A stretch of 64,000 nt of DNA, taken from positions 1 to 64,000 of the forward strand of contig CAIYSR010000125.1 of NCBI GenBank assembly GCA_903928895.1, read 5' to 3'. Shown here piece by piece: positions 1-64,000 of the stretch; within the stretch, counting starts at the first letter, position 1; the number at the start of each line of letters is the position of its first letter. The position numbers and the translations under genes are program-made. The notes under the pieces are model-generated. The model saw only the letters and a list, made by a program, of their open reading frames with translations, had not been told where the DNA came from and made no database searches. Source of the DNA: an uncultured Rhodospirillales bacterium. GTDB taxonomy: Bacteria > Pseudomonadota > Alphaproteobacteria > Acetobacterales > Acetobacteraceae.

Positions 1-1
1 A

Positions 2-534
2 TTGGCCCTTTGGAGAGAGATTCTGGCATTCGTTACGACCTCGGAGCCCCGGGTCGTCCCCGCAAAACCGCAGGACTCGTGCGCTTTCCAGCCCCCACGA
101 CTCCGCCGGATAGCAGATTCGCAGAAGGGTGGTGGTGTAGGGAAAGGCGCCGGAAGCGAACCAGTCTCTGGGGGCCGGCAGGCCCCCAGAGACCCGATGT
201 CGCACGACGCCACCGTCAGGACCCCGCTCAAGGCGCCCTTCCGGAACAAGGAGATGGCGCTCCGCCTCGGCACCCGATACCGCACCGGGAGTGGTTTGCC
301 CCGCCAGGGACGCCACCGGTGCCGATCCAGGAGCGAGGGCGGCTATCTGCAACAACGCTTCATCGTCCAACACCCGAAGTGGCAGCCGAGTGCGTTAGCA
401 GCGCTCGGTCGGATCTGTCCGTGGCGCGCCCGATAAAGGGCGTCCCCACCGGGATGCACGGCGGGAAGCCTGAAGGCTACGCGCAGAAGGGTCACTTGAA
501 ACGTACCGAATTCACCCGCAACGTCGGCCAATGA
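2..534 (+). pseudogene. Frameshifted coding remnant, possibly a DUF5710-like domain
   Basis: No intact gene is recognised in the first 500 bases. One frame (2-436) contains FRNKEMALRLGTRYRTGSG and a neighbouring frame (10-534) then contains EWFAPPGTPPVPIQERG. Read together with one frame change near base 290, they resemble the short 'K-x-x-ALGARWD...W(Y/F)xPPG' pattern of DUF5710-type domains found in plasmid primase/antirestriction proteins. The rest of both frames is rich in P and R and looks non-coding. I infer a decayed fragment of a mobile-element gene; a chance resemblance is quite possible. Confidence 0.25.
165..192. repeat. Perfect 12-bp inverted repeat with 4-base loop
   Basis: TCTCTGGGGGCC (165-176) and GGCCCCCAGAGA (181-192) are exact reverse complements separated by GGCA. 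No T-run follows on either strand, so it is not a clear intrinsic terminator. It lies inside the degenerate coding remnant and may be an end or scar of a lost mobile element. Confidence 0.5.
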
Positions 535-1303
535 ACAGGATCGACGCCGGCAATCCGGCCAACGGCGTAGTCTCCCAACTCTCTTGAGAATCATCGAATT
601 CTTCGAGGTGAATGAGCTTGCAACCAGATGAACTGATAGCAGTAATGTAGTCGGCTACAGTCCAGTGGAATATAAACTGCTCCAATCCGCCTGGCATAAC
701 GGGAAGGACTTCCGGTGCGACCTCTGAGCGATAAGGCCCACGCTCAAAGTAATTGACGCCTTGATGGAGGCAATTCGAGGAGACTCTCGACAGGTTGAGA
801 AATGGATGCCACATGTGTCGAATCGGATGATACTCTTTTACAATCAGCAGACCCTTCGGCTTCAATATACGGGCGGCTTCGGCGTAATAGCGATTTAGAT
901 CAGATACCCAATGGGCTACATGGCCTCCCGTATAGACGACGTCGTAGACTGCGTCATTAAACATTGACATATCAACGACATCAGCCTGAACAAACTCTAC
1001 GTGCAAACCAAGTTCGGCAGCACGGTGGCGTGCAACAATTAGCTGTTGCCACGAGATGTCGATACTTGTCACTTTGGCTCCCATGCCGGACAAGGCAAAG
1101 ACGACTTTGTTATCACCACTTCCGAGGACTGCAACGTTTTTTCCTGCAACATCGCCAAACCACCTTAGTTCAGCATCGTGCAAGGCGAGCGACGGGTTCC
1201 GGTGACACTCCCTCCAAGTTCCGCTGAGATCGGCGCGGCGCGCCCAAGATTCGGAACCAGCGTCCCACCGACGACGATTGGCTTCGTGGAACTGGTTGGT
1301 CAT
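512..1303 (-). CDS. Class I SAM-dependent methyltransferase
   Basis: A 263-residue soluble protein with the Rossmann-like methyltransferase fold. Motif I is VAVLGSGDNK (about residues 57-66), the acidic post-I residue is in SIDIS, motif II is around VEFVQADVVD, and a 'DVVYTGGHVAHW' segment matches the usual region IV. The substrate cannot be told; small-molecule acceptors are typical of this UbiE/Methyltransf_11-like group. The ATG sits after a short AT-rich leader and the gene stands alone. The IS elements to its left on the chromosome map and the decayed fragment at its 3' end suggest a mobile neighbourhood. Confidence 0.8.
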   Translation of the reverse strand: MTNQFHEANRRRWDAGSESWARRADLSGTWRECHRNPSLALHDAELRWFGDVAGKNVAVLGSGDNKVVFALSGMGAKVTSIDISWQQLIVARHRAAELGLHVEFVQADVVDMSMFNDAVYDVVYTGGHVAHWVSDLNRYYAEAARILKPKGLLIVKEYHPIRHMWHPFLNLSRVSSNCLHQGVNYFERGPYRSEVAPEVLPVMPGGLEQFIFHWTVADYITAISSSGCKLIHLEEFDDSQESWETTPLAGLPASILFIGRRCG

Positions 1304-1732
1304 GCTGACCCTCGCTATAAGATTCTGACAACTCTATGATGTAGCGGCAATCGATGCACCATTAGGATGCAACAAACGCCATCGCGGACTATCAGCGTCC
1401 GTGTGGTCAACCGTCTCCAGACACTTCAGTCCGATGCCGCAGGAGACTATGCGTCCTCACCGGGTGACCCGACTGCGGACAACTGGGACATTGATCCAAG
1501 ACACTAACCCTCTCACTGGCGGCACGGCAGCGAATCGCCAGCGCGTATCGCATAAAGTGCTGATATTGTATAGGGAAGGTGCCGTCGCGATTTGTGTTGG
1601 CGGATTCAAGTTTGGGAGCGAACACCCGCCGGGTGACCCTATAGGATAGGGTATCTGGATGACAGTCCTTCGACGCAAGCTGACGGTGGTGGATCGGACG
1701 ACGGATCATGCCCAGAGGTGGCCCCGGCTGTC
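1304..1732. other. Non-coding gap before the IS3 element
   Basis: About 430 bases without a convincing gene. It should hold the promoter of the leftward methyltransferase. The only small structure noted is the dyad CCCTAT-AGG-ATAGGG (1637-1651). Short open frames here have no recognisable motif and no convincing ribosome-binding site. Confidence 0.4.
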
Positions 1733-1774
1733 TGAACAGAGTTTCGGTTTGGATAAGTGGGTCGCGTCTCCCGT

Positions 1775-2602
1775 TCAGGCTGCCGCAGTGTGTGGCTGGT
1801 TGTTGAAGTAGGCTTGGTCTGGGGTCTTTCGGTCAAGGCTCGAGTGCGGCCGAGTGGAATTGTAGAAGCCGAAGTAGCGGTCGATTGAGGCGCGGGCGTC
1901 GGCGACGGTGTCATAGGCGCGGAGGTAGACCTCCTCGTATTTCACCGACCGCCACAGCCGCTCGACAAAGACGTTGTCGCGCCAGGCGCCGCGGCCGTCC
2001 ATGCTGATGGCGATTTTGTGCTCCGACAGCAGGCCGGTGAAGTCGCCGCTGGTGAATTGGCTGCCCTGGTCGGTGTTGAAGATATCCGGCTTTCGATGGC
2101 GGGCCAGCGCCTCGGTCACAGCCTCGACGCAGAATTCGACCTCCAGTGTGATCGATAGCCGCCAGGCCAGCACGCGCCGGCTGAACCAGTCGACCACGGC
2201 GGCGAGGTAGACGAAGCCGCGGGCCATAGGGATATAGGTGATGTCCATCGCCCACACCTGGTTCGGCCGGGTCACCGCTAGATTGCGCAGCAGATACGGG
2301 TAGATCTTGTGCCCCGGCGCCGGCTTGGACGTGTTCGGCCGGCGATACAGCGCCGTGATGTCCATGCGCTTCATCAACGTGGTCACATGGCGGCGGCCGA
2401 CTGTGACCCCTTCGGCATTCAGCAAATCCCGCAACATCCGGCTGCCCGCGAACGGGAACTCCAGGTGCAGTTCGTCGATGCGGCGCATCACCGCCAGATC
2501 GGCGGGCGAGACCGGCCGCGGCAGGTAGTAGACGCAACCGCGACTGAGGTTCAGCGCCCTGGCCTGCCGGGCGATCGGCAGCGCGTGCCCGCGGTCGATC
2601 AT
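1775..2602 (-). CDS. IS3-family transposase OrfB (DDE integrase core)
   Basis: 275 residues from the in-frame ATG. An N-terminal HTH_21-like part (EFPFAGSRMLRDLL) is followed by the rve integrase core: first D in WAMDITYIP, second D in FNTDQGSQFTS, then the E in the DNVFVERLWRSVKYEEVY block, giving a complete DDE triad. The C-terminus has the typical YNSTRPHSSLDRKTPDQAY signature. The natural product is probably an OrfAB fusion made by -1 frameshifting in orfA. The ATG overlaps the orfA stop (ATGA), so independent translation is also possible. It looks intact and active. Confidence 0.92.
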   Translation of the reverse strand: MIDRGHALPIARQARALNLSRGCVYYLPRPVSPADLAVMRRIDELHLEFPFAGSRMLRDLLNAEGVTVGRRHVTTLMKRMDITALYRRPNTSKPAPGHKIYPYLLRNLAVTRPNQVWAMDITYIPMARGFVYLAAVVDWFSRRVLAWRLSITLEVEFCVEAVTEALARHRKPDIFNTDQGSQFTSGDFTGLLSEHKIAISMDGRGAWRDNVFVERLWRSVKYEEVYLRAYDTVADARASIDRYFGFYNSTRPHSSLDRKTPDQAYFNNQPHTAAA

Positions 2603-2910
2603 CGCTTTGCGCTCAACAGGCCGGCCTTGCTGAGCGCGCCGGACAAAAAATCATTCTCCAGCGCCAGCTCTCCAATCTTCGCGTGAAGAGAGTTCAGGTC
2701 CACCGGCGACGTCGGTGCATCGCTGCGGGCCTCCGCGCCGAACACACCGGCAGCGCCCTCCTGCAGTTGCGCCTTCCATTGCGTGATCTGGTTCGGGTGG
2801 ACGTCAAACTGCTGCGCCAGATCGGCCAGCGTTCTGTCGCCCTTGATGGCCGCCAAGGCCACCTTCGCCTTGAAGGCCGGCGTGTGGTTCCGGCGAGGTC
2901 GTCTGCTCAT
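2599..2910 (-). CDS. IS3-family transposase OrfA (HTH_8-type)
   Basis: A 103-residue DNA-binding subunit that recognises the IS ends. Residues about 9-50 form a helix-turn-helix (HTPAFKAKVALAAIKGDRTL, then LAQQFDVHPNQITQWK), and a C-terminal leucine-rich helix (IGELALENDFLSGAL) is the usual oligomerisation segment. The slippery heptamer lies in codons 87-89. Its stop overlaps the orfB start by ATGA. The length is normal for the family. Confidence 0.9.
   Translation of the reverse strand: MSRRPRRNHTPAFKAKVALAAIKGDRTLADLAQQFDVHPNQITQWKAQLQEGAAGVFGAEARSDAPTSPVDLNSLHAKIGELALENDFLSGALSKAGLLSAKR
2644..2650 (-). other. Programmed -1 frameshift site T_TTT_TTG in orfA
   Basis: On the coding strand codons 87-89 of orfA read GAT TTT TTG, giving T TTT TTG in the X XXY YYZ register. 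Slipping back one base enters exactly the frame of orfB; the shifted frame runs RRAQQGRPVERKAMIDRGH and on into OrfB, which is a normal OrfB amino-terminus for IS3 elements. This is the established way the family makes its OrfAB transposase. Confidence 0.8.
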
Positions 2911-2977
2911 CGTCGCTCCTGTTCATAAGCAAGCTTGCTTCATCAGGGATACGCCCGCCACTTATCGCGCTGTTCAG

Positions 2978-3319
2978 ATTTCCCGAGCCACGTCTGCCGA
3001 GTGGAGCGCCGAGCGGTTCCAACGCCAGGCACGTGCCATCGGACCGAACACCGAGGCGCTGATCATCGCCGTGCTGGTCCGCCGGCCGCATCCGGAGCAG
3101 GGCTTCCGAACCTGCGTCGGGGTGCTGCGTTTGTTCCGCGGCATCGAGGCGGTTCGGGCGGAGGCCGTCTGTGGCCGCGCCATCGAGATCGGCGCGCTGT
3201 CCTACCAGAGCGTCGTGTCGATCCTGAAGCACAGGCTCGACCGTCGGGCGTCGCCGCAAGCCGCGGACGGCACGCCGATCCTGCACGACAACATCCGCGG
3301 CTCCGGCTACTTCCACTGA
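2978..3319 (+). pseudogene. istA: istA transposase, C-terminal fragment
   Basis: About 113 residues matching the end of IS21-family IstA: RIGPNTEAL-type segment (AIGPNTEALIIAVLVRRPHP), EQGFRTCVGVLRLFRG, then VCGRAIEIGALSYQSVVSIL and the terminal LDR region. The N-terminal HTH and the DDE core are missing, cut off at the IS3 junction. It stops 11 bases before the istB start, as in intact elements. Non-functional. Confidence 0.8.
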
Positions 3320-3330
3320 GGAGACAGACC

Positions 3331-4065
3331 TTGCTGCACCACCCGACACTCGACCGTCTGCACGAGCTTGGCCTCGAGGGCATGGCCAAGGGCTTCCGCG
3401 ATCTGGCGGCCAACCCCGAGAGCCAGGGCCTTGACCACGCCGAATGGCTGGGTCTGCTGGTCGACCAGGAGACCACGTTGCGACAGCAGCGGCGCTTCGA
3501 GGCCCGCACGCGGACCGCCAAACTGCGGCACACCGCCTCGATCGAAGACGTCAACTACAAGGCGGCCCGCGGCCTCGATCGTGCCATGTTCCTGCGGCTC
3601 GCCAGTTGCGACTGGATCCGCGAGCACCGCCACTGCCTGATCACCGGCCCCTGCGGGGTCGGCAAATCGTGGCTCGCCTGCGCCCTCGGCGACAAGGCAT
3701 GCCGCGAAAATCTGTCGGTCCTCTACCAGCGCAGCCCGCGGCTGTTCGCTGCCCTGGCGTTGGCGCGCGGCGATGGCCGCTATGCTCGCCTGATGCGCCA
3801 ACTCGCGCGCGTCGACCTGCTGATCCTCGACGACTGGGGACCCGAGCCGCTGACCGCCGAGCAACGCCGCGATCTGCTGGAGATCGTCGACGACCGCTAC
3901 GATCGCGGCTCGCTCATCATCACCAGCCAGGTCCCGATCGAACGCTGGTACGAGATCGTCGGCGATCCCACACTGGCCGACGCCATCCTCGATCGCATCA
4001 TCCACAACGCCCACCGCATCGAGCTCAAGGGAGAGAGCCTGCGCAAACAGCGACCGCCGGCTTGA
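3331..4065 (+). CDS. istB: IS21-family helper ATPase IstB
   Basis: 244 residues from a TTG start preceded by GAGGAGACAG, a good ribosome-binding site. IstB is the AAA+ DnaC-like ATPase that helps IstA choose and capture target DNA. Walker A is GPCGVGKSW (about residues 109-117), Walker B is LLILDDWG (about 165-172), and a sensor-like TSQVP lies near residue 196. The protein is complete, but its partner istA is truncated, so it could only act in trans. An earlier in-frame start in the upstream sequence is unlikely because that stretch is istA in another frame. Confidence 0.88.
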   Translation: MLHHPTLDRLHELGLEGMAKGFRDLAANPESQGLDHAEWLGLLVDQETTLRQQRRFEARTRTAKLRHTASIEDVNYKAARGLDRAMFLRLASCDWIREHRHCLITGPCGVGKSWLACALGDKACRENLSVLYQRSPRLFAALALARGDGRYARLMRQLARVDLLILDDWGPEPLTAEQRRDLLEIVDDRYDRGSLIITSQVPIERWYEIVGDPTLADAILDRIIHNAHRIELKGESLRKQRPPA

Positions 4066-4122
4066 CCCTCATCACCTCGATATGACATCACCCAAACCGA
4101 CCTGACGAGACGACGCCACCCC

Positions 4123-4216
4123 GGCCGCGATCAGGCTGGAAGGGTGGCCGCGATCAAGTTGGAATGCACGGCCGACTCCGCTTTGGAATACCCGGCCGGC
4201 TTCGTCGGAATCCGCA
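4123..4216 (+). repeat. IS21 right-end tandem terminal repeats (four copies)
   Basis: Four imperfect copies of a 23-24 bp unit of the form GGCC(GCGATCA)..TTGGAA begin at 4123, 4146, 4170 and 4194. The first two share GGCCGCGATCA; all four end in (T/C)GGAA. Multiple terminal repeats at the ends are characteristic of IS21-family elements and are transposase-binding sites. The outer boundary near 4216 is estimated from the last repeat. Confidence 0.7.
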
Positions 4217-4263
4217 CAGCGACAGATCATCCGCGGCATTGGCCGGCTGGATACGTTGCAGTT

Positions 4264-5253
4264 TCAGCGCAAATTCACGAAGACCTGCCCTGGATCAATA
4301 TCGACTTTCAAGATACCGAGTTGCACAAGCGTCGAAATCGTGTGGCTCCATCCCTGCGTTGTTTGCTCGCCAACTTTGCCTGCGCCGACCAGGCTTCCGA
4401 CGACCTTCGTGCTCTCCCGAACATACAGTTGATCTCGCTCGGGGAAGATCTTTGAAAAGATTTGGGCAGATTCGGCAGGATCAGATCTGACAAACTCGTA
4501 TCCACGTGAGATCACTGCCACAAGCTTTGCAAGTACGTCTGGACGGCGCTCGACGGCTTGATCGTTCGCGATGAGGTTCAGGCTATATACGTCGACGCCA
4601 AAGTCCCGGAACCGTAGAATAGTTGGGTTGTAGCCTTGAAGCTTCAATTGGAGCGGCACGTTATCCTCGCTAAAAATCAGAGCGTCCACCTGACCACTCA
4701 GTAAAGCAGTTGCCGTAAAATCTACCGCTATTTCCTGAACCTGATCTCTCTTTATGCCGTTTGCGCTGATAAGTGCATGAAATTCATCGGGCGTAAGTGT
4801 GCCGGGGATCACACCTATCTTTCGGCCTATCAAGTCAGACGGCTTTGCGATTGGCGCCCTGGGAAGGCTTACTAGAACGTACGGAGTATTGGGCATTAGC
4901 ACGGCGAGGGACCTAATCGGAATCCCTTTTGCCCGGGCAAGAACTGTCTCGGATGCGCTTGACGTCCCTATGATCGGACCTGAGCTCGTTCCTATAAGTT
5001 GGGCGGCATTAGCTGCACCATTTCCTTGCAGTATCTCCACATCAAATCCGGCCTCGGAAAACCACCCCTTCGCCTTGGCAACATAGATGCCCGCATAAAA
5101 GGGCTCAGCATGCCAGTCGATCTGAACCTGGATTCTTGCTGTCTGGGAGGCAACAATCGGAGTCTGGGCGAAGCCAATCCCAACGAATCCCATCGCGATG
5201 CACAACTGTGCCGCCAGAACGAACACGGTACTCTTTGCAAGCATTCTTGACAT
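4264..5253 (-). CDS. ABC importer substrate-binding protein (NMT1/THI5-like)
   Basis: 329 residues from the ATG at 5253, chosen because AAAGGGCGG lies just upstream and a Sec signal peptide follows (basic MSRMLAKS, then a hydrophobic stretch ending at FAQ). The mature protein opens IQVQIDWHAEPFYAGIYVAK, the hallmark of the NMT1/THI5-like family, then AKGWFSEAGFDVEI. Relatives bind thiamine pyrimidine precursors, nitrate, taurine or other sulfonates in the periplasm, and the ligand cannot be assigned here. It is the last gene of a leftward operon with permease and ATPase. Base composition is visibly lower in GC than the prophage. Confidence 0.85.
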   Translation of the reverse strand: MSRMLAKSTVFVLAAQLCIAMGFVGIGFAQTPIVASQTARIQVQIDWHAEPFYAGIYVAKAKGWFSEAGFDVEILQGNGAANAAQLIGTSSGPIIGTSSASETVLARAKGIPIRSLAVLMPNTPYVLVSLPRAPIAKPSDLIGRKIGVIPGTLTPDEFHALISANGIKRDQVQEIAVDFTATALLSGQVDALIFSEDNVPLQLKLQGYNPTILRFRDFGVDVYSLNLIANDQAVERRPDVLAKLVAVISRGYEFVRSDPAESAQIFSKIFPERDQLYVRESTKVVGSLVGAGKVGEQTTQGWSHTISTLVQLGILKVDIDPGQVFVNLR

Positions 5254-5278
5254 CTTAGCCGCCCTTTCATGGTCATGA

Positions 5279-6100
5279 TCATTCCGTGGATTCACGCAAT
5301 CCCGCAACGGTGTAAGCTGCGCGCTCAAGCAAGGCGGTCGCGAGGTAAAATAGACCACCGACCGTACCGAGAAGTATGAGAGCTGCATACGCGCGTTCGA
5401 CCCCGAGGTCGGACGTTGAGGTTAGTATTACATAGCCAAGACCAACGCCTTTGCTTCCAGCAAACTCTCCGACCACCGTCCCAACCACTGCGATAGGTCC
5501 GGCAATGCGTATTCCTGTCGCGACGTTCGGTACCGCCATTGGAAGCTTTATAAACCAATAGCGCTGCCAGGTGCTCATGCCCAATGTCTGAGCATAGATG
5601 GACATCGCAGTGGGCGTAGATTGGAGTCCGCGCACAGTTGCGAAAATGCACGGTAAGCAACAGATAAAAAAAGTTATGAAGACCTTACTCGCAATGCCAT
5701 AACCTAGCGCCACAGTAATAAGTGGCGCTATCGCTACAATTGGGAAGGTTTGAATAGAAACTAGAACGGGAATCGTAACTCGCCGAAGTCTTACGCTTAA
5801 GTCCAATACTACTCCGGTGATAATGCCAAACGTCGCGGCTATCATCAGACCAAGGCCGGACGACACTACTGTATAGCCTGCATGATGAGCATAAAATCCC
5901 GGAACAGCGGCGAGAGATCGCGCGACAGCGAAGGGAGTGGGAACGAGCCAACCAGGGAGACCAAAGGTCCAAATGGCAAAATACCAAACGACTACGAAAA
6001 ATGCGAGATATGTCGCAAACAAACCAAGAATGGATGCAGCGGCAACCAACAGTGCGGTGATATATTGGAACGGCGTAGCTCTTTCCAACCTCGATTTCAT
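5279..6100 (-). CDS. ABC importer permease (BPD_transp_1, SsuC/TauC/ThiX type)
   Basis: 273 residues, starting at the ATG 9 bases after the ATPase stop. Six or so hydrophobic segments are visible. The cytoplasmic EAA loop is in the region YAQTLGMSTWQRYWFIKLPM (about residues 180-200), which docks on the ATPase. Pairing with an NMT1-like binding protein fits the nitrate/sulfonate/thiamine-precursor importer group. An upstream in-frame extension was rejected because it overlaps the ATPase gene. The region is AT-rich for this genome, suggesting transfer. Confidence 0.85.
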   Translation of the reverse strand: MKSRLERATPFQYITALLVAAASILGLFATYLAFFVVVWYFAIWTFGLPGWLVPTPFAVARSLAAVPGFYAHHAGYTVVSSGLGLMIAATFGIITGVVLDLSVRLRRVTIPVLVSIQTFPIVAIAPLITVALGYGIASKVFITFFICCLPCIFATVRGLQSTPTAMSIYAQTLGMSTWQRYWFIKLPMAVPNVATGIRIAGPIAVVGTVVGEFAGSKGVGLGYVILTSTSDLGVERAYAALILLGTVGGLFYLATALLERAAYTVAGLRESTE

Positions 6101-6108
6101 GGAGCACG

Positions 6109-6915
6109 TCACTCCGTGCCCAATTTTACAATGCGAGAACGCAGCAAGCCAGTAAATCTCGCAAATTCTGGATCTCCGAACATCTCTATTGAACGTGGGC
6201 GCGGAAGCGTAATTTGCAGTGGATCTCCCAAAGTGTAGCCATCCCCCAATGGGCATCTCTCAAATACATGAACATAATCGCAAAGGAACACAATTTCGCT
6301 GAGGCGATGCGAAATAAGCAAGCACACAAGCCCCAACTTCTTTACAAATCTCTCCATGTCTATATATAGCTGTTCGCACATTGCCTCGTCGATGCCGCTG
6401 AAGCTTTCGTCCATTATGAGAATCTTTGGCGATTGCGCTAGTGCCCGCGCGATCAGTGCGCGTGCTCGCATGCCACCGGATAGATGCTCGGGACGACTGC
6501 GAGAGGCATGATCAATACGCGCAGTCCGCATCGCACGAACGCATCTACGCCGATCCGAAAAATCGAGGCCCCGGATGAGCAGCTTGCCCTTCCGCACTAA
6601 GATCGGCATAGCGGTATTCGCATACACGGTCAGAAACGGGAGGAGACCTTCCGCGCCCTGCTGGAGGAAGCCAACCTCTTGCCTCCGGGCTGCGTCTAGA
6701 ACTTGGGCACCGCCTATATGAATTTCGCCGTTCTGCGGCTTAAGTACCCCCGCCGTCAGTTTTGCTAAAGTCGATTTTCCGCAGCCGGACGGCCCCACGA
6801 TTCCAACTATCTCCCCAGGCCGGCAGGTCAAGTTGATGTCTGAGAGCAACGACTTCGCCCCATAGCTGAACTCGACCCCTGAAACATTAAGCATATTTTG
6901 AGCGATACCTCTCAA
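6109..6915 (-). CDS. ABC importer ATPase (SsuB/TauB/ThiZ type)
   Basis: About 268 residues with all ABC ATPase motifs: Walker A GPSGCGKST (41-49), signature LSGGM (145-149), Walker B ILIMDE (165-170) and the switch histidine in LLISHRL. It powers the importer formed with the downstream permease and binding protein. The second ATG (6894) is an alternative start. It follows the upstream gene by 15 bases, so all four genes are likely one leftward transcript. Confidence 0.88.
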   Translation of the reverse strand: MRGIAQNMLNVSGVEFSYGAKSLLSDINLTCRPGEIVGIVGPSGCGKSTLAKLTAGVLKPQNGEIHIGGAQVLDAARRQEVGFLQQGAEGLLPFLTVYANTAMPILVRKGKLLIRGLDFSDRRRCVRAMRTARIDHASRSRPEHLSGGMRARALIARALAQSPKILIMDESFSGIDEAMCEQLYIDMERFVKKLGLVCLLISHRLSEIVFLCDYVHVFERCPLGDGYTLGDPLQITLPRPRSIEMFGDPEFARFTGLLRSRIVKLGTE

Positions 6916-6930
6916 AGCAAAAGGCCCTCG

Positions 6931-7917
6931 TCAGGCGCTTGGCGAGCCCGCGAGTCCAATTCGAAGTCTCTCAAGGTCTATCTTCAGGTCTTCCCCACCA
7001 ATGCCGACAGTCATTCTGATGTCAGGGTCGGAAGGGAGCCGCTTAACGATCTGACGCATAACTCTCAGCTGCTCGCTGGCCACAGCCTGAGTCTGCGCGA
7101 CCACAATCTCGAACCCACTAAGATTTGACGATTCCAAATCATCGACCACCCAGGTCGAATGAAAGCTATAACTCGCTCTCGTGGTCGTTTGCTCCTGCTT
7201 TTCGTCGGTGCAATACAGAGCCCATTTCTGATAGGGAACACAAAATAGCGGCGACGGCGCTGATATATGCAACAGGAAGCCGGAATCCGAGGGCGAGCCA
7301 GACCTTTCCCTAACAAATTCGGAAAAAGACTCAAATTCTTCAACGGGATTCAAACCAAAATCCGTGTTAGTCACATAACAAATAGACGCCCCCTGTGCTA
7401 TTGCTTTCCCCAACGCCCCTATAATTTCGGAATTTGTCAACGTCCACTCAACCGGCGTGCTCTTAGGGTGATAGAAGAGTATACAGATGTCACCCTTGCG
7501 CATGCACTGATACGCACGTAGCGCGATCTCCTCCAACGTCACTTTATTAAGTATTTTGACGTTCTTGGGTAAATATTCGTTAAATGTCGCTTTCAGCCCC
7601 TTTTCGGCGGGCGCGGGTGAATTCATCGGCGCCGTCGGGAGCGGACGCAATTCAGTCGCGCTCTCACCGACGGGTCGCGGGGACCCTCGGAACGTGAATT
7701 CATAGTCCAACGACAAAGCGGCAATGTTCCTGTCCGGCGGCAGGAGCTTATTGAGAAGGTCGACGTTATAACTGTTACGCTGAAGCGATTTCCGCAACTG
7801 CTCGTACGAAACGCCGGTATGCCTACAAGCATCGGCCAAGCTGCCGCCATATGTAGACTCCAGATGCTGGCGCAGCCAGTCGGACAGTAGGCCACGAGTA
7901 GCAACGCCCTGATCCAT
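6931..7917 (-). CDS. Unrecognised protein with possible N-terminal helix-turn-helix
   Basis: 328 residues, no family recognised. The first 60 residues (WLRQHLESTYGGSLADACRH, TGVSYEQLRKSL) look like a winged or Cro-like helix-turn-helix. A Pro/Ala-rich linker (about 80-110) leads to a mixed alpha/beta region with ALRAYQCMRKGDICILFYHP and ITVGIGGEDL-like segments. It is first in the ABC importer operon, so a transcriptional regulator of that importer is the simplest guess. It is divergent from the DMT/ProRS pair. Not a standard GntR, LysR or TetR regulator. Confidence 0.65.
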   Translation of the reverse strand: MDQGVATRGLLSDWLRQHLESTYGGSLADACRHTGVSYEQLRKSLQRNSYNVDLLNKLLPPDRNIAALSLDYEFTFRGSPRPVGESATELRPLPTAPMNSPAPAEKGLKATFNEYLPKNVKILNKVTLEEIALRAYQCMRKGDICILFYHPKSTPVEWTLTNSEIIGALGKAIAQGASICYVTNTDFGLNPVEEFESFSEFVRERSGSPSDSGFLLHISAPSPLFCVPYQKWALYCTDEKQEQTTTRASYSFHSTWVVDDLESSNLSGFEIVVAQTQAVASEQLRVMRQIVKRLPSDPDIRMTVGIGGEDLKIDLERLRIGLAGSPSA

Positions 7918-8247
7918 TATCTTCTCCAGCCCAAGACCCCGCCCCGCCAGCGCGATTCGCCGACGGCGGACAGATGGGTAGGGATCTTGTTAGGACAAGG
8001 GGTCACAGCCGTCAACCGCAGCCATCCATGGAGACGCACGAGCGGCGGGGACGAACGCGCGCCACCGAGCGATCGTGAGGACGCGAAACGCGCCTCTTGA
8101 CATCTCGTCCCTGATGGAAAGAGACTGTCCCCGTCTAAAGCAACGTTCGCCCAAAACGGGCGGGACGGACAGGCCGATCGGAAGTGCCTTAGTCGGCGCT
8201 GTGGTCGCGAGGAAGCCGTCGAGAACGAACGCAATCGGAGAACCGTG
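7918..8247. other. Divergent intergenic region
   Basis: 330 bases between the leftward importer operon and the rightward DMT/ProRS pair; it should carry both promoters. The best rightward candidate is listed separately. No riboswitch-like or T-box-like fold was recognised by eye, though a T-box would be a reasonable thing to expect upstream of an aminoacyl-tRNA synthetase gene in other phyla. Confidence 0.4.
8097..8126 (+). promoter_or_regulatory. Candidate sigma-70 promoter for the DMT/ProRS pair
   Basis: A consensus -35 TTGACA (8097-8102) is followed after 18 bases by GAGACT (8121-8126), a weak -10. It lies about 120 bases upstream of the transporter start and is the only consensus -35 in the gap. 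Confidence 0.4.
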
Positions 8248-9258
8248 ATGTCTGGAGACACTGCCTCCCTCACCTCCTCAGCCGCCATCTCAGCCGTTGA
8301 GCCGAATAGCGTTCGGACCGAGGTCAGGGAGACCGCCGTCGCGAGCACATCTACGGCTCGCCGCCTCCTCGGGACGCTGGTGTTGCTCTTGGGCTTCAGC
8401 ATGCTGGGGTTGATCCCGCTGTTCACGGTGCCGTTCGGAGTGGCCATCTCGCCCCTGCAGGCAAGTGCGCTGCGGCTAGCCGTTGCGGCGCTTCTCCTCA
8501 GCCCCGTCGTGCTATTCGCGCTCGCCAGGGCTGGGGCGAACTCCTGGCTCTTGATCACGCGCGGCGCGCCGTCGGGATTCGTTATCGCTGCTGCTACATC
8601 GACGTACCAAATAGCGATTACTACTATTCCGGTTTCGCTGGCGATCATGTTGGTGCTCGCCTGCATGATCGTGGTGGCCGCCACGCGAGACGCGCGCCGA
8701 CCACCGGTGCCGCAGCTGGTGACATTCGCCATCGCGCTGGGCCTGGCGGTGCTGCACGCCTACCCACTCGACAGCACGATTGGCGCGGCTCCCCTCGGCA
8801 TGTTCATGGCCTGCCTGTGCGGGGCCGTCTTTGGCTTGCTGCCGATCAGCCTCCGTCGCGCCGAAGGCATCGCCACGGCTACGCTGAACGGCATCCAGTT
8901 CGCGGTCGGCACCGCAGGCCTTTTGGCCTTGGACACGCTGCTGTCGCTGCTGAGCATCGGCCATCCTTGGTTTGAGGTGTTCGCCGCCCTGCCGGCTACG
9001 CTCTGGCCGCTCGTGATTGTGGCCGGCGTTTTGACAGTACTGCTGCCGTATGGGGCGATCGCATGGGGTCGCCGCGCCGCCGGTGCCTCCGATCTTCAGG
9101 TCGCGCTGGCCTCTGCCTGCGAGCCGGTGGTCGCCGTGGCCATCGCCGCAACCTTCCTCGGCCAGCAGAGCGGCGTCGCGGTGTGGCTGGCACTCGCCTC
9201 AGTCGTCGCGCTGAACGCCCTGTACCCCCTCATCGTCCCGCCTGCCTCGCGCGGCTAG
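8248..9258 (+). CDS. EamA-like DMT-superfamily transporter
   Basis: About 336 residues with roughly ten transmembrane segments in two repeats, as in drug/metabolite transporters. The first repeat runs from LLGTLVLLLGFSMLGLIPLF and the second ends in LASACEPVVAVAIAATFLGQ, the conserved 'xxxxEPvxa' signature of EamA domains. The ATG at 8248 is preferred over the GTG at 8245 because GGAG (8237-8240) is then 7 bases away. Only 42 bases separate it from the ProRS gene, so they are probably co-transcribed. RhtA-like members export amino acids or threonine/homoserine analogues; here export of a proline analogue or inhibitor is only an inference. Confidence 0.8.
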   Translation: MSGDTASLTSSAAISAVEPNSVRTEVRETAVASTSTARRLLGTLVLLLGFSMLGLIPLFTVPFGVAISPLQASALRLAVAALLLSPVVLFALARAGANSWLLITRGAPSGFVIAAATSTYQIAITTIPVSLAIMLVLACMIVVAATRDARRPPVPQLVTFAIALGLAVLHAYPLDSTIGAAPLGMFMACLCGAVFGLLPISLRRAEGIATATLNGIQFAVGTAGLLALDTLLSLLSIGHPWFEVFAALPATLWPLVIVAGVLTVLLPYGAIAWGRRAAGASDLQVALASACEPVVAVAIAATFLGQQSGVAVWLALASVVALNALYPLIVPPASRG

Positions 9259-9300
9259 GCACCGGCGCACATCCCGCAACCGATCCCAAGGAGAACAGCA

Positions 9301-10739
9301 TGTCTAGCTCCAACATCAACTTCCGTATAACTCCTCGCGCCGTCGATCATGGTCAGTGGTACCAGGACGTAATCCGCGCCGCAGGGCTCGCAGCATACAG
9401 CGAGGTGCCGGGCTGCATGATCATCGAGCCAAATGGCTGCGCCCTGTGGAACCGCATCCGCAACTGCCTCGGCGCGCGCATCGAGGCAACCGGTCACGAG
9501 GACATGATGTTTCCGACGTTGATCCCCTACAGCTACTTCAAGCGTGAGGAGCGTCACATCGAAGGCTTTGCACCAGAACTCGCGATGATCGAGCGACTGC
9601 GTGGCAAGGTGCTGGAGGACCCGTTGTGCCTTCGGCCGACGTCCGAGACAGTGATCTACCGGTATTTCGCCGAGCGTATCCAGACCCGGGCCGACCTGCC
9701 GATAATGATCAACCAATGGGCGAACGTCTTTCGTGTGGAACAACGCACCCTGCCGTTTTTGCGGACTATGGAGTTTCATTGGCAGGAAGGCCACACGGCT
9801 CATTTCAGCGAGGAAGAGGCGCGTGCTGAGGCGCTGCTGATGGGGGAGGAATATCGCCGCTTCATTCAGGACGAGTTGGCGATCCCCTGCATTAGCGGCC
9901 GCAAGACGCCGCGCGAGCGCTTCGCCGGGGCCGTGGACACGTACACCATTGAGAGCCTGATGCCCTCCGGCAAGGCGCTGCAGTGCGCGACCAGCCACTA
10001 CCTCGGCTCGGAGTTCGCCGGCGCATTCGGCGTGCAGTGCATCGGCGCCGGAGGCGCACTGATGCCGGTGCACACGACAAGTTGGGGCATGTCGACGCGC
10101 ATCATCGGCGCCATCATCATGACCCACGCCGACGACCGCGGGATGGTGATGCCGCCACGGATCGCGCCGGTGCAAGTAGCGATTCTTCCAGTCGGCGGCG
10201 CGGACGACGAGGCGATACAGGCAATGGTGCGCGCCGTGCGCGATCAGTTGGCTGCTGTTGGCATCCGAGTGCGTGTGGACGTCTCCGGTGAGCGGATCGG
10301 ACGGCAGCACTATGCCTGGGAGAAGCGAGGCGTGCCGCTGCGGTTGACCATCGGCCGGACGGAGGTTGCTGCAGGCACGGTCACGGTGACCCGGCGTGAT
10401 ACCGGCGAAAAAGTGGTGCTGTCCCTTGCTGGGGTCGAGGAGAAGGTTGCGGCACTGCTGGAGGCCCAGCACCACTCCCTCCTGGGGTGCGCAGCCGGGC
10501 GCCTCGCGGATCGGACGCGGACCATCGAGACGTTGGCAGACCTGGAAGTCGGGCAGGCCGAAGGAGCCGGGCTGTTCGCGGCCGGCTGGGCGGGTGGTGA
10601 GGCAGAGGAAGTGATGCTCAAGGAGCGCTTCGAGACAACAATCCGCTGCATCCCTGACCGTCCCTGCGTGACGCTCCCGCGCTGCTTTCTGACTGGCCAG
10701 CCTGCGCGCGAGCAGGTGCTCATAGCCAAATCGTACTGA
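9301..10739 (+). CDS. proS: Prolyl-tRNA synthetase, archaeal/eukaryotic type (ProS type 3)
   Basis: 479 residues, full length for the short class lacking the bacterial editing insertion. It charges tRNA-Pro with proline. Class II motifs are clear: N-terminal DHGQWYQDVI, motif 2 with RVEQRTLPFLRTMEFHWQEG (the PFLRTxEFxWQEGHTAH block), and motif 3 in the STRIIGAIIMTHADDRG region, followed by PPRIAPVQVAILPVG of the anticodon-binding domain. The C-terminal extension with CIPDRPCVTLPRCF fits the archaeal-type zinc-like domain. GGAGAA precedes the ATG. Most alphaproteobacteria use a bacterial-type ProRS, so this may be a second, acquired copy, perhaps a resistant version. Confidence 0.9.
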
Positions 10740-10858
10740 CAATACACTTTGGCCTGGGGCGGCGACACTCGCCACCTCGCTACGCCGAGGTTCCTGGAAC
10801 TTCGGCACGCAGGCAAGCTGGCCTCGACGCCAGTCAGGTGTGTCCACAACGCAGAAAA

Positions 10859-10885
10859 GGGGCTGCCGGTACTACCGGCAGCCCC
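10859..10885 (-). terminator. Intrinsic terminator of the leftward late operon
   Basis: A perfect 12-bp stem, GGGGCTGCCGGT (10859-10870) and ACCGGCAGCCCC (10874-10885), with a 3-base loop. On the minus strand it is followed by TTTTC. It lies 25 bases beyond the last prophage gene and before the rightward ProRS gene end, so it closes the late transcript and may also limit read-through from ProRS. Confidence 0.85.
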
Positions 10886-10910
10886 GTCTCAACGCGCAGC
10901 GATCGACGAG

Positions 10911-11345
10911 CTACTTCGGCGCAGAACTCTGCTGCTCGACGATGGTCAGGACGGCACGCGCCACGATCTCGCCGGAAATAACCGCGGCGACGACGTTCGG
11001 CGGCAATGTGCCCGGCGGTAGATCGGCCATGACGGCGTTGCAGGCCGCCAGGACATCGTTGGCTACCCCGGCCATCGTTACCGACCCTGGGCTCGCCGAC
11101 AGCGTATTGGCGAGCGTCCGGAACCTGCCCAGCGCCATGTCGACCTTGGTCTTAATGTCCGGCGCCATCTTGCCGCCGCTGGCCAAATAGCCCTGCCATG
11201 CCGTCTCCAGCGCGATGGCAGCAAGTTGGGCGCTCTCGGCCACCTCCGCCCGGGTTATCTGGACGGGCGGGCCCGAGCCACCGGGCGTGGTGCAGGCGGC
11301 AAGCAGCAGCAGCGGCAGCAGGGCTGCGAGGAAGATACGTCGCAT
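10911..11345 (-). CDS. Prophage lipoprotein, possible outer spanin
   Basis: 144 residues from the ATG at 11345 (GGAGCC upstream). The N-terminus MRRIFLAALLPLLLLAAC is a lipoprotein signal with lipobox LLAAC, so the mature protein begins at a lipidated cysteine, followed by a Pro/Gly-rich stretch. The rest is mostly helical with no recognised domain. Position directly after holin and endolysin suggests a lysis role such as a spanin, but it lacks the short proline-rich form of classical Rz1, so this is inference. Confidence 0.7.
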   Translation of the reverse strand: MRRIFLAALLPLLLLAACTTPGGSGPPVQITRAEVAESAQLAAIALETAWQGYLASGGKMAPDIKTKVDMALGRFRTLANTLSASPGSVTMAGVANDVLAACNAVMADLPPGTLPPNVVAAVISGEIVARAVLTIVEQQSSAPK

Positions 11346-11365
11346 GATGGGCTCCTTCGGTGGGA

Positions 11366-11800
11366 TCAAGTCGCCTGAGCGGCAGGTGCCGGCGCGCTGG
11401 CCGGGCTCGTCGTGCTGACGGGCGGCGCGATCGAGACGTTGGGATCGACGGCGAGCAGCTTGCCGAGCTCGGCGGTCACCATGGCGTTGACGTGGTCAGG
11501 AGTGACGCCAAGGCGCTTCAGGGCGTCGGGGATGCTCAGCAGAACAAATTGCACCCCGTGCGCCACCGCGGCGTTGGTCAGCGTGACGCTGCCGACCGAA
11601 CCACCGGCGGAGGCGAGCATCTGGTAGGTGAGTCCGGCGCCGCGGCTGACGCAGTCCGCGATGGAACTCGACAGCGTGGCGTCCTGCATCAGCACCAGGT
11701 GCTGGCGGAGCCACACCAGCAGCAGCGGCACGGCGGCGAGCATGGCGGCCTGGACAAGCGGTAGCAACGCCACGGCAAGCGGCGACAGATCGACGGTCAT
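11366..11800 (-). CDS. Putative holin (LL-H-like, single N-terminal membrane segment)
   Basis: 144 residues. Residues about 7-30 (LAVALLPLVQAAMLAAVPLL) are strongly hydrophobic, followed by a soluble domain and an Ala/Pro-rich tail. This one-segment layout with an amphipathic C-terminal domain resembles LL-H-family phage holins, which permeabilise the inner membrane to release the endolysin. It sits between endolysin and lipoprotein genes in the lysis cassette. The family assignment is by layout, not by a clear motif. Confidence 0.6.
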   Translation of the reverse strand: MTVDLSPLAVALLPLVQAAMLAAVPLLLVWLRQHLVLMQDATLSSSIADCVSRGAGLTYQMLASAGGSVGSVTLTNAAVAHGVQFVLLSIPDALKRLGVTPDHVNAMVTAELGKLLAVDPNVSIAPPVSTTSPASAPAPAAQAT

Positions 11801-11835
11801 GGAAGGTCTCCTGGTTTTGGGGGATGGTCAGGCGG

Positions 11836-12354
11836 TCAGTACGCGCGCCACCCGAGCGCGCAGACGCGGCGGGCCCAGCCGCGGCGGTAGGTGGCCCAGG
11901 CCGGCAATTCGGTCATGGCGAGCAGCCGCTCGGCGGTCGTGGCCGCGGCAACGGCGCCGAGGCCCTGGGCCTTCACGGCGCGTTCGACGGCGGCGACCGT
12001 GGCGGTGCCGGGCAGACCATCTTCCTGGGCACCAACGGATCGCTGCAACCAGCGGGCCGACTGCGCCACACCGCTGTTGACGGCGGCATCGAACACGACA
12101 AGGTCAAGCCCGTCCGGCAGATGGTCACACGCCGCCGGCAGCCAGTTGCGCATGCGGTAGATGCCGATGGCGTCGGCGAGAGTGAGGTCGGCGATGTTCA
12201 ACGTTGGATAGGCCGCGGCACTGATGCCGAACTTGGTGCCGCTCAGCTTGCCGGCGCCGATCTGCCCGCCGGTCCAGTTGCCACGATCGCGCGGGTCGGC
12301 ATCGAAGCCACCCTCGGTGCCGATGACGATGGCGAATGCCTGTTCAGGAGTCAT
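11836..12354 (-). CDS. Endolysin, glycoside hydrolase family 108 (N-acetylmuramidase)
   Basis: 172 residues. The N-terminal GH108 domain shows the hallmark EGGFDADPRDRGNWTGG with catalytic E14, then GTKFGISAAAYP. The C-terminal half (DAAVNSGVAQSARWLQRSVG, DGLPGTATVAAV) is the family's PG_binding_3 peptidoglycan-binding domain. It cleaves the cell wall at the end of the lytic cycle. No signal peptide is visible, so it depends on the holin next door. Length is normal for the family. Confidence 0.9.
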   Translation of the reverse strand: MTPEQAFAIVIGTEGGFDADPRDRGNWTGGQIGAGKLSGTKFGISAAAYPTLNIADLTLADAIGIYRMRNWLPAACDHLPDGLDLVVFDAAVNSGVAQSARWLQRSVGAQEDGLPGTATVAAVERAVKAQGLGAVAAATTAERLLAMTELPAWATYRRGWARRVCALGWRAY

Positions 12355-12605
12355 GGGAACCTCATTGCGTTGGGCGCGCGGCAGCGCCGCCGATGGGACG
12401 CGCCATCACGGTGATTGCTGCCGGTTGTCTTGGCTGTCGGGGGGATTGGTCGGGCTCCAGCGGGACGCTGGCGCCGGGTGCGCCGCTACCCGCTGGTCAT
12501 CATCTGCACGCGCCGGCGCCGACCGCTTCGCTGCTTCACCGACCCCGCGGTTCCCGATATCCTGCCCGCCGGACTCCAGCCGGAGCGTCGATCAGGGAAA
12601 CGCCG

Positions 12606-13694
12606 ATGCAGCGCGACGAGAACGCCCCTCCGCGCAAGATCATTCATGTCGACATGGACGCCTTCTATGCCTCGGTCGAGCAGCGCGACAATCCTGAGTT
12701 GCGTGGCAAGCCGGTGGCAGTCGGCGGTGCGCGCGAACGTGGCGTGGTCGCGGCGGCGAGTTACGAGGCGCGTGCCTTCGGCGTGCATTCGGCGATGCCG
12801 TCGGTCACCGCCCGCCGGAAGTGCCCGGAGCTGATCTTCGTCAAGCCGCGCTTCGAGGTCTATCGCGCCGTCTCGCAGCAGATCCGTGCCATCTTCGCGG
12901 ACTACACGCCGCTGGTGGAACCGCTCTCGCTCGATGAGGCCTATCTTGATGTCACCGAGAACCTGATGGTCATCGCCTCGGCCACCGAAATCGCCGAGCA
13001 GATTCGCGCTCGGATCCGCGCCGAGACCAGCCTGACCGCCTCTGCCGGCATCTCCTACAACAAGTTCCTCGCCAAGATGGCTTCCGGCCAGCGCAAACCC
13101 GACGGCATGTTCATCATCACGCCCCGCATGGGTGCCGCTTTCGTCGAAACCCTGCCGGTCGGCAAGTTCCACGGCATCGGCCCGGCGACGGAGGCCAAGA
13201 TGCAACGCCTCGGCATCCACTCCGGCGCCGATCTGCGGTCGATGACATTACCCTTCCTGCAGGCTCAGTTCGGCAAAGCCGGGCTGCACTACTACTGGAT
13301 CGCCCGCGGCATCGATGACCGCCCGGTGCAGCCCGACCGCGTGCGCAAGTCGGTCGGCGCCGAGAACACCTTCGTCGATGACCTCGTCACGCTCGACCAG
13401 GCCCGGGCGGCGTTGGTTCCGATTGTCGAGAAAGTGTGGCGCTTCTGCGAGAGCGGCGCGATCCATGGCCGCACCGTGACCCTGAAAGCGAAATACGCCG
13501 ATTTCCGGCAGATCACCCGGAGCCGGACCGGCCATATCGCCCTCGCCAGCCAAGCCGAACTCGCCGAGATCGCCTTTGGTCTGCTCGATCCACTGTTCCC
13601 AGTCAGCAAGGGCATCCGCCTGCTCGGGGTGACGCTCTCCGGCCTCGGCGATGAACCGAGCGCGCCCGCGGACCAGCTGCGGCTATCGATCTGA
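12606..13694 (+). CDS. dinB: DNA polymerase IV (Y-family, DinB)
   Basis: 362 residues. Catalytic motifs are complete: HVDMDAFYASVE (D16, D18) and LSLDEAYLDV (the D-E pair). The palm/fingers, thumb HhH (VGKFHGIGPATEAKMQRLGI) and little-finger domain follow. The C-terminal DQLRLSI resembles a beta-clamp-binding peptide. It copies damaged DNA and can cause untargeted mutation. The ATG follows a GGGAAACG leader. It faces opposite to the phage late genes around it (endolysin to the left, tail fibre to the right), so it is prophage cargo. I saw no GTTC-N7-GTTC LexA box upstream. Confidence 0.92.
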   Translation: MQRDENAPPRKIIHVDMDAFYASVEQRDNPELRGKPVAVGGARERGVVAAASYEARAFGVHSAMPSVTARRKCPELIFVKPRFEVYRAVSQQIRAIFADYTPLVEPLSLDEAYLDVTENLMVIASATEIAEQIRARIRAETSLTASAGISYNKFLAKMASGQRKPDGMFIITPRMGAAFVETLPVGKFHGIGPATEAKMQRLGIHSGADLRSMTLPFLQAQFGKAGLHYYWIARGIDDRPVQPDRVRKSVGAENTFVDDLVTLDQARAALVPIVEKVWRFCESGAIHGRTVTLKAKYADFRQITRSRTGHIALASQAELAEIAFGLLDPLFPVSKGIRLLGVTLSGLGDEPSAPADQLRLSI

Positions 13695-13740
13695 TACACA
13701 GCCTAGCGGTTCGCGCCCGATGGTGCCGGAAGGTGGTCTT

Positions 13741-13764
13741 GCAGGCCGGCGCCAACCGGCCTGC
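13741..13764 (+). terminator. Possible terminator hairpin after dinB
   Basis: GCAGGCCGG (13741-13749) and CCGGCCTGC (13756-13764) form a perfect 9-bp stem with a 6-base loop, 46 bases after the dinB stop and before the converging tail-fibre gene. There is no T-run after it, so it is a weak candidate. Confidence 0.4.
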
Positions 13765-13825
13765 CGCGCCAATCATGGGGGATGGCTACAAGGAACCGAC
13801 GATGGTCGGACCGCGCCGTCCGTGG

Positions 13826-15271
13826 CTACGCCATGATAATCACGGCCGGCTTTCTGGCGGTTGAGCCTCCGCCCCCCGCGCCCGCTGCGATATCGATTAG
13901 GCCATAGACCTGCCTGGAGGGCGCACCACCCCACGGCAGTGTCAGAGTCCCCGAGGTCGTGCCGTCGATCGCCACGACCACGCCCCGGTGGTTTCCCGAG
14001 CTCGGGGTGTTCTGCGTCTCCTTGAACAGCGTGCCGCTATCGGTGCCGGCGTAGTTGTTGGAGCCGTCCTCCTCAGCGATGGCAAAGCGCATAACTGTCG
14101 CAGCCTTGGTCGCCAGGCTACCGATGGTGATAGTGTTGCCGCTGGCGGTGGCCTGGCCGTGGCTCGCCGTGATCGTGCCGGCGTTGCTGATCTCGTAGAC
14201 ATCGACGTTGTGGTAGTCGGAGAAACCGGTGAAGGCGAAGGACGTTTCGCCCCCGGCCGCCGTCTTGGTCCAGGCCTGGGTGCCGTTATAGGTCTCGTCG
14301 GCATGCCCGTCATAGAGCGACGTAAAGCCCGCCGGCGGTGTCAGGCTCTGGTTGTAGCCCGACTGGATCGCCAGCAGCAGATTGCCGGCGGTTGCCGCGG
14401 CTCCGAAGGTCACGGTCTGGTTGCTGTTGCCGCGCGCATACGCCTTCTGCACCAGAGCCGGTCCGCCCGCCGTTGCCACGGCGGGCCACGGACCGACCGG
14501 CGGCGGTGGCGGCGTGTAGGGCACCGACACCTTCATGGTGACCTGGGAGACCCGCGCGACAGTTCCCTTAACCGATGCCTTCATGGCGACCTGGGACACC
14601 CGCGCCGTGGTGCCGCGCACCGACGCCTTCATGGCAACCTGGGAGACGCGGGCCGTGGCGGCCGTGTTGATCCCGGCAAAGCCGGCTGGTGGCGTATAGG
14701 CGAAGGACGGTCCGAAGTTGGCCGTCAGGACGTCGGTGCCGTAGGCCAGCGTGGCCGCCAGATACCAGTTGCCGCTGAACACGGTCGCCCCACAGCCGAG
14801 ACCTCCGAGGTTCGAGGCCGGGTCCTGCGAGCCGATGGCGGCGTTCAACCAGTTCCCGTTGTTGATCCGCATCCATATCTTGGCGTTCACCGGATCGACG
14901 GCGAGGCAGATGATGTCGCCCGCGACAGGCGCCGTGCCGTAGTTCGTCGAAACGGCGTTTACCAACCCGCGGTAATAGGTCTGGCCAGTGCTCTTGGACT
15001 GGAAGCCCCCGCTATGCGTGTTGAACCCGACATAGTTGGCAAGCGTGGCTGACGCGTCCATGACGCCGACCAGGATGCCGTCGCCAGCCGGGTTCAGGCT
15101 GTTGAGCGTGAATTCCGCGTAGACGAGGACCGTATTCGCAATGGCCGGCATCGACCGGATCGACGAGGTAAAGGCGCCGTCGGAGCCGGAGAACCCAAGG
15201 GAGCGGTTGTGCGCATCCAGGATGACGATGGACGCATTCTTGTCGGACGGATTCCATGCCTCGTAGGCCAT
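13826..15271 (-). CDS. Tail fibre/tip protein with SPRY-like domain and RVSQV repeats
   Basis: 481 residues. The N-terminal half has SPRY/concanavalin-like features (DIICLAVDPVNAKIWMRING-like strand, WYLAATLAYG). Residues about 210-255 are three tandem copies of a 15-residue unit, ARVSQVAMKASV(R/K)G(T), seen in various phage tail proteins. A PPPPP linker leads to a beta-rich C-terminal domain ending in a Gly-rich turn and KPAVIIMA. GAGGAG precedes the ATG. Likely a receptor-binding or particle-decorating protein at the distal tail; no catalytic motif. Confidence 0.7.
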   Translation of the reverse strand: MAYEAWNPSDKNASIVILDAHNRSLGFSGSDGAFTSSIRSMPAIANTVLVYAEFTLNSLNPAGDGILVGVMDASATLANYVGFNTHSGGFQSKSTGQTYYRGLVNAVSTNYGTAPVAGDIICLAVDPVNAKIWMRINNGNWLNAAIGSQDPASNLGGLGCGATVFSGNWYLAATLAYGTDVLTANFGPSFAYTPPAGFAGINTAATARVSQVAMKASVRGTTARVSQVAMKASVKGTVARVSQVTMKVSVPYTPPPPPVGPWPAVATAGGPALVQKAYARGNSNQTVTFGAAATAGNLLLAIQSGYNQSLTPPAGFTSLYDGHADETYNGTQAWTKTAAGGETSFAFTGFSDYHNVDVYEISNAGTITASHGQATASGNTITIGSLATKAATVMRFAIAEEDGSNNYAGTDSGTLFKETQNTPSSGNHRGVVVAIDGTTSGTLTLPWGGAPSRQVYGLIDIAAGAGGGGSTARKPAVIIMA

Positions 15272-15293
15272 GCCGGAAACTCCTCGGTCTGGC

Positions 15294-16424
15294 CTAGCTG
15301 ATCCGCTTCACGCCGAATTCGAGGCTCGGGACGTTGGCGACCACCCAGGCCGCGTTCGATCGCCCGGGATCACCGCCATAGATGGTCTGCCCGTAGGCAT
15401 AGCCGGCGCCATCGACATTGAACGCGGTGCCGACCGTGGTGGTGCTGTTGTCCAGCACCACCGGCGCCACGGTGTCGCTGCCCGCCACGGCCGTGCCGGC
15501 AATGCCGACGGCGATGGCGTTGATCGCCGTCGGCGTCGACAGCCAGGTGCCGGACCAGGCATAGGTGTCGATGAGATTGATGCTGGCCGCGGCGACATAG
15601 CTGGTGTCGCCATCCATCGCCGCCTCATTGACGCGGGCATAGTTGCTGCCGCTGTCCGGGGTCCACCCGGTGTTTGATCCGGCGCCAGACGGGAAGTAGG
15701 TCTGGACATGGTGATTGCCGATCTGCGTGTCGCCGACATAGAGGTCGTCGAAATATGCGAGGTCGGTGCCGGCGCTCCAGCTGATGTTCGAGTAGCCGGA
15801 ATTGTTCAGCTCGACGCCCATCACGCAGGCGTCGAACGTGGTGTTGCCGGTGCGCTTGGTGTTCTGGCTGGACAGGTTGATATTCGGCGTCGCCCCGGCG
15901 GTCGCATTGATCCACACCTTGAACACGCCGGACGTGCCGTCGATCGTCAGCTCCATTTCGATCATGTTCAGCGTGTTCGGGTTCACCGTGGTTGCAGCGG
16001 TGCCGAGCAAGGTGCAGCTGTTGGGATCGCCGCGGTAGGCCGACACGGTGCCGGCGGTGTCGATCTTGACGAAGCACTGCATCGTCCCGCCATCCGTCAC
16101 CCCGAAATAGACCGAGGCCAGGTTGTTCTGCGGCTGGTTGCACGCCATCGCCACGCCGAGGCGGCGTGTGGTGTATTTCGTGCCGATCGACCTCACGGCG
16201 TGCACAAACATCTGGGCGAAGACGGCGTAGCCATGGCCGTTGGTGTTGGTCGCCCGCAGCGCGAAGCTCTTGCCGCTGCCGCGGTTGGGCGAGGACTTTG
16301 GCGTCGGGAACACCGCGTCGGCGAAGCCCCAGGGGGAGGTGCTGCTGCTGAGCACGCCGGCCATCAGGTCGGCATTGGCGTTCACCTCGTCGAAGCCTTC
16401 GAGGACATCGAATGTTGCGACCAT
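15294..16424 (-). CDS. Tail structural protein, LamG/concanavalin-like
   Basis: 376 residues, beta-rich. The segment from FADAVFPTPK through RLGVAMACNQ, MIEMELTIDGTSGVFKVWIN and DLAYFDDLYV is a jelly-roll pattern common in phage tail and fibre proteins. The C-terminal 130 residues (YFPSGAGSNTGWTPDSGSN to FGVKRIS) occur at the ends of many phage tail proteins. Its ATG overlaps the preceding stop as TGATG, showing translational coupling in the tail operon. Probable host-contact or decoration role; no enzyme motif. Confidence 0.7.
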   Translation of the reverse strand: MVATFDVLEGFDEVNANADLMAGVLSSSTSPWGFADAVFPTPKSSPNRGSGKSFALRATNTNGHGYAVFAQMFVHAVRSIGTKYTTRRLGVAMACNQPQNNLASVYFGVTDGGTMQCFVKIDTAGTVSAYRGDPNSCTLLGTAATTVNPNTLNMIEMELTIDGTSGVFKVWINATAGATPNINLSSQNTKRTGNTTFDACVMGVELNNSGYSNISWSAGTDLAYFDDLYVGDTQIGNHHVQTYFPSGAGSNTGWTPDSGSNYARVNEAAMDGDTSYVAAASINLIDTYAWSGTWLSTPTAINAIAVGIAGTAVAGSDTVAPVVLDNSTTTVGTAFNVDGAGYAYGQTIYGGDPGRSNAAWVVANVPSLEFGVKRIS

Positions 16425-18181
16425 CAGCCGGCTACCTTCTTCAGCATGGTGACGACCCCAAAATTCTTGAACCCGGTGTCATGCGTGGCTTGCCCGGTGA
16501 TCCGCACGCCATCACCGGGGACCAGGGTGACGTCCGCGGTTGGGCTGCCGGTGATGGTCAGCGACCCCGCGGTGGAAACGGACAGCGTGCCGCGATTGGT
16601 CCATGCCCCGGCGTGCTTGGAGGCGTAGAGCAGCGCCGTCGTGGCGGCTGGCACATCGGCGGTGTCATCGTTGAGGATGACATAGGTGCCGGTGAGGCCA
16701 GCGGGGATGGTGAGGGTCTGGTTGACGGGGATGACGAGCAGCACCTCGCTGTCGCTCATCGTGCCCGGATGCGAGATGGCGAACGGCAGGTTCTGCACTT
16801 CCGGCTGCATCTGGGCGAAGGGCACGTAGCCGTTGGCGTCGAGCCCGGCGATGCCGTTGGCGGAGCCGTAGTTCACGAGATCGAGCGTGCCGCCAGTCAG
16901 GGTCAGATGGCTGCTCAGCGGAACGGCCGCCGGGGTGGCCGATGCGGTACCGGTGTTGGCCAGCACCGTGTGGCTCGCGATGGGCGCGATCTCCAGCGTC
17001 CCGCTCGCCAGCGACATGCTGGCACCCAGCGGGACGACGCCAGGCGAGGCTGACGCGGTTCCGGGATTGCCGAACAGCGTGTGGCTAGCCTGGCTGGCGA
17101 TCGCCAGGGTGCCACCGGAGAATACCAGGCTGCCGGCCGCGGTGGCGGCCACCAGGATCGTGCCGTTGCTGTAGACCAGGGCCGATGATGGCACCGCCTG
17201 CGAGGCGATGCCGTTCAGGCCCGCGATGTCGCTGGTGGTGAGGGTCACGGCGCCGGTGCGGCCGGCGACCGAGGTGACCTCGGTGCTGTCGCCCTCGATG
17301 CGCTCCCAGTTGGTGCCGTCCCACAAGGCCTTGTCGCCGACGTTCCAGACCGCGTAGCCGTCCAGCGACGTGGTGCCGGCGTTCGACACGACGTAGACTG
17401 CGCCGGCCCGCGCGCCCGCGGGCGCCGTGCTGCTCGCCAACGTGGGGCTGTTGGTCGCGGCGTTCCACGTGCCGGCGGGATACCAGGCCGTGCCAAGGGA
17501 GGTTGGCAGCTGGGCGAAGGCGATCCGGCCGCCGCTGTCGAGGCCGGCATAGCCGTTGCTGGCGTTCTTGTTGGCCGCGTATTCGAGGCCGGTCAGTGAC
17601 AGCGAGCCGCCCGCGAGAACAAAATCGGCGCTGAGCGTCAGGTGGGCGACGTGGGTGCCGGTCGAGTAGATCGCTCCTGCGGCCGGCATGCTCTCGGCTG
17701 CCATGCCACTCAGCTTGAGGGTACTCCCGGCGACCGCGATGTTGCCGGTGACGCCGATTGCACCCGAGGCACCGCCGAGCGACAGCACGCCCGACGTGGC
17801 GGCGAGCGCCGTGGTGGTGAAGATGTCGGTGCCATCGCAGAGCAGGATCGCCACCGTGGCACTCGGGACCACGACGGTGGCCCCGGTCGCCCCCTTCACG
17901 GTGACCTGGTGCGAGCCGAGGGCGTTGTTGACGACGAAGAACTTCTTCAGCAGCGGCACCGTCAGCGTCGATCCGGCCGAGGCGTTGTCCGGGCATTTGA
18001 AGGTCAGATGCTGGGTGAAGGCGTTGTTGCCCAGGGTGCAGGCGTTGCTGGTCCAGGTGATGCCGTCGTACTCGTCGGCCAGCGCCCCTTCGAGCCAGAC
18101 CAGGGCGTTGTTGATGGTGGTCTCTTTCTGGTCCTGCGACGGCGCAACCTCGGGGATGCTCCAGAGCGGCGTGGTGGTCAT
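16424..18181 (-). CDS. Tail fibre protein, repeat-rich
   Basis: 585 residues from the ATG at 18181, which overlaps the hub-protein stop (TGATG). The N-terminal 130 residues (WSIPEVAPSQDQKETTINNA and LEGALADEYDG region) are a DUF2793-like phage domain that often anchors fibres to the tail. The middle has alternating Gly/Ala/Ser/Thr-rich beta repeats with two ASHT(L/V)(F/L)(G/A)N copies (around residues 380-430), and 'SVAGRTGAVTLT', a motif common in phage fibres. It is likely a trimeric fibre used for adsorption. Longer upstream extension was rejected because it lies inside the hub gene. Confidence 0.75.
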   Translation of the reverse strand: MTTTPLWSIPEVAPSQDQKETTINNALVWLEGALADEYDGITWTSNACTLGNNAFTQHLTFKCPDNASAGSTLTVPLLKKFFVVNNALGSHQVTVKGATGATVVVPSATVAILLCDGTDIFTTTALAATSGVLSLGGASGAIGVTGNIAVAGSTLKLSGMAAESMPAAGAIYSTGTHVAHLTLSADFVLAGGSLSLTGLEYAANKNASNGYAGLDSGGRIAFAQLPTSLGTAWYPAGTWNAATNSPTLASSTAPAGARAGAVYVVSNAGTTSLDGYAVWNVGDKALWDGTNWERIEGDSTEVTSVAGRTGAVTLTTSDIAGLNGIASQAVPSSALVYSNGTILVAATAAGSLVFSGGTLAIASQASHTLFGNPGTASASPGVVPLGASMSLASGTLEIAPIASHTVLANTGTASATPAAVPLSSHLTLTGGTLDLVNYGSANGIAGLDANGYVPFAQMQPEVQNLPFAISHPGTMSDSEVLLVIPVNQTLTIPAGLTGTYVILNDDTADVPAATTALLYASKHAGAWTNRGTLSVSTAGSLTITGSPTADVTLVPGDGVRITGQATHDTGFKNFGVVTMLKKVAG

Positions 18182-21100
18182 CAGGCGATCTCCACGAGGT
18201 CTTCGCGGCCGAAGCCGCGGCCGACGATGCTGCTGAGCTGGTAGACGCGCAGTGACAGGGCTGCCGGTCGCGTGCCGAAATCGGCGGTGATTTGCGCCGC
18301 GGTGTAGACGGCCGCCGGCGAGGTCAGCCCGGTCAGCGTGCGCTTCACGGTACCGCCGGGCGCGGCGAGGATGTCGACCTCGTAGGCTTCGACCTGCTCG
18401 TTCAGAGGCACCGTGCCGGTGCCTGCGAGCAGATCGCCGCCGAGACGGGTGCGGCGCAGCCAGGCCAGGTGGACATCCGAGCCGCCGAGCGTGGCCGTCA
18501 CATGCACCGGCGCATAGGGCATCTTGTCCCGGCCGGTGATGGTGGCGCTCTCCGATTGCGCGTTCTCCGGCAGCTGGTTGATCGACACGCCGCGCCAGAC
18601 CAGCGGCACGTTGCGGCTGGCGATGGGAAGCTGGATCGGCAGCACGGTGGCGCTGCTGAGCAGGATGAAGGCATCGCCCGCCCGCAACTCGCCCGCCATG
18701 GTGTCGGTGCCGCGGCGCCCGCGGTTGAGCCAGGACAGCCGGTACTGTCCGTTGCCGAGCACGGTGACGTCGCGGAACTGGAGGATCTCGACCTCGCCGT
18801 TCGCCTTCAGCACGACCATGGCGTTGAAGCCGTTGGCCAGGCTGTCGTCGCTGATCGACGCCAGCGTGCCGCCACCGACGGACATCACGACATCCATCGT
18901 CCCCACGGTCTGGGTGTGGAAGCAGCTTGCCGGATCGGCCGGTGGGACGACGATGTGGCCCCAGTCCATCTCGGCGAGGCTGGTGTCGACCACCGACCAC
19001 ACCTGCCCGTCCGGCGATTTATCGAGCTCGCAGCCGGACCAGCCGATATCGGAGAAAGGGCCCGCCGCCCAATAGACGCGCAGGGCCAGGGAATTCTCGT
19101 CGGTGTCGCGCAGCAGGGGCGTGTCGAGCAGGAAGTACGCGCTGGGCACGACGCGCTTGACGGTCTGGCTGTCGAACCCATCGCCCACCGCGCCGGTGGC
19201 GGACGAGGTATAGGTGCCGTAGCTCTCGGCCTCGATGGTGGTGTCGAGCGCATAGTCGGCGCCGATATCGCCATTGGTCATCCGGCCCTGGATGACGTCG
19301 CCGCTGGCAAGTTGGAGGGCGATGCTGTCGCCGGCGTCGAGGTAGGCGTATTTGCTCGGCAGCCGGAGCTGGAAGCTGCGCCGGTTGAGCCATGCGGTGA
19401 ATAGGAGTTTCTCTACCTGCTGCTTGGCCTGGCTCTGGTCCATCACCGCGGTCAGTTGCAGGTCGGTCTGGTTGTCCGAGAACATCGTCGGATCGGGGCG
19501 CCGCGGCCGCGTCGCGCTCTGCACGTTGGTCTGGTAGTCCTTGGCCAAGTCCATCGTGGTCAGGGTGACCCGGTAGGGCAGGTCGACCTCCTGCTTGCGC
19601 ACCTCCTTGTAGGGCTCGGCATCCCCGGCGTTGAGGCGGATGAGATCGTCCTGCGGGATGGTGGCCTTGATGCCCTTGCCGCGGTTCTCGAAATACAGCC
19701 GGTCGTCGCGCTCGACGCAGTTGAGCAGGAAGGTCTGCGCCAGGCTCTGGGCGATCTGTGACGCCGCAGCCTTCTGGCTGACGACGAAGCCGAGCAGGCT
19801 CTGGGTCGCATCCGACGTATCGATGGCGGTCGAGGCGAGCCCGGAGCGGAGGCACAGATCGGTGAGGATGCTGCCCAGGGTCACGCCGTTGCCGGTGGGC
19901 CGGTTGACGAACAGCTTGGCCCAGCCGAGGCCACCGGTGTGGGCAATCATCTGGCGCGCATCGCCGTTGGCGACATAACCACCGTTGAGGAAGAAGGTGG
20001 TGCGGCTCCCCTCGGGCCAGGCGCTGTCGTAGATGATGGCGCCAGTGACGGCGTCGAGTTGCACTAGCTCCACGCCGCTCATCATCTGGAAGATGGTGCC
20101 GCCGATCAGCGAGCCCGACGTGCCGCCGCCAAACGGGACACGGGTCTTCCACAGGATGGTGCCATTCGACCACTTCACCGCCCACCACTGGTACGAGCCG
20201 GTGGCAGGCACGATCCAGGCGGTGAAAATCAGGGAGTCGTCGCTGTCGTCATAGACCGGCGTCGTCAGCGCCCCGAAGAACCCGGTGGCACCGGCCAGGA
20301 TATCGGCGGCGTGGATCGTGGCCCGGGTGGTGATGCTGAGGCGCACGGCCTCGGAGACCATGTCACCGCCCTGGTTGTAGGTGTCGGTGACCCGGATGCG
20401 GGCGATGTAGATCGGATCATGCTCGGCATAGATGTTGCCGGCGATGGTCCAGGCATCGCCGTAGGAGTAGCTCACCTGCCCGCGGCAGATGCCGTAGGTG
20501 TAATTGCCGTCCGGCGTGCCGCTGCCGGGGTCGCTCACCGGCGACAGGTCGCCAGCGTTGAGGACCGCGACCTCGTTGAACAGCCCGCCATTGACGACGA
20601 AGTAGTGGTTGCCGAAGTCGGTATCGACCTCGATGTAGGCCAGCTTCGATGGGATGGCCCACATGTGCATGTAGGCGGACGCAACGGCGCGATGCGTCTC
20701 GGCCAACGTCGGTCCGTCGATACGCGAGATGGCGCCGAAGCTGGCCGCGAACAGCGTGCCGTCCGGGATCGCCATCAGCGCGGTGAACGCCAGGTCGGTG
20801 TTGTCGAGCGTGAGCGCGGTGCTCACCGCCTGGCGGTCCTGCACCATGGTGTTGAGGTTGGCGCGCAGCAGGCCGTGCGGCGTGTTGCCGGCGAGGTAGA
20901 GGAAGGCGCGCGCGGCGTCGATCGCCACCGGGCCACCGTCGACGCCACCGAAACCGAATCCGGTCGGGAACGTCGTCAGTTGCTGATAGGTGTGGGTATC
21001 GTCCGAGGTCACCGCGACCTCGACGGTGATCGACGGCAGACGGTTGCCGTAGTCGGCGAGCGGGATGTCGTTGAACACCAGGTAGCAGGTGCCGCGGAAC

Positions 21101-21642
21101 GCCGGCACCTGGCCGACGCCCTTGTCCGCCTCGATCAGGCTGTCCGGCAACTGGCTCTCATCGCCGGGGTAGAAGCGGAAGTTGAGACCTGGGCTCTGCA
21201 CCGCCTCGGTGGTGGCACTGACGTCGTAGAGCAGCTTGCCGTCGCCCCAGATGCGCAGGACGTCCATCACCGGCCCCTCGCAGAGCGCGAGGGCGAAGGT
21301 GCCGTAGTAGGAATAGGTGATGGTGGTCTGGCTGACCGAGCCGCCCATTCCCTTGCCGGACTGCTGGGTCTTGCTGGTCTTCTGCTCGCGGATCGGCAGC
21401 GCCCAGATGATGTTGCCGTTCACCCGGGCGGTGCCGTAGACGATGTTGCGCACCGCGCCGTAGGAACTGGCGGAGACCACGAGGTCATTGAGCCGCGGCC
21501 CCTCGCCGGTCTGATGCACGACCTTGGGGTCGACGACACTGCCGAGCGAGTAGCCGAGCGAGAAGCCGGCGATCGCGCCTTGCGGGCCGCCGAGATAGGC
21601 GCCGATGACGCCACCGACGACGCCGAGGGCGATCTGGGCCAT
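18181..21642 (-). CDS. Tail tip hub / host-specificity protein (gpJ- and GTA gp15-like)
   Basis: 1153 residues, the largest baseplate protein. The N-terminus GVVGGVIGAYLGGPQGAIAG is a Gly-rich membrane-like stretch seen in these hubs; VYGTARVNGNIIW and FRGTCYLVFNDIPLADYGNR match the phage-tail_3/TIM-barrel hub family. The central region holds a beta-propeller-like insert; the C-terminal third (SLALRVYWAA, GRRGTDTMAGELRAGDAFIL) is fibronectin-like. It follows NlpC/P60, DUF2163 and DUF2460 genes in the same order as the RcGTA tail tip. GGAGG lies 6 bases before the ATG. The Xre/RES cargo separates it from the NlpC/P60 gene. Confidence 0.85.
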   Translation of the reverse strand: MAQIALGVVGGVIGAYLGGPQGAIAGFSLGYSLGSVVDPKVVHQTGEGPRLNDLVVSASSYGAVRNIVYGTARVNGNIIWALPIREQKTSKTQQSGKGMGGSVSQTTITYSYYGTFALALCEGPVMDVLRIWGDGKLLYDVSATTEAVQSPGLNFRFYPGDESQLPDSLIEADKGVGQVPAFRGTCYLVFNDIPLADYGNRLPSITVEVAVTSDDTHTYQQLTTFPTGFGFGGVDGGPVAIDAARAFLYLAGNTPHGLLRANLNTMVQDRQAVSTALTLDNTDLAFTALMAIPDGTLFAASFGAISRIDGPTLAETHRAVASAYMHMWAIPSKLAYIEVDTDFGNHYFVVNGGLFNEVAVLNAGDLSPVSDPGSGTPDGNYTYGICRGQVSYSYGDAWTIAGNIYAEHDPIYIARIRVTDTYNQGGDMVSEAVRLSITTRATIHAADILAGATGFFGALTTPVYDDSDDSLIFTAWIVPATGSYQWWAVKWSNGTILWKTRVPFGGGTSGSLIGGTIFQMMSGVELVQLDAVTGAIIYDSAWPEGSRTTFFLNGGYVANGDARQMIAHTGGLGWAKLFVNRPTGNGVTLGSILTDLCLRSGLASTAIDTSDATQSLLGFVVSQKAAASQIAQSLAQTFLLNCVERDDRLYFENRGKGIKATIPQDDLIRLNAGDAEPYKEVRKQEVDLPYRVTLTTMDLAKDYQTNVQSATRPRRPDPTMFSDNQTDLQLTAVMDQSQAKQQVEKLLFTAWLNRRSFQLRLPSKYAYLDAGDSIALQLASGDVIQGRMTNGDIGADYALDTTIEAESYGTYTSSATGAVGDGFDSQTVKRVVPSAYFLLDTPLLRDTDENSLALRVYWAAGPFSDIGWSGCELDKSPDGQVWSVVDTSLAEMDWGHIVVPPADPASCFHTQTVGTMDVVMSVGGGTLASISDDSLANGFNAMVVLKANGEVEILQFRDVTVLGNGQYRLSWLNRGRRGTDTMAGELRAGDAFILLSSATVLPIQLPIASRNVPLVWRGVSINQLPENAQSESATITGRDKMPYAPVHVTATLGGSDVHLAWLRRTRLGGDLLAGTGTVPLNEQVEAYEVDILAAPGGTVKRTLTGLTSPAAVYTAAQITADFGTRPAALSLRVYQLSSIVGRGFGREDLVEIA

Positions 21643-21836
21643 CAGGCGCCTCCGGGTTGGGCATGATCATCAGCCAAACAGCGGCATCGCCGCCTACAAG
21701 GGCTCACGGACGAACTGGACGGCGTCGTGCGCCGACGCTGCGCGGATCAGGTGCGCGGACCGAGACAGCCCTTGGTCAAGTGGCGGCTGACGCAAGCTGG
21801 CGGGTCAGCCGAGAGCGTCCGGCCTTGAATTCCTGG

Positions 21837-21862
21837 TGGAATTAGAATACCTAAATATTCCA
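21837..21862 (+). promoter_or_regulatory. Candidate operator of the Xre/RES pair
   Basis: TGGAAT (21837-21842) and ATTCCA (21857-21862) form a 6-bp inverted repeat with a 14-base AT-rich spacer, flanked by CCTGG and CCAGG that extend the dyad imperfectly. It lies directly upstream of the AGGAG site of the antitoxin gene and overlaps any promoter there. Autoregulation by the antitoxin is usual in this toxin family; binding here is inferred. Confidence 0.5.
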
Positions 21863-21872
21863 GGAGAAACCA

Positions 21873-22265
21873 ATGCCCACCAACACGCGCAAGAGGCATT
21901 CGCCACATCAAGGCCCAGAACCTGCCCTGGTCGTCAGCAAGGCCGTTGTCAGGGCGGCTGCGATCACCGGCTTGAACCATGCCAGCCTGGCGCGTGTGCT
22001 CGGACTGTCTCCTCCGACCGTAACGCGCCTGCATGCCGGCGACTACGTGTTGTCGCCGACGGGCAAGCCGTATGAGTTGGCGCTGCTGCTGATCCGGCTG
22101 TTCCGAGGACTGGATGCCCTGATGAACGGCGAGGAACTCTCGGTCCAATCCTGGATGCGGGCGCCGAACCTGGCGCTCGGGGACGTGCCGATGACCATGA
22201 TCACCACGGTGCCTGGCCTGGTCGAGACGGTGGCCTATGTCGATAGCGCCCGCGCTCGCGTCTGA
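21873..22265 (+). CDS. Xre/MbcA/ParS-type antitoxin
   Basis: 130 residues, AGGAG 6 bases before the ATG. The Xre-like helix-turn-helix spans about residues 26-60 (AAAITGLNHASLARVLGLSP-type segment). The C-terminal half (YELALLLIRLFRGLDALMNG, then VQSWMRAPNLALG) is the toxin-covering MbcA/ParS region, whose tail blocks the RES active site. It overlaps the RES gene by 29 bases, the usual antitoxin-first arrangement. It should bind its own promoter dyad. Confidence 0.85.
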   Translation: MPTNTRKRHSPHQGPEPALVVSKAVVRAAAITGLNHASLARVLGLSPPTVTRLHAGDYVLSPTGKPYELALLLIRLFRGLDALMNGEELSVQSWMRAPNLALGDVPMTMITTVPGLVETVAYVDSARARV

Positions 22266-22986
22266 GCGGCGTCCGATCGCCGGGGAGGCATGGCGCATCG
22301 TCGAGAGCCAGGCGCGCGTGGCAACGATGAAGATCGTCGATAACCTGGCGGAGCAGCAAGTCCTCGAAGCCGAGCTGGAACGCTCGAAGCCGGCAATCCC
22401 GTCCGACTGCCACCATCTGCACTGGCTCCTGGCCACACCCTTTCGCTATGCGCCGTATCCCAACGGCAGCCGCTTCCGCCGGGCGCGCCAGCGAGCCGGC
22501 TGCCTCTATGCGGCCGAGCGGATCGACACCGCAATCGCCGAGGATGCCTTCTACCGGCTGCGCTTCTTCCTGGACGCCCCGGCCGCCATCCGCCCCAGGA
22601 GCCCGCAGGAGCGGACCGCCTTCCGCTTCCGGGGCGAGACCAAAGCCGGCCTGGATCTCACCGTGCCGCCGTTGGCGGCGGACGCGGCGCGCTGGATGCA
22701 CCCCTCCGACTACAGCGCCAGCCAGGACCTGGCCGATGCCGCCCGTGCGGAGGGGATCGCGATCATCCGCTACGCATCCGTCCGGGATCCCGCCCATGGC
22801 AACAACTGGGCCGTGCTGGATTGCCGCGCGATCACCACGCCCGAGCCGACGCAGCTGCAGACCTGGCACTACATGCTCCGCGCGACCCAGGTCGAGGCCG
22901 TGTGCGAGATGCCTCGGTTGAGCCTCACCTTCCCCTATGCCGATTGGGCGCGCACCGATCCACGGGTCCCGGACCGGCTTCCGTGA
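22237..22986 (+). CDS. RES-domain toxin (NAD+-degrading family)
   Basis: 249 residues. RES hallmarks are present in order: AWRIV near residue 19, PFRYAPYPNGSRF (R70, R80-81), GCLYAAERIDTAIAE with Y91 and E94/E102, the DYSASQDLADAAR helix, and IIRYASVRDPAHGNNWAVLD with S181. R, E and S/Y at these places form the active site in RES toxins, which destroy cellular NAD+. Length is slightly above the usual 150-230 residues. Transcribed with the antitoxin, opposite to the tail genes. Complete, so expected to be functional. Confidence 0.88.
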   Translation: MSIAPALASERRPIAGEAWRIVESQARVATMKIVDNLAEQQVLEAELERSKPAIPSDCHHLHWLLATPFRYAPYPNGSRFRRARQRAGCLYAAERIDTAIAEDAFYRLRFFLDAPAAIRPRSPQERTAFRFRGETKAGLDLTVPPLAADAARWMHPSDYSASQDLADAARAEGIAIIRYASVRDPAHGNNWAVLDCRAITTPEPTQLQTWHYMLRATQVEAVCEMPRLSLTFPYADWARTDPRVPDRLP

Positions 22987-23029
22987 ATCATCTCTCGATC
23001 CTTCGCGAGGGGAGAAACGACACTCGGGC

Positions 23030-23479
23030 CTAATCCACTCCGGGTAGGGCAAAGGCGGCGGCACGCTTGGCCAGCCACTCGCCAGCGAGCGGCTCCTCGA
23101 CCACCCTCCGCAGCGGGGCGAGGGCGTGGATGATGTGGGGCACGCCGTGCTTCTCGCTGAGGAAGGCGCAGTGGCAGGGGAAGCGCTGTTCCTTCAGCGC
23201 CAGCACGTCACCTGGGCGGGCCTCGAGCACCGGGACGGGAATGCCGCCGCCGGCGAGGAAGTGGCGCAGGAACCGGGTGGTGTCGGGCCGGCGTTCGTAG
23301 ACAGCGAGGTCATAGTCACTGAGGCCGAGATCACGGCAGACGACGCGCACCAGGCCAACGCAGTCGACGCCATGGCGGTCGCGGCCCTGGTGCCGCCAGG
23401 GCACGCCGATCCAGCCGCGCGCCGCGGCCACCACATCCTCACGGGTCACGAGCGACAACGAAGACGTTGCGCTGTTCAT
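23030..23479 (-). CDS. Tail assembly NlpC/P60 peptidase (GTA gp14-like)
   Basis: 149 residues. NlpC/P60 fold with catalytic C40 in GVDCVGLV, histidines in CHCAFLSEKHGVPHIIHA (H103/H118) and the preceding ARGWIGVPWRHQGRD motif typical of phage tail peptidases. It probably trims peptidoglycan at the tail tip during DNA entry. Its ATG overlaps the DUF2163 stop (ATGA). It ends 388 bases before the hub gene start at 21642, because the Xre/RES cargo lies between them. Confidence 0.88.
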   Translation of the reverse strand: MNSATSSLSLVTREDVVAAARGWIGVPWRHQGRDRHGVDCVGLVRVVCRDLGLSDYDLAVYERRPDTTRFLRHFLAGGGIPVPVLEARPGDVLALKEQRFPCHCAFLSEKHGVPHIIHALAPLRRVVEEPLAGEWLAKRAAAFALPGVD

Positions 23480-24543
23480 GGCGCGTTGGGGAACTGGACG
23501 ACTTGGTCGATGCCGGGGACAAAGGGCTCGCCGCGGAAGTTCACGATGTTGGCGAACTTGCTGATGCAGGTCCCAGTCAGCTTGTCGCAGCCGGGATAGA
23601 CCCGGAACCGGTCACCGATGGCGATCGGCTGCTCCATCGGCAGCCACAGCGTCATGGCGCCCGCCAGCGTGCTGGCCTGCACCTCGATCGAGCGGCCGAG
23701 ATTGGCGCCGCTTTCCCAGGTCAGCACGCCGTAGTTGAACCAGCCATCGACGTTGCGGGGCTCGGCGGCGTCGAGGCTGTAGGTCAGGTTCGCCGCGTCG
23801 GTGACAGAAGAGACGCTGCCGGAGCGGGTCCATGCATCCATGCACAGGAAGACTGCCGCGCCGTCGGTGGTGCTGTTCCCCGGCGTGGTGTCGTAGCACG
23901 GCTGGGTGCCGGCCGTGGCGCCGCCGGTGGTGCAGCGATAGATACGGTCCTGATAGCGCCGGCTGTCGGCGCGCGAACCATCGGTGGCGACGCGCACGTA
24001 GTCACCGGCTTCGTAGATCTGCCCGCGGTGGATCACGTCCGGCAGGATCGGCACCTTGCACTTGCTGTCGCCGAGGTCAGCGCGGCAGTCGACTGAGTAG
24101 AGGTCGCCGACCCGCTGTGCCAGGCGTTGCACCAGGCCGCGCAACTCGGCCGAGAACGTGCCGCTGGGGGCAGACACCACCTCGCCCAGATAGCCGCGGT
24201 GCAACGCCATGGTGCCCATGGTGAGGTCGGCCCAGTTCACCAGGAACACCCGCACCTCGGCGAAGTCGAACAGCCCCGCCCGCAGATCGGCCGCGGTGAT
24301 GGTGTCGTCGTCAAAGACGCCGGTGACTTCCATGTTGTTGACCGACACGTCGGCGGTGGCCGACAGCGCGGTGCGCACGAAGCCGGTGGCGGCCGTGTAG
24401 GTGGTGCCGTCGATGACGAGGTCCTGGTCGTGCTCGGTGAGGTGGAACTGGGTACCGTCGCGGCGGACGATCGACCAGCAGCTGGTCAGACGCGTGACGT
24501 CGCCGGCCAGTTCGGCCTTCAAGGCGTCGCTGAGCGTTTTCAT
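23476..24543 (-). CDS. Phage tail-tip protein, DUF2163/BR0599 family (GTA gp13-like)
   Basis: 355 residues. The N-terminal domain (RLTSCWSIVRRDGTQFHLTE, TAATGFVRTALS) and the C-terminal cysteine-rich part (YSVDCRADLGDSKC, FRVYPGCDKLTGTCISKFAN, INFRGEPFVPG) match DUF2163 proteins. The C..C pattern in RcGTA gp13 is linked to an iron-sulfur cluster, so a metal site is plausible here. Lies between DUF2460 and NlpC/P60 as expected. Confidence 0.88.
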   Translation of the reverse strand: MKTLSDALKAELAGDVTRLTSCWSIVRRDGTQFHLTEHDQDLVIDGTTYTAATGFVRTALSATADVSVNNMEVTGVFDDDTITAADLRAGLFDFAEVRVFLVNWADLTMGTMALHRGYLGEVVSAPSGTFSAELRGLVQRLAQRVGDLYSVDCRADLGDSKCKVPILPDVIHRGQIYEAGDYVRVATDGSRADSRRYQDRIYRCTTGGATAGTQPCYDTTPGNSTTDGAAVFLCMDAWTRSGSVSSVTDAANLTYSLDAAEPRNVDGWFNYGVLTWESGANLGRSIEVQASTLAGAMTLWLPMEQPIAIGDRFRVYPGCDKLTGTCISKFANIVNFRGEPFVPGIDQVVQFPNAP

Positions 24544-24549
24544 GGCCGG

Positions 24550-25197
24550 TCAGACCCGGACTTCGATCACCGGGATCTGGCCCCAGGAGAAGTTGTCGAG
24601 ATCGTTGATCGTCACCTTCATGTCGTCGGTGTCGAACCGGCAGGGCACGTCGAACTCAAGATGGCCGGTGATGGCGCGGCCGCTGGTCAGCGACAACGCG
24701 GTGCCGAGCGTGACGATGCCGGTGGTGGCGTCGAGCGTCCAGTCGCTCGTCGGCGCGCCATCATTATAGAGTGCCAGTGTGCCGGCGACCGGCTTGGCCA
24801 GGACGCGGGTGTAGGGATCGACGGTGTCGGCATAGGTCTTGGCCAGCTGGAAGGTCGAATGCCCGACGACCCCAGCGGTGGTGAAGAAAATTGGTAACGG
24901 GTCGCGATCGCCCGGCGTGGCGTCCCAGTTCGGGCAGCGATAGTCGGCCCAGTCCTTGAAGCGGAAGCCGAACACCTTCGCCCGCCGGCCCATGAAGAAC
25001 GCCCGCAGGGCGTCGAGGTCGGCCTGGGTCTTGATGCCGTGCGCAACGTCATAGGCATGGCGCGGCCGCGACCAGTTCTGATTGCGCCGCTCGCTGCCGC
25101 CGGAAAGCTCGGTGACGGTGGTATTGAAGCTCGGCCCGCCGATGGCGCCGAGGCTGATGGTCGGCGGGAACTGCACCTCGTGGAAGGGAACGGTCAT
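24550..25197 (-). CDS. Distal tail protein, DUF2460 (GTA gp12-like)
   Basis: 215 residues. DUF2460 features: N-terminal FHEVQFPPTISLGAIGGPSF, the YDVAHGIKTQADLDALRAFF block, then GFRFKDWADYRC. Forms the ring that joins the tail tube to the tip. Its ATG overlaps the tape-measure stop (TGATG). Confidence 0.9.
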   Translation of the reverse strand: MTVPFHEVQFPPTISLGAIGGPSFNTTVTELSGGSERRNQNWSRPRHAYDVAHGIKTQADLDALRAFFMGRRAKVFGFRFKDWADYRCPNWDATPGDRDPLPIFFTTAGVVGHSTFQLAKTYADTVDPYTRVLAKPVAGTLALYNDGAPTSDWTLDATTGIVTLGTALSLTSGRAITGHLEFDVPCRFDTDDMKVTINDLDNFSWGQIPVIEVRV

Positions 25198-28100
25198 CAG
25201 GCCGAGTTCCTCCGCTGCGAGCGCTCCTGCTGGGCGAGCAGCAACTGCGCGATCTGTGGCGCTGAGCGGCGGAAGCTGTCGGCGTTGGTCACGTTCGGCA
25301 GGTGAAAGACGTTGGTCACGTTGCCGCCGCCGCCCATGCCGTTCATCGCCGCGGCCAGCCGCTGGGACTGATTGGCGGTCATCACCCGTTCGCCGCGCTG
25401 CAGGATGGCGGCGAACTCATCGCTGTTCAGACCCGTGTGGTAGCGCGGCGCGCCGTCGAAAGTCGCCGCCGGCACCGAGCGGGTGAACGATGGCGCATTG
25501 GGATCGCCGACCAGGCCGCCGCGATGCAGGCCGGCGGCGCCGAGGGCGACGAAGGTGTCGGCCTGGGCGGACAAGTCCGCCAGCGCCGAGCCCGACGCCA
25601 TGCCGTCGAAGCTGAACCCGCTGAGCAAGTTGCCGATGCCGGTGAGGAAGCCACCGCCGGCAGCGCCGAAACCACCACCGCTGCTGCCACTGCCGGAGAA
25701 GGCGGAGGCCACGCCGCTGAGCGTGGAGCGGTTGCCGCCGAACAGCGAGTTCAACATCGGGTTGAGCACCGACAGCTTCAGAAACTCCCGCAGGATCTCC
25801 TCGGCAACGGAGGTCATCACATTCTGGAAGGTGACCGCCGCGCCCCTGCCGGAGACCAGCGCGGTGACGATGCCCTGGCCGATGGTGTCAAACGATTGGC
25901 TGAAGGCGTTCGCCACCTCGTTCATGTCCTGCTGCTGTTGCTGCAGCGTGGTCTTCAGGTCAGCGTTGGCTGCCACCAGGTCCAGGGTCTTGCGCTGCCA
26001 CTCGGTCAGCACATCGCCCTCGTTGATGCCGAGCTTGATCTCCTCCTGCAGCACGGCCAGCCGGCGGTTGCGCTCTGCGGTGTCGGCGCCGAGCAGGCTG
26101 ATCTCGGTCCGGACCAACTGGTTGTCCCGGGTCAGCCGGGATGCGTCGGCGGCCGCCGCGTTGTCGTTCTTGGCTCGCGTGTTGCGGTCCAGCGCCGCGG
26201 TCTCCTCGACGACCTGGCGGGCGTACTCGGCGGTGCCGGGCACCGCGGTCTTACGCGCGTCGGTCAGCGCCTTCTCGCGGTTGGCGGCGAGCTCGGCGGC
26301 GATGCCGCCCTGCATAAGCATCGGCGTCAGTCGCTCCTGGCCAGCGGCCTGGAGATTCAACTGGCGGACGTTGTCGTTGGCCGCCGCGCTGAGCTTGCGC
26401 TGTTCATCGGCCAGCGCCGAGGTCAACGCCGCCTGGTCGATCGGCTGGTGGGTGTCGCGGCTCAACTGGGCGAAGCGCTGGTAGACGGTGAGCAGATCGC
26501 GCGCGGCGCCGCTCTCGGCGATCAGCGGGGCGACCGCGTCGCGCGCGGTCTGGGCGATCTTCTCCTGCTCGGTCAGCGGATCGCGCAGGCCGCCCAGTTT
26601 GACCTGGAGGTCCTGGATGACCGCCGACGCCCGCTGCCCAGCATCGCTGCCGGCGCCGACGCTGTCGCGGTATTTGCTGAACTGCTCGATCTGCTTCTCG
26701 ATGTCGATCCGCTGGAACTGCACCGCGCTCTGGAACAGCTTGTCGACCGCAGTTGCCGCACCGTTCGGATCGCTGCCCAGGCCGAAGCCGTTTGCGGCCG
26801 ACATGGCGGAGGCGGCCGAGCCGGCGCTCGTGTCGCTGCCTGGCGGTGCGACACCCGGCAGCACTGGGCCCGGGGGGGTGGCTGTGGTGCCGTAGTGATG
26901 CCCGCCGCTCTCCTGTAGGGCGATCTGGAATATCCGATCCATGATCGCCGGGCTGTTGAGCTGGTTGCCGTAGTCAGCAAACACGTTGCTGAAGACCCGC
27001 GCGATGTCCTGCTGGACCTGCGGATCGAGCTGCGCGGTATTCTGCCCCTGGACCGACGACAGATAGTCATAGCCCTTGCCCGACTGCGCGCCGCCAATGC
27101 CCTGGTTATAGGCACGCGTGGCGTCGTCGATGTGGCCGTGCATCGCGTCGAGCTGCTGGCGGAAGTAGCTGACGCCGCCGGCGATGTTGGCGCTGTAGTT
27201 GAACCGCGCGTCAGGGGACATGCCGACGTCGGACGCAGCTGCCTGGCGCAGCTGAAACAAGCCGACGGCGTCGTTGTTGTTCAGGACGGTGGAGTTGCCA
27301 GGGATCGTCGCCGGCTGGTTCCAGGGAAACGGCTCGCGGGTGTTGCCGGACCCGGCCGGCAGCGGCGACCACCATGGCAATTGCACGCCGTTCTGCTGAA
27401 TGTCCTTCAGCGTCTTCTCGGCCTGCTTGCTGCCGAGGAAGTCGGTCAGCTTATCGATCCAGCCAATGAAACTGGCAATCCCCTCGATCGCTCCAGCCAC
27501 GCCCTTGTTCAGGTTGGTGCCGACCGTGGTGGCCAGACCATCGCCGCTGCCGGTGGCCTTGATGAAGGCCTCATCCATGTCGTGGATCGCCTTCTGCAAC
27601 GGCGTCAAATTGTCATTCACCGCCTGGGTGACCGGCTTCAGCTGGCCGAGCAGCAGGCTCATCGCCGCGGCCTTGTCGCCGGCGGCTTCATACTCTCGGG
27701 CCTGGTTGACCAGCGCCTGGGTGAAGCCGGTGATGTGGTGATCCGTCAGTTCCTGCAGGACCTTGGAGGGCTCGTTGAACGCCTCCGCCAGGCGCTTGGC
27801 GTCGCCGGCGGTCTCGCCGAGCTCGACGTTGAGGTTGGAGAAGGTTCGGGCGATGTCGCTCGCCTGTCCCGTCGAGCCCTGAAAGATCGGCGCCGCGTAG
27901 ACCGTCGTCAGCAGCAGGCTGGCCTGCGGTGTGCTCAGCGTCGACGTTGCCGCCAGTTCCTTCGCGGCCAATCGGACCTGGGGCGCCAGGCTGGCGAAAT
28001 TGTCCCGCGTGGCGGCCAGCCGGTTGGCCAGATCATTCAGCGCGCGCTGGTTGGTCTCGGCCACGTAGGCCATCGTCCCAAAGGCGGCGACCACTTCGAG

Positions 28101-28655
28101 GACGATCGCCGGGCCCGAAGTGAGGAAGCGAAACGTTTCCTTCGCGACGCCGCCAAAACTCTGGAAGGCGTGCTCGACATGGCCGATGTTGAGCAGCGCG
28201 ATCTCCAGCGGGTTCATCCCCGCGGCCATCTCGGCGAAGCTGCGCGTCGCCTCGCGGACCAGCATCGTGGTCGCCCGGGTCGACGTGCCGTGGTGCTCCG
28301 TGGCAGCGCCCAGCGTGCCATACTTCACGGTTGCAAGGTCGAGCAGCCGGTTGGCGTCATCCTGGGTGGCGCGGCCATTCTGCACGGCGCGGGTGATGGT
28401 ATCCTGGGTCTTCCCATAGGCCACGGCAGACGCATAGGCGGGATCCAGGCTTCGCTTGACGCGCTCGTAACTGGACCCGGAGTCGACAACGGCGCGGGTG
28501 ACCTTGTCGGTGCTCTGCACCACGCGATCACCGTCGCCGACGATTGAGTCGGTCGCGTCCTTGCTGGCCTGCTGCATCGTCTGCATGCCCTGCACGAAGC
28601 CGCTCGGGTCCAGCGAACTGCGGACAACGGTGAGCTGTTCGGCGGTCAGTGCCAT
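25197..28655 (-). CDS. Tail tape measure protein with transglycosylase-like segment
   Basis: 1152 residues, long coiled-coil protein that sets tail length. The N-terminus (SSLDPSGFVQGMQTMQQASK) is the usual tape-measure start. Around residues 470-540 NNDAVGLFQLRQAA, ARFNYSANIAGGVSYFRQQL and TRAYNQG look like a soluble lytic transglycosylase (lysozyme-like) domain, useful for crossing the cell wall; the catalytic glutamate is not evident. Hydrophobic Gly/Ala stretches near residues 170-220 and 980-1010 may insert in membrane. No ORF lies directly upstream on the same strand for 220 bases; the CBASS cassette separates it from the tail chaperone genes. Confidence 0.88.
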   Translation of the reverse strand: MALTAEQLTVVRSSLDPSGFVQGMQTMQQASKDATDSIVGDGDRVVQSTDKVTRAVVDSGSSYERVKRSLDPAYASAVAYGKTQDTITRAVQNGRATQDDANRLLDLATVKYGTLGAATEHHGTSTRATTMLVREATRSFAEMAAGMNPLEIALLNIGHVEHAFQSFGGVAKETFRFLTSGPAIVLEVVAAFGTMAYVAETNQRALNDLANRLAATRDNFASLAPQVRLAAKELAATSTLSTPQASLLLTTVYAAPIFQGSTGQASDIARTFSNLNVELGETAGDAKRLAEAFNEPSKVLQELTDHHITGFTQALVNQAREYEAAGDKAAAMSLLLGQLKPVTQAVNDNLTPLQKAIHDMDEAFIKATGSGDGLATTVGTNLNKGVAGAIEGIASFIGWIDKLTDFLGSKQAEKTLKDIQQNGVQLPWWSPLPAGSGNTREPFPWNQPATIPGNSTVLNNNDAVGLFQLRQAAASDVGMSPDARFNYSANIAGGVSYFRQQLDAMHGHIDDATRAYNQGIGGAQSGKGYDYLSSVQGQNTAQLDPQVQQDIARVFSNVFADYGNQLNSPAIMDRIFQIALQESGGHHYGTTATPPGPVLPGVAPPGSDTSAGSAASAMSAANGFGLGSDPNGAATAVDKLFQSAVQFQRIDIEKQIEQFSKYRDSVGAGSDAGQRASAVIQDLQVKLGGLRDPLTEQEKIAQTARDAVAPLIAESGAARDLLTVYQRFAQLSRDTHQPIDQAALTSALADEQRKLSAAANDNVRQLNLQAAGQERLTPMLMQGGIAAELAANREKALTDARKTAVPGTAEYARQVVEETAALDRNTRAKNDNAAAADASRLTRDNQLVRTEISLLGADTAERNRRLAVLQEEIKLGINEGDVLTEWQRKTLDLVAANADLKTTLQQQQQDMNEVANAFSQSFDTIGQGIVTALVSGRGAAVTFQNVMTSVAEEILREFLKLSVLNPMLNSLFGGNRSTLSGVASAFSGSGSSGGGFGAAGGGFLTGIGNLLSGFSFDGMASGSALADLSAQADTFVALGAAGLHRGGLVGDPNAPSFTRSVPAATFDGAPRYHTGLNSDEFAAILQRGERVMTANQSQRLAAAMNGMGGGGNVTNVFHLPNVTNADSFRRSAPQIAQLLLAQQERSQRRNSA

Positions 28656-28880
28656 GGGGCGACCTCGGCGAGTCGTGCTCGCTATTGGGCGAGGGATCGC
28701 GCCCCGCGCCCGAATGTTTCTGAAGCGGCATGCACCGCTGTGCTGCGTGCCAGGTAGGCACCGGTGGTCTGAGTTACGCCACGAAAGTGGACGATCGGAG
28801 AACCAGTTGGCAGCACAACTCTTGAATAACGCTCACGCAATCCTTCGGCGCAGAAATGAAAATGACCTTGGACGTGCCTG

Positions 28881-29453
28881 CTAACGGCCAGGGCGCTTGG
28901 CCGCACGCCGAGCGGCGATCTGGTTTGCGCCGCTCACCCTGAGGCGGTACGTGAGCATGGAACTGCTCACTCCAAAGGTCTTCGCAGCGGTCGACTGACT
29001 ACCTGAGTTTACGATGTAACGCGCAGCTTCATTGGGAATGAGCAAGCAACCGCCCAGGAATGCGGCCTCCTCCTCCACCGACCCGTCCCGGTCCCGCGTG
29101 CCATCTGCCGAGAGCAGCAGTGTTATGGGATGCCCGAGAAAGAGATGGGCCAGTTCATGAAAGAGGTTGCTTCGTTGGCGGACTGGAGCATGGGAATCGT
29201 TGTGTACGATTGCTGTGCTCATTCCCAAGGGCACGACGAGCCCAGAGAATGACTCCCGGTCGACGTGCAGGAAGTGGTGCCCGACGGCGCCGCCATTTTC
29301 ATCGACCAAGCCGCTCAGCTTGAGTACCACTACATCATAGTGGCGACAAACAACCCACGGGTCCAAGGGTGCCGTCGGAGCTAGACCGAGGACACCTCTA
29401 ATTTCGACTGCGATGCTGTTCGCCTTGGTCTTAAACCCATGTCGAAGGGCCAT
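28881..29453 (-). CDS. capP: ImmA/IrrE-type metallopeptidase, CapP-like
   Basis: 190 residues. Zinc site HELAH at 99-103 (HEXXH) and a third ligand in EEEAAFLGGCLLIP (E128-E129), the complete M78 pattern. A small helix-turn-helix-like C-terminus follows (STAAKTFGVSSSMLTYRLRV). It starts 6 bases after the stop of the XRE gene. In known CBASS loci the CapP metallopeptidase cleaves the CapH repressor after DNA damage and so releases CBASS expression. Position next to an XRE gene divergent from a CBASS operon fits that role. A prophage-induction role like ImmA of ICEBs1 is the alternative. Confidence 0.75.
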   Translation of the reverse strand: MALRHGFKTKANSIAVEIRGVLGLAPTAPLDPWVVCRHYDVVVLKLSGLVDENGGAVGHHFLHVDRESFSGLVVPLGMSTAIVHNDSHAPVRQRSNLFHELAHLFLGHPITLLLSADGTRDRDGSVEEEAAFLGGCLLIPNEAARYIVNSGSQSTAAKTFGVSSSMLTYRLRVSGANQIAARRAAKRPGR

Positions 29454-29459
29454 TCTGTC

Positions 29460-29804
29460 TCACAAAGTACGAAGGCTCTCATATGTCGCCCGCAAGACGC
29501 CCTCCAAGGCCAATTTTCCGGCCTCGCTGAGCTTCGGATCGGCGCGCAGCAAGGCGGTCATCTCCGCCAGGGTCTCAGCACGATTGCCCTCTTCGGCCGC
29601 GATGAAGCTCTCGGCTTTAAGTCCCGACCATCTCAGCAGTGCAGCGAGGCCGTCCACGTCAGGCCTCTTCCCCTGCATCATCCTGGTGAGCGTCGAGGCG
29701 CCGACACCGCTATCCTCGGCTACCTGTTTCCAGGTCTGACGACGGGCTAGTCGATGGGCGTTCAGCGCGGCGCAAAAGGCGTCGTTCTGAAAAATCTGTT
29801 TCAT
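29460..29804 (-). CDS. capH: XRE-family repressor, CapH-like
   Basis: 114 residues from the ATG at 29804 (GGGAGAGG upstream). Helix-turn-helix at about residues 23-60 (TWKQVAEDSGVGASTLTRMM); the C-terminal helices (AETLAEMTALLRADPKLSEA) likely dimerise and contain the cleavage region. It is the presumed target of the peptidase encoded just downstream. It is divergent from the CBASS operon across a 165-base region with a perfect dyad, the expected place for a repressor that controls both directions. Upstream in-frame starts would overlap its own promoter. Confidence 0.75.
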   Translation of the reverse strand: MKQIFQNDAFCAALNAHRLARRQTWKQVAEDSGVGASTLTRMMQGKRPDVDGLAALLRWSGLKAESFIAAEEGNRAETLAEMTALLRADPKLSEAGKLALEGVLRATYESLRTL

Positions 29805-29824
29805 GGGCCTCTCCCGGCTGCCGG

Positions 29825-29852
29825 AGTCTAGCATGTGATTCGACACTTGCAA
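29825..29852 (-). promoter_or_regulatory. Candidate promoter of the XRE-peptidase pair
   Basis: On the minus strand TTGCAA (29852-29847) and TAGACT (29830-29825) are spaced by 16 bases, a reasonable sigma-70 promoter, with the XRE ATG about 20 bases downstream. Confidence 0.5.
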
Positions 29853-29881
29853 TCGGCGCCGGTAGCTGACATGTTCCCGGA

Positions 29882-29897
29882 ATTGCTAGATAGCAAT
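29882..29897. promoter_or_regulatory. Dyad operator candidate between XRE and CBASS genes
   Basis: ATTGCTA-GA-TAGCAAT is a perfect 7-bp inverted repeat in the middle of the divergent region, 73 bases before the nucleotidyltransferase start. It overlaps a weak rightward -35 (TTGCTA). This spacing and symmetry suit a small XRE dimer. No second exact copy was seen nearby. Confidence 0.6.
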
Positions 29898-29969
29898 CAT
29901 CGGTCGATTCTGCAATACGACGTGGTCCCTGGCAAGGTCGACTCGCGTGCCTGGAGGTAACTTGTCGCC

Positions 29970-31235
29970 ATGAACGATCTCTCGCGCTTCGTCGGGCTGC
30001 CAAGTCGGGTCGATCCCCTTGCCGACCCACTGGACGCGTTGCTCGCTGACATAGCGATCGGCGTTCAACTTCCACCTGGACTCCATGCAAAAATGGGACG
30101 TCGCTACGCCGCCATCCATACCTTCGCGGGCCGACCGGGCAGCCCGCTCGAGGGCACCATCGTTCAGTTCTATACCCAGGGCTCGATGGCCATCGACGCC
30201 ACCAACTCCACCCGGGGAACAGATAACGAGTTCGATCTTGACGCTATTCTGGAGGCGCTATGGCCGCCGGGAACGACGCCGGCTGGCGCCCTCCAGCTGC
30301 TCTGGCTTGCTCTGAAGGACTATCCCTGCCTGAAGGTCATTCGCCAGTCGCGGTGCGTGACCATCCAATACGCAGATGGCATGCACGTTGACGTGACACC
30401 GTCTCGGCGTATACCGGGAACGACTGATTTCGAGAGCGTGATTTTTCACGCGAAGCCGGGAACCCCGGTTTCGGAGCACGCCGAAATCCCGATGAACGCC
30501 TTCGCTTTTGCCAGATGGTACAACCACCGCACGCCCGACGAGGAGTGGTTCGCCGCCGCCTTTCGCCAACGCATGGCCGAGGACATGCAGTTGTTGGTCA
30601 AGGCGGATTCGATCGTCCACGACGTGCCCGAGCAAACGCCTCTCCCAAGGAAGAGCGTGACGACCGTCGCGCTCCAGCTCATCAAGCGCTTCCGGGACAT
30701 CTGGAGCCTGGACAAGCCAGGCCGCTACCCACCGTCGGTGATACTGTCCTGCCATGCCGGGCACGCTGCGAAACCTGGGTTGTCGTTGTCGGAAATGGTT
30801 ATCAGGCAGGCCCTGTGGACCGCGCGGGCGATCGACGATGCGGCGGCCGCGGGGCGCCTGGTGGACGTGCGAAACCCTGAGATGCGGAACGACAGGTTCA
30901 CGGACCGTTGGCCCGAGAACCACGCGCAGCAGAGGGGCTTCTCGGGTGCTTTGCATACATTCGCTGACGGATTGGAGTTGATCCGCCGCGGCGAGGTGGA
31001 ACTGGAGGATGCGCAGGAGTGGTTGCGGAAGTGCTTCGGACCGCAGGTGGTTTCGCGCTCGATCCAGATGATGAATGAGCGCAACGGGCGCACCCTCGCC
31101 GTACGCGGGCATGGCTACGGACGGACCGGTGGGCTCTACGTACCCGCAGCCCCCGCGATCATTGCTTCGGGCGCGTCGCTTGTGTCGAACGTCCCCGCGC
31201 GCGCCCACACCAACATGGGCGACAGGCGGCTATGA
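29970..31235 (+). CDS. CBASS CD-NTase (cGAS/DncV-like nucleotidyltransferase)
   Basis: 421 residues, GGAGGT 11 bases before the ATG. The nucleotidyltransferase signature is GS (71-72) followed by the metal-binding DNEFDLD (D89, D91), with the third acid D141 in MHVDVTPS. On phage infection it should make a cyclic oligonucleotide from NTPs in the cytoplasm. The helical C-terminal half (SVTTVALQLIKRF, FTDRWPENHAQQRG) is typical of bacterial cGAS-like enzymes. The flexible last 40 residues end in GDRRL. Product cannot be told, but pairing with a patatin effector suits cGAMP-type signals. Its stop overlaps the next gene (ATGA). Confidence 0.9.
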   Translation: MNDLSRFVGLPSRVDPLADPLDALLADIAIGVQLPPGLHAKMGRRYAAIHTFAGRPGSPLEGTIVQFYTQGSMAIDATNSTRGTDNEFDLDAILEALWPPGTTPAGALQLLWLALKDYPCLKVIRQSRCVTIQYADGMHVDVTPSRRIPGTTDFESVIFHAKPGTPVSEHAEIPMNAFAFARWYNHRTPDEEWFAAAFRQRMAEDMQLLVKADSIVHDVPEQTPLPRKSVTTVALQLIKRFRDIWSLDKPGRYPPSVILSCHAGHAAKPGLSLSEMVIRQALWTARAIDDAAAAGRLVDVRNPEMRNDRFTDRWPENHAQQRGFSGALHTFADGLELIRRGEVELEDAQEWLRKCFGPQVVSRSIQMMNERNGRTLAVRGHGYGRTGGLYVPAAPAIIASGASLVSNVPARAHTNMGDRRL

Positions 31236-31708
31236 TTGGGCTGATGAACATCGAGCAACAGATCAACTCGATGGCGGCTGCTTGGCCCAGCCTCAGGCTG
31301 GTCCACCGCGCCGGTTCGCTCGCCGCATGGCAGGGGCCATTGCAGGCGTTGTTCCGAAAATTCACTGTTAGGATCATCTACCGGGCGCCGCTTGCAATCG
31401 AGCTTCTGCATCCACGGCGCACCCAGCCCAGGGTCCGTGTCGTCGATCCACCATTGCGGCCGAGGCGCAATGATCCGGAAGGTCAGCTACCCCACGTTTA
31501 CTACGTCGGTGACGGACCATTGGATGTCGTACTGTGCATTTTCGACCCCGGGACGGGCGAGTGGTCGCCTGAGATGCCGCTCGCAGAAACCACCGTGCCT
31601 TGGACGATCGACTGGCTGGCGTCCTACGAGGGATGGCGGGCAACCGGGAAGTGGACCGGCGGCGGCCGGCATGTTGAAAGCCCAATGCTGAGCGAGGCCA
31701 TCGGATGA
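31232..31708 (+). CDS. CBASS E2-like protein (short type II Cap2)
   Basis: 158 residues with an E2 ubiquitin-conjugating-like pattern: PHVYYVGDG (H88) then the catalytic cysteine C102 in DVVLCIFDP, then LAETTVPWTIDWLASYEGWR and TGKWTGGGRH. In short type II CBASS such a stand-alone E2 modifies the CD-NTase by linking its C-terminus, without the E1 and JAB domains of long type II. Neither E1 nor JAB peptidase genes are present here. Overlaps both neighbours by ATGA, so its amount is tied to theirs. Confidence 0.82.
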   Translation: MIGLMNIEQQINSMAAAWPSLRLVHRAGSLAAWQGPLQALFRKFTVRIIYRAPLAIELLHPRRTQPRVRVVDPPLRPRRNDPEGQLPHVYYVGDGPLDVVLCIFDPGTGEWSPEMPLAETTVPWTIDWLASYEGWRATGKWTGGGRHVESPMLSEAIG

Positions 31709-32742
31709 ACTACATACCACCCAAGCGGTCCGACGGCACTCTCCAGCACCGGCGCAAACCGCTGCCGTGGCCGAAAGACCGTCCGTTCAAGATTCTCTCC
31801 ATCGACGGCGGTGGGATATGCGGCATCCTACCCGCATCAGTCCTCGCCGAGTTCGAGACACGGTTCCTCGGCAATCGGTCTATCGCTGGCCACTTCGACA
31901 TGATCGCAGGCACCTCGACTGGCGGCATCATCGCGCTGGGGCTTGCACACGGCCTTACCGCACGAGCCATCAAGACTTTCTACGTCGAGCGGGGACCCTT
32001 GATCTTCCCGGAGACGAACGCTTTCGGTCGTTTCCTGCGGCGGTTCCACCGCTATCGGCGCTACGTCTATGATAGCCGGGTGCTGGAAGAGGAGTTGCTG
32101 CGGATATTCGGCGACACCCCGCTCGGGGACGCGACGACACGCCTGTGCGTCCCGAGCTTCGAGGGAACACATGGGGAGCCGTGGATCTATAAGACGCCCC
32201 ACCATCCGGACTACAAGAAGGACGGCGTCGAACGGATGGTAAAGGTCGGCCTCGCGACCTCAGCAGCTCCGACATATTTCAAGGCTATGCCTAACAACGG
32301 CTATATCATGGTGGACGGTGGCCTGTGGGCAAACAACCCCATCATGAATGCCGTAACCGACGCGCTGACGTGCTTCGACATCGACCGGACCCAGGTATTA
32401 GTGTTGAGCCTCGGGTGCGGAGAAACATCGTTCAAGGTGGATCCTGCGCGGGCTGGCGGCGGCAAGTTTCAGTGGAGAGACGTGATCCAGGCAGCTATGC
32501 GAGCGCAGTCTCTCAATGCCCTCGGGCAGAGCTACCTGTTGCTGGGGAAGGAAAACGTCGTCCGGTTGGATGCCCCGGAGACGCCTACTCCGATCCCTCT
32601 CGACAATCACAGACGCGCCGTAATCGAATTGCCAGCTATGGCTCGCGCGCTTGCAGAGGGCGCGGGACACCGTGTCGAGAGCCTATTCCTCGAAGAAATT
32701 GTCGAACCCTACCATCCGTGCATACCCGCAAGGGCGTCATAA
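31705..32742 (+). CDS. capV: CBASS effector, patatin-like phospholipase (CapV-like)
   Basis: 345 residues. Patatin features are complete: oxyanion DGGGICGI (34-41), nucleophile S71 in GTSTGG, and catalytic D204 in DGGLWANNP. In CBASS the enzyme is switched on by the cyclic nucleotide and degrades inner-membrane phospholipids, killing the cell before phage release. Start overlaps the E2 stop (ATGA). There is no signal peptide or membrane segment, so it attacks the membrane from the cytoplasm. A clear terminator was not seen after it. Confidence 0.9.
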   Translation: MNYIPPKRSDGTLQHRRKPLPWPKDRPFKILSIDGGGICGILPASVLAEFETRFLGNRSIAGHFDMIAGTSTGGIIALGLAHGLTARAIKTFYVERGPLIFPETNAFGRFLRRFHRYRRYVYDSRVLEEELLRIFGDTPLGDATTRLCVPSFEGTHGEPWIYKTPHHPDYKKDGVERMVKVGLATSAAPTYFKAMPNNGYIMVDGGLWANNPIMNAVTDALTCFDIDRTQVLVLSLGCGETSFKVDPARAGGGKFQWRDVIQAAMRAQSLNALGQSYLLLGKENVVRLDAPETPTPIPLDNHRRAVIELPAMARALAEGAGHRVESLFLEEIVEPYHPCIPARAS

Positions 32743-33064
32743 GCCGGTCCTGTGCTGAGTTTGAGAACACGTGCAAGCATCCGGCGGCAGTTACTGGAAA
32801 GAACGATCAGCCCGAGCCGTCCAGGCCGACCAGATTTTGTCTTTGGTGGGCAGCGTTCGGTCGCGTTGGGTTGTTCTACTTTATGAATGGCAGCAGTAGA
32901 GTGATCGACAGCATGTTTGGAGCGACTGTCATTGGGCTCAAGTCAGCCGCAGGCGGACTGGATCTCGAACGCCCGAGTTCCACTTTTGGCGTTTGAAAAT
33001 CCATCTTGCGGCTCTGACGATGCGCTAATTCAATCCCGCCACACAACGGACGCTCAAGCGGTAG
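32743..33064. other. Gap between capV and the tail chaperone gene
   Basis: About 320 bases without a convincing gene. The AT-richer stretch around 32870-32960 differs from both sides and may mark the edge of the inserted CBASS cassette. Rightward (capV) and leftward (tail) genes converge here, yet no strong hairpin was found. Confidence 0.4.
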
Positions 33065-33481
33065 CTACAAGATCCGCCTCGGGGCGCCATTTGACCCGGC
33101 GCAGTCGCTATCCCTCAGTGTTCCGGCATTCGTGGCCTGTGCCGCCAACCACACCCGGTCCAACGCCATGACTGCCTCGATCTCCGCTGGCCGGGTGATC
33201 GTGCCCATCAACATGCTCCATGCCAGCAGGTCGAGATACGAGATCGGGTTCGGCCCGAAGCCGTTGCTGCCGCGCCCGGCCGAGAGTTCGAGGAACCACA
33301 CCCAGACATGGGCACCATCTGCCGGCAGCTCCGGACCGTCGAGTGCCACCGGCCGTCGCCCGGTCTGCCGTTCGACACTTTCCAACCCCTCACGCTCTGT
33401 CGATCCGTCCGGCAGCCTGCGGTTCAGCCGGAACTGGTGCGACGCGAACTCGATCAGCTCTTCGAGGCCGGCGGCTGAAAG
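33065..33481 (-). CDS. Tail assembly chaperone, frameshifted 'T' part
   Basis: A 138-residue frame with no good own start, reached by -1 slippage from the upstream chaperone gene; the fusion would be about 271 residues. After the slip it reads LSAAGLEELIEFASHQF, then WVWFLELSAGRGSNG and PISYLDLLAWSMLMGTI, a pattern typical of phage tail chaperone extensions. In lambda the G-T fusion loads tail tube subunits on the tape measure. Position between tail tube and tape-measure genes matches; the CBASS cassette lies just beyond. Confidence 0.7.
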   Translation of the reverse strand, partial: LSAAGLEELIEFASHQFRLNRRLPDGSTEREGLESVERQTGRRPVALDGPELPADGAHVWVWFLELSAGRGSNGFGPNPISYLDLLAWSMLMGTITRPAEIEAVMALDRVWLAAQATNAGTLRDSDCAGSNGAPRRIL

Positions 33482-33879
33482 TTTCCCAGGTCGTTGATGA
33501 ACTCCACCACCTGTTCGCGCAGCCAAGCGAGCTCCGGCAGCGCATACAGCTCTCGGGCATTGGCGGCGGAGAATTCCACGCAGAGCGGCGTGCCATCGAG
33601 CGCCACCAGGTCCCAGCCCTGCGTGAGTTTCGATAGCTTCTCGACCAGGTCGGCCTCGGCCTGCTCGGAGGTATAGCGCTGCCCGCGCATGCGGATGACC
33701 CGGTCGGAGACGCCGCGGTCGTGCGCCCGTCCGGCGCCGGACGACGACGACAGCAGATCGATCCACGCGGCGTCACCGGTCTCGGCGTTGCGCAGCGGCT
33801 GGCGGGTGACGGGATGAACCAGATTGAGCCGCGACGGTGCTTCTACCGCCAGCGCCAGGCCGGCGAATTTCGAACTCAT
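33454..33879 (-). CDS. Tail assembly chaperone, 'G' part (GTA gp10-like)
   Basis: 141 residues. LNLVHPVTRQPLRNAETGDAAWIDL is the opening typical of alphaproteobacterial phage tail chaperones, followed by the TSEQAEADLVEKLSKLT and WDLVALDG segments. GGACAC lies upstream of the ATG. Near its end, codons 131-133 hold the slippery GGGAAAC. Unshifted product ends NFQPPASKS. A major and a frameshifted minor form are expected. Confidence 0.78.
   Translation of the reverse strand: MSSKFAGLALAVEAPSRLNLVHPVTRQPLRNAETGDAAWIDLLSSSSGAGRAHDRGVSDRVIRMRGQRYTSEQAEADLVEKLSKLTQGWDLVALDGTPLCVEFSAANARELYALPELAWLREQVVEFINDLGNFQPPASKS
33481..33487 (-). other. Programmed -1 frameshift site GGGAAAC
   Basis: On the coding strand codons read CTG GGA AAC, so G GGA AAC is in the exact X XXY YYZ register, eight codons before the stop. 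A -1 slip enters a frame open for another 138 codons. Lambda uses GGGAAAG at the same place in its G gene. Confidence 0.75.
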
Positions 33880-33932
33880 GGGGAGTGTCCTTTGTAGGGG
33901 GATGGTCGAAGGGCTTGATCGGACGCCGCCGG

Positions 33933-35177
33933 CTACGCCTCGGTGTCCTGGATGCGGATGACGGTGCTGGGCACGCCCGGCGTCGCTCCGACGTAGCGCA
34001 GGGCGCGGAACGGCGCGGTCACCACCTGCAGGCCTTCACCCTGTACCGGCGCCGTCGCACCGGTGAACTTGATGCGCGGCAGGTAGATGCGCGTGGTCGG
34101 CGTGTTCGCGGCAGACGTCGCGTCCAGGCCGATCAGCAGGGCACACTCGGTTTCCGCCTTGAACAGCGCCGGGATCGTCGAACCGTTCAGGTAGGCGGTG
34201 ATCTGGCCGGATACCTGATTGTGCCCGAGCGAGATCGCCGCGGGGAAATTCTGGCCGACGACCTCGCCGGCCGCGGCGACCGTCTCGTTAGTGATCGTCG
34301 CGCCGGTCACGACGCCGACCGCGGTGCCGTTCAGCAGCAGGATGCCGTTCACCGCCGCGGTAATCCCGGTCGTGGTCTCCGCCGTCGGGCTGGCGAAGTA
34401 TGGCGCGCTGGCCCCGCTCAGATCATAGGCCCATCGACCCATCAGCGACGCCGAGAATGTCACCAGGCCGGTGGCCGGCATGGTGAGAACATATTTCCAC
34501 AGCCGGTTCTCGACGAACAGCTGGCTGTAGTCGGTATCCTGGCCATAGTGCTCGATCGCCAGCTTGCGCGAGACATGCCCGCTCGCCGGCACGATCGTGG
34601 CGTGGCCGGGCCGGGTCAGGGTGAATGCCACGTCGGCCGTCTGGTCGGACGGCGCCGGGGTCACCGCCAGCACGCGGTTCGACGTGCCGCTGAAGCCCAG
34701 GATGGTGAAATTCACGGCATCATCAGCGGTGACCGAGAGGGCGGTGAAGCGGATGACATCGCCGACGAAGAGACCGAGGACGACGGGATCGCCGCCGCCG
34801 AAAGTGAAGCTGCTGCCGGAATGGGACGCGGTGGCGCTGGTCAGGTCCGACTCGGTCAGCGCCAGGGCGGCAACCCTGGTGTCGCGGTGCACCGCCTCGA
34901 TGAAATCGAAATAGGTCGCGCCGGAGTATTCCCCGGTGATATCGCCGGCGGTGTGGCCGGTGCCGAGGCGAAAATCCACCTCCTGCCGGTCGGCCCGGAT
35001 TTCGGTCGCGGCATAGTTGTTCCGCACCAGGTCCATGGTGCTGGTGACGCGCCGGACAAGCTGGGCACCGGACGTGCCGGGGAGCGTCGAGGTGTCGTCG
35101 AGCGCATTCTCGGTGATCGCGCCGGAGGCGTAGAACTTATAGGCGACGAGCGTGGATACTCCTTCCGCGATGGTCAT
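33933..35177 (-). CDS. Major tail tube protein
   Basis: 414 residues, beta-rich, with the tail-tube opening VSTLVAYKFYASGAI and LVRRVTSTMDLVRNNYAATE. A duplicated beta pattern (SGTSNRVLAVTPAPSD; ETVAAAGEVVGQNFPAAISL) and the FRALRYVGATPGVPSTVIRI end match the 'phage tail tube protein' family of lambdoid siphophages. Located between the terminator/connector genes and the tail chaperones. Polymerises around the tape measure. No regulatory feature noted. Confidence 0.82.
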   Translation of the reverse strand: MTIAEGVSTLVAYKFYASGAITENALDDTSTLPGTSGAQLVRRVTSTMDLVRNNYAATEIRADRQEVDFRLGTGHTAGDITGEYSGATYFDFIEAVHRDTRVAALALTESDLTSATASHSGSSFTFGGGDPVVLGLFVGDVIRFTALSVTADDAVNFTILGFSGTSNRVLAVTPAPSDQTADVAFTLTRPGHATIVPASGHVSRKLAIEHYGQDTDYSQLFVENRLWKYVLTMPATGLVTFSASLMGRWAYDLSGASAPYFASPTAETTTGITAAVNGILLLNGTAVGVVTGATITNETVAAAGEVVGQNFPAAISLGHNQVSGQITAYLNGSTIPALFKAETECALLIGLDATSAANTPTTRIYLPRIKFTGATAPVQGEGLQVVTAPFRALRYVGATPGVPSTVIRIQDTEA

Positions 35178-35229
35178 CGCAGCACCCCTTTCTGATACAG
35201 GTCAGCCCGCATCGTCGGGCGGCGCCGGG

Positions 35230-35691
35230 TCAGCCCCGGAAGCGGTATTGGAAGACGACCAGCGCACCGCGCATGAACCAGTTGCCATCCTCGGTCGGCC
35301 CGGCATCGAAGCCGGAGCCGTCGCCGACGAAGGAGAGGTCCGATCCAACGTCGTAGCTCCCGACCACCCGCTGCGACCGGAACGCCGCCATGGCGTCATG
35401 CATCAGGTCGAGCGCGTGGTCCTCGTTCGCCGTCGCCCGCGCGGTGAAGATGCGCAGGTTGACCGAACCGAACTGCGCCTTGAGATTGGTGGCCCGGCCG
35501 CCGCCATAGGCCAAGATGGTCTCCCGCCCGAAATCCACCTCGTTGCGCATGAAGTGCGCCACGTCGGACGGATCGGGCCGCGGCTCGAGGTCATCCGATC
35601 GCCAGAACACTGGTACGTCGGGATGCGCCCAGGCGGCGTTGAACAGGCCGAGGACATCGTCTCGAATGGCGCGATAGAGGCCAACGGTCAT
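35230..35691 (-). CDS. Tail terminator-like protein
   Basis: 153 residues. VGLYRAIRDDVLGLFNAAW at the start and WFMRGALVVFQYRFRG at the end fit the phage tail-terminator fold (gpU-like): small alpha/beta protein that caps the tube. Positioned just upstream of the tail tube gene. Assignment rests on size, place and end pattern rather than a named signature. Confidence 0.6.
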   Translation of the reverse strand: MTVGLYRAIRDDVLGLFNAAWAHPDVPVFWRSDDLEPRPDPSDVAHFMRNEVDFGRETILAYGGGRATNLKAQFGSVNLRIFTARATANEDHALDLMHDAMAAFRSQRVVGSYDVGSDLSFVGDGSGFDAGPTEDGNWFMRGALVVFQYRFRG

Positions 35692-35695
35692 GCGC

Positions 35696-36349
35696 TCAGG
35701 CCGTCCGTGGCACGATCCGGATCGCCGGATATTGGACGTCGGTGATCAGCCGCCCGTGCCGCCGGCGGTGGCTCGCCGCCGTCCGCAGGGCGTAGGGGTT
35801 CGACAGGTCGACGTAGGTGAAGGTGATTGCCGCCAGGCTGCCATAGAGCTGCCGTGCCACGATCGCCGTCTCCTCCACGATGTGCGGCGCGACCTGAACG
35901 ACGAACGAGCCGCCGCTCTTGCGCTTGCCGACCTCCAGACGCCGGGCGTAGGGCACGCTGGCGACGATCAGCACTTCACGGGCGTCGGGCGGAAGGTTCT
36001 CCGCGGTCACCTCCTCGCCATCGGCGATGACCAGGATGCCAGCGACATATGCGCCGGTGTCGCGCGGCGAGCGGTTGACCAGGGCGCCGAAGGTGTCGAG
36101 CACCACCTCGCCGAGGTACTGCCAGGCGAAGATGATGACACCGTCGGGCCTGACGTCGGTGAGCGGGGCACCCTCGGCGCCGTCGACGATCTGCCGGTAG
36201 CCAGAGGGCCGCGGCACGCCGCCGAGCACCCGGTCACGCGCCGCCGTCGCCGTGCGCACCAGCAGGTCGGTCGCCGCGTCCGCAGTCATCGCCTGCGTGT
36301 TGACGGTGAGCGTGTTGACGAAGCCGCGCAGCGAGGTCGCGTCGAACAT
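35696..36349 (-). CDS. Head-tail connector / gp10-like minor structural protein
   Basis: 217 residues. ATAARDRVLGGVPRPSGY, then LVNRSPRDTGAYVAGILV resembles the HK97 gp10-like group (with 'SPVDTGxLRxs' motif) that helps join tail to head. Order relative to the terminator and adaptor genes agrees. The C-terminus (RTAASHRRRHGRLITDVQYP, AIRIVPRTA) is typical of alphaproteobacterial phage members. Confidence 0.6.
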   Translation of the reverse strand: MFDATSLRGFVNTLTVNTQAMTADAATDLLVRTATAARDRVLGGVPRPSGYRQIVDGAEGAPLTDVRPDGVIIFAWQYLGEVVLDTFGALVNRSPRDTGAYVAGILVIADGEEVTAENLPPDAREVLIVASVPYARRLEVGKRKSGGSFVVQVAPHIVEETAIVARQLYGSLAAITFTYVDLSNPYALRTAASHRRRHGRLITDVQYPAIRIVPRTA

Positions 36350-36365
36350 GCCACCGTCCTCGCGT

Positions 36366-36695
36366 TCAGGTTCCGCGGACCTGGAGGATATGCATCGCGG
36401 TCGTCTCGCCGATGTTCGGGCTGTCGGCCGCCATGACGGTGAAGGTGCGGCCTTCCAGGATCATCTGGTCGCCGCGCCGGGGCGGCCCAGGCCATTTGCG
36501 CGCGGCGATCTCGGCGTTGCCGATGCGGACCTCGCGGTCGCCCTGGACGATGCCGCCCGCCAGTTCCTGCGGCTGGTAGCCGCGCCAGACCGCCTTCAGC
36601 GTTACCGAGACGAAGCGCCCCGGCCCGGCCACGCGGCGCAGCGTGGCTGGCTTGCCGACGCGATCGATGGCATGCGCGACGGTGCCGACGTTCAT
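36366..36695 (-). CDS. Head-tail adaptor-like protein
   Basis: 109 residues, small beta-barrel-like protein: RRVAGPGRFVSVTLKAVWRG, then RRGDQMILEGRTFTVMAADS with PNIGETTAMHILQVRGT at the end. 'GD.l.i.g..y.V' is the typical core of phage head closure proteins (SPP1 gp16/HK97 gp7 type). Overlaps the preceding gene by ATGA. Confidence 0.55.
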   Translation of the reverse strand: MNVGTVAHAIDRVGKPATLRRVAGPGRFVSVTLKAVWRGYQPQELAGGIVQGDREVRIGNAEIAARKWPGPPRRGDQMILEGRTFTVMAADSPNIGETTAMHILQVRGT

Positions 36696-37135
36696 CGCAC
36701 GACGACGCTGCCGCTGAATGATGTGTTCGCGTAGGTTCCGAGCGTCACCACCTTCAGGCGCAGCCGGTCGCCGAGGATGCCGTCGATCGCCGTGTCGCCG
36801 GCGAGCGCGCCGTCCGAAGGTGTGACCGGCGACGTCTTCGGCGTCAGCGCCGAGAAGTTGAACACCCAGACCTTGCTCGCCGTGTCGAACGTCACGCAGG
36901 CGATGTCGATCCAGCTGCCGGACGGCGCGCCGCCCTCGTTCGCCTGGTCGAGTGACGTCTGCAGGTAGGCATTGCCACTAGGCGACCCGGTGCCGGTGCC
37001 GTAGCCGAACGCGAGCCGCACTGTGGCGGAGACCGCGCCGTCGAGGCCGGTCAGTTCATCGCCCTCGTCCGGCGCATAGGTGCGGGCCGTGGTGATCGCG
37101 AAATCACCCAGCGTGAAGAAGCCGGGGCTGTCCAT
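36692..37135 (-). CDS. Prophage structural protein, hypothetical
   Basis: 147 residues from the ATG at 37135, chosen because it overlaps the stop of the preceding gene (TGATG). Beta-rich: DFAITTARTYAPDEGDELTG, WIDIACVTFDTASKVWVFNF, LRLKVVTLGTYANTSFSGSV. No family name. Its site between connector and head-closure genes suggests a decoration or connector part. The longer upstream reading is in the wrong place. Confidence 0.6.
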   Translation of the reverse strand: MDSPGFFTLGDFAITTARTYAPDEGDELTGLDGAVSATVRLAFGYGTGTGSPSGNAYLQTSLDQANEGGAPSGSWIDIACVTFDTASKVWVFNFSALTPKTSPVTPSDGALAGDTAIDGILGDRLRLKVVTLGTYANTSFSGSVVVR

Positions 37136-37821
37136 CAGACGCGGACCTCTCGGTATTGGTCGATCAGGCCGGCGACCTCGGGCGGGAACGCGCCATCCTC
37201 GCCGACGGCACCAACCCAGAATTGCTCTTCCAGGACGCCCGGCACCGAATACTGCCGCAGCATCGGATCGCGGCCGCGGGCGGCGTAGCGCGCGGTGATG
37301 AGCCGCAGCGCGGCGCTGCGCAGGTCGGCCGGCACGGCGTCCGCGGCATAGCCGCCGGTGTATTGGACGACCAGCTTGCGAAAATCCCAGGGGCGCTCGG
37401 CGTCGTTCCATAGCCTGATCAGAAAGCCGCGCTCGGCATCGACCTCATAGTCGACGTCGGCTGTCAGCAGCACATCATCCTCGGTCACGCTGGCCACGTA
37501 GGCGATCGGATACCGGCGGAGCGACACCGGATCACCGGGGTGGGGAAAGCTGGCACCGTCGGCGAGGTAGCCGAGGTACTGCCCGGAGCCGAAGAACGCG
37601 AAGCTCGGCCCGCGACCGCGGAACAGTTCGCTCACGGCCTCACGGATGAAGACGCGGCCGCAATAGGTGGCGATGGCCGAGGATGCATCCGCCTTGGCCA
37701 GGTTGAGAAAGGCGTTGTCGCTCACCGGCACGTCTTTCAGCACGGCGCGGACGGTGGCGAGGCTAACCAGGTCCTGCGAAGGCGCCGGCGTGATGACGGT
37801 GAGGATGCTGGTGGTTGACAT
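37135..37821 (-). CDS. Head-tail connector (gp6-like)
   Basis: 228 residues, with the gp6/'Phage_connect_1' form: LVSLATVRAVLKDVPVSDNA, FLNLAKADASSAIATYCGR, then VQYTGGYAADAVPADLRSAA. These proteins form the ring below the portal. Its 5' end overlaps the previous gene by 59 bases, more than usual; a later start is possible but would remove the conserved first helix. Confidence 0.72.
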   Translation of the reverse strand: MSTTSILTVITPAPSQDLVSLATVRAVLKDVPVSDNAFLNLAKADASSAIATYCGRVFIREAVSELFRGRGPSFAFFGSGQYLGYLADGASFPHPGDPVSLRRYPIAYVASVTEDDVLLTADVDYEVDAERGFLIRLWNDAERPWDFRKLVVQYTGGYAADAVPADLRSAALRLITARYAARGRDPMLRQYSVPGVLEEQFWVGAVGEDGAFPPEVAGLIDQYREVRV

Positions 37822-38458
37822 GCGCGGCCTCCGCCAGGACGTCGTCGATCGACCGCATCGGAAATTCGGCCAGCGCAGAGCCGGGCGTGCAGTTCAGCAC
37901 CTCGACGCCGATCCGCCGCGCCGCCTCGCCCCAGCCCTGGAAGTGCACCAGGAAATCGTCCCGGAACAGCTTGATGTCCTCGGTGTGATATTCGTTGTGG
38001 TGGTGCGACCGGCCACCGACGATTTGCATGTCGTAGCCCAGCAGGATCACCCGCGCCGCGCCCATCGCGATGGCGACGCTGATGGCAGTGTGCCCGCTGG
38101 ACCGGCCGAATTTCAGGACCGGCTCGCCGATGGTAAAGTCGGGCTGGGTGACAAGCTGGATGCGCTTCAGCTTTTCCGGCAACGCCGCCTTGGCGACCCG
38201 CGATGCGGTGATTACCGTTCCCGGCCACGCCGCCACCAGCGTGCGCCGGTGTTCGAACCAACTGGTGTCGGTGAAGTAGAGGAATTCGGCCCACGGACAG
38301 ATCGCGCAGGAGCAGTTGATCGCCATCACCCGCCGGCCGCGCAGGCGCTGCACGTCGAAATCGCGCAGGCTGGGGCCGCCGCCCAGCAGGAATACCGTGT
38401 CGCCGGCTAGCAGTGGCTCGGGCGTCCAGTATTCGTTGCCGCGGCTGTCGTCAGTCAT
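37763..38458 (-). CDS. MptE-like / DUF115-type protein in the head-tail module
   Basis: 231 residues. Rossmann-type opening FLLGGGPSLRDFDVQRLRGR, then VMAINCSCAICPWAEFLYFT and VILLGYDMQIVGGRSHHHNE, the pattern of DUF115/MptE-like proteins often annotated in prophages as glycosyltransferase- or hydroxymethylpterin-pyrophosphokinase-like. An NTP- or nucleotide-sugar-binding enzyme is likely, function in the phage unknown. It lies among connector genes, where it may modify the particle surface. Confidence 0.6.
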   Translation of the reverse strand: MTDDSRGNEYWTPEPLLAGDTVFLLGGGPSLRDFDVQRLRGRRVMAINCSCAICPWAEFLYFTDTSWFEHRRTLVAAWPGTVITASRVAKAALPEKLKRIQLVTQPDFTIGEPVLKFGRSSGHTAISVAIAMGAARVILLGYDMQIVGGRSHHHNEYHTEDIKLFRDDFLVHFQGWGEAARRIGVEVLNCTPGSALAEFPMRSIDDVLAEAAHVNHQHPHRHHAGAFAGPG

Positions 38459-38615
38459 GGCCGCGCTGAGCCGGCGGCCGCTTCGGCAGCCGAGGTGAGC
38501 CTGCCGCTTGATTGGCGGCGTCGGGTGCCGCGAGGGCGGGCTTCGACCCGGCGACCACCTTTCTACTCAACGTTTTCAGGGCCTTCCGCATGAGCCAGTG
38601 CCGCTGGATCAACAT
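38451..38615 (-). CDS. Small basic prophage protein (54 aa)
   Basis: A short frame with ATG at 38615 and GAAAGG 8-9 bases upstream, reading MLIQRHWLMRKALKTLSRKV at the start and ending in a Pro/Arg-rich tail. Its stop overlaps the start of the MptE-like gene by a few bases, the coupling style of this operon. Strongly basic; function unknown. A competing frame here (ending at 38563) cannot be excluded. Confidence 0.4.
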   Translation of the reverse strand: MLIQRHWLMRKALKTLSRKVVAGSKPALAAPDAANQAAGSPRLPKRPPAQRGHD

Positions 38616-38876
38616 ACCCCGAACCTTTCAGGATGCTTCGCGTGAGCGCGGCTGCCGTCTCAGGCCAGTTCAGCATCGTCGACAACCGCTGCTGTCGATC
38701 CAAAGCTGACCTTCGCGGGCGCGGCCCTAATGGCCTGGACTGGCCGATTGCGGAAAGGCAGCTTTGGTGTGAAAATTTGAGAAAGTTGTTGTTCGCAGAG
38801 GGTTCACCTACGGCCTTGGGCTCGGGCAAGCCCTCTCTTATTTGAATTCCTGCCATTGTTGAGTTAGGCAATAGGC
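38616..38876. other. Gap left of the 333-residue cargo gene
   Basis: About 260 bases with no convincing gene. It should contain the promoter of the rightward cargo gene; AT-rich AAAATTTGAGAAAG (38770s) and TTTGAATTCCTGCC close to the start are the likely promoter area. A GC-poor edge relative to phage genes suggests an insertion border. Confidence 0.35.
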
Positions 38877-39878
38877 ATGAATGATCGTCCTATCGACAAG
38901 GTGAGAAATTCAGGCGGAATGATGACTCTGCCCGAGGATGTGGGCGGCATTTCCGACATGTGTGAGATCACCGGGACTCTGCACATGATTGGGAGAAAGG
39001 CCATCTACCGGGTCCAGCTTGCGGATCAAATCGACCCGCAGCGCACGAACATCGGAATACCCAACACGCACCAGAAGGTGCTCTCTATCGGGACGGACGC
39101 CGTAATTGTCCGGCAGGTTCTGATGACCGCCCGGCGACTATTCAACAATAACGTTCTAGGGTCGAACTTCGATTACAAAGGCGCCGTAAATCTATCCTTC
39201 GACGCTCTTCAGGACTTGGCGGCTATGTTCCTCATGCATGAGGAACTGGGCAAGAAACTCGACGCCATATCGGAAGACATGAAAAATGCAGCCGTCCACC
39301 AACGATCCTTCACGGTGCCCACCGTGGGCGGCGTGCGCGCTTCTGTTGAGTCGTTTCTTCAGAAAGCAGACCATGCAGCCCGGGACCTCTTCGCCATCGT
39401 CAAACTGTTCTATGGCGACGTGCTCGGCAAGGGCATGTTCCAAGCGCTTCACAAGCTGATTCAGCAAAAATTCGGTGAGGACGATCCATTCACCAAGTTC
39501 TTGGCTCAGGTCCTGCCTTTCTTGCAGTTTGTTCGAAACGCCCGAAACGCAATGGAGCATCCCGACGTGACCAAGAGCGTCAAGGTCACGGACATCCTTC
39601 TTTTGCGAAGCGGCGAACTTCAGCTCCCCTGTATCGAGGTCATTCACCCCGAAACGGCGCAGCCGTCTGTGCATCTTCTCGATCTCATGGGCCATGTCGC
39701 CAACCACCTCGCCATCATCTTCGAGGCGATGATGGCCTACCTCTGCGGCTGCAACGTCCAGCCGATCGCCGGATTGCCATTGGGGGTCATCGAATATACC
39801 GAGGACCAGCAGAAGGCCTTCAAATGCCGCTACGGCTACGGCACGCGCATTGGCGATCAGATCGTACCGTTCGGGTAA
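38877..39878 (+). CDS. Cargo protein of unknown function with HEPN-like Rx4H motif
   Basis: 333 residues, largely helical, no named family recognised. Residues 210-230 read AQVLPFLQFVRNARNAMEHP, containing R223-N-A-M-E-H228, the Rx4H arrangement of HEPN ribonucleases, inside a helix with the usual 'RN..H' look. The N-terminal part (ITGTLHMIGRKAIYRVQLAD) is beta-rich; a C-terminal helix has MGHVANHLAIIFEAMMAYLC. Rightward, alone, between leftward capsid and connector genes, so it is lysogeny-expressed cargo. A defence or toxin role is inferred from motif and place only. Confidence 0.65.
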   Translation: MNDRPIDKVRNSGGMMTLPEDVGGISDMCEITGTLHMIGRKAIYRVQLADQIDPQRTNIGIPNTHQKVLSIGTDAVIVRQVLMTARRLFNNNVLGSNFDYKGAVNLSFDALQDLAAMFLMHEELGKKLDAISEDMKNAAVHQRSFTVPTVGGVRASVESFLQKADHAARDLFAIVKLFYGDVLGKGMFQALHKLIQQKFGEDDPFTKFLAQVLPFLQFVRNARNAMEHPDVTKSVKVTDILLLRSGELQLPCIEVIHPETAQPSVHLLDLMGHVANHLAIIFEAMMAYLCGCNVQPIAGLPLGVIEYTEDQQKAFKCRYGYGTRIGDQIVPFG

Positions 39879-40099
39879 ATCGCCTCAAATGCAGGCTCCG
39901 TCGCACTCTCTCTGCAACAGTTGGCGCCTGCCCGACCAATGTCCGCTTTTCCGCGAGGCACCTGTTTATTTTGATGTCCGCATTGGGCGCTACCCGGCCG
40001 TTGACGCGTTCAGCCCGAAGGACCGCTTTTCACCCAAAGCGGCGGTAGGATGCCGCTTGCCGAGATCAGTCCAAGCCGCGGCATCGGCGGGTGGCGAGA
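39879..40099. other. Gap right of the cargo gene
   Basis: About 220 bases. No gene or strong hairpin. The text resembles intergenic spacer material common in alphaproteobacterial chromosomes (CCGCTTTT and AAAGCGG at 40024-40030 and 40036-40042 form a short dyad: GACCGCTTTT..AAAGCGG), which may act as the terminator of the cargo gene. Confidence 0.35.
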
Positions 40100-40453
40100 T
40101 CATTTTCGCCGGCGCGCCGCGGTGGAGAATGGAATCTCCCCCTCCATCGGCTCCGGCGACGACGTCGTCGGTTCGTCCGCTGGCGTCGTCGGGCCGGGTG
40201 ACTCCGCAGCGACAGGTGCCATCGCGGCGACGGGAGCGACCTCAGCCGCGGCGGTTGCGGCTTCCACCGGCTCCACCGTGGCTGTGGTTTCCGGCTCGGG
40301 CGAAGGCTCCGGCGGAACGTCGACGGCGATGCCGCGGCTCTTCCACCGGTTGGCCTGGTCGGCGGTCAGATCGTAAGTCTGACCCGCCTCATAGTGCTCG
40401 CCCGGAGGCGTATCGAAGCGCTCCGGGTCCGCGGTAAACCGAATGCGGGGCAT
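40100..40453 (-). CDS. Prophage protein with Glu/Pro/Ala-rich tail
   Basis: 117 residues from the ATG at 40453 (TGATG overlap with the preceding stop). The first 45 residues, with FTADPERFDTPPGEHYEAGQ and TYDLTADQANRWKSRGIAV, match the small domain often encoded just after the capsid in phage genomes. The rest is a low-complexity Pro/Glu/Ala/Thr tail. Possible minor head protein. Confidence 0.6.
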   Translation of the reverse strand: MPRIRFTADPERFDTPPGEHYEAGQTYDLTADQANRWKSRGIAVDVPPEPSPEPETTATVEPVEAATAAAEVAPVAAMAPVAAESPGPTTPADEPTTSSPEPMEGEIPFSTAARRRK

Positions 40454-40965
40454 CAGTCGATGATCGCGCTCGGGAGGACCCCGGACATCGCGTCCCTCGG
40501 TTCGTGCAGGATGTAGAGGCCGACGCCGAGCTGCGCGTTGGTCCCGACATCGCTGATCGACGCCTGGATCGTGCAGTAGCCGTTGTCGATGTCGAGGTCC
40601 TCGGCCTTGACGTCGACGACCCACAGCTTCTGCTCGGCGGCCGAGCCGGCGGTCGTGTAGCTGTCCGCCGCCGCCTGCTTCAGCGTGGTGAACAGGCCAA
40701 CGCCGGTCAGCGCCGTCGCCTCCTTGACATCGATGCGGGTGAAGTTCAGCGCCTTCGGCGACGCGCCGCTCACCAGCTTCGCCTGCTGCAGCGTGAGGGT
40801 CGGGTCCTGGCCGACGGTGCCGACGCCGGCGAGGAAGATGATCGCGCAGCGGCCGTAGTATTTCATCGATACCCAGTCGCCGGCACTCGCGCCGGCGGCG
40901 AGGTTGACCGGCATGATCGCGGGGACGACCTGGCACTTGTCCAGGAAGTGAAGATTGACGCTCAT
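40453..40965 (-). CDS. Head protein following the capsid, hypothetical
   Basis: 170 residues. CQVVPAIMPVNLAAGASAGD and WVSMKYYGRCAIIFLAGVGT start a beta-rich protein found next to the major capsid gene in several alphaproteobacterial prophages. Likely a decoration or cement protein; no motif proves it. GTCCCTTC region precedes a clean ATG 66 bases after the capsid stop. Confidence 0.55.
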   Translation of the reverse strand: MSVNLHFLDKCQVVPAIMPVNLAAGASAGDWVSMKYYGRCAIIFLAGVGTVGQDPTLTLQQAKLVSGASPKALNFTRIDVKEATALTGVGLFTTLKQAAADSYTTAGSAAEQKLWVVDVKAEDLDIDNGYCTIQASISDVGTNAQLGVGLYILHEPRDAMSGVLPSAIID

Positions 40966-41031
40966 GGAAGTGGGTCCCTTCAGGGCAGGAGAGACGGCGC
41001 CACTGGCGCTGCCGGATTTCAGCTGACGCGG

Positions 41032-42486
41032 TTAGCGCGCATCCAGGGTCACGAAGCAGCTCCGGGTCAGCGACCCGTGCTGCGGCTGGATCGACGAACC
41101 CCAGGCCGGCTGGCCGTTCAGGCGGAAGGTGAAGCGGAACGCCTGCAAGCCCTGGTCGAAGTAGAGGTGCATCGACACGTCGGTGCGGATGTCCTGTCCG
41201 CGCGTGACCGCCCAATAGCTGGTGAGGTCGGCGAGGATGATGTCGCCCTGCGCGCCGATGGTGGAGCACGCCTCGATCGGCACCACCGGACGGCCCATCA
41301 GCGTCGCATAGGGTTCGACCGACAGCCCGTTGGCCGGCAGGTAGGCCGGGACCTTCGAGGTGGCGGTGGGGTCGAACGCCATGCCGTTGAGCTGCGGCTC
41401 GGTGTCCTGGTTGATCAGCCAAATGGCGGTGCGGCGGCAGGGCGCATACATGCGGGCCCACATCTTCTGGACGTTGGCGAACAGGATCGTGGCCGCTGCC
41501 TGCGAGGTCTCCTTGGCAACCGAGATCGTCGGCCCGCCGGTCGCCGCGGTGAGAATGCCGAGCGGCTGCCCGACGCCGGTACCGGAGATGATCGCCGTGT
41601 TGATCTTGGCCGCCATCTTCGCCGGCGCCTTCGCGCGCAGCCAGCTCTCCAGGCCAGGCGCGTCCTCCAGCAGTTCATCGGAGATTGGCACCAGGGCCAT
41701 CAGCTTGGCGAGGCGGATGGACATCATCGAGAGTTGCGGCTTGCTGGCGGTGACCGATGCGGCTTCGGCCTCCCAGTAGACCTGGACGCCGCCGGAGGTC
41801 TGCCAGGGCGTGGTCTCGTCCTTGGGGATGACGATGTTGTTGGAGGCGGTCACCAGCTGGGCGCAGCGGCCGAGCAGGTTTTCCTCGCCCATCACCTTGA
41901 CCCAGATCTCGCGGCGGAAGTCTGGCGGGATGGCGAAGCCGCCATCGGTGCCCGCGCCTTCGCCGCCGAAGGTGGACGCGGCGTTCTGCAGCCGGTTGTC
42001 CGGCTGGCCGGTGCGGGTGGCGGAGAGCACGCTCATCGAGAAGTCGCCGAACGACTTGAAGCCGCCCTTGCCGGCGTCCGCGGACCGCGGCGCGGCCGGG
42101 ATGGTGCGGTTGCCGCCGGCATCGCGCGGCTCGGCGGCGGTCTGGCGGCGTGTGCCAGGGGCGGCCAGCGGCAGCGCCGCGGCCTCGCGGGCGCTGATCT
42201 GCCGGGCAAGCCGATCAGTCTCGGCCTTATTGCCCTCGATCTGCTCGACTTCCTCGTCGGACAGGTCGCGATTGGCTTCGTCGGCAGCCTGGATCAGCTG
42301 CTGGGAGGCGTCGGCCAGTTCCTGCTGGCGGGTGCGCAGGGCCTCAATATTGGGCGCGGCGGCAAACACGACACCGGGCGCGAGGGTGACAAGGGCGGCG
42401 CTGCTGGCCGAAGCGAGCAGCGCCACGCCCGACGACGAAGGCGTCGCGGGGGTCATGCGAGCGACATGCATGTTGGCAGGCTCCAT
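41032..42486 (-). CDS. Major capsid protein, HK97 family
   Basis: 484 residues. Residues about 45-110 are a coiled delta/scaffold domain (IEALRTRQQELADASQQLIQ). The HK97 core begins after the linker rich in Ala/Gly/Arg: DGGFAIPPDFRREIWVKVMG, then IVIPKDETTPWQTSGGVQVY, LMALVPISDELLEDAPGLES and IISGTGVGQPLGIL. The delta domain is removed by the neighbouring protease. The exact start is uncertain, since no strong ribosome site precedes the first ATG; the one at residue 6 is an alternative. Confidence 0.9.
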   Translation of the reverse strand: MEPANMHVARMTPATPSSSGVALLASASSAALVTLAPGVVFAAAPNIEALRTRQQELADASQQLIQAADEANRDLSDEEVEQIEGNKAETDRLARQISAREAAALPLAAPGTRRQTAAEPRDAGGNRTIPAAPRSADAGKGGFKSFGDFSMSVLSATRTGQPDNRLQNAASTFGGEGAGTDGGFAIPPDFRREIWVKVMGEENLLGRCAQLVTASNNIVIPKDETTPWQTSGGVQVYWEAEAASVTASKPQLSMMSIRLAKLMALVPISDELLEDAPGLESWLRAKAPAKMAAKINTAIISGTGVGQPLGILTAATGGPTISVAKETSQAAATILFANVQKMWARMYAPCRRTAIWLINQDTEPQLNGMAFDPTATSKVPAYLPANGLSVEPYATLMGRPVVPIEACSTIGAQGDIILADLTSYWAVTRGQDIRTDVSMHLYFDQGLQAFRFTFRLNGQPAWGSSIQPQHGSLTRSCFVTLDAR

Positions 42487-42595
42487 CTGAGGGATGCAGC
42501 GCTAACCAGCGCTGCTCCGGCCTTGCCCAAGGGCAGGAAGGGCGGTCGGGCCAGGACGGCCCGGTTTCGTGAGGCGCTCGGCGAAGCCGCCGGCG

Positions 42596-43687
42596 CTATC
42601 GGATCAGCGCGTGCATCTCGGCGACGCGTGCCATCGCCGCGGCCCGGTTCGGGCGCAGCGCGGCCGGGAGGCGGCGGAACTTCGTGGGGTCGCGGACCGA
42701 CGCCGCCACGGCCATATTCGGGACCATCTTGTCGGCGAAGCCGTTGGCGACGGCCTCCTTGCCGGACATCCAGGTTTCGTCGGCCATCATCTGCTTCACG
42801 GTGGCCGGTTGCGTCTTGGTGCGCGCGGCATAGACGCCGACCAGCGTGCCATCGACCGCATCGAGCAGGTCCGCCGACTTGCGCATGTCGGCCGCGTTGC
42901 CGAATGCGACCGACCAGGCGTTGTGGATCATCATGAACGCGCTCTCAGAAATCTCGATCACGTCGCCGGCCATGGCGATGAAGCTGGCCGCCGATGCGGC
43001 GAGCCCGTCGACGTGCATGGTCACCTTGGCCGGGTGCTGCTGCAGCAGCGTGTAGATCGTCTTGCCGTCGAAGACGTCGCCGCCCTCGCTGTTGATGCGC
43101 ACGTCGATCGTCTTGACCGGGCCGAGTGCCTTCAGGTCCTTCTGGAACTGGGCGGCGGTGATCTCGGTGCCATCCGAGAAGAATCCACCGCCGCCGATCT
43201 GGCCGTAGAGATAAATCTCGGCACTGTCGCCGGCGGCGCCGCGAACCACGCGGTAGCCACTCGCCTGCGCTGTGGCACGGCGGCGCGCAAACGGCACGAT
43301 GGTCGACCGGCTCGCCGGCTTCTCTTCGGGATCGGCGGGGTTGTCGCCTTCCTTCGTTTCGATCAGGTCGAGCAGGCGGCCGGCCTCGTCGAAAATCGCG
43401 GTCGCGCCCTGCTGCGAGGCACGGCTGCGGATCGAGCGGAGCGCAGCACCGTAGACCTTGCCATCCTTGCCGAACGGGTATTTCCAACGTGCCTTCGTCT
43501 TCTGCGCGGCGCTGGTATCCTCTCCAAGATACATGTCCGAGTATGCGCCCCAGTTGTCTCCGCTCGGGCCGAGCAGCTTGTCGCCATCCTCGACCGAGAA
43601 CGACCAGGCAGCCTCGTCGTCGTAGTTGCCGGCATTGATCAGCGAGCGCGCATGGCTTGCGCCTGTCGAGTTCAGTGTGACTGCCAT
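42596..43687 (-). CDS. Prohead protease, ClpP-like (S14), with N-terminal extension
   Basis: 363 residues. The ClpP-like domain occupies about 155-345: IYLYGQIGGGGFF, INSEGGDVFDGKTIYTLLQQ, nucleophile S232 in GLAASAAS, H255 in MMIHNAW, and the DETWMSGKEAVANGFAD segment with the third residue. The 125-residue N-terminal extension (WSFSVEDGDKLLGPSGDNWG; WKYPFGKDGKVYGAALRSIR) is a separate domain seen in some phage proteases. Trims the capsid delta domain and scaffold. AAGGAT precedes the ATG. Confidence 0.88.
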   Translation of the reverse strand: MAVTLNSTGASHARSLINAGNYDDEAAWSFSVEDGDKLLGPSGDNWGAYSDMYLGEDTSAAQKTKARWKYPFGKDGKVYGAALRSIRSRASQQGATAIFDEAGRLLDLIETKEGDNPADPEEKPASRSTIVPFARRRATAQASGYRVVRGAAGDSAEIYLYGQIGGGGFFSDGTEITAAQFQKDLKALGPVKTIDVRINSEGGDVFDGKTIYTLLQQHPAKVTMHVDGLAASAASFIAMAGDVIEISESAFMMIHNAWSVAFGNAADMRKSADLLDAVDGTLVGVYAARTKTQPATVKQMMADETWMSGKEAVANGFADKMVPNMAVAASVRDPTKFRRLPAALRPNRAAAMARVAEMHALIR

Positions 43688-43706
43688 CGCAGATATCCTT
43701 GCTGTC

Positions 43707-45329
43707 TCAGTCGAGAATGAGCAGGCGCACCGGCTCGCCGTCGATCACCAGCTCGCGGACCGCAATGCGATCGAGTGTGCGGGCGGTCAGGCCGGCGCTG
43801 GTGAGCGCGCCGAGGGCGATGGATGCGCCGGGCTCGCCGCGTTCGCCTGGCAGTCCATCCACGCCGTCACGGCCGGGTGCGCCGTCCCGTCCGTTGATGC
43901 CGTCGGCACCGCGCCCGCCATCCTTGCCGTCGGCGCCGCTGATCCCGGGTTTGCCGTCTTTCCCATCGACGCCATCGTGTCCGGGGGGGCCGGCAATTCC
44001 GTCGGCGCCAGGCGGGCCGACTACTGATCCGAACTCGGCCTCGACGCCGTCGCTGTAGACGCCGCGCAAAACACCGTCGGCGACCCACGCGCGGGCGATC
44101 CAGCGGCCATCCTTGCCATCGCGTCCGTCATGGCCAGCATCGCCGCGCTGGCCCGGCAGGCCGTCGATGCCATTGCGTCCAGGCAATCCTGGTGCGCCAT
44201 CCGTGCCGTCGCGGCCAGGCGGCCCGGCTTCTCCCTGCTGCCCGTCCTTGCCGTCGACGCCGTCCCGACCCGGCAGCCCAGGCGTACCGTCGATGCCATC
44301 GCGGCCAGCGGAGCCGGCTTCTCCCTGCTGCCCGTCCTTGCCATCGATGCCGTCGCGGCCCGGCTGTCCAGGTGCGCCGTCGACACCGTCGCGGCCAGGC
44401 GGCCCAGCTTCGCCAGGCGGGCCATCCTTTCCGTCGGTGCCATCGCGACCTGGCGGCCCTGGCGCACCGTCGGCGCCGTCGCGGCCTGGGTGGCCAGCAT
44501 CTCCCGGCTGGCCGTCGATGCCATCACGGCCCGGTAGGCCAGGCACACCGTCAGCACCATCGCGGCCAGGCGCGCCGGCTTCACCCGGCTGTCCATCCTT
44601 CCCGTCTACGCCGTCGCGACCTGGCAGCCCTGGCACACCGTCGGCGCCGTCGCGGCCCGGCGGCCCCGCTTCTCCCGGGTGCCCATCCTTGCCATCGACG
44701 CCATCGCGGCCGGCCAGCCCTGGCACACCGTCGGCACCATCGCGGCCAGGCGGCCCAGCTTCACCCGGCTGGCCATCCTTTCCGTCAGCGCCGTCGCGAC
44801 CTGGCAGCCCAGGCGCACCGTCGGCGGCATCGCGGCCAGGTGCACCGGCTGCACCCGGCGACCCGTCCTTGCCGTCAGCGCCGTCGCGGCCGGCCAGCCC
44901 CGGTTCGCCATCGGCTCCATCGCGGCCCGGCGGTCCGGATTCTCCCGGCTGGCCATCCTTTCCGTCGATGCCATCGCGGCCTGGCGTTCCGTCGCGGCCT
45001 GGAGTGCCAGCAATGCCGATACCGTCTTTTCCGTCGACGCCGTCGCGCCCTGGGGCGCCGTCACGGCCTGGAAGCCCTGGTGCACCGTCAACGCCGCCGC
45101 GGCCCGGCTGCCCATCTTTGCCATCAACGCCGTCGCGCCCTGGAGCACCGTCGCGACCGGGGGCACCAACGTCGCCACTCGGGCCGGGCTGCCGCGCCAG
45201 CGCGTCGACCGCCCCCTGCATGCGGTCCAGCCGCCGCACGAGCCCGCGCAGCACCCGGTACAGGGACGCCCATGGTCCGCCGCCATCGTCGGGCGAGGCC
45301 AGGTTCAGGATGCGGGGTTCAAGCGACAA
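43707..45329 (-). CDS. Collagen-like G-X-Y repeat protein in the head module
   Basis: 540 residues from a TTG at 45329 that overlaps the portal stop, with GGAG 8 bases upstream. Residues 1-48 (LYRVLRGLVRRLDRMQGAVD) form a helix, probably the trimerising base. About 140 G-X-Y triplets follow, mostly GRDG(V/A/I)DG, GPPG and GEAG types, broken once by a 29-residue insert (WIARAWVADGVLRGVYSDG). The last 39 residues end in VRELVIDGEPVRLLILD. Such proteins fold as collagen triple helices. Placed between portal and protease, it may be a capsid fibre. Confidence 0.85.
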   Translation of the reverse strand: MSLEPRILNLASPDDGGGPWASLYRVLRGLVRRLDRMQGAVDALARQPGPSGDVGAPGRDGAPGRDGVDGKDGQPGRGGVDGAPGLPGRDGAPGRDGVDGKDGIGIAGTPGRDGTPGRDGIDGKDGQPGESGPPGRDGADGEPGLAGRDGADGKDGSPGAAGAPGRDAADGAPGLPGRDGADGKDGQPGEAGPPGRDGADGVPGLAGRDGVDGKDGHPGEAGPPGRDGADGVPGLPGRDGVDGKDGQPGEAGAPGRDGADGVPGLPGRDGIDGQPGDAGHPGRDGADGAPGPPGRDGTDGKDGPPGEAGPPGRDGVDGAPGQPGRDGIDGKDGQQGEAGSAGRDGIDGTPGLPGRDGVDGKDGQQGEAGPPGRDGTDGAPGLPGRNGIDGLPGQRGDAGHDGRDGKDGRWIARAWVADGVLRGVYSDGVEAEFGSVVGPPGADGIAGPPGHDGVDGKDGKPGISGADGKDGGRGADGINGRDGAPGRDGVDGLPGERGEPGASIALGALTSAGLTARTLDRIAVRELVIDGEPVRLLILD

Positions 45330-46650
45330 GGTCGAACTCCATCTCGGCCAGCGCGGCGATCGCGGCCTGTGCCGCTTTCTCGGATGCCGGCGGCTCAGGC
45401 GGCTGTGGCTCGGTCGGCGCACTGCGGGCGGAAGGTGCCGCGGGCGGACCGTCGCCGGCCTTATCCAGCGTCACGTACTGGACCTGCATGAAGCGCTTGT
45501 CGCCGCCGTCGGCAGCCGGGATCAGGTTCTCGTCCTCGCGGCGCAGGATGTCGTTCGCCGAGTAGACCCCCATCTGGCGCATCTGCTGGTAGTAGGTGCC
45601 GCGGCTGGCACTGTCCCCGCGCATCAGCGCGTTCATGTTCATCTTGGTGTAGTAGCCAGGCCGGTTCGCGCCGAAGAGCTTGTAGTCGGCCTCGTCTTCG
45701 AACCGCTTGACCCAGGGCGCGATCGAGTCGACCACTACCTCGGTCACCTGCGATTCCGCATTGCTCTTGGACGAGCGATCGAGGCTGGCCACCTTGTGCG
45801 GCGGCACCCCGAACCATCGGCAGATCTCGGTGACCAGGAACTCATTGGTCGCCAGGAACTGCGCCTTCTCGGGCTCGATGCCGATCGGCGTGTACTTCAT
45901 CCCGGCGTCGGCGAAGAACACCCGCTCGCCGCGCACCCCGCGATACAGCTTGTTCAGCGCCGCCTTGACCCGCTTCATCGCCGGCTCGCTCAGCGGCTTG
46001 ACGGACTCGATCACCGCCGAGACGTTCATGCCGTTGCCGAAGAAGCCGGCGCCGAACAGCTGCGCCGCCCGCGCCCAGCCGATCGACTCCGATGCGTATT
46101 CGCAGACGTTGATCCCGACCGGGCCCTCGCCGAACCCTCGGATGTGGAACATATCCATCGGCTGAAGATCGACCGGCGCCAGCACGCCATTGTGGACGCG
46201 GTAGATCATCCCGCCGGTGTCGTCGCGCAGCACGTGCACCCGGCTCGGATGGATCGGCCACAGCGCGACCGGGCGTCCGAGCTGGTCGCGTTCGATCTCG
46301 GCGTAGCCGTTCCCCCAGCGCAGAGCCCAGTGCAGCAGGGATTCCCGAAACTGGAAGCTCGACCACTCCGGGTTTGGCCGCGTCGAGATCAGGGTGTCGA
46401 TCGGATGCGTGCCGGCGCGCTGGCCGCCGCTCTGGCCGGCCCGCATCGCGTTCCAGGGCAGCACGGCGACGGTCTGCGAGATGTAGCGAAGGCACGCCCA
46501 CACGGTCGGAACCGTGATGCAATTGTCCGCGGTGATGACGATGCCGGCCAGCGTGCGCGCGGCGACGGGTATGCGACGCTCGTCGGGGCGTTGCGGATCG
46601 GCGGTCTCGCGCGCGGCAAAGATTGAGGTGAGACGGGAGAAGGCCGACAT
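45319..46650 (-). CDS. Portal protein, HK97 family
   Basis: 443 residues from the ATG at 46650, chosen because it overlaps the large-terminase stop (TGATG). Portal features: VWACLRYISQTVAVLPWNAM, the FGNGMNVSAVIESVKPLSEP core, and YKLFGANRPGYYTKMNMNAL. It forms the dodecamer through which DNA enters. The Pro/Ala-rich tail (GDGPPAAPSARSAPTEPQPP) is not conserved. Confidence 0.92.
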   Translation of the reverse strand: MSAFSRLTSIFAARETADPQRPDERRIPVAARTLAGIVITADNCITVPTVWACLRYISQTVAVLPWNAMRAGQSGGQRAGTHPIDTLISTRPNPEWSSFQFRESLLHWALRWGNGYAEIERDQLGRPVALWPIHPSRVHVLRDDTGGMIYRVHNGVLAPVDLQPMDMFHIRGFGEGPVGINVCEYASESIGWARAAQLFGAGFFGNGMNVSAVIESVKPLSEPAMKRVKAALNKLYRGVRGERVFFADAGMKYTPIGIEPEKAQFLATNEFLVTEICRWFGVPPHKVASLDRSSKSNAESQVTEVVVDSIAPWVKRFEDEADYKLFGANRPGYYTKMNMNALMRGDSASRGTYYQQMRQMGVYSANDILRREDENLIPAADGGDKRFMQVQYVTLDKAGDGPPAAPSARSAPTEPQPPEPPASEKAAQAAIAALAEMEFDLVA

Positions 46651-48521
46651 CAGTACTCGTCCTCCTCGTCTGCCGACGCCAGGGCGTCCTCGTAGCGGCG
46701 CTTCAATTCCTCCCACCTGGGGTGCGAGGGATCGGCAAGTATCTGCTGGTCGATTGCGTCGTCCGGCGCTGGTTGGGCAGGGATCTGCTGCGATTCGGCA
46801 GCTGATTGCAGGCCCAGTTCCACCGCCTGCGCGTCCGTCATCGTCTCGTAGAACGAGGTGCCCATGGAATCCGGGTTGCGGCTCATCAGTGCGACGGCAT
46901 CAAGAGACGCCATCAGCGGGTCAATCTTGCCGGCGCCTGCTGCCTGCTTGGTGATGGTGACCGCGTTGCCTCTCGGTTCGACCCGCGCGTTGCTGACCGC
47001 CCACGCCATCAGCGCCTGGCCGCAGTGCACCAGCGTCCGGTTGGCCAGCTTGACCTCCGCGGTCTTGATCGCGCCGTTCAGCGTCCAGCCCTGGCTGACG
47101 CCGACCACCCTGTCCTTGCCCTCAATCCCGCGCTCGGCCAGCGCATCCACGATGGCGCCGACGCCCATGGGGTCGAGGCCGACCATCGCCAGCAGCCCGC
47201 TGGCGTCGACCGCGGCGACCACGTCGGCAAGCTCGCCAAACGCCAGGTCCATGTCGTCGACCAGGGAAAGCTCTCCGCTCGCCTCCAGGTCGCGCAGCCG
47301 CGGCGCTTCCGCCTTGCGCAGCTCGAGCACCGAGCGATGCGCCCAGGCACGGTTCCACAGCAGCCACCGGCGGGTGCCGATCTCGCGGCCCAGCACCGCC
47401 AGGCCCAACAGATCGTCCAGGCCACCGCCGTCAACCCCGATGCAGATCACCTCACTGCGGGTCACCAGGGCATCGAACGTCAGCGCCGGTTCGGACGCTC
47501 CGGCCCAGTGGTCGACGCCGCGCCAGCGGTCCGAATGCAGCGCCAGGCCAATCTCGATGTTCAGATGCTGGCTGGCCCAGCGAGCGACCTCACCGACGCC
47601 GTCCGAGCGGGCGCCGGCGAAGTCTGACTTCAGCCGGTTGATCGTGATCGATCGATCGCGATTGGGCGTGACCATCCACCACAGCGAGGCATCATGCCAA
47701 GGCGGGGTCTCGCCCGGCTCCGGCACCCGCGCGATGTCCGGCGGGAACTCGTAGAGCACCGGCAGCATCGGCACGTCGGTCACCAGGCCGTCGCGCACGC
47801 CGCGCGCCTTGGCCAGTTCGGAGCGGAACACGCCGGCGGGCGGCCGCTCGCTCTGGGTGGTGATGAAGATGAGGAAGGCCTCGGGGTTCGGCAGCAGGCC
47901 GCCGCGCAGCTGGCCGATGACGCGGTCAGCGTTGTGATCCGAGGATATCTCGTGCAGCTCGTCGATCAGCACGCCGGCCGGCTTGACCCCGGTCACCACG
48001 CTGGTGTCGAAGGTCTTGATGATCAGCGACGCCCGGGTGCGGCGATCGGTGATCTTCTTCAGGTGCTCCTGCACATGCATCCGCTTGGCCAGGAACTGTT
48101 CCGGATCGGCCTCGATCATGCCGACCGCCTGGGAGAAGGCCAGGTCGGACACCATCTTGGTCGGGCCGATCAGCAGGAATTCGGCGCGCGGCCTGGCGTT
48201 CAACAGCAGCGCCGTCAGCATCAGCGCAGCACCGTTGGTCGTCTTGCTGGACTTCTTCGGCACCAGCAGGAACAGTTCGCGGATCATCCGCTCGCGGGTG
48301 GCTGCGTCGAACGAGCCGAACAGCACCCCGACGATCTCGCGGAACCACTCGCCGCCGGCCTCGGCCAGCGCCGGCTTCTCCTCCACATCAGGCAGCCGCA
48401 GCCGGTTCCAGATCGCGATCGCCCGCGCCGCCTCCGGCTTGGCCAGTGGCAGGTCCGGGATCAGCGAGCGCCCGGTGCGGATGCGCTCCTGCCAGTCCGG
48501 GCAGGCCAGCGACCATGCCAC
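46650..48521 (-). CDS. terL: Terminase large subunit
   Basis: 623 residues. ATPase domain with a variant Walker A VPKKSSKTT (87-95), Walker B VLIDELHE (184-191) and coupling TTQSER. The nuclease domain (ICIGVDGGGLDDLLGLAVLG; FGELADVVAAVDASG; VVGVSQGWTLNG) follows. Terminase_1/HK97-type large subunit that cuts and pumps the phage genome. Follows the small subunit by one base and is preceded by an HNH endonuclease, an arrangement typical of cos-packaging phages. Confidence 0.92.
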   Translation of the reverse strand: MAWSLACPDWQERIRTGRSLIPDLPLAKPEAARAIAIWNRLRLPDVEEKPALAEAGGEWFREIVGVLFGSFDAATRERMIRELFLLVPKKSSKTTNGAALMLTALLLNARPRAEFLLIGPTKMVSDLAFSQAVGMIEADPEQFLAKRMHVQEHLKKITDRRTRASLIIKTFDTSVVTGVKPAGVLIDELHEISSDHNADRVIGQLRGGLLPNPEAFLIFITTQSERPPAGVFRSELAKARGVRDGLVTDVPMLPVLYEFPPDIARVPEPGETPPWHDASLWWMVTPNRDRSITINRLKSDFAGARSDGVGEVARWASQHLNIEIGLALHSDRWRGVDHWAGASEPALTFDALVTRSEVICIGVDGGGLDDLLGLAVLGREIGTRRWLLWNRAWAHRSVLELRKAEAPRLRDLEASGELSLVDDMDLAFGELADVVAAVDASGLLAMVGLDPMGVGAIVDALAERGIEGKDRVVGVSQGWTLNGAIKTAEVKLANRTLVHCGQALMAWAVSNARVEPRGNAVTITKQAAGAGKIDPLMASLDAVALMSRNPDSMGTSFYETMTDAQAVELGLQSAAESQQIPAQPAPDDAIDQQILADPSHPRWEELKRRYEDALASADEEDEY

Positions 48522-48522
48522 C

Positions 48523-49098
48523 TCAGTTCACCAGCCCGCGCCACCCGGTGTCGTCGGCCGCGGTCTCGGCGTCGAGACGCTGCTGCTCCTTCTTGCCGAG
48601 CGGTGCGCCAGCGCCGGCCGCAGGCGGAGCCGCATATTCCGACCAGCCGGCCTGGCATTTCAGCCAGAAGATCGAGGCGGTCACCGCCTCCCGACCCGAG
48701 CCAGTGGCGATGGTGAACAGGTTCTGCATCACCTTGACCTTGGCAACCGCGTGGCCGCGATCCAGTTCGCCCCGGTAATGCAGGCGCAGCGTCTTGGCGT
48801 CGATCCGGATCACCCGGGCGATGTCCTCGTGCGGCACGCCGAACCCGGCCATCGCCTCGACCGAGTCGCGTTCCTTCTGGGTCGGCACGATCGGCGCGGC
48901 CGTGCCGAGGGCCGGCTCGCCCGCGATCTTGCGTGCCAGGGCGGCTTCGCCCCGGTCGAGCTCGGCGCGATAGCGCAGCCGAAGAGTCTTGGCGTCGATC
49001 TGCAGCGCCCGGGCGATCTGCGCCTGCGGGACGCCGGCGCCCGCCATGGCCTCGGCCGAGCGGCGCTGATCTTCTGTGGGTTGGTGCAGCTTCCGCAT
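48523..49098 (-). CDS. Terminase small subunit-like, duplicated helix-turn-helix
   Basis: 191 residues from the ATG at 49098. It contains two near-identical 40-residue units: MAGAGVPQAQIARALQIDAK.. and MAGFGVPHEDIARVIRIDAK.., each a helix-turn-helix followed by TLRL(R/H)YR(A/G)ELDRG. The C-terminal helix (VMQNLFTIATGSGREAVTAS, IFWLKCQAGW) is the 'FxLKnr.gW' ending common in small terminases. DNA-binding role at the packaging site is likely. The duplicated head may let one subunit contact two half-sites. Confidence 0.75.
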   Translation of the reverse strand: MRKLHQPTEDQRRSAEAMAGAGVPQAQIARALQIDAKTLRLRYRAELDRGEAALARKIAGEPALGTAAPIVPTQKERDSVEAMAGFGVPHEDIARVIRIDAKTLRLHYRGELDRGHAVAKVKVMQNLFTIATGSGREAVTASIFWLKCQAGWSEYAAPPAAGAGAPLGKKEQQRLDAETAADDTGWRGLVN

Positions 49099-49350
49099 CA
49101 CATGCCTCACTCGAAGCGCCCTGCGGACGGGGCGATCATCTACAGCGGGAGAACCCGGCGGGAAATTCACCCCTCCGGCCACTCCGCAAGCCGCGGCGCC
49201 CGGCGACGTTTTATAAACGGGAACTGCGCGGGAAATTCCCCCGCCGGCCCGGTTCGATTGCGTTTGGCGGGGCACGAAAAAAATCTGCGGCTGACCCCGC
49301 ATCGGTTCGCGCCCCCATGGCAGGGAATTTGACCCTCCCCCCATGGGGGG
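49099..49350. other. HNH-TerS spacer, possible cos region
   Basis: About 250 bases without a gene between HNH and small terminase. It contains the perfect palindrome CCCCCCATGGGGGG (49337-49350) immediately after the HNH stop, with flanking GACC...GGTC making a wider imperfect dyad, and a GGGAAATT(C/T) pair (49158-49163, 49230-49236 as GGAAATTC). cos sites usually lie next to terminase genes; this is the best position but not proven. Confidence 0.35.
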
Positions 49351-49683
49351 TCAGGTCGGCCTCGCCATCCGCGCGGCGCGCTCGGCGATGGTCTTTCGGC
49401 TATGGCACGCGCCGCAGCGCGCCAGGCCGTTGGCGGGGTCGAGCAGGGCGCCGCCGTCCTTGATCTCGTGGATGTGGTCAGCGAACAGTCGGATGCCGCG
49501 CCGTCCAGGGCTGCGGCAGGTCGGGTCTTGGCATCTGCCACCGCTGCGCTCGATAACTGCGGCGCGCCAGGCACGGTGTGCCGGCGTCGCATAGTGGGGG
49601 TCGACGGTCTTCTCCGGGACTGCCGCGACGCGGGTGTCAAAGCGACCAATGCGCGGTGCAAGGGTGGTCAGCTTGGTGGCCAT
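49351..49683 (-). CDS. HNH endonuclease, terminase-associated
   Basis: 110 residues. HNH motif: ADHIHEIKDGGALLDPANG, then LARCGACHSRKT, with zinc cysteines in CQDPTC and CGAC. HNH proteins next to TerS/TerL aid cos cleavage in HK97-like phages. The R-rich C-terminal tail is typical. GGCCATCC precedes the ATG without a strong ribosome site. Confidence 0.9.
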   Translation of the reverse strand: MATKLTTLAPRIGRFDTRVAAVPEKTVDPHYATPAHRAWRAAVIERSGGRCQDPTCRSPGRRGIRLFADHIHEIKDGGALLDPANGLARCGACHSRKTIAERAARMARPT

Positions 49684-49868
49684 CCGATCCGTGCCTCGTC
49701 GTTGAGATACCCGGGTGGCGCCGGCTTACTCCGGCGCGTCATGGGATGATCCGATCCAATCAATATTCGCCATGATCGGCGCTGCACTTTTGCTTGGCTC
49801 CGGTGGCGTGCAGCGCGAATGGTCCATCACGCCGAGGGGACGGACCCTGCGGGAACGGAGACCAGACG

Positions 49869-50078
49869 ATGAGCAAGCGCAGCGAACCCAACAACGAACA
49901 GGCCCTGGCCACCTTCATCGCCCGCAAGGCAGAGGTCGATGCCCTGCTCACCCGCATCCAGGATGCCAGCGCCAATCACTTCAACGCCAACCCGGACGAG
50001 GTCCACTGGGGCCACGCCGGCAGCCTCGGCCATGTCGCCGAGAAACTCAGAGAGATCACCGAGTTCCTGAACGTCTGA
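49869..50078 (+). CDS. Small hypothetical cargo protein (69 aa)
   Basis: 69 residues, ATG at 49869 with GGAG 10 bases upstream. QALATFIARKAEVDALLTRI is an amphipathic helix, followed by HFNANPDEVHWGHAGSLGHV. Widespread in alphaproteobacterial mobile regions but of unknown function. It reads rightward with the next gene, opposite to the phage genes. Confidence 0.7.
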   Translation: MSKRSEPNNEQALATFIARKAEVDALLTRIQDASANHFNANPDEVHWGHAGSLGHVAEKLREITEFLNV

Positions 50079-50178
50079 CGGCCCTCTCCGAAGACTGCCC
50101 CGACCGGGTTCTGCCCGGCGGGGCTCGGAGTGGTAGCAGGCGCCCGATGGTCGGGAGCCGCTGCCACGGAGAACCCAG

Positions 50179-50922
50179 ATGACCCTTTCCCCCGCCGCCA
50201 CCATTGTGCTGAGCCGCGCCGCAGAGCGCCCGGACCGGCTCCTCCAATTCCATCGCAAGCTGCCGACTGGCGGCCGCCACAAGATGATCGACGCTCTTCT
50301 GCGCGACGGCTTGATCGCCGAGACGAAGGGCGACTACCGGCTCGGGGACGCCTCGGTCCTGATCGAGGACGCCGCCACCGGCCTGATGCTCACCACCCTC
50401 ACCCTCACCGACACCGGCTTCCGCGCCCTGAACCTCGACCCGCCGGGCAGCACGGGGACCCCCGCCACGGTTGCCGACACGGCGCCACACGCGGCTTCTG
50501 CCGAGGCGGTCGCCCAGGAAGCCGCCGCGGTTGCCGACGCCCTCGACGCCGCGACCGTGGCGCCCACGGCGCGGGTCAACCTCCGCACCGCCGCCGCAGC
50601 AGTGCTCGCCGCCTGGGACGACGAGGAGAACCGCACCACCGACATCATCGCCGCCCTCGAAGCGCCGATGGCCAGCCTCCGCGCCCTGCTCGCCGGGCCC
50701 GCGCCGCGCGCCGCCGCCGGCACGCCGCGCGAGGGCACCAAGAAGGGCCAGGTGCTGGCGCTGCTCGGCCGCCCGAACGGCGCATCCGGCACGGAGATCA
50801 TGGACGCCACTGGGTGGAATTCGAACACCACCCGCGGCTTCCTGGCCGGGCTGAAGAAGAAAGGCACGCCGGTGGTCAGCACCAAACAGGACGGTAAGAC
50901 CATCTATAGCGTGGCGGCCTGA
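50179..50922 (+). CDS. DUF3489-containing protein
   Basis: 247 residues. The C-terminal 65 residues (KKGQVLALLGRPNGASGTEI, MDATGWNSNTTRGFLAGLKK) are a DUF3489 domain, a winged-helix-like fold commonly in phage and plasmid genes. The N-terminus (HKMIDALLRDGLIAETKGDY) is another small winged helix. GGAGAACCC precedes the ATG. Both halves suggest DNA binding. Pairs with the 69-residue gene; 5 bases short of the convergent methyltransferase end. Confidence 0.75.
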   Translation: MTLSPAATIVLSRAAERPDRLLQFHRKLPTGGRHKMIDALLRDGLIAETKGDYRLGDASVLIEDAATGLMLTTLTLTDTGFRALNLDPPGSTGTPATVADTAPHAASAEAVAQEAAAVADALDAATVAPTARVNLRTAAAAVLAAWDDEENRTTDIIAALEAPMASLRALLAGPAPRAAAGTPREGTKKGQVLALLGRPNGASGTEIMDATGWNSNTTRGFLAGLKKKGTPVVSTKQDGKTIYSVAA

Positions 50923-50926
50923 CGAC

Positions 50927-52183
50927 TCACGCCGCGCACGTCGCCGCCGCCGGGGCACCTCTGGCGGCGGCGATGTCGTTGAAGACCCGACCCTCGCCGT
51001 CCAGCACCGCCTGACGGCCCGTAAATTGCTGCCAGCGCAGCACGGCAACGTCGCAATAGGCCGGGCTGATCTCTATCGCCACGCAATGCCGGCCCGTGGT
51101 CTCCGCCGCGATGATTGTCGTGCCGCTGCCGCTGAATGGTTCGTAGATCGCATCGCCCGCCGCGCTGCTATTGAGGATCGGCCGGCGCATGCATTCGACC
51201 GGCTTCTGTGTGCTGTGCACCGTCTCGGGGTCTTCGGTCTCGTCGCCGCGCGTTGTGATCGCCCACAGCGTCGATTGGTCCCGCGCGCCCTGCCAGTGAC
51301 CCGTGCCGCCTTTCCGCACCATGTAAAGGCATGGCTCGTGCTGCCAGTGATAGTCGCCGCGGCCCAGCACGAAGCGGGACTTCGCCCACACGATCTGCGA
51401 TCGGACGACGAATTCGGCCGCCTCGAGGCTCTCCATCACCGTGCGCGCGTGCACAGCGGCATGCCAGATGTAGGCAACGTCGCCGGGGAACAGCGCCCAG
51501 GCCTCCCGCCAGTCCGCGCGGTGATCGTTGGTGACCACGCCCGTCCGCTCCGTCGCCGAGACGCCGGCGCGATTGCGCCAGGTAGGATCATAATTCACGC
51601 CGTAAGGTGGATCACTCGCCATGAGGTGCGGCTTCGCGCCGTCCAGCAGCCGTGCCACGTCCACCGCCGAAGTGGCATCGCCACACAGCAGCCGATGCTC
51701 GCCCATGATCCAGAGATCGCCCGGCCGGCTGACCGGGTTGGCCGGCGGCTCCGGCGTATCGTCAGGGTCGGTGGCGCCCGCCGTGGTCTCCAGCAGCCCA
51801 GACAGTTCCTTCAGATCGAAGCCAGTGAGCGCCAGGTCGAAGCCCGCGAGCCGAAGCTCGCCAAGCTCCATTTGCAGCAAGCTGTCGTCCCATTCCGCCC
51901 AGGTGGCGGAGCGGTTGGCCAGCAGCCGGAACGCCTTGATCTGCGCTTCGCTGAGATCATCCGCCAGTGCCACCGGCACGTCCGTCAGCCCAAGCCGCAG
52001 CGCCGCCTTGAGACGCAGGTGGCCATCGACGACGCTGCCGTCCGATCGCGCGACGATCGGGATCCGAAAGCCGAACTCACGGATCGCCCCGCACATTCGA
52101 TCGACCGCGGCATCATTCTTCCGCGGGTTCCGATCGTAAGGGATCAGGCGCGAGACGGGCCATTGCTCGACCGTCAGCATCAT
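50927..52183 (-). CDS. ParB-like domain fused to N6-adenine-type DNA methyltransferase
   Basis: 418 residues. Residues about 5-90 are a ParB/Srx-like domain (LIPYDRNPRKNDAAVDRM; VVDGHLRLKAALRLG with the GHxRxxA core). The methyltransferase has catalytic DPPY at 191-194 and FSGSGTT near residue 370, with the DPPY before the SAM motif, i.e. beta-class order. Methylates DNA, probably adenine; sites unknown. Its start overlaps the stop of the next gene (ATGATG). Confidence 0.88.
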   Translation of the reverse strand: MMLTVEQWPVSRLIPYDRNPRKNDAAVDRMCGAIREFGFRIPIVARSDGSVVDGHLRLKAALRLGLTDVPVALADDLSEAQIKAFRLLANRSATWAEWDDSLLQMELGELRLAGFDLALTGFDLKELSGLLETTAGATDPDDTPEPPANPVSRPGDLWIMGEHRLLCGDATSAVDVARLLDGAKPHLMASDPPYGVNYDPTWRNRAGVSATERTGVVTNDHRADWREAWALFPGDVAYIWHAAVHARTVMESLEAAEFVVRSQIVWAKSRFVLGRGDYHWQHEPCLYMVRKGGTGHWQGARDQSTLWAITTRGDETEDPETVHSTQKPVECMRRPILNSSAAGDAIYEPFSGSGTTIIAAETTGRHCVAIEISPAYCDVAVLRWQQFTGRQAVLDGEGRVFNDIAAARGAPAAATCAA

Positions 52184-53574
52184 GCGGCCTTTCCTGGCTG
52201 GCGCTCGGCAGCGATCGCGGGATAGCTCCGTCCATCGCCGTCGAGCACCGGCGCGACCCCGGGATAGATCTCGCTCCACCGCCGCAGCGCCACGTCGGCA
52301 TAAACCGGCGCCAACTCGATGGCGCGGACCGTGCGGCCGGTCATCTCGCCGGAGATGATGGTTGTGCCCGAGCCGCCGAACGGCTCGAAGCAGATCGCAC
52401 CAGGATCGGTGTAGGTTTCCATGACGAACGCCGGCAGCTTCACCGGGAACACCGCTGGATGCTCAGTCTCGATGCCGCGCGCCTTGTGCCGGGTGATGCG
52501 CAGCACGTTGTCGGGGATGCGCATGTCCTGCACGCCCTGGCCGGCGTGGGTCCATTCGCCGACATGGCCGTTCTTGGCGCGCATTCCGCCGTGGGAGTCG
52601 TTCACGTGACCGGCCCAGATGCACGGGATGATCTTGTTGGCCTGCCGCGCGATGCGGTTGAAGTGGAAGACGAACTCGAACGACGGCGCCAGCCGCCCGT
52701 TCCAGTCGCCAGGCAGGCCGGGGCCCTGATCCCAAACCTGGAGCCCGAACCGCCGCCAGCCCTGCGTGCGCATCCATTCGATCCAGGCCTGCCAGTACGG
52801 CTGCCATTCGCCATCGGTGTGCACTAGCCCCAGGTTCACCAGCACCTGGCCGTCGGCCGCCATCGGCAGCTGCGCAAACACGCCCTGCATCAGCTTGTCC
52901 CAGTCGGCGATACCGCCGGTGGTGTAGTTGCGCTGATTGCCATAGGGCGGCGATGTGAAGCAGAGCGCCGCCTTCTCGTCGCCCATCACGCGCGCGACTG
53001 CCGCGGCGTCGGTGGAGTCCCCGCACAGCAGACGATGCCGGCCGAGATGCCAGATGTCGCCAACACGGACCACCGGATCGGCAACCGCCGCCGGCACGTC
53101 GTCGGCCACGTCCGCGTCGGGGTTCTCGGCAGCGTTCGTAGCAGCGGGCACTGGCGCCAGCAGGCTGGCCAACTCGGCATCGGCAAAGCCGATGACGTCG
53201 AGCGAGAACCCGCCGAGCTTCAGCTCCGACAGTTCGATGCGCAGGAGGTCCTCGTCCCACCCGGCATTCAGCGCCAGCTTGTTGTCCGCGAGGATGTAGG
53301 CGCGCTTCTGTGCGTCAGACCAGCCCCGCGCCACCATGACGGGGACATCGTCGATGCCGAGTTTCTGCGCAGCCAGCACTCGGCCGTGGCCGGCGATGAT
53401 GGTGCCCGACTCATCGGCCAGAACCGGGTTGGTGAAGCCGAATTCCCGAATGCTCGCCGCAATCTGCGCGACCTGTTCGGCGCTATGCGTGCGCGCGTTC
53501 CGGGCGTACGGCACCAGTCGCGCCAATGGCCAGCGCTCCGTCCTATCGGCCGGCCATAGCGACGTTTCGATCAT
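52180..53574 (-). CDS. ParB-like domain fused to N4-cytosine/N6-adenine-type DNA methyltransferase
   Basis: 464 residues. ParB-like domain at about 15-110 (LVPYARNARTHSAEQVAQIA; IIAGHGRVLAAQKLG). The catalytic motif is TSPPY at 207-211, and FGGSGTTIIS lies near residue 420. TSPPY is the form usual in N4-cytosine enzymes, different from its DPPY neighbour, so the pair may mark different bases. No restriction endonuclease adjoins, so this is a solitary modification module, perhaps for escape from host restriction. Confidence 0.88.
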   Translation of the reverse strand: MIETSLWPADRTERWPLARLVPYARNARTHSAEQVAQIAASIREFGFTNPVLADESGTIIAGHGRVLAAQKLGIDDVPVMVARGWSDAQKRAYILADNKLALNAGWDEDLLRIELSELKLGGFSLDVIGFADAELASLLAPVPAATNAAENPDADVADDVPAAVADPVVRVGDIWHLGRHRLLCGDSTDAAAVARVMGDEKAALCFTSPPYGNQRNYTTGGIADWDKLMQGVFAQLPMAADGQVLVNLGLVHTDGEWQPYWQAWIEWMRTQGWRRFGLQVWDQGPGLPGDWNGRLAPSFEFVFHFNRIARQANKIIPCIWAGHVNDSHGGMRAKNGHVGEWTHAGQGVQDMRIPDNVLRITRHKARGIETEHPAVFPVKLPAFVMETYTDPGAICFEPFGGSGTTIISGEMTGRTVRAIELAPVYADVALRRWSEIYPGVAPVLDGDGRSYPAIAAERQPGKAA

Positions 53575-53583
53575 TTGGGGCTT

Positions 53584-53814
53584 TCAGCGGGCGAGACGCC
53601 GGCGACGCGGAACGGTACGATCTTCGCTGCCATCGAGGGAAGCGGGGTCGGCGCCATCCAGGCTACGGGACAGCGACGACCTGAAACGGAAATTTGAAGT
53701 TGGCGCCTTCAACGCATCGCGCCGAATTGCTCTCGACGCATCGACCATGGAAGAAACTATCTGATCGGCAAGGGCGTGGTCGAGGCGGGCTGTTGTGCCG
53801 GTGCCCGGTCGCAC
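53584..53814 (-). CDS. Small hypothetical protein
   Basis: 76 residues from a GTG. LDHALADQIVSSMVDASRAI forms one helix, then an Arg/Ser-rich tail. Stop lies 9 bases before the methyltransferase ATG. Weak evidence; it may be an untranslated leader instead. Confidence 0.35.
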   Translation of the reverse strand: MRPGTGTTARLDHALADQIVSSMVDASRAIRRDALKAPTSNFRFRSSLSRSLDGADPASLDGSEDRTVPRRRRLAR

Positions 53815-53869
53815 CTTCTCAACATGTCGGGAGTCTATCCTGATCGATTATCACAGTGCCATAGGGTGA

Positions 53870-53902
53870 ATTGTAACAGTTTTGCCGAAGCGCTGTTACA
53901 AT
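53870..53902. promoter_or_regulatory. Operator candidate: perfect 10-bp inverted repeat
   Basis: ATTGTAACAG (53870-53879) and CTGTTACAAT (53893-53902) are exact reverse complements with a 13-base spacer, in the spacer upstream of the methyltransferase pair. Leftward, TACAAT in the dyad is a good -10. No T-run follows, so it reads as an operator rather than a terminator. Confidence 0.6.
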
Positions 53903-53924
53903 GCGCCCAACTCCCGTCGCCCGG

Positions 53925-54485
53925 TCACGCTGCAATTGGGCGCCTCGCCAGCCCGAAGTGCCCGGCCAGCACGCTCAGCGTTGCCACCAGCACGCCCTGG
54001 GCTACTGGCGATGGAACGAGCCGTCCGCCCCAACCCTGTCGCATCGCCCACTCACGAACGGAGAACTCGAGGCCGATGACAAACCAAGCGCACGAGCCCG
54101 TGGCACTGTCGTGGCCACCGAGCGCATCCAGCGCCACGGCGACGCGGCGATGGGCTTCTACCTGGCGCTCCGAGATGCCGTCTGATGTCCTGCGCGGCAT
54201 CCGCAGAATTTGCGACGTCGACATGCTGTCGAACGTGGCACTCCGGAACAGGGCCCGAAAGGTGCAGCCAGCATCATGCATTTCCTGGGTGATCGTCCCG
54301 TGCTCCAGCATCAGCCCGAGTGTGTCGACCGCCCGCCGATGCACGACGACTGCACCGGTGTCAGGATCGGCATCGAAGCTGGCCGGGCTGAACTCGCCAT
54401 GCTGCCGGCGCCACACCGTCGGCTTCGAGAGGTCCTCCTGGCGCTGGCCGGCCGATTTCCGTTTCCGCTTACCGGCCATGGCCAT
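53925..54485 (-). CDS. DUF6456-like protein
   Basis: 186 residues from the ATG at 54485 (a second ATG lies at 54479). The N-terminus is Lys/Arg-rich (MAMAGKRKRKSAGQRQEDLS). The body fits the DUF6456 pattern: CTFRALFRSATFDSMSTSQI, then VEAHRRVAVALDALGGHDSA and WAMRQGWGGRLVPSPVAQGV. Members are found in phage regulatory regions. Start overlaps the previous small gene. Confidence 0.6.
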   Translation of the reverse strand: MAMAGKRKRKSAGQRQEDLSKPTVWRRQHGEFSPASFDADPDTGAVVVHRRAVDTLGLMLEHGTITQEMHDAGCTFRALFRSATFDSMSTSQILRMPRRTSDGISERQVEAHRRVAVALDALGGHDSATGSCAWFVIGLEFSVREWAMRQGWGGRLVPSPVAQGVLVATLSVLAGHFGLARRPIAA

Positions 54486-54708
54486 TTCCCCCGTTACGCG
54501 GGCCCCAGCGCCGCGTGGCTTCGTTGCTGACGGCCTGGCGCAGCCAGGGGTCGGTGATGTCATCGATCGGCAGCGAGGCCACTCCCTGGTCACGCCAGAC
54601 GCGCTGGCGCAGGGCTTCCATCTCCGGCGTGGTCGTCGGGCTGCGTGTGCCGAGGTCGAGGCTGGACCGTGGCGGGCGGGGCGCACCGGGCAGGGTCATG
54701 CCAGGCAC
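54469..54708 (-). CDS. Small prophage protein (79 aa)
   Basis: 79 residues: LDLGTRSPTTTPEMEALRQR and VWRDQGVASLPIDDITDPWL followed by RQAVSNEATRRWGP. No family recognised. Its end overlaps the next gene start, as in the rest of this operon. The 'MEALRQRVWRDQ' helix is common in small phage proteins of this group. Confidence 0.55.
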   Translation of the reverse strand: MPGMTLPGAPRPPRSSLDLGTRSPTTTPEMEALRQRVWRDQGVASLPIDDITDPWLRQAVSNEATRRWGPRNGGNGHGR

Positions 54709-54723
54709 CCCCAGCCCAGGATT

Positions 54724-54878
54724 TGAAGAGTGCTCGGCCGCGAGGGTGGAGAGGGGGTCCTATATATATGATATATATAACTATTCATCTCTTCAAACAC
54801 ATCAACTAGGTACTCTCTCCCAGCGACCGCGGCACGTATATCCACGCGCCCGCGTGAAGAGTTGAAAAGTTGAAAAGT
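54724..54878. repeat. Iteron-like repeats with AT-rich palindrome (possible replication origin)
   Basis: TGAAGAGT occurs at 54724-54731 and, with two TGAAAAGT copies, as three perfect tandem 8-bp units at 54855-54878. An inverted CTCTTCA is at 54789-54795. Between them lies TATATATAT-G-ATATATATA (54761-54779), an almost exclusively A/T palindrome in a GC-rich genome. This repeat plus AT pattern beside the primase gene suits an origin; operator use is the alternative. Confidence 0.5.
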
Positions 54879-54903
54879 CCCGTTTTTCAAGGGTCTCGGG
54901 AGG

Positions 54904-57222
54904 TCAGGGGGCGTCACGGTTCAAGCTCTCCTGCTGGTCGATCGCGATTATCCAGGTGGTGTCCGGGCCCGAGGTGTTCGGCGCGAGCTCGATGGCGATC
55001 TGCTTGCTGTCGAGCAGCGTGGCGACGACATCGTCCCGCTCATGCTTCGAGAGGAACTGCGTTCGCCGGGTGAATTCGGTACGTCGGATCCGCCCAGCCA
55101 AGCGGACCACGTCGAGCACCTTCTTCAGCCGGGCGTGGGCGGGGGTGTCAGCAACGAACCGGTCGGCCTGCTTCATGAGCGTGCCGATACAGTGCTCGAC
55201 CACCCGTGCCGCCCAGGCCACGTCCCGGGCTTCTGTCACCGGTTGTGCTGGGTTGCGGCTGATGGCGGCCAGCATGGCGAGTTTGGCCGCGTTCTCGGCG
55301 TGGCGGCCGAACAGGGCGGTGGCGTAGGTTCCTTCGTGGGCGCGCAGGCGCATTGTCGCCTGGTCGCGGACGAGGGCCATCTCCCGTTCGGCGTCCGCCG
55401 TCAGCGGCACGGTGTAGGGGGTGATGGTGGCGCCGGCCTGCATGCCGTCGGCCAGATTGCCGCCATGGTCATGATCCGGATTGCCGGCGGCGATGGCCTG
55501 CAGCGCAGCGACGAGCTCGGCCGATGGATCGGCAAGCGCCGGCGCGCCATTGCGTGCGGGGTAGTGCTCATCCGTGAGGAACACCAAGAACCGCGCGAGC
55601 GATCCATCGGCAAGCGCGGTTCCCTCGATGGCCTGCCAGAACGGGCCGGGCACGCTGACGCCCCAGACGCAAGCGCAGGGCTGCTGGATGGTGCTTCGTG
55701 GACGCGCCTTCTGGTCGGCGTATTCGGCGCCGATGTATGGGTCCGCCGCCGATGTGTAGAGCTTGGTGAGTTCGGCCCAGATGGCCGATTTGTGGATTGG
55801 CGCTCGCGGGTTCAGGACCAGGCGGAGGAATTGTCCGAACTCGTCGACCTGGAACAAGCGCGCCGGGTGCAGCTGGAGCGAAGTGAGCAGCCCGGCCGAC
55901 GAAGCGAAGTCCTCGCCGCCAAGATAGCGATCGAGCCCGGCGGCATAGAGCGCTCGTTTGGTGCAGCGCCGGGCGTGATCCTTGCCACCGCCGCTATCGG
56001 CGATGCCGATGGCGTAGACGTTGCTGCGCAGGTCAGTGGGGGTGCGGTAGCGGCGGCCGGCGACGGCGCCGACCAGGCACAGCGCCGCGCCCAGGGCGAG
56101 GAAGGGTTGCGGGCTGACCGCGGTGCTGGTGGCGTAGTCGATGAACAGGCGCAACACGCCGTCGACCTCGAGCAGCTCCGGCGGCACCCGATAGGGTTTG
56201 GGGGATGGCGGCGCCGCCCGCGGCTGTGCCGCAACCTTCGCCAGGAGCCCGGCGGCCGGATGTGGTCGCACCGCCTGTTCGGCCGCGACGGCGTTCAGGG
56301 TGACCTCCGGCGGTGGCACCCAGCCCCGTTCGATCGCCATGGCATAGATGCTGCCAGCGCCGATGCTGTGCGGCCGCAGCCGCAACCAGCGGCGCTCGGG
56401 TGTGTCGCTGCGACCGGAGCCGCCCGATTTGCTCGACTGCCGCGACCATGCGCACCAGAGGTCCTTGCCCTCGTCGCCGAGCGCCGCCTTGAGCGCGTTG
56501 CCGATGGTGATCCAGGACGTGCCGTCGAGATCATCGTTGGGGATGAACGCCAGCGCCGATTGCACCGCCTCGAGGGTGCCGCGCGGGTCGGAGGGTCCAT
56601 GCCATGCTGTGCCTGGCGCGGCGTCGCCGATCAGCGTGCGCGGCTTCATCTCCGCGGGGATCATGGCATAGGCCCGATCGAGCCAGGCCAGCACCTGTGC
56701 CTCGGCCACCACCGGCAGCCCGCTGAGCGGCACGTCGAGCAGGGTGTCCTCGGGCCATTCGTAGGGCCGCTCGGTGCCGGGGTGGATGGCGTGGGCGACG
56801 AATTGCTGGCCGCGGGCGAGCACCTCGAGCGGGTGGCGCTTGCGCCCGGCAAACGGCGTTTCGGCGCGGTAGACGAGCATCCGTTTCGGTGCCTGGCCGA
56901 TGCGGATGCAGGGCGTGTCGCCCAGCATGGTGGCGGCGAGATCGGTCAGCGCGATCGCCAATTCGCCATCGAGGGTGTCGATGTCGAGCGCGACGACGGC
57001 GCCGCAGGCAATGCCGACGCCGCAGTCGGGCCAATGCCGCCAGATGTCGAGCTCGACGTCCGTGGTCGCCCGGTCGCAGTGCCGCGTCCAGTCGGGATAG
57101 GGCTTCCACTCGCCCTGGGTGAACCGGCCCGGTACCTTGCTGTCCGGCATGATCGGGATCACCGCGTAGCCGTTGTCGACCAGCCGGGCACCGTGCTCCG
57201 CCATATTCGAGGGTTGAGTCAT
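54904..57222 (-). CDS. Primase-polymerase / DUF3987 replication protein
   Basis: 772 residues from the ATG at 57222, which overlaps the preceding stop (ATGA). N-terminal prim-pol domain (1-180; DID at 80-82 as catalytic acids). Then a PriCT_2-like part (ALAFIPNDDLDGTSWITIGN) and from about 330 a DUF3987 region. Its nucleotide-binding site ADSGGGKDHAR has D where Walker A normally has S/T. Likely starts replication. Confidence 0.82.
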   Translation of the reverse strand: MTQPSNMAEHGARLVDNGYAVIPIMPDSKVPGRFTQGEWKPYPDWTRHCDRATTDVELDIWRHWPDCGVGIACGAVVALDIDTLDGELAIALTDLAATMLGDTPCIRIGQAPKRMLVYRAETPFAGRKRHPLEVLARGQQFVAHAIHPGTERPYEWPEDTLLDVPLSGLPVVAEAQVLAWLDRAYAMIPAEMKPRTLIGDAAPGTAWHGPSDPRGTLEAVQSALAFIPNDDLDGTSWITIGNALKAALGDEGKDLWCAWSRQSSKSGGSGRSDTPERRWLRLRPHSIGAGSIYAMAIERGWVPPPEVTLNAVAAEQAVRPHPAAGLLAKVAAQPRAAPPSPKPYRVPPELLEVDGVLRLFIDYATSTAVSPQPFLALGAALCLVGAVAGRRYRTPTDLRSNVYAIGIADSGGGKDHARRCTKRALYAAGLDRYLGGEDFASSAGLLTSLQLHPARLFQVDEFGQFLRLVLNPRAPIHKSAIWAELTKLYTSAADPYIGAEYADQKARPRSTIQQPCACVWGVSVPGPFWQAIEGTALADGSLARFLVFLTDEHYPARNGAPALADPSAELVAALQAIAAGNPDHDHGGNLADGMQAGATITPYTVPLTADAEREMALVRDQATMRLRAHEGTYATALFGRHAENAAKLAMLAAISRNPAQPVTEARDVAWAARVVEHCIGTLMKQADRFVADTPAHARLKKVLDVVRLAGRIRRTEFTRRTQFLSKHERDDVVATLLDSKQIAIELAPNTSGPDTTWIIAIDQQESLNRDAP

Positions 57223-57698
57223 TGCCCCGCCGCGGCATCGGAGATCGGAAGCCATGCATGCTCGCCGCACCAATCATTCTGCTCGGTGATGATGTTCAGC
57301 GACGGCCGCCGGCTGTGTTCCTGGCGATGAACGCCACAGACGTTGACGCAGGGGGATTTCGGGGAGACCACCCACGGGGCGGCGCTGTCATGGCCCCACC
57401 AGCGGCAGGTCGCACAGGTCGGGGTGCCGGAGACCATCGCAATGCCTGCAGGATCGGCGGGATCGGCGACCCCTGCGAGATCGGTGCACACCACCGCCTG
57501 CGCGATGACTTGCCTGATCTCGCTGATCGCGATCATTCCCACATTGGGATGGCGCCGGAGCATCATTATCGGCGTGTCGGCAAGCTCGCCCAGCGTGTCG
57601 TAATGCGGCTTCAGCGCATTCAGAACCCGTGGGGACCAGAGGCGGATTTCACTAATCCGAAGGTCACGCCAGGCATTCAGTTCGGGGATGTTGCTCAT
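57219..57698 (-). CDS. RNA polymerase alpha-CTD-like protein with cysteine motif
   Basis: 159 residues. Residues 13-60 (ISEIRLWSPRVLNALKPHYD, then TLGELADTPIMMLRRHPNVG and AISEIRQVIA) closely follow the alpha C-terminal domain pattern of RNA polymerase (helix-hairpin-helix; 'L.vR..N.LK', 'NlG..sl.EI'). The second half has CATCRWW and further cysteines that could bind zinc. It may contact promoter DNA or sigma factors during early expression. Coupled to the primase gene by ATGA. Confidence 0.65.
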   Translation of the reverse strand: MSNIPELNAWRDLRISEIRLWSPRVLNALKPHYDTLGELADTPIMMLRRHPNVGMIAISEIRQVIAQAVVCTDLAGVADPADPAGIAMVSGTPTCATCRWWGHDSAAPWVVSPKSPCVNVCGVHRQEHSRRPSLNIITEQNDWCGEHAWLPISDAAAGQ

Positions 57699-58045
57699 GG
57701 GAAAGCTCCTTGAACTTTCGCTGCCGCGGCACTCACCGCGATCTGTTGCTCGATCAGCGCATCGACGTAGCCGCCGCAGATCACGTCGATGAACGCGGCC
57801 CACTCGGCCGGCGACCATGTCGCCATGTCGGTGCGGGCGAGTGCGTCGATGTATTCGCCGGCGCGATCGCCGGCCCGGCGCATGGCAGCGAGCTCATGTT
57901 CGTTGGGATCGACCATGCGATGTTCCTTCCAGATTTCGAGGCAAACGGGCGAGCAGGTCGGCACGGTCCAGTGGATGCGCAGCGCGCGGTGGCGCTTGAA
58001 CCAATCCCAGTGCCGAGCGGTGCGGGTGCAGTTTCGGCATCTCAC
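57695..58045 (-). CDS. Small protein with CxxC zinc site and DUF6511-like domain
   Basis: 116 residues from a GTG at 58045. That start overlaps the helicase stop (GTGA), which decided it; the ATG at 57916 would lose the cysteines. N-terminal CRNC and CSPVC likely hold zinc. The C-terminal part (ELAAMRRAGDRAGEYIDALA, RTDMATWSPAEWAAFIDVIC) matches DUF6511. Function unknown, typical of the early operon. Confidence 0.6.
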   Translation of the reverse strand: MRCRNCTRTARHWDWFKRHRALRIHWTVPTCSPVCLEIWKEHRMVDPNEHELAAMRRAGDRAGEYIDALARTDMATWSPAEWAAFIDVICGGYVDALIEQQIAVSAAAAKVQGAFP

Positions 58046-59628
58046 ACGAACCTCGCCGCGGCGATCTCGGTGTACTGGCCAGTCGGCCGCACCTGGATCG
58101 CGATCGGCCTGCGCAGCGTCGACAGGTTCCCCAGTGCCTCGTCGACTGTGGCGGGCGCCGGAAGGTGGCTGGCGCGCCGGCGCCACCAGCTCACCGCCTT
58201 CTCCCGCGGGAAGCCGGTGTGCTCGAAGCAGACCCACTCGCTGTGGCGGGCGAGACCGCATTCGTAGGTGACGCGCAGAGACGCCGGCTTGCCGGGCTTC
58301 TCGTGCCGGGCGTAGGAGACGCCGGTGACGTCGCACCACTCGGCTTGGATCTGTGTCGAGAGCAACGCATTCGACGCCGCCTGTGGCGCCACTTTCACCA
58401 CCGGCGGCGGGAACTCGTAGTCGCACTCGATGCAGTGCCGGACGCTGGCATGGTTGATCGTCTGGCATTCCGGGCAGATTTTGATCGGCGCCTCACCGGG
58501 CTCTTCGCTCTTCTCCTTCTTGCGGCCGTCGACGGTGTCGATCGGTCCGTGTCGGGCGGTGTTGCCGGCGAAGTCCAGCACCAGGCAATCCTCCTTGCCC
58601 TCGGCGAGGCGGGTGCCGCGGCCCACCATCTGGACGTAGAGGCCGACGCTCTTCGTCGGCCGGAGCAGGGCGATGAGGTCAGTGCCTGGGGCGTCGAAGC
58701 CGGTGGTCAGCACGTTGGCGTTGGTGACGCAGCGCAGGCGCCCGGCTTTGAAGGCTGCGAGGATGCCGGCGCGCTCGGGCCCGGGCGTTTCGCCGGTGAC
58801 CGTCTCGCAGGACACGCCGTGCTCGCGGATGGCGTCGCGGACGTGGCGGGCGTGGGCGACACCGGAGCAGAAGATGAGCCAGGAGCCGCGGCCCTCGCCG
58901 TGCTGCACGATCTCGGCCACCGCGGCGCGCGTCACCTCGTCACGATCGACCGCCGCCTCGAGGTCCTTGGCGATGAACTCGCCCCCGCGGGTGCCGACGC
59001 CGCCGACGTCGAGCTGCGTCTCGGTCTGCTTCGGCACGACGGGGCAGAGATAGCCCTGCTGGATCATTTCCAGCACCGGCACGTGATAGGCGATGTCGGT
59101 GAACAGCCGGTCCTTGCCCTCGTGCAGCATCCCGCTGTCGAGCCGATAGGGCGTGGCGGTGAAGCCCACCACCTTGACCAGGCCGGCATTGATCTCGTTC
59201 AGTTGCTGGAGGAAGGAGCGATACATGCCGCTGTCGTTCCGGCCGAGCAAATGCGCCTCGTCGATCAGAACCAGGTCGCATCGCTGCACCCGCATGGCGT
59301 GGCGGTGGATCGACTGGATGCCGGCGAACAAGATCTGTGCGCCGATGTCGCGACGCGACAGACCGGCCGAGTAGATACCCGCGGGCGCCTCCGGCCAGGC
59401 GCGCAGCATCGCCATGAAATTTTGCTGAATTAATTCCTTCACGTGGGTCAGTACGAGCACGCGGGTGTCTGCATAGGCGGTGATCGCCTCGCGGATGAAG
59501 CCGGCAAGTACGACAGACTTGCCACCCGCTGTCGGGATCACCACCAGGGGATTGCCGGTGCTGCCGGCAAAATACTCGTAGAGCGCGTCGATGGCCGCTC
59601 GCTGATATGGTCGCAATGACAGGGTCAT
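58042..59628 (-). CDS. SF2 DEAD/DEAH-box helicase
   Basis: 528 residues. Motifs: I PTAGGKS (32-38), II DEAH (123-126), III GFTATP, VI QMVGRGTR. A zinc-like CPEC..CIEC lies near residue 390 and a C-terminal ~100-residue domain follows (WCDVTGVSYARHEKPGKPAS). Opens DNA for replication or recombination. Start overlaps the nuclease stop (ATGA). Confidence 0.88.
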   Translation of the reverse strand: MTLSLRPYQRAAIDALYEYFAGSTGNPLVVIPTAGGKSVVLAGFIREAITAYADTRVLVLTHVKELIQQNFMAMLRAWPEAPAGIYSAGLSRRDIGAQILFAGIQSIHRHAMRVQRCDLVLIDEAHLLGRNDSGMYRSFLQQLNEINAGLVKVVGFTATPYRLDSGMLHEGKDRLFTDIAYHVPVLEMIQQGYLCPVVPKQTETQLDVGGVGTRGGEFIAKDLEAAVDRDEVTRAAVAEIVQHGEGRGSWLIFCSGVAHARHVRDAIREHGVSCETVTGETPGPERAGILAAFKAGRLRCVTNANVLTTGFDAPGTDLIALLRPTKSVGLYVQMVGRGTRLAEGKEDCLVLDFAGNTARHGPIDTVDGRKKEKSEEPGEAPIKICPECQTINHASVRHCIECDYEFPPPVVKVAPQAASNALLSTQIQAEWCDVTGVSYARHEKPGKPASLRVTYECGLARHSEWVCFEHTGFPREKAVSWWRRRASHLPAPATVDEALGNLSTLRRPIAIQVRPTGQYTEIAAARFV

Positions 59629-60725
59629 GTCGGGATCTCCAGCGCCTGCACATGTTCAGCGGCGAGCCACCGGCCGCCATTGCCGCACGCGGTGCAGATG
59701 AGCTGCGCGCGATGCGGCCCAACACCGGGCCCGACCCGATAGGTGGTCCCGCGGCAGCGATTGCATGGACCGTGTGTGATGATTTCGGGGGGTATCGTCG
59801 CCGGCACCCCGTCGCGCCATTCGCTGCCATCTTTCAGGCGGTAGCTGACCCAATCCTCGCCGGCGTCGATCTGCTCGCCCGGGACGAGGTCAGGGATGTA
59901 GAGATGCGCCGCACAACCGGCCGTCTGCTCACGTCGGGCGAGCGGCACCTGATGGCGCGCGCAGTGCCAGGCGCCGCCGTCGATCGGCGTGGCGTGCAAG
60001 CAGGAGCGGCAGTGGCGGTCGACTTCCACATTCGTGTGGCAGACGGCGTGGTGATCGCAGAAGCGGCATTGCCACCACGCCGGGTCCTCGCTGATGCGCG
60101 TGGGCGGGCGCGCCGCGGCGACGATGCGCTCAGCTTTCGCCAGGATGCGCAGCCCCGCCTCGGCATCGTGGCGGACACGTTCCTGGTAGAGTTCGTCGGT
60201 GTCTTTGCAGACCGCGAGATAGAAGGCGCGCTCGATGCCCGCGAGATGCATGTAGGCCTGCATCTGCGCCCAGTGCAGCGGCTTGGATTTCTCGACACCA
60301 TCGGCCTGGAGCTTGGCGAACGACTTGTGGCCGTGGGTCTTGAACTCGCAGACGTGCCAGGCTTTCGGCGCCTCGGGGAAGCCGATCGCCACCGCGTCCA
60401 TGCTGCCGCCGAAGTGGCCGCCGGCGTCGCGCAGGTTCCACTGCCGGCCGGTCTCGGGATCGAGGTCCAGCACGGTGACGCCGATCCGCCGCAGATCGGC
60501 GACAAAGCGAGCCTCGGCCAGGTTGCCGGTGTCGAACAGCCGAAGCAGCCGCCCGGTGTGCCGTGCGCGGCTGGCCCAACGGAACGAATACCAGATGGCG
60601 CGTTCGCATTCGGTGCCGATCAGCGACGCACCGAGATGCTCACGCCATCCGGTATCGGCCGCCGCCTCATAAGCGGCGTAGATGGCCGATACCGTCGGGT
60701 TGGAGGGGGATGGCAGCGGGGCCAT
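59625..60725 (-). CDS. PD-(D/E)XK nuclease (RecB/Cas4-like)
   Basis: 366 residues. The nuclease core has GSMDAVAIGFPEAPKAWHVC with D in the SMD segment and EFKTHGHKSF, i.e. D...ExK. The 'LLRLFDTGNLAEARFVADLR' helix is typical of the Cas4/RecB-like group. Cysteines CRFCDHHAVC and later CNRC..CTAC hint at metal or iron-sulfur binding. Probably end-processing in phage recombination; it neighbours DUF669 and Sak4-like genes. Confidence 0.78.
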   Translation of the reverse strand: MAPLPSPSNPTVSAIYAAYEAAADTGWREHLGASLIGTECERAIWYSFRWASRARHTGRLLRLFDTGNLAEARFVADLRRIGVTVLDLDPETGRQWNLRDAGGHFGGSMDAVAIGFPEAPKAWHVCEFKTHGHKSFAKLQADGVEKSKPLHWAQMQAYMHLAGIERAFYLAVCKDTDELYQERVRHDAEAGLRILAKAERIVAAARPPTRISEDPAWWQCRFCDHHAVCHTNVEVDRHCRSCLHATPIDGGAWHCARHQVPLARREQTAGCAAHLYIPDLVPGEQIDAGEDWVSYRLKDGSEWRDGVPATIPPEIITHGPCNRCRGTTYRVGPGVGPHRAQLICTACGNGGRWLAAEHVQALEIPT

Positions 60726-60732
60726 GTTCGCC

Positions 60733-61275
60733 TCAGGCGCTCCGGCGCCACGGCGGCGAGGCCGTAGCCGGCGCCGCCGCGGGACGAGCGGCGGGGGCGG
60801 TCGGCCGCGCAGGCTGCGCCGCCTGCTGTTGCGGCACGGCCAGCGCAGGCGCAGACGCCCCCTTCGTTGGGGTATAGCCCTTGATCCGGTTCTGCTTGCG
60901 CTGCTGCTCGACCGGCAGGTGCTTGTCGCGGCTGTCGGCTTCCACCGCGAGCGTCACCAGCACCGGCTTGAAGTGCAGCTGCTCGCTGTCGCTGACCTGG
61001 ATCTGCCCGATCGCATGGCAGATCGCCGAGAGCTGCCGCTGCGCGATCTCGACCGTCTGCTGGCTGCGGTTGACCAGGTTCAGCCGGTCCCACAGCTTGC
61101 GGCCGCGATGGGGGCCGTCGAGGATATCGAGTTCCAGCCACAGCATCTGGCCATCGCCCTGCTTGGTCGGCTGCATCTCGCTCTGGACGATCTGCGCGAC
61201 GTATTTGCCGGGCGGCAGCAACTCCATCGGGGCCGCGGGTTCGACGCCGCTGGCGTCAAAGTTCATCTGTGCCAT
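60733..61275 (-). CDS. DUF669 protein, single-strand-binding-like
   Basis: 180 residues from the ATG at 61275. DUF669 core: ELLPPGKYVAQIVQSEMQPT, LWLELDILDGPHRGRKLWDR, then LSAICHAIG. The C-terminus (about 130-180) is Ala/Pro-rich with a basic end, a flexible tail as in SSB-like proteins. These proteins pair with Sak4 recombinases in phage genomes. Binds ssDNA by inference. Confidence 0.82.
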   Translation of the reverse strand: MAQMNFDASGVEPAAPMELLPPGKYVAQIVQSEMQPTKQGDGQMLWLELDILDGPHRGRKLWDRLNLVNRSQQTVEIAQRQLSAICHAIGQIQVSDSEQLHFKPVLVTLAVEADSRDKHLPVEQQRKQNRIKGYTPTKGASAPALAVPQQQAAQPARPTAPAARPAAAPATASPPWRRSA

Positions 61276-61279
61276 GGAA

Positions 61280-62056
61280 TCAGCTCCGGATTTCTTGGGT
61301 GGGGGTGGCGTAGAAGGGGATGCCGGTGGCGAGCGTGGCCCAGTCGAGCGAGAGGCTCTCCTCGAGGCCGAAACGGTTCTTGGCGAGGAAGGCGGGCCGC
61401 TCGATGGTGTGCAGCAGCCGGTCGCCGCCACTGACGCCGCGCACCACTTTCTTGCCAAAGCCGGCATCGGCCTTCAGCGTGCTGATGCGGTAGTTCGCGA
61501 ACAGCACGGCATCGACATGTTCCTGCACCAGCGCGGAGGCACGTGCGTGCAGCTTCGGCTGGTAGCGGTCGTACGGTTCGGTCTCCGGACTGTCGAAGCG
61601 CTTGATGTCGGCGTGGGCGATCAGGATCACCCCCATGCCGCGGTCTTCACGCAGCCCGTTGATGCCGTCGAGGAAGCTCCGCCAGGTATCGAGCGCGGCG
61701 ACGTAACCCTTGCCGTAGCCGGGCTGCTCGATGTCGTTCCACGGCGGGGACTGCCGTTCGCAGGTGGCCCGCCAGATCAGCGGCTCCAGCCAATCCACGC
61801 TGTCCAGGACGACGGTCTGGAAATCGTGCGCTTCGGTGTAGAGGCTGGTGATCGCCTCCATCACGTCTTCGAAGCTGCGCAGCAGACCGAAGGTTGGCGC
61901 CTCGATGGTGCCGAGCCCATCCTCGGTCTGCAGGAACACTGGGCCCGGTGCATCAGCGGCGAGCTTGGTCTTGCCGACACCGGCAACGCCGTAGACGAGG
62001 AGCCGTGGCGGCGACGCTGCGCCGCTGCGGCGCAGTGATGCCAGGGAGATCGCCAT
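61280..62056 (-). CDS. Sak4-like RecA-type ATPase (AAA_24)
   Basis: 258 residues from the ATG at 62056. Walker A GVAGVGKT (23-30), Walker B TVVLDSVDWLE. VLIAHADIKRF and the DYRYQPKLHARASALV-like region fit the phage Sak4/AAA_24 recombinase group. Promotes single-strand annealing or strand exchange with the DUF669 protein. TAATG overlap with the small upstream gene. Confidence 0.82.
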   Translation of the reverse strand: MAISLASLRRSGAASPPRLLVYGVAGVGKTKLAADAPGPVFLQTEDGLGTIEAPTFGLLRSFEDVMEAITSLYTEAHDFQTVVLDSVDWLEPLIWRATCERQSPPWNDIEQPGYGKGYVAALDTWRSFLDGINGLREDRGMGVILIAHADIKRFDSPETEPYDRYQPKLHARASALVQEHVDAVLFANYRISTLKADAGFGKKVVRGVSGGDRLLHTIERPAFLAKNRFGLEESLSLDWATLATGIPFYATPTQEIRS

Positions 62057-62241
62057 TATTGGGGTTCCTTCGCGGTACGGGGTTTGGCCTTGATCACGTC
62101 GACGGTGATCTGGCCGCCAGCGCGCGCCACCACCTCGGTGAAGCTGTCCAGCGTGGGTTCGAGCGCGGCGACGTCCTTGGCGCGGGCGAGCGCATCGCCG
62201 GCGAGCGGGATGGCAACCTGGATGCGCAGTTCGTGGGCCAT
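62056..62241 (-). CDS. Small prophage protein (61 aa)
   Basis: 61 residues: RIQVAIPLAGDALARAKDVA, then ALEPTLDSFTEVVARAGGQI and TVDVIKAKPRT. An alpha/beta small protein found next to Sak4 genes; no function known. Overlaps both neighbours (TAATG and ATG/TGA). Confidence 0.55.
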   Translation of the reverse strand: MAHELRIQVAIPLAGDALARAKDVAALEPTLDSFTEVVARAGGQITVDVIKAKPRTAKEPQ

Positions 62242-62717
62242 CACGCATTCCTCCGCTCGAAGGCGTAGGACGGGCGTCCGGGCGCGACGGTGCGGGCGGG
62301 CTCGAACAGCGCGCGCAGACGCGGCGGCCACGCCGTGTAGCGGCTCTCGGGCACGCGGATTTCGGTGGTCACGTAGTCCTCGGCGCTCTCCCCCCAGCCG
62401 CGGATGGTGGTGACCGCGTCGGCGAGCAGCGGCTGGTTCCATTCCACGCGCTTGACCAGATCGGCGACGACATCGAAGCCGTTGTCGGTGATGCGGACCC
62501 GCCCGGTGTCCCTGTTGGTCGCCTGCCGTAGCGCGGCCGCGGCGGCGCCGTAGCGGATATGCAGGGCATCGTTCAGCAGATCGCCGAGGCGCTTGGCCTC
62601 AGCCTTGATCTCGCCGACTTCGTCCAGCAGCAGGGCGAGCTGGTCGGCGGGCAACTGAGCAACCTGGGCGGCGTCCATGCCGCGCAGGTCTGTGAGGTGG
62701 GGACGGTTGGTGGGCAT
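62241..62717 (-). CDS. Hypothetical early prophage protein
   Basis: 158 residues: LLLDEVGEIKAEAKRLGDLL forms a coiled-coil-like helix, then ITDNGFDVVADLVKRVEWNQ and PLLADAVTTIRGWGESAEDY. The second half resembles small phage proteins of unknown function found near RecT/Sak4. GGAGATCAC precedes the ATG. Confidence 0.6.
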   Translation of the reverse strand: MPTNRPHLTDLRGMDAAQVAQLPADQLALLLDEVGEIKAEAKRLGDLLNDALHIRYGAAAAALRQATNRDTGRVRITDNGFDVVADLVKRVEWNQPLLADAVTTIRGWGESAEDYVTTEIRVPESRYTAWPPRLRALFEPARTVAPGRPSYAFERRNA

Positions 62718-62764
62718 GTGATCTCCAGGGGGTGGGTCGTGGTCAGGCGAAACGGGGTGGTCGG

Positions 62765-63193
62765 TCAGGCGGCCTCATGGGCGATGGCATCACTCGGAGG
62801 CAGCGGTCCCTGTTCGGCATCGCGGCGCCGGGCACGCCGGTTGGCGTCGGCGTCGGCGTTGGCGGCCGGGCCCGCACTGCGGCCGGCGACCTCGAGCCAG
62901 ACATGCAGCGGCAGGACGACGAAGGGGGCCGCACGGTCGCGCCACAGGAACAGGGCATCATTGCCGCCGAGCCAGCGCTCCAAGGTGCGGAAGCCATCGC
63001 CGTCTCCGCGCGCCTTGACCTCGGCCTTCACGGGCTGTTCACCGCGGACGTAGAGATCGACGTCGGCGCCGTTGCCGCGGTAGCGGACGGCGCCGGACAG
63101 CGGCACGCGCTCGGCCTGGATGCCGCATTTCGTGTGGATGTCGACGATGGCACGCTCGCGGCGCAGGCCCTTGTCGCGCGATGCTTTTCCCAT
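62765..63193 (-). CDS. Holliday-junction-resolvase-like PD-(D/E)XK nuclease
   Basis: 142 residues from the ATG at 63193. KGLRRERAIVDIHTKCGIQA, ERVPLSGAVRYRGNGADVDL and PVKAEVKARG give the E...D...ExK arrangement of Hjc-like resolvases: start helix with E, GADVDL, then EVK. Probably resolves or trims branched DNA in phage replication. Confidence 0.72.
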   Translation of the reverse strand: MGKASRDKGLRRERAIVDIHTKCGIQAERVPLSGAVRYRGNGADVDLYVRGEQPVKAEVKARGDGDGFRTLERWLGGNDALFLWRDRAAPFVVLPLHVWLEVAGRSAGPAANADADANRRARRRDAEQGPLPPSDAIAHEAA

Positions 63194-63278
63194 GGTGTTG
63201 CTCCTCACGCTGCGGCGAACCGTTCATCCGCGGGGGTGATCCGGAAACCGCGCCCTCGGGTCTGGGTAGTGGGCGCGC

Positions 63279-63575
63279 TCATTCCGCAAGGTCCACGATG
63301 CGGGCTGCGGCGGCTGTAGCGTTGACGGTGCCGACGGCGCCGGCACGGCGCGCCAGGTCGTGGATCTGCCGCAGCGCGTCGGCTTTGCGGTGCAGGGCTA
63401 CCGATTGGCGAGAGAGCGCCTCGGTAGCGAAGGCGATGTCGTCCACCGTTGCCTGCGCGATCGGCTTGGTGATGACCGGGCTGGTGCCCGGGCCAGTCGG
63501 CACCTCGATGCTGTCAGGCAGCATCTTGAGCCAGAGCTTGTCACGGAGATGGTCAAGCGGGGTTCGCGGCGTCAT
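63279..63575 (-). CDS. Hypothetical early prophage protein
   Basis: 98 residues; ATG at 63575 preceded by AGGAG 7 bases away. Body: LDHLRDKLWLKMLPDSIEVP; AFATEALSRQSVALHRKADA; LRQIHDLARRAGAVG. Helical, no family named. The same frame is open to 63809, where an ATG overlaps the previous stop (ATGA), so a 176-residue form is possible. Confidence 0.55.
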   Translation of the reverse strand: MTPRTPLDHLRDKLWLKMLPDSIEVPTGPGTSPVITKPIAQATVDDIAFATEALSRQSVALHRKADALRQIHDLARRAGAVGTVNATAAAARIVDLAE

Positions 63576-63805
63576 GCCGTTCTCCTGGTTGGATGGGATG
63601 GGGAAGTGGCTGAGTGCAGGCGTCTGCTTCTCAGCACAGGGAAACCGGCCGGCCGGGGCCGCCGACTTCCCGCTGCCAGGACGTCGAGATGCGAACCGCG
63701 ACAGCAGAGGGATGGCGACGCCGCGCTGTCCGTAGGAAATTCCAATCGCTGGAATTCTCGCGGCGGATGGCAGTTGCGCTTCGCGAGCGAGGGGAGTCAC
63801 CGTCG

Positions 63806-64000
63806 TCATGCGGCGACATCCATCGACCTGGCGATCGCCGGAAGCGCAGCCAGCGCGCCGCGACGGTTGCGCGGCCGGGAACGGGCGATGGCGATGTAGG
63901 TGAAGTCGCCCTCAGCATCGCGGCCCTGGACGAGATGCACCAGACCGTCCTCCGCCAGCTGGAATGCGCGCTGCGCGACGCGCAGCAATTCACGGCGTTC
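63806..64000 (-). CDS. Partial early prophage gene at the window edge
   Basis: 65 codons open to the right edge (LLRVAQRAFQLAEDGLVHLV, QGRDAEGDFTYIAIARSRPR). No start visible with confidence; a TTG at 63988 is the only internal candidate. Ends in ATGA overlap with the next frame. Confidence 0.5.
   Translation of the reverse strand, partial: ERRELLRVAQRAFQLAEDGLVHLVQGRDAEGDFTYIAIARSRPRNRRGALAALPAIARSMDVAA

Follow-up and report, generated by a model that had tools for sequence, protein, structure and literature searches.

A collagen-like protein encoded directly behind a phage portal gene is a candidate portal-attached head rod

Phage collagen has been located in tail fibres (PMC3368898, PMC5155283) and is known only rarely on capsids. 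SPP1 gp12 is one such capsid protein, a 64-aa polypeptide with a short central collagen segment, encoded between the scaffold and capsid genes and bound to capsid hexamers (PMC6316719, PMC7602432). At the portal vertex, the crown of the HK97 portal is open to the inside of the capsid, where it contacts DNA (PMC10359639), and the C-terminus of the P22 portal forms an inward barrel (PMC4992974). In the open-access literature we found no description of a collagen or other rod linked to a portal. Here we describe a collagen-like gene in the head block of a prophage in the window, by which we mean the whole 64,000-nucleotide stretch of DNA analysed. On sequence comparisons we favour, with moderate confidence, the reading that it encodes a trimeric head rod protein attached to the portal. 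The features of the gene and its neighbours are as follows.

43707..45329, minus strand: collagen-like rod protein, 540 aa, with a TTG start at 45329 and a stop codon at 43709-43707 (ORF and translation; Pfam Collagen 4e-67; start position conserved in relatives)
45337..45340, minus strand: Shine-Dalgarno-like GGAG upstream of the TTG, within the portal reading frame (sequence)
45186..45329, minus strand: N-terminal region, aa 1-48, a short hydrophobic peptide, linker and amphipathic helix (held-out HMM 9e-12; putative docking role)
44100..45185, minus strand: collagen-like shaft, aa 49-410, three G-X-Y runs of 19, 20 and 80 triplets (sequence)
44019..44099, minus strand: 27-aa non-collagen insert, aa 411-437, within GRWIARAWVADGVLRGVYSDGVEAEFGSVV, a module that recurs in relatives' shafts (sequence comparison)
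43821..44018, minus strand: second collagen-like stretch, aa 438-503, 22 triplets (sequence)
43710..43820, minus strand: conserved C-terminal domain, aa 504-540, predicted short helix and beta-hairpin (held-out HMM 1e-20; AlphaFold2)
45319..46716, minus strand: portal protein of 465 aa, whose stop codon falls within the beginning of the rod gene (Pfam Phage_portal 2e-92)
45322..45450, minus strand: C-terminal tail of the portal, a Pro/acid-rich linker and amphipathic helix (EKAAQAAIAALAEMEFDLVA), the proposed rod attachment site (sequence)
42596..43687, minus strand: ClpP-type prohead protease (Pfam CLP_protease 3e-29; phrog_94 head maturation protease 2e-76)
41032..42486, minus strand: HK97-type major capsid protein (Pfam Phage_capsid 1e-46)
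46650..48521, minus strand: terminase large subunit (phrog_9 1e-93)

The 141 G-X-Y triplets of the rod protein fall into four runs (aa 49-105, 108-167, 171-410 and 438-503), the longest of which has 80 unbroken triplets, against a maximum of 9 in 2000 residue shuffles. GRD (26) and GKD (13) are the most frequent triplets, GRDG(V/A/I/T)DG occurs 20 times, and the match to Pfam Collagen (PF01391) scores 222 bits against a cut-off of 27, placing the protein in that family. If straight, the shaft would measure ~121 nm at 0.286 nm per residue, with a longest unbroken run of 69 nm. The DNA of the gene is a degenerate tandem repeat (90-bp period, 8.8 copies, 73% matches), a level of divergence that suggests old units rather than fresh duplication. 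A preliminary description of this DNA had reported a collagen-like ORF between portal and prohead protease genes, about 140 Gly-X-Y triplets, many GRDG(V/A/I)DG units and near-repeated DNA. All of this agrees with our counts; the ORF coordinates were exact, Pfam and PHROG searches confirmed the domains and both neighbours, and the terminase (TerL) and HK97-type capsid assignments hold too. Absent from that description were the 27-aa insert and the ~37-aa conserved C-terminal domain.

Several other genes were recorded in the window. CBASS defence genes (oligonucleotide cyclase, E2-like protein and patatin-type phospholipase; 29970-32742, plus strand) lie in the tail block on the opposite strand, and an ImmA-like metallopeptidase with a weak capP match (28881-29852, minus strand) adjoins an HTH-type regulator and these CBASS genes. 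Within the structural block, a 333-aa ORF runs on the opposite strand (38877-39878, plus strand); it had no match in defence or NCBI family libraries. The tail protein at 18181-21642 (minus strand) carries at its C-terminus an Rcc01698-like domain of the kind seen in gene transfer agents.

Phage tail fibres often contain collagen-like regions, and the PHROG families matched by the rod protein are mostly named tail fibre, but these matches are confined to the low-complexity Gly-X-Y part. The tail block of the window, with fibre-like genes of its own, lies 22-30 kb away (13826-21642). Moreover, the gene keeps its head position in relatives rather than sitting in a tail block, and solved structures include no known tail-fibre relative of its C-terminal tip. 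That the gene encodes a tail fibre out of place is thus very improbable.

What is conserved in the rod protein is its N-terminus and ~40 C-terminal residues, while the shaft alone varies between collagen, an alpha-helical coil and a non-collagen repeat. The position of the gene is constant across these shaft types, as are the ends in the collagen and non-collagen-repeat forms. Profiles built from relatives without the window protein recover both of its ends (N-terminus 9e-12, C-terminus 1e-20). The N-terminal peptide reads PRILNLA in the window and 'P.I.NRA' in relatives, and we propose aa 1-48 as a docking and trimer-nucleating end. AlphaFold2 models the C-terminal domain as a short helix and beta-hairpin (mean pLDDT 89.8); searches of the PDB by sequence, profile and fold returned no significant relative, and a trimer cap is our proposal from the model. 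A foldon-type cap, as in T4 fibritin, was considered for the predicted hairpin and set aside on the same PDB fold and profile searches. In one portal subclade (L072, L076, L081, L202 and L213), the C-terminal end of the rod is a helix-turn-helix, above the Pfam cut-off in L202 and below it in the other four. This end is modelled as three helices (pLDDT ~83-90), with no significant match in a fold search.

Wider portal scans returned at least ~110 distinct contigs and one MAG (L124), and the counts given here describe a sample. Members of the rod family are metagenomic except for L124, some isolate prophages such as those of L048, L052 and L074 from IMG isolate genomes, and the E. coli and EBPR cases described below. 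A single-sequence portal scan of reference genomes gave no match, and an alignment-based scan gave L124, a Hyphomicrobiales MAG. A scan with the C-terminal domain across viral contigs and 384 other genomes of the class found confident matches only in the window and in the viral contig L004. The L004 portal is 57% identical to that of the window, its gene order is terminase, portal, a 351-aa collagen-like protein, ClpP protease and capsid, and the two collagen proteins share 52% identity over their last 46 residues. The order portal, rod, ClpP protease and capsid is shared by the window, L004, L124 and dozens of viral contigs. A whole-protein homology search was set aside, as it yielded mostly low-complexity collagen matches in unrelated tail fibres.

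The portal tree contains one clade of at least 47 portals, 40 of them readable past the portal gene. Among the matches listed, the rod gene is present in some shaft form in 38 of these 40 (30 collagen, 4 coiled-coil, 2 non-collagen repeat and 2 portal-collagen fusions), and L051 and L195 are the only readable members without it. It is absent throughout a six-member sister clade. One gain and two losses are therefore the simplest history, with no recent move, and the tree places the head-block position as ancestral to the whole clade, contrary to the earlier suggestion that the gene had moved. We found no cultured phage in the clade; the best listed cultured or named-phage portals, ~35-39% identical, fall outside it.

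Shaft length differs widely among these relatives. Complete collagen genes have 39-141 triplets, corresponding to straight lengths of 33-121 nm (0.286 nm per residue), and a ~30-residue module, of which aa 411-437 is the window copy, interrupts several shafts. In the nearest relative, L045, 23 triplets precede the shared insert, compared with 119 in the window, and the L045 contig ends inside the module. The length variation that the preliminary description foresaw between isolates is real between relatives; our searches turned up no near-identical prophage.

The rod gene is closely tied to the portal gene. In nearly all relatives, including the coil and non-collagen variants, the rod gene starts at the portal stop or slightly ahead of it, mostly at -10 to 0 nt, and this equivalent placement supports the TTG start in the window (-10 nt). 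In L046, an exception, small ORFs separate the portal and rod genes. The overlap could reflect co-translation alone. In two diverged contigs (L076 and L079, portal DNA 79% identical), the collagen is in frame with the portal C-terminus, and no separate rod gene is left in L076, which is readable through to the protease. A GAGG lies ~11 nt before an internal ATG in both fusions, and this internal start could still release a free rod.

Fusion to a portal also occurs in better-known hosts. The non-collagen shaft of L063 matches the portal-annotated families phrog_1289 (4e-35) and phrog_2271 (6e-25), in the latter at positions 508-670 of 859, well past the portal core. In E. coli prophages the rod module is either encoded by a 407-aa gene of its own, which shares an ATGA with the portal stop (L236, L239), or forms the C-terminal part of a portal 832-861 aa long (L237, L240). 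The junction has a run of five G in the former pair and six in the latter, and slippage, programmed frameshifting or phase variation at this run could set which form is made. At least 80% of this portal-rod region is present in 1,239 of 5,426 complete E. coli genomes, where the rod form is often annotated as a frameshifted portal. RefSeq labels L238 and L239 as 'frameshifted', and in L238 the frame changes at a later point. In EBPR siphovirus 3, the portal-like gp4 (469 aa) is followed by an overlapping 613-aa rod, gp5. The E. coli module ties to the window protein solely through shafts of the L063/L059 type.

Across the clade and its sister, a helix in the portal tail was scored in all 37 gene-bearing portals and in none of the 9 without the gene (heuristic score, margin 1.37 vs 1.30). 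This correlation is the weakest of three portal-link findings, and a single deletion of adjacent DNA could account for the loss of the helix in L051 and L195. As a universal marker of the rod the helix was rejected, since more distant gene-less portals also have C-terminal helices.

The rod gene adjoins the protease, in a place often taken by scaffolding genes, and overlaps the portal; its loss in L051 and L195 implies that it is dispensable. These points would suit an assembly factor, namely a chaperone, nucleator or scaffold that binds the portal and is either missing from the mature virion or cleaved by the adjacent prohead protease. The major capsid protein, however, has a charged, helix-prone N-terminal extension of ~100 aa that could itself be an HK97-type scaffold domain, and long, variable collagen shafts would be unusual in a transient factor. 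We regard this alternative as improbable.

Taken together, the portal-stop overlap, the natural fusions and the helix-turn-helix tips argue for a rod fixed to the portal, perhaps within the head. In the portal-attached rod we propose, translation would begin from a start overlapping the portal stop, about in step with the portal. By analogy with collagen biology, three chains would be brought into register by the N-terminal helix and the beta-hairpin domain at the other end, and their Gly-X-Y segments would zip into a triple helix. The N-terminal peptide and helix would then dock on the Pro/acid-rich, helix-ended tail of the portal, a link that is covalent in some relatives. The shaft would be a spacer, whether collagen, coiled coil or another repeat, and the whole a portal-anchored device that offers its tip to packaged DNA or, in assembly or ejection, to a different partner.

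Known portal C-termini face the head interior, so a rod on the portal C-terminus would begin inside the head; with attachment at the crown, the rod probably starts on the inner, DNA-facing side, although its length conflicts with this. The helix-turn-helix tips would fit DNA contact and also suggest an internal position. Nonetheless, we estimate the head lumen for this genome size at ~55-60 nm, and a ~121-nm shaft with a 69-nm unbroken run argues against such a position. A collagen triple helix inside the head, anchored where the portal crown faces the DNA, with a shaft that can be exchanged for coiled coil or other repeats and, in some relatives, a helix-turn-helix tip touching the packaged genome, is a reading that we judge overall somewhat less likely than not. 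A separate portal lineage carries a collagen-like gene with different ends in the same slot (L122:5825-7081, L123:7388-8194 and L169:2702-3733). The proteins of other lineages in the rod slot (L122, L123, L169, E. coli and EBPR siphovirus 3) end in a domain that resembles carbohydrate-binding modules, a resemblance only. It rests on pattern in the first three, whose C-termini had no database match, and on a Pfam CBM_5_12 match below the cut-off (E 4e-4) in E. coli. These tips suggest an outside role.

A shaft longer than the lumen and such CBM-like tips would be expected of an external head fibre, a decoration at hexamer centres or vertices of the outer capsid that aids host adhesion in the manner of SPP1 gp12 or phi29 gp8.5 and is not at the portal, the overlap being a matter of operon architecture. 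The phage collagens described in the literature we found are external, among them SPP1 gp12, a non-essential, head-block-encoded collagen-like trimer on the capsid surface (PMC6316719, PMC7602432). The external head fibres of RcGTA are anchored through a short hydrophobic peptide at their N-terminus (PMC7296036), which resembles the short conserved N-terminal end of the rod, and the RcGTA portal is a distant relative of the window portal. Against an external fibre, the natural fusions place the shaft on the portal C-terminus, helix-turn-helix tips are hard to account for outside the head, and the C-terminal tip is conserved across lineages, without the diversity of a receptor binder. We judge an external fibre unlikely, if the most serious alternative to a rod at the portal. 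The capsid fibre or spike envisaged in the preliminary description stands as far as its class is concerned, a head-associated structural rod with gp12 as precedent; its placement as an outer-surface decoration fares less well, since overlap, portal fusions and helix-turn-helix tips favour the portal.

If the portal-attached reading is correct, the portal vertex would gain a further component in a conserved family of portal-coupled rods, which one lineage encodes in a gene of its own overlapping the portal gene and another, including common E. coli prophages, carries as part of the portal. This would raise the question of what occupies the inner side of the gate through which DNA passes. With the E. 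coli form in about a fifth of complete genomes, that question is addressable in laboratory phages.

Among known systems, SPP1 gp12 resembles the rod in being a collagen-like product of a siphophage head block; gp12 is trimeric and non-essential, and the rod gene has been lost in two relatives. The rod differs in its 540 aa, its conserved end domains, its overlap with the portal gene, its place between portal and protease, and its fusion to the portal in relatives. We do not file it as a member of the gp12 family, though the two may act alike. The phi29 fibre gp8.5 and the RcGTA head fibre (Rcc01080) are likewise head-associated fibres with an N-terminal attachment end. However, gp8.5 is alpha-helical, the RcGTA fibre sits on vertices through base proteins encoded elsewhere, and neither is coupled or fused to a portal. 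In P22, an elongated element also stands at the portal C-terminus on the inner side, but it is the portal's own alpha-helical barrel, with separate ejection proteins and no collagen. The E. coli rod-extended portals (832-861 aa; phrog_2271, phrog_1289) share with the window and its relatives a rod module that follows the portal immediately or is joined to its C-terminus, and their shaft repeat matches the non-collagen variants L063 and L059; they differ in a shaft that is not collagen and a tip that is CBM-like.

Follow-up and report, generated by a model that had tools for sequence, protein, structure and literature searches.

The window analysed here is a stretch of 64,000 nucleotides from an uncultured Rhodospirillales bacterium of the Acetobacteraceae (contig CAIYSR010000125.1, positions 1 to 64,000 of the forward strand). 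On its minus strand, at 50927–53574, lie two intact genes that each encode a ParB-type domain followed by a beta-class amino-methyltransferase (MTase), referred to here as A (upstream) and B (downstream). Gene A (52180–53574, 464 aa) carries the catalytic motif TSPPY and is predicted to make N4-methylcytosine (m4C), and gene B (50927–52183, 418 aa) carries DPPY, is predicted to make N6-methyladenine (m6A) and is of the type that we call B1. The two overlap by the four bases ATGA (52180–52183), with the stop codon of A being the TGA and B starting at the same place, and a longer, GTG-started frame for B (to 52279) is unnecessary to explain the gene. The original prediction had described two overlapping ParB–MTase genes with these two different motifs, and this is confirmed; there is no sign of decay in either sequence. 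The two proteins are 35% identical.

In the A protein the ParB-fold domain spans approximately residues 10–141 (53152–53547, minus strand, as are all the motifs given here) and is recognised both by fold match and by Pfam ParB_N at residues 28–94 (28.1 bits, against a cut-off of 26.3). Within it, GHGR (53380–53391) is the GxxR P-motif of the ParB-CTPase fold, with G62, H63 and R65 invariant. The MTase domain (N6_N4_Mtase, 54.5 bits) has TSPPY as motif IV at 52942–52956, invariant in 14/14 aligned A proteins, and the SAM-binding motif I, EPFGGSGT, at 52363–52386. The B protein has its ParB-fold domain at approximately residues 2–135 (51779–52180), the P-motif GHLR at 52013–52024 (G54, H55 and R57 invariant), DPPY at 51602–51613 and motif I, EPFSGSGT, at 51119–51142. 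Its N6_N4_Mtase score is 68.6 bits; its ParB_N score of 20.8 lies under the Pfam cut-off of 26.3, and despite this its ParB identity is backed by strong matches to PHROG ParB families and by the predicted fold. Motif IV lies ahead of motif I in A and B, which is the beta-class order, and as TSPPY and DPPY are each followed by motif I, both proteins are beta-class amino-MTases, with the fold of the CcrM, MboIIA and PvuII enzymes (Z 15–20). Unlike a canonical ParB of a ParABS system, A and B have an MTase as their C-terminal part, and no ParB dimerisation domain follows the HTH.

AlphaFold2 models (mean pLDDT 77.3 for B and 69.4 for A, with residues 310–375 of A at low confidence) match the N-terminus of B to M. 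xanthus ParB–CTP-gamma-S (Z 14.2 over 91 residues) and that of A to Noc/ParB (Z 14.5 over 91 residues). These modelled folds and the GxxR motifs suggest that the ParB domains of A and B may bind nucleotide; of 28 purified ParB-fold proteins, 17 are reported to have bound no NTP (PMC12704722). With regard to the MTase domains, the nearest solved sequences to A are TTHA0409 (9.3e-12) and the PvuII m4C MTase (2e-7), and its fold matches tie m6A and m4C enzymes (BceJIV 18.1 and MboIIA 17.9 vs PvuII 17.4 and TTHA0409 17.1), so its assignment to m4C is made from motif IV and sequence similarity. B is nearest in sequence to 9c3u/8urk (BceJIV), followed by TTHA0409 and CcrM, and its best fold match is CcrM (Z 19.8), with M1.HpyAVI also among the fold neighbours. 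It is likely, as a prediction from sequence, that A makes m4C and B makes m6A. That the pair may mark two different bases had been proposed at the outset, and motif IV and the nearest solved enzymes support this as a prediction.

The resemblance of B to CcrM also bears on a regulatory role, in which the pair would mimic or alter host methylation (e.g. the GANTC methylation of CcrM) and thereby time the expression of phage genes. Regulation of early genes had been among the original suggestions, and the analysis turned up evidence neither way. GANTC-specific MTases do occur in alphaproteobacterial phages, but those reported are of another kind, with NPPY/F/W motifs (PMC5537653), and the AmM-1 protein linked to GANTC, YP_009146999 (PMC6536676), differs from the AmM-1 relative of B, YP_009147004. 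We regard this role as very unlikely. A GANTC specificity for B by way of its similarity to AmM-1 was likewise rejected, the ParB–MTase of AmM-1 being YP_009147004 (gp67) and the printed accession YP_009146999 another protein.

The pair sits in a prophage, between replication and terminase genes. Following the direction of minus-strand transcription, A is preceded by genes for a Sak4-like annealing protein, an SSB-like protein, a Cas4-type exonuclease, a helicase and a primase of the prim-pol type (54904–57273), and B is followed by those for an HNH endonuclease, a terminase small subunit-like protein (48523–49344, minus strand, phrog_309), the terminase large subunit (46650–48521, minus strand), a portal, a head protease and a major head protein. 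A short AT-rich stretch (tatatatatcatatatata) at 54730–54800, between the primase gene and the next gene, is odd in a GC-rich phage and is possibly an origin or regulatory site. On the plus strand, a DUF3489 gene (50179–50922) converges with B and stops 4 bases short of where B ends; DUF3489 was also seen in 1/76 ORFs downstream of related loci. Terminase genes recur downstream in related loci, with a GpA ATPase in 20/76 ORFs from 34 loci. The absence of an adjoining restriction enzyme, which had also been claimed, holds for the scanned neighbours, among which no restriction enzyme family was recognised and only the phage-type HNH gene (49351–49683, minus strand, matching phage HNH families of PHROGs) was present, 1.2 kb downstream of the pair and ahead of the terminase genes. 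The scanned neighbours thus hold no cognate restriction endonuclease gene of the kind found beside the MTase in a Type II restriction–modification system.

This genome has four A–B pairs, one in the window and three on other contigs (C128, C132 and C54) that are 90–97% identical to each other per domain and distinct from the window pair. Terminase genes lie a few kilobases downstream of the C128 and C132 pairs, and contig C54 ends soon after its pair. Fragments related to gene A are found on a further contig (C104:1216–1906 and 10298–10579), in pieces 43–69% identical, and are perhaps the remains of a decayed fifth copy.

Fusions of ParB and MTase domains at this position have been published before. 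ParB–N6N4-MTase fusions are enriched in prophages (PMC12704722), and 36 ParB–MTase fusions have been described in Paracoccus prophages, every one of them located ahead of the terminase genes (PMC6536676). Over nearly their full length, both window proteins match phrog_498 (E 6e-134 and 3.8e-106), with the N-terminal ParB-fold domain with GxxR and the C-terminal N6_N4_Mtase with intact motifs that mark this family, and both match PADLOC PDLC03229 ‘MTase_II’, which also resembles them in its prophage location. In the available descriptions the phrog_498-type fusions appear as single genes, whereas here the TSPPY type is tied to a DPPY partner and the MTase of B is exchanged. The window also resembles the ParB-Tls phage locus, in which MTase and ParB genes adjoin terminase genes (PMC6536676, citing earlier work), and here too ParB and modification genes lie beside terminase genes in a phage; fused m6A/m4C and separate m5C MTases are described for that locus, but in the accessible text no ordered pair of TSPPY and DPPY fusions (PMC6536676).

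Among individual phages, Gp24–Gp25 of Acidithiobacillus phage AcaML1 offers a parallel in arrangement. The two follow the A–B order, share 59% and 41% identity with window A and window B, and have a primase gene on one side and terminase genes on the other, although the partner is of type B2 and the annotation reads only ‘DNA modification methylase’. BCE_0392, from a Bacillus cereus prophage, is a fusion of ParB and an adenine MTase, and the next-numbered gene, BCE_0393, encodes a second MTase, which is however an m5C enzyme (PMC3459991). BCE_0392 is reported to have weak m6A activity, to give no resistance to the enzymes tried, and to have a nicking-linked activity (PMC3459991). The met1/met2 genes of Wolbachia phage WO encode ParB-like and DNA adenine MTase fusions (PMC3089641), with records 43–44% identical to window B, but are reported as one such gene per prophage (PMC3089641). 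A gene called ParB in a Staphylococcus phage (PMC10286716) has a relative annotated as a DNA modification methylase, and may itself be a ParB–MTase fusion and not a partition gene. In the literature text that was accessible, neither the ordered TSPPY–DPPY unit nor its domain exchange was found, nor, in the methylome literature, any usable recognition motif for a phage ParB–MTase.

Relatives were drawn from IMG/VR, from genomes within the bacterium's own family, class and phylum, from a GTDB species scan and from phage records, the loci being collected by similarity to window A or B, with many from Acetobacteraceae. Duplicate views of the genome's own loci (L005–L008, L231, L233–L237) were dropped before counting, as were A frames whose MTase end is incomplete, and counts are also given after dereplication at 90%, because a species may be represented twice, once in each genome collection. 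The MTase end is complete in 162 TSPPY ParB–MTase genes. In 153 of them a DPPY ParB–MTase comes next on that strand, in two a partial ParB–MTase does so, and in four none was seen, with three not judgeable (153/157 of the testable genes). After dereplication, 57 of 63 A genes are followed by B, one by a fragment and four by none, with one not testable (57/61). The TSPPY ParB–MTase is therefore nearly always paired, and the recurrence of the A–B order is beyond chance. The start of B overlaps the stop of A in 59/75 pairs, six as ATGA and 53 by 11 bp. DPPY ParB–MTase genes are frequently single (156 paired, 73 single and 50 undecided).

The four dereplicated A genes without a following B can be described individually. 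L183 is broken up by foreign sequence; L211 is a reversed pair, with DPPY before TSPPY, and its two ParB domains are 74% identical; L017 is a genuine single A, adjoining a terminase gene; and L032 is a distant, long-branch TSPPY protein with no B partner. For L200, which the counts treat as untestable, 904 bp are visible after A, and a reading of the frames by eye only shows no B there. The idea that an m5C MTase takes the place of A next to single B genes was considered and is unsupported, as a regular-expression search for C5-MTases (uncalibrated on known enzymes) found none in 100 paired, four A-only, 72 single-B and 13 undecided loci. A single 214-kb IMG/VR contig carries four DPPY-side ParB–MTase loci 50–65 kb apart (L043, L045, L051 and L075), and may represent a concatemer or a chain of prophages.

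Among 77 non-redundant pairs, TSPPY and motif I are present in every A protein (77/77 for each), and GHxR in 76 A and 77 B proteins; in this set the DPPY of B was a selection criterion, and the motif I expression missed five B proteins. Since the motifs are kept in both A and B across these pairs, a pseudo-enzyme partner of the METTL3–METTL14 kind was rejected. The same conservation bears on a reading in which methylation is secondary. The proteins would then nick or tether DNA under NTP control during replication or packaging, and the MTase would serve to mark self. This would suit the location beside the terminase genes, the ParB fold in both proteins and the nicking-associated concatenation reported for BCE_0392 (PMC3459991; PMC5512222), but both proteins strictly conserve their catalytic MTase motifs and the MTase domains are no less conserved than the ParB domains, and we consider it distinctly unlikely.

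The domains of these proteins recombine. In B genes of the non-redundant pairs, ParB domains at least 80% identical are accompanied by MTase domains less than 50% identical in 54/359 comparisons (the fragmentary B of L181 figures among these), and in A genes this occurs in 0/283, the lowest MTase identity being 63%. The cleanest case is that of L124 (type B1) and L184 (type B2), whose B proteins are 96% identical in ParB and 41% in MTase: between the beginning of A and the last part of the ParB domain of B, their DNA aligns over 2097 columns at 86.8% identity, and the similarity then breaks in the linker of B and resumes at 90.9% over 253 bp past the gene. Window B and L124 B have the opposite pattern, with ParB 38% and MTase 78% identical. 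It follows from these domain comparisons that the ParB domain has been exchanged in A as well as in B, and the MTase in B, and that the MTase of A, in this sample, has not.

Trees were quick searches with SH-aLRT support only. In the tree of MTases from 118 representatives, a single branch (support 91) sets the TSPPY proteins apart as one clade, and paired DPPY proteins occupy several places. In the ParB tree, A is scattered, with 12 changes required; the ParB domain of the A of L225, for instance, is 66% identical to that of window B vs 42% to that of window A. Partner types, which are named throughout by the context of motif IV, are B1 in 97, B2 in 52 and other in five of 154 pairs; naming by the motif I letter instead gives E/D/? 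80/67/7 and disagrees with this. The B partners belong to at least two lineages, B1 and B2 being about 40% identical, and they alternate on the A tree, with 12 partner-type changes in all; starred branches force at least eight changes for B1, and the same holds for B2.

This alternation weighs on another explanation of the pair, namely that A and B serve opposite strands of one asymmetric site (C vs A), perhaps as a heterodimer via their ParB domains. Pairs of MTases that share an asymmetric site have precedents, and M1.HpyAVI, a fold neighbour of B, belongs to such a pair; near-obligate pairing in a fixed order, an overlap that would suit 1:1 synthesis, and two partners that both appear active judging by their motifs also speak for it. 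However, the MTase of A stays at least 63% identical where its ParB is at least 80% identical while its partner alternates several times between B1 and B2, so a shared site would need to survive these swaps, and DPPY types are common as singles. On this evidence a single shared site seems unlikely.

The explanation that we prefer, and consider on balance somewhat probable, is that of a prophage operon for protective modification, in which a constant A (predicted m4C) is combined with an exchangeable B (predicted m6A), both carrying ParB-fold domains. The two translationally coupled fusions would form one DNA-modification operon between the replication and packaging genes, with A making N4-methylcytosine and B N6-methyladenine at short sequence targets, and the ParB-fold domains would bind nucleotide and either keep the enzymes on DNA or spread them along it. 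Replicated phage DNA would be methylated before or during packaging, and the double mark would shield it against restriction in the next host. A would be the constant part, and in B recombination exchanges the MTase module while leaving the ParB domain ahead of it in place, a swap which would alter the protected sequence with the rest kept; B1 and B2 may nevertheless share a target despite their divergence. Given that both active sites are kept, that the setting is a prophage with no recognised adjoining restriction enzyme, and that one MTase is swapped, protection against restriction fits best. Protection of phage DNA had been among the original suggestions, and the position beside the terminase genes, the orphan status and the exchange of B's MTase are consistent with it, the role itself being inferred. 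More broadly, the best reading of A–B would be an anti-restriction or packaging-linked modification operon, and the fact that A stays the same is compatible with either a threat that is itself constant or a distinct job for this enzyme, for instance as a mark of self or for packaging.

A more specific and doubtful version of the protective operon is that of a cassette with two slots, which keeps address and payload in modules of their own. The ParB-fold domains would load on phage DNA as NTP-dependent clamps, A would supply an invariant ‘core’ cytosine mark common to many phages, and B would take adenine MTase modules that can be interchanged, each altering which sequence is protected. Restriction systems shuffle specificity modules likewise, but here the shuffling would be on the phage side.

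Fusions of ParB to phage MTases are common. The frequent swapping of the second enzyme while its ParB-like domain stays suggests modular DNA marking by phages, and these natural one-domain swaps, between closely related phage regions that differ in one MTase module, offer clean comparisons. Through them one can ask directly whether host range in the face of restriction is set by the MTase, and whether the ParB domain directs the MTase. If A does make m4C across its clade, this would be a widespread cytosine mark of phages.
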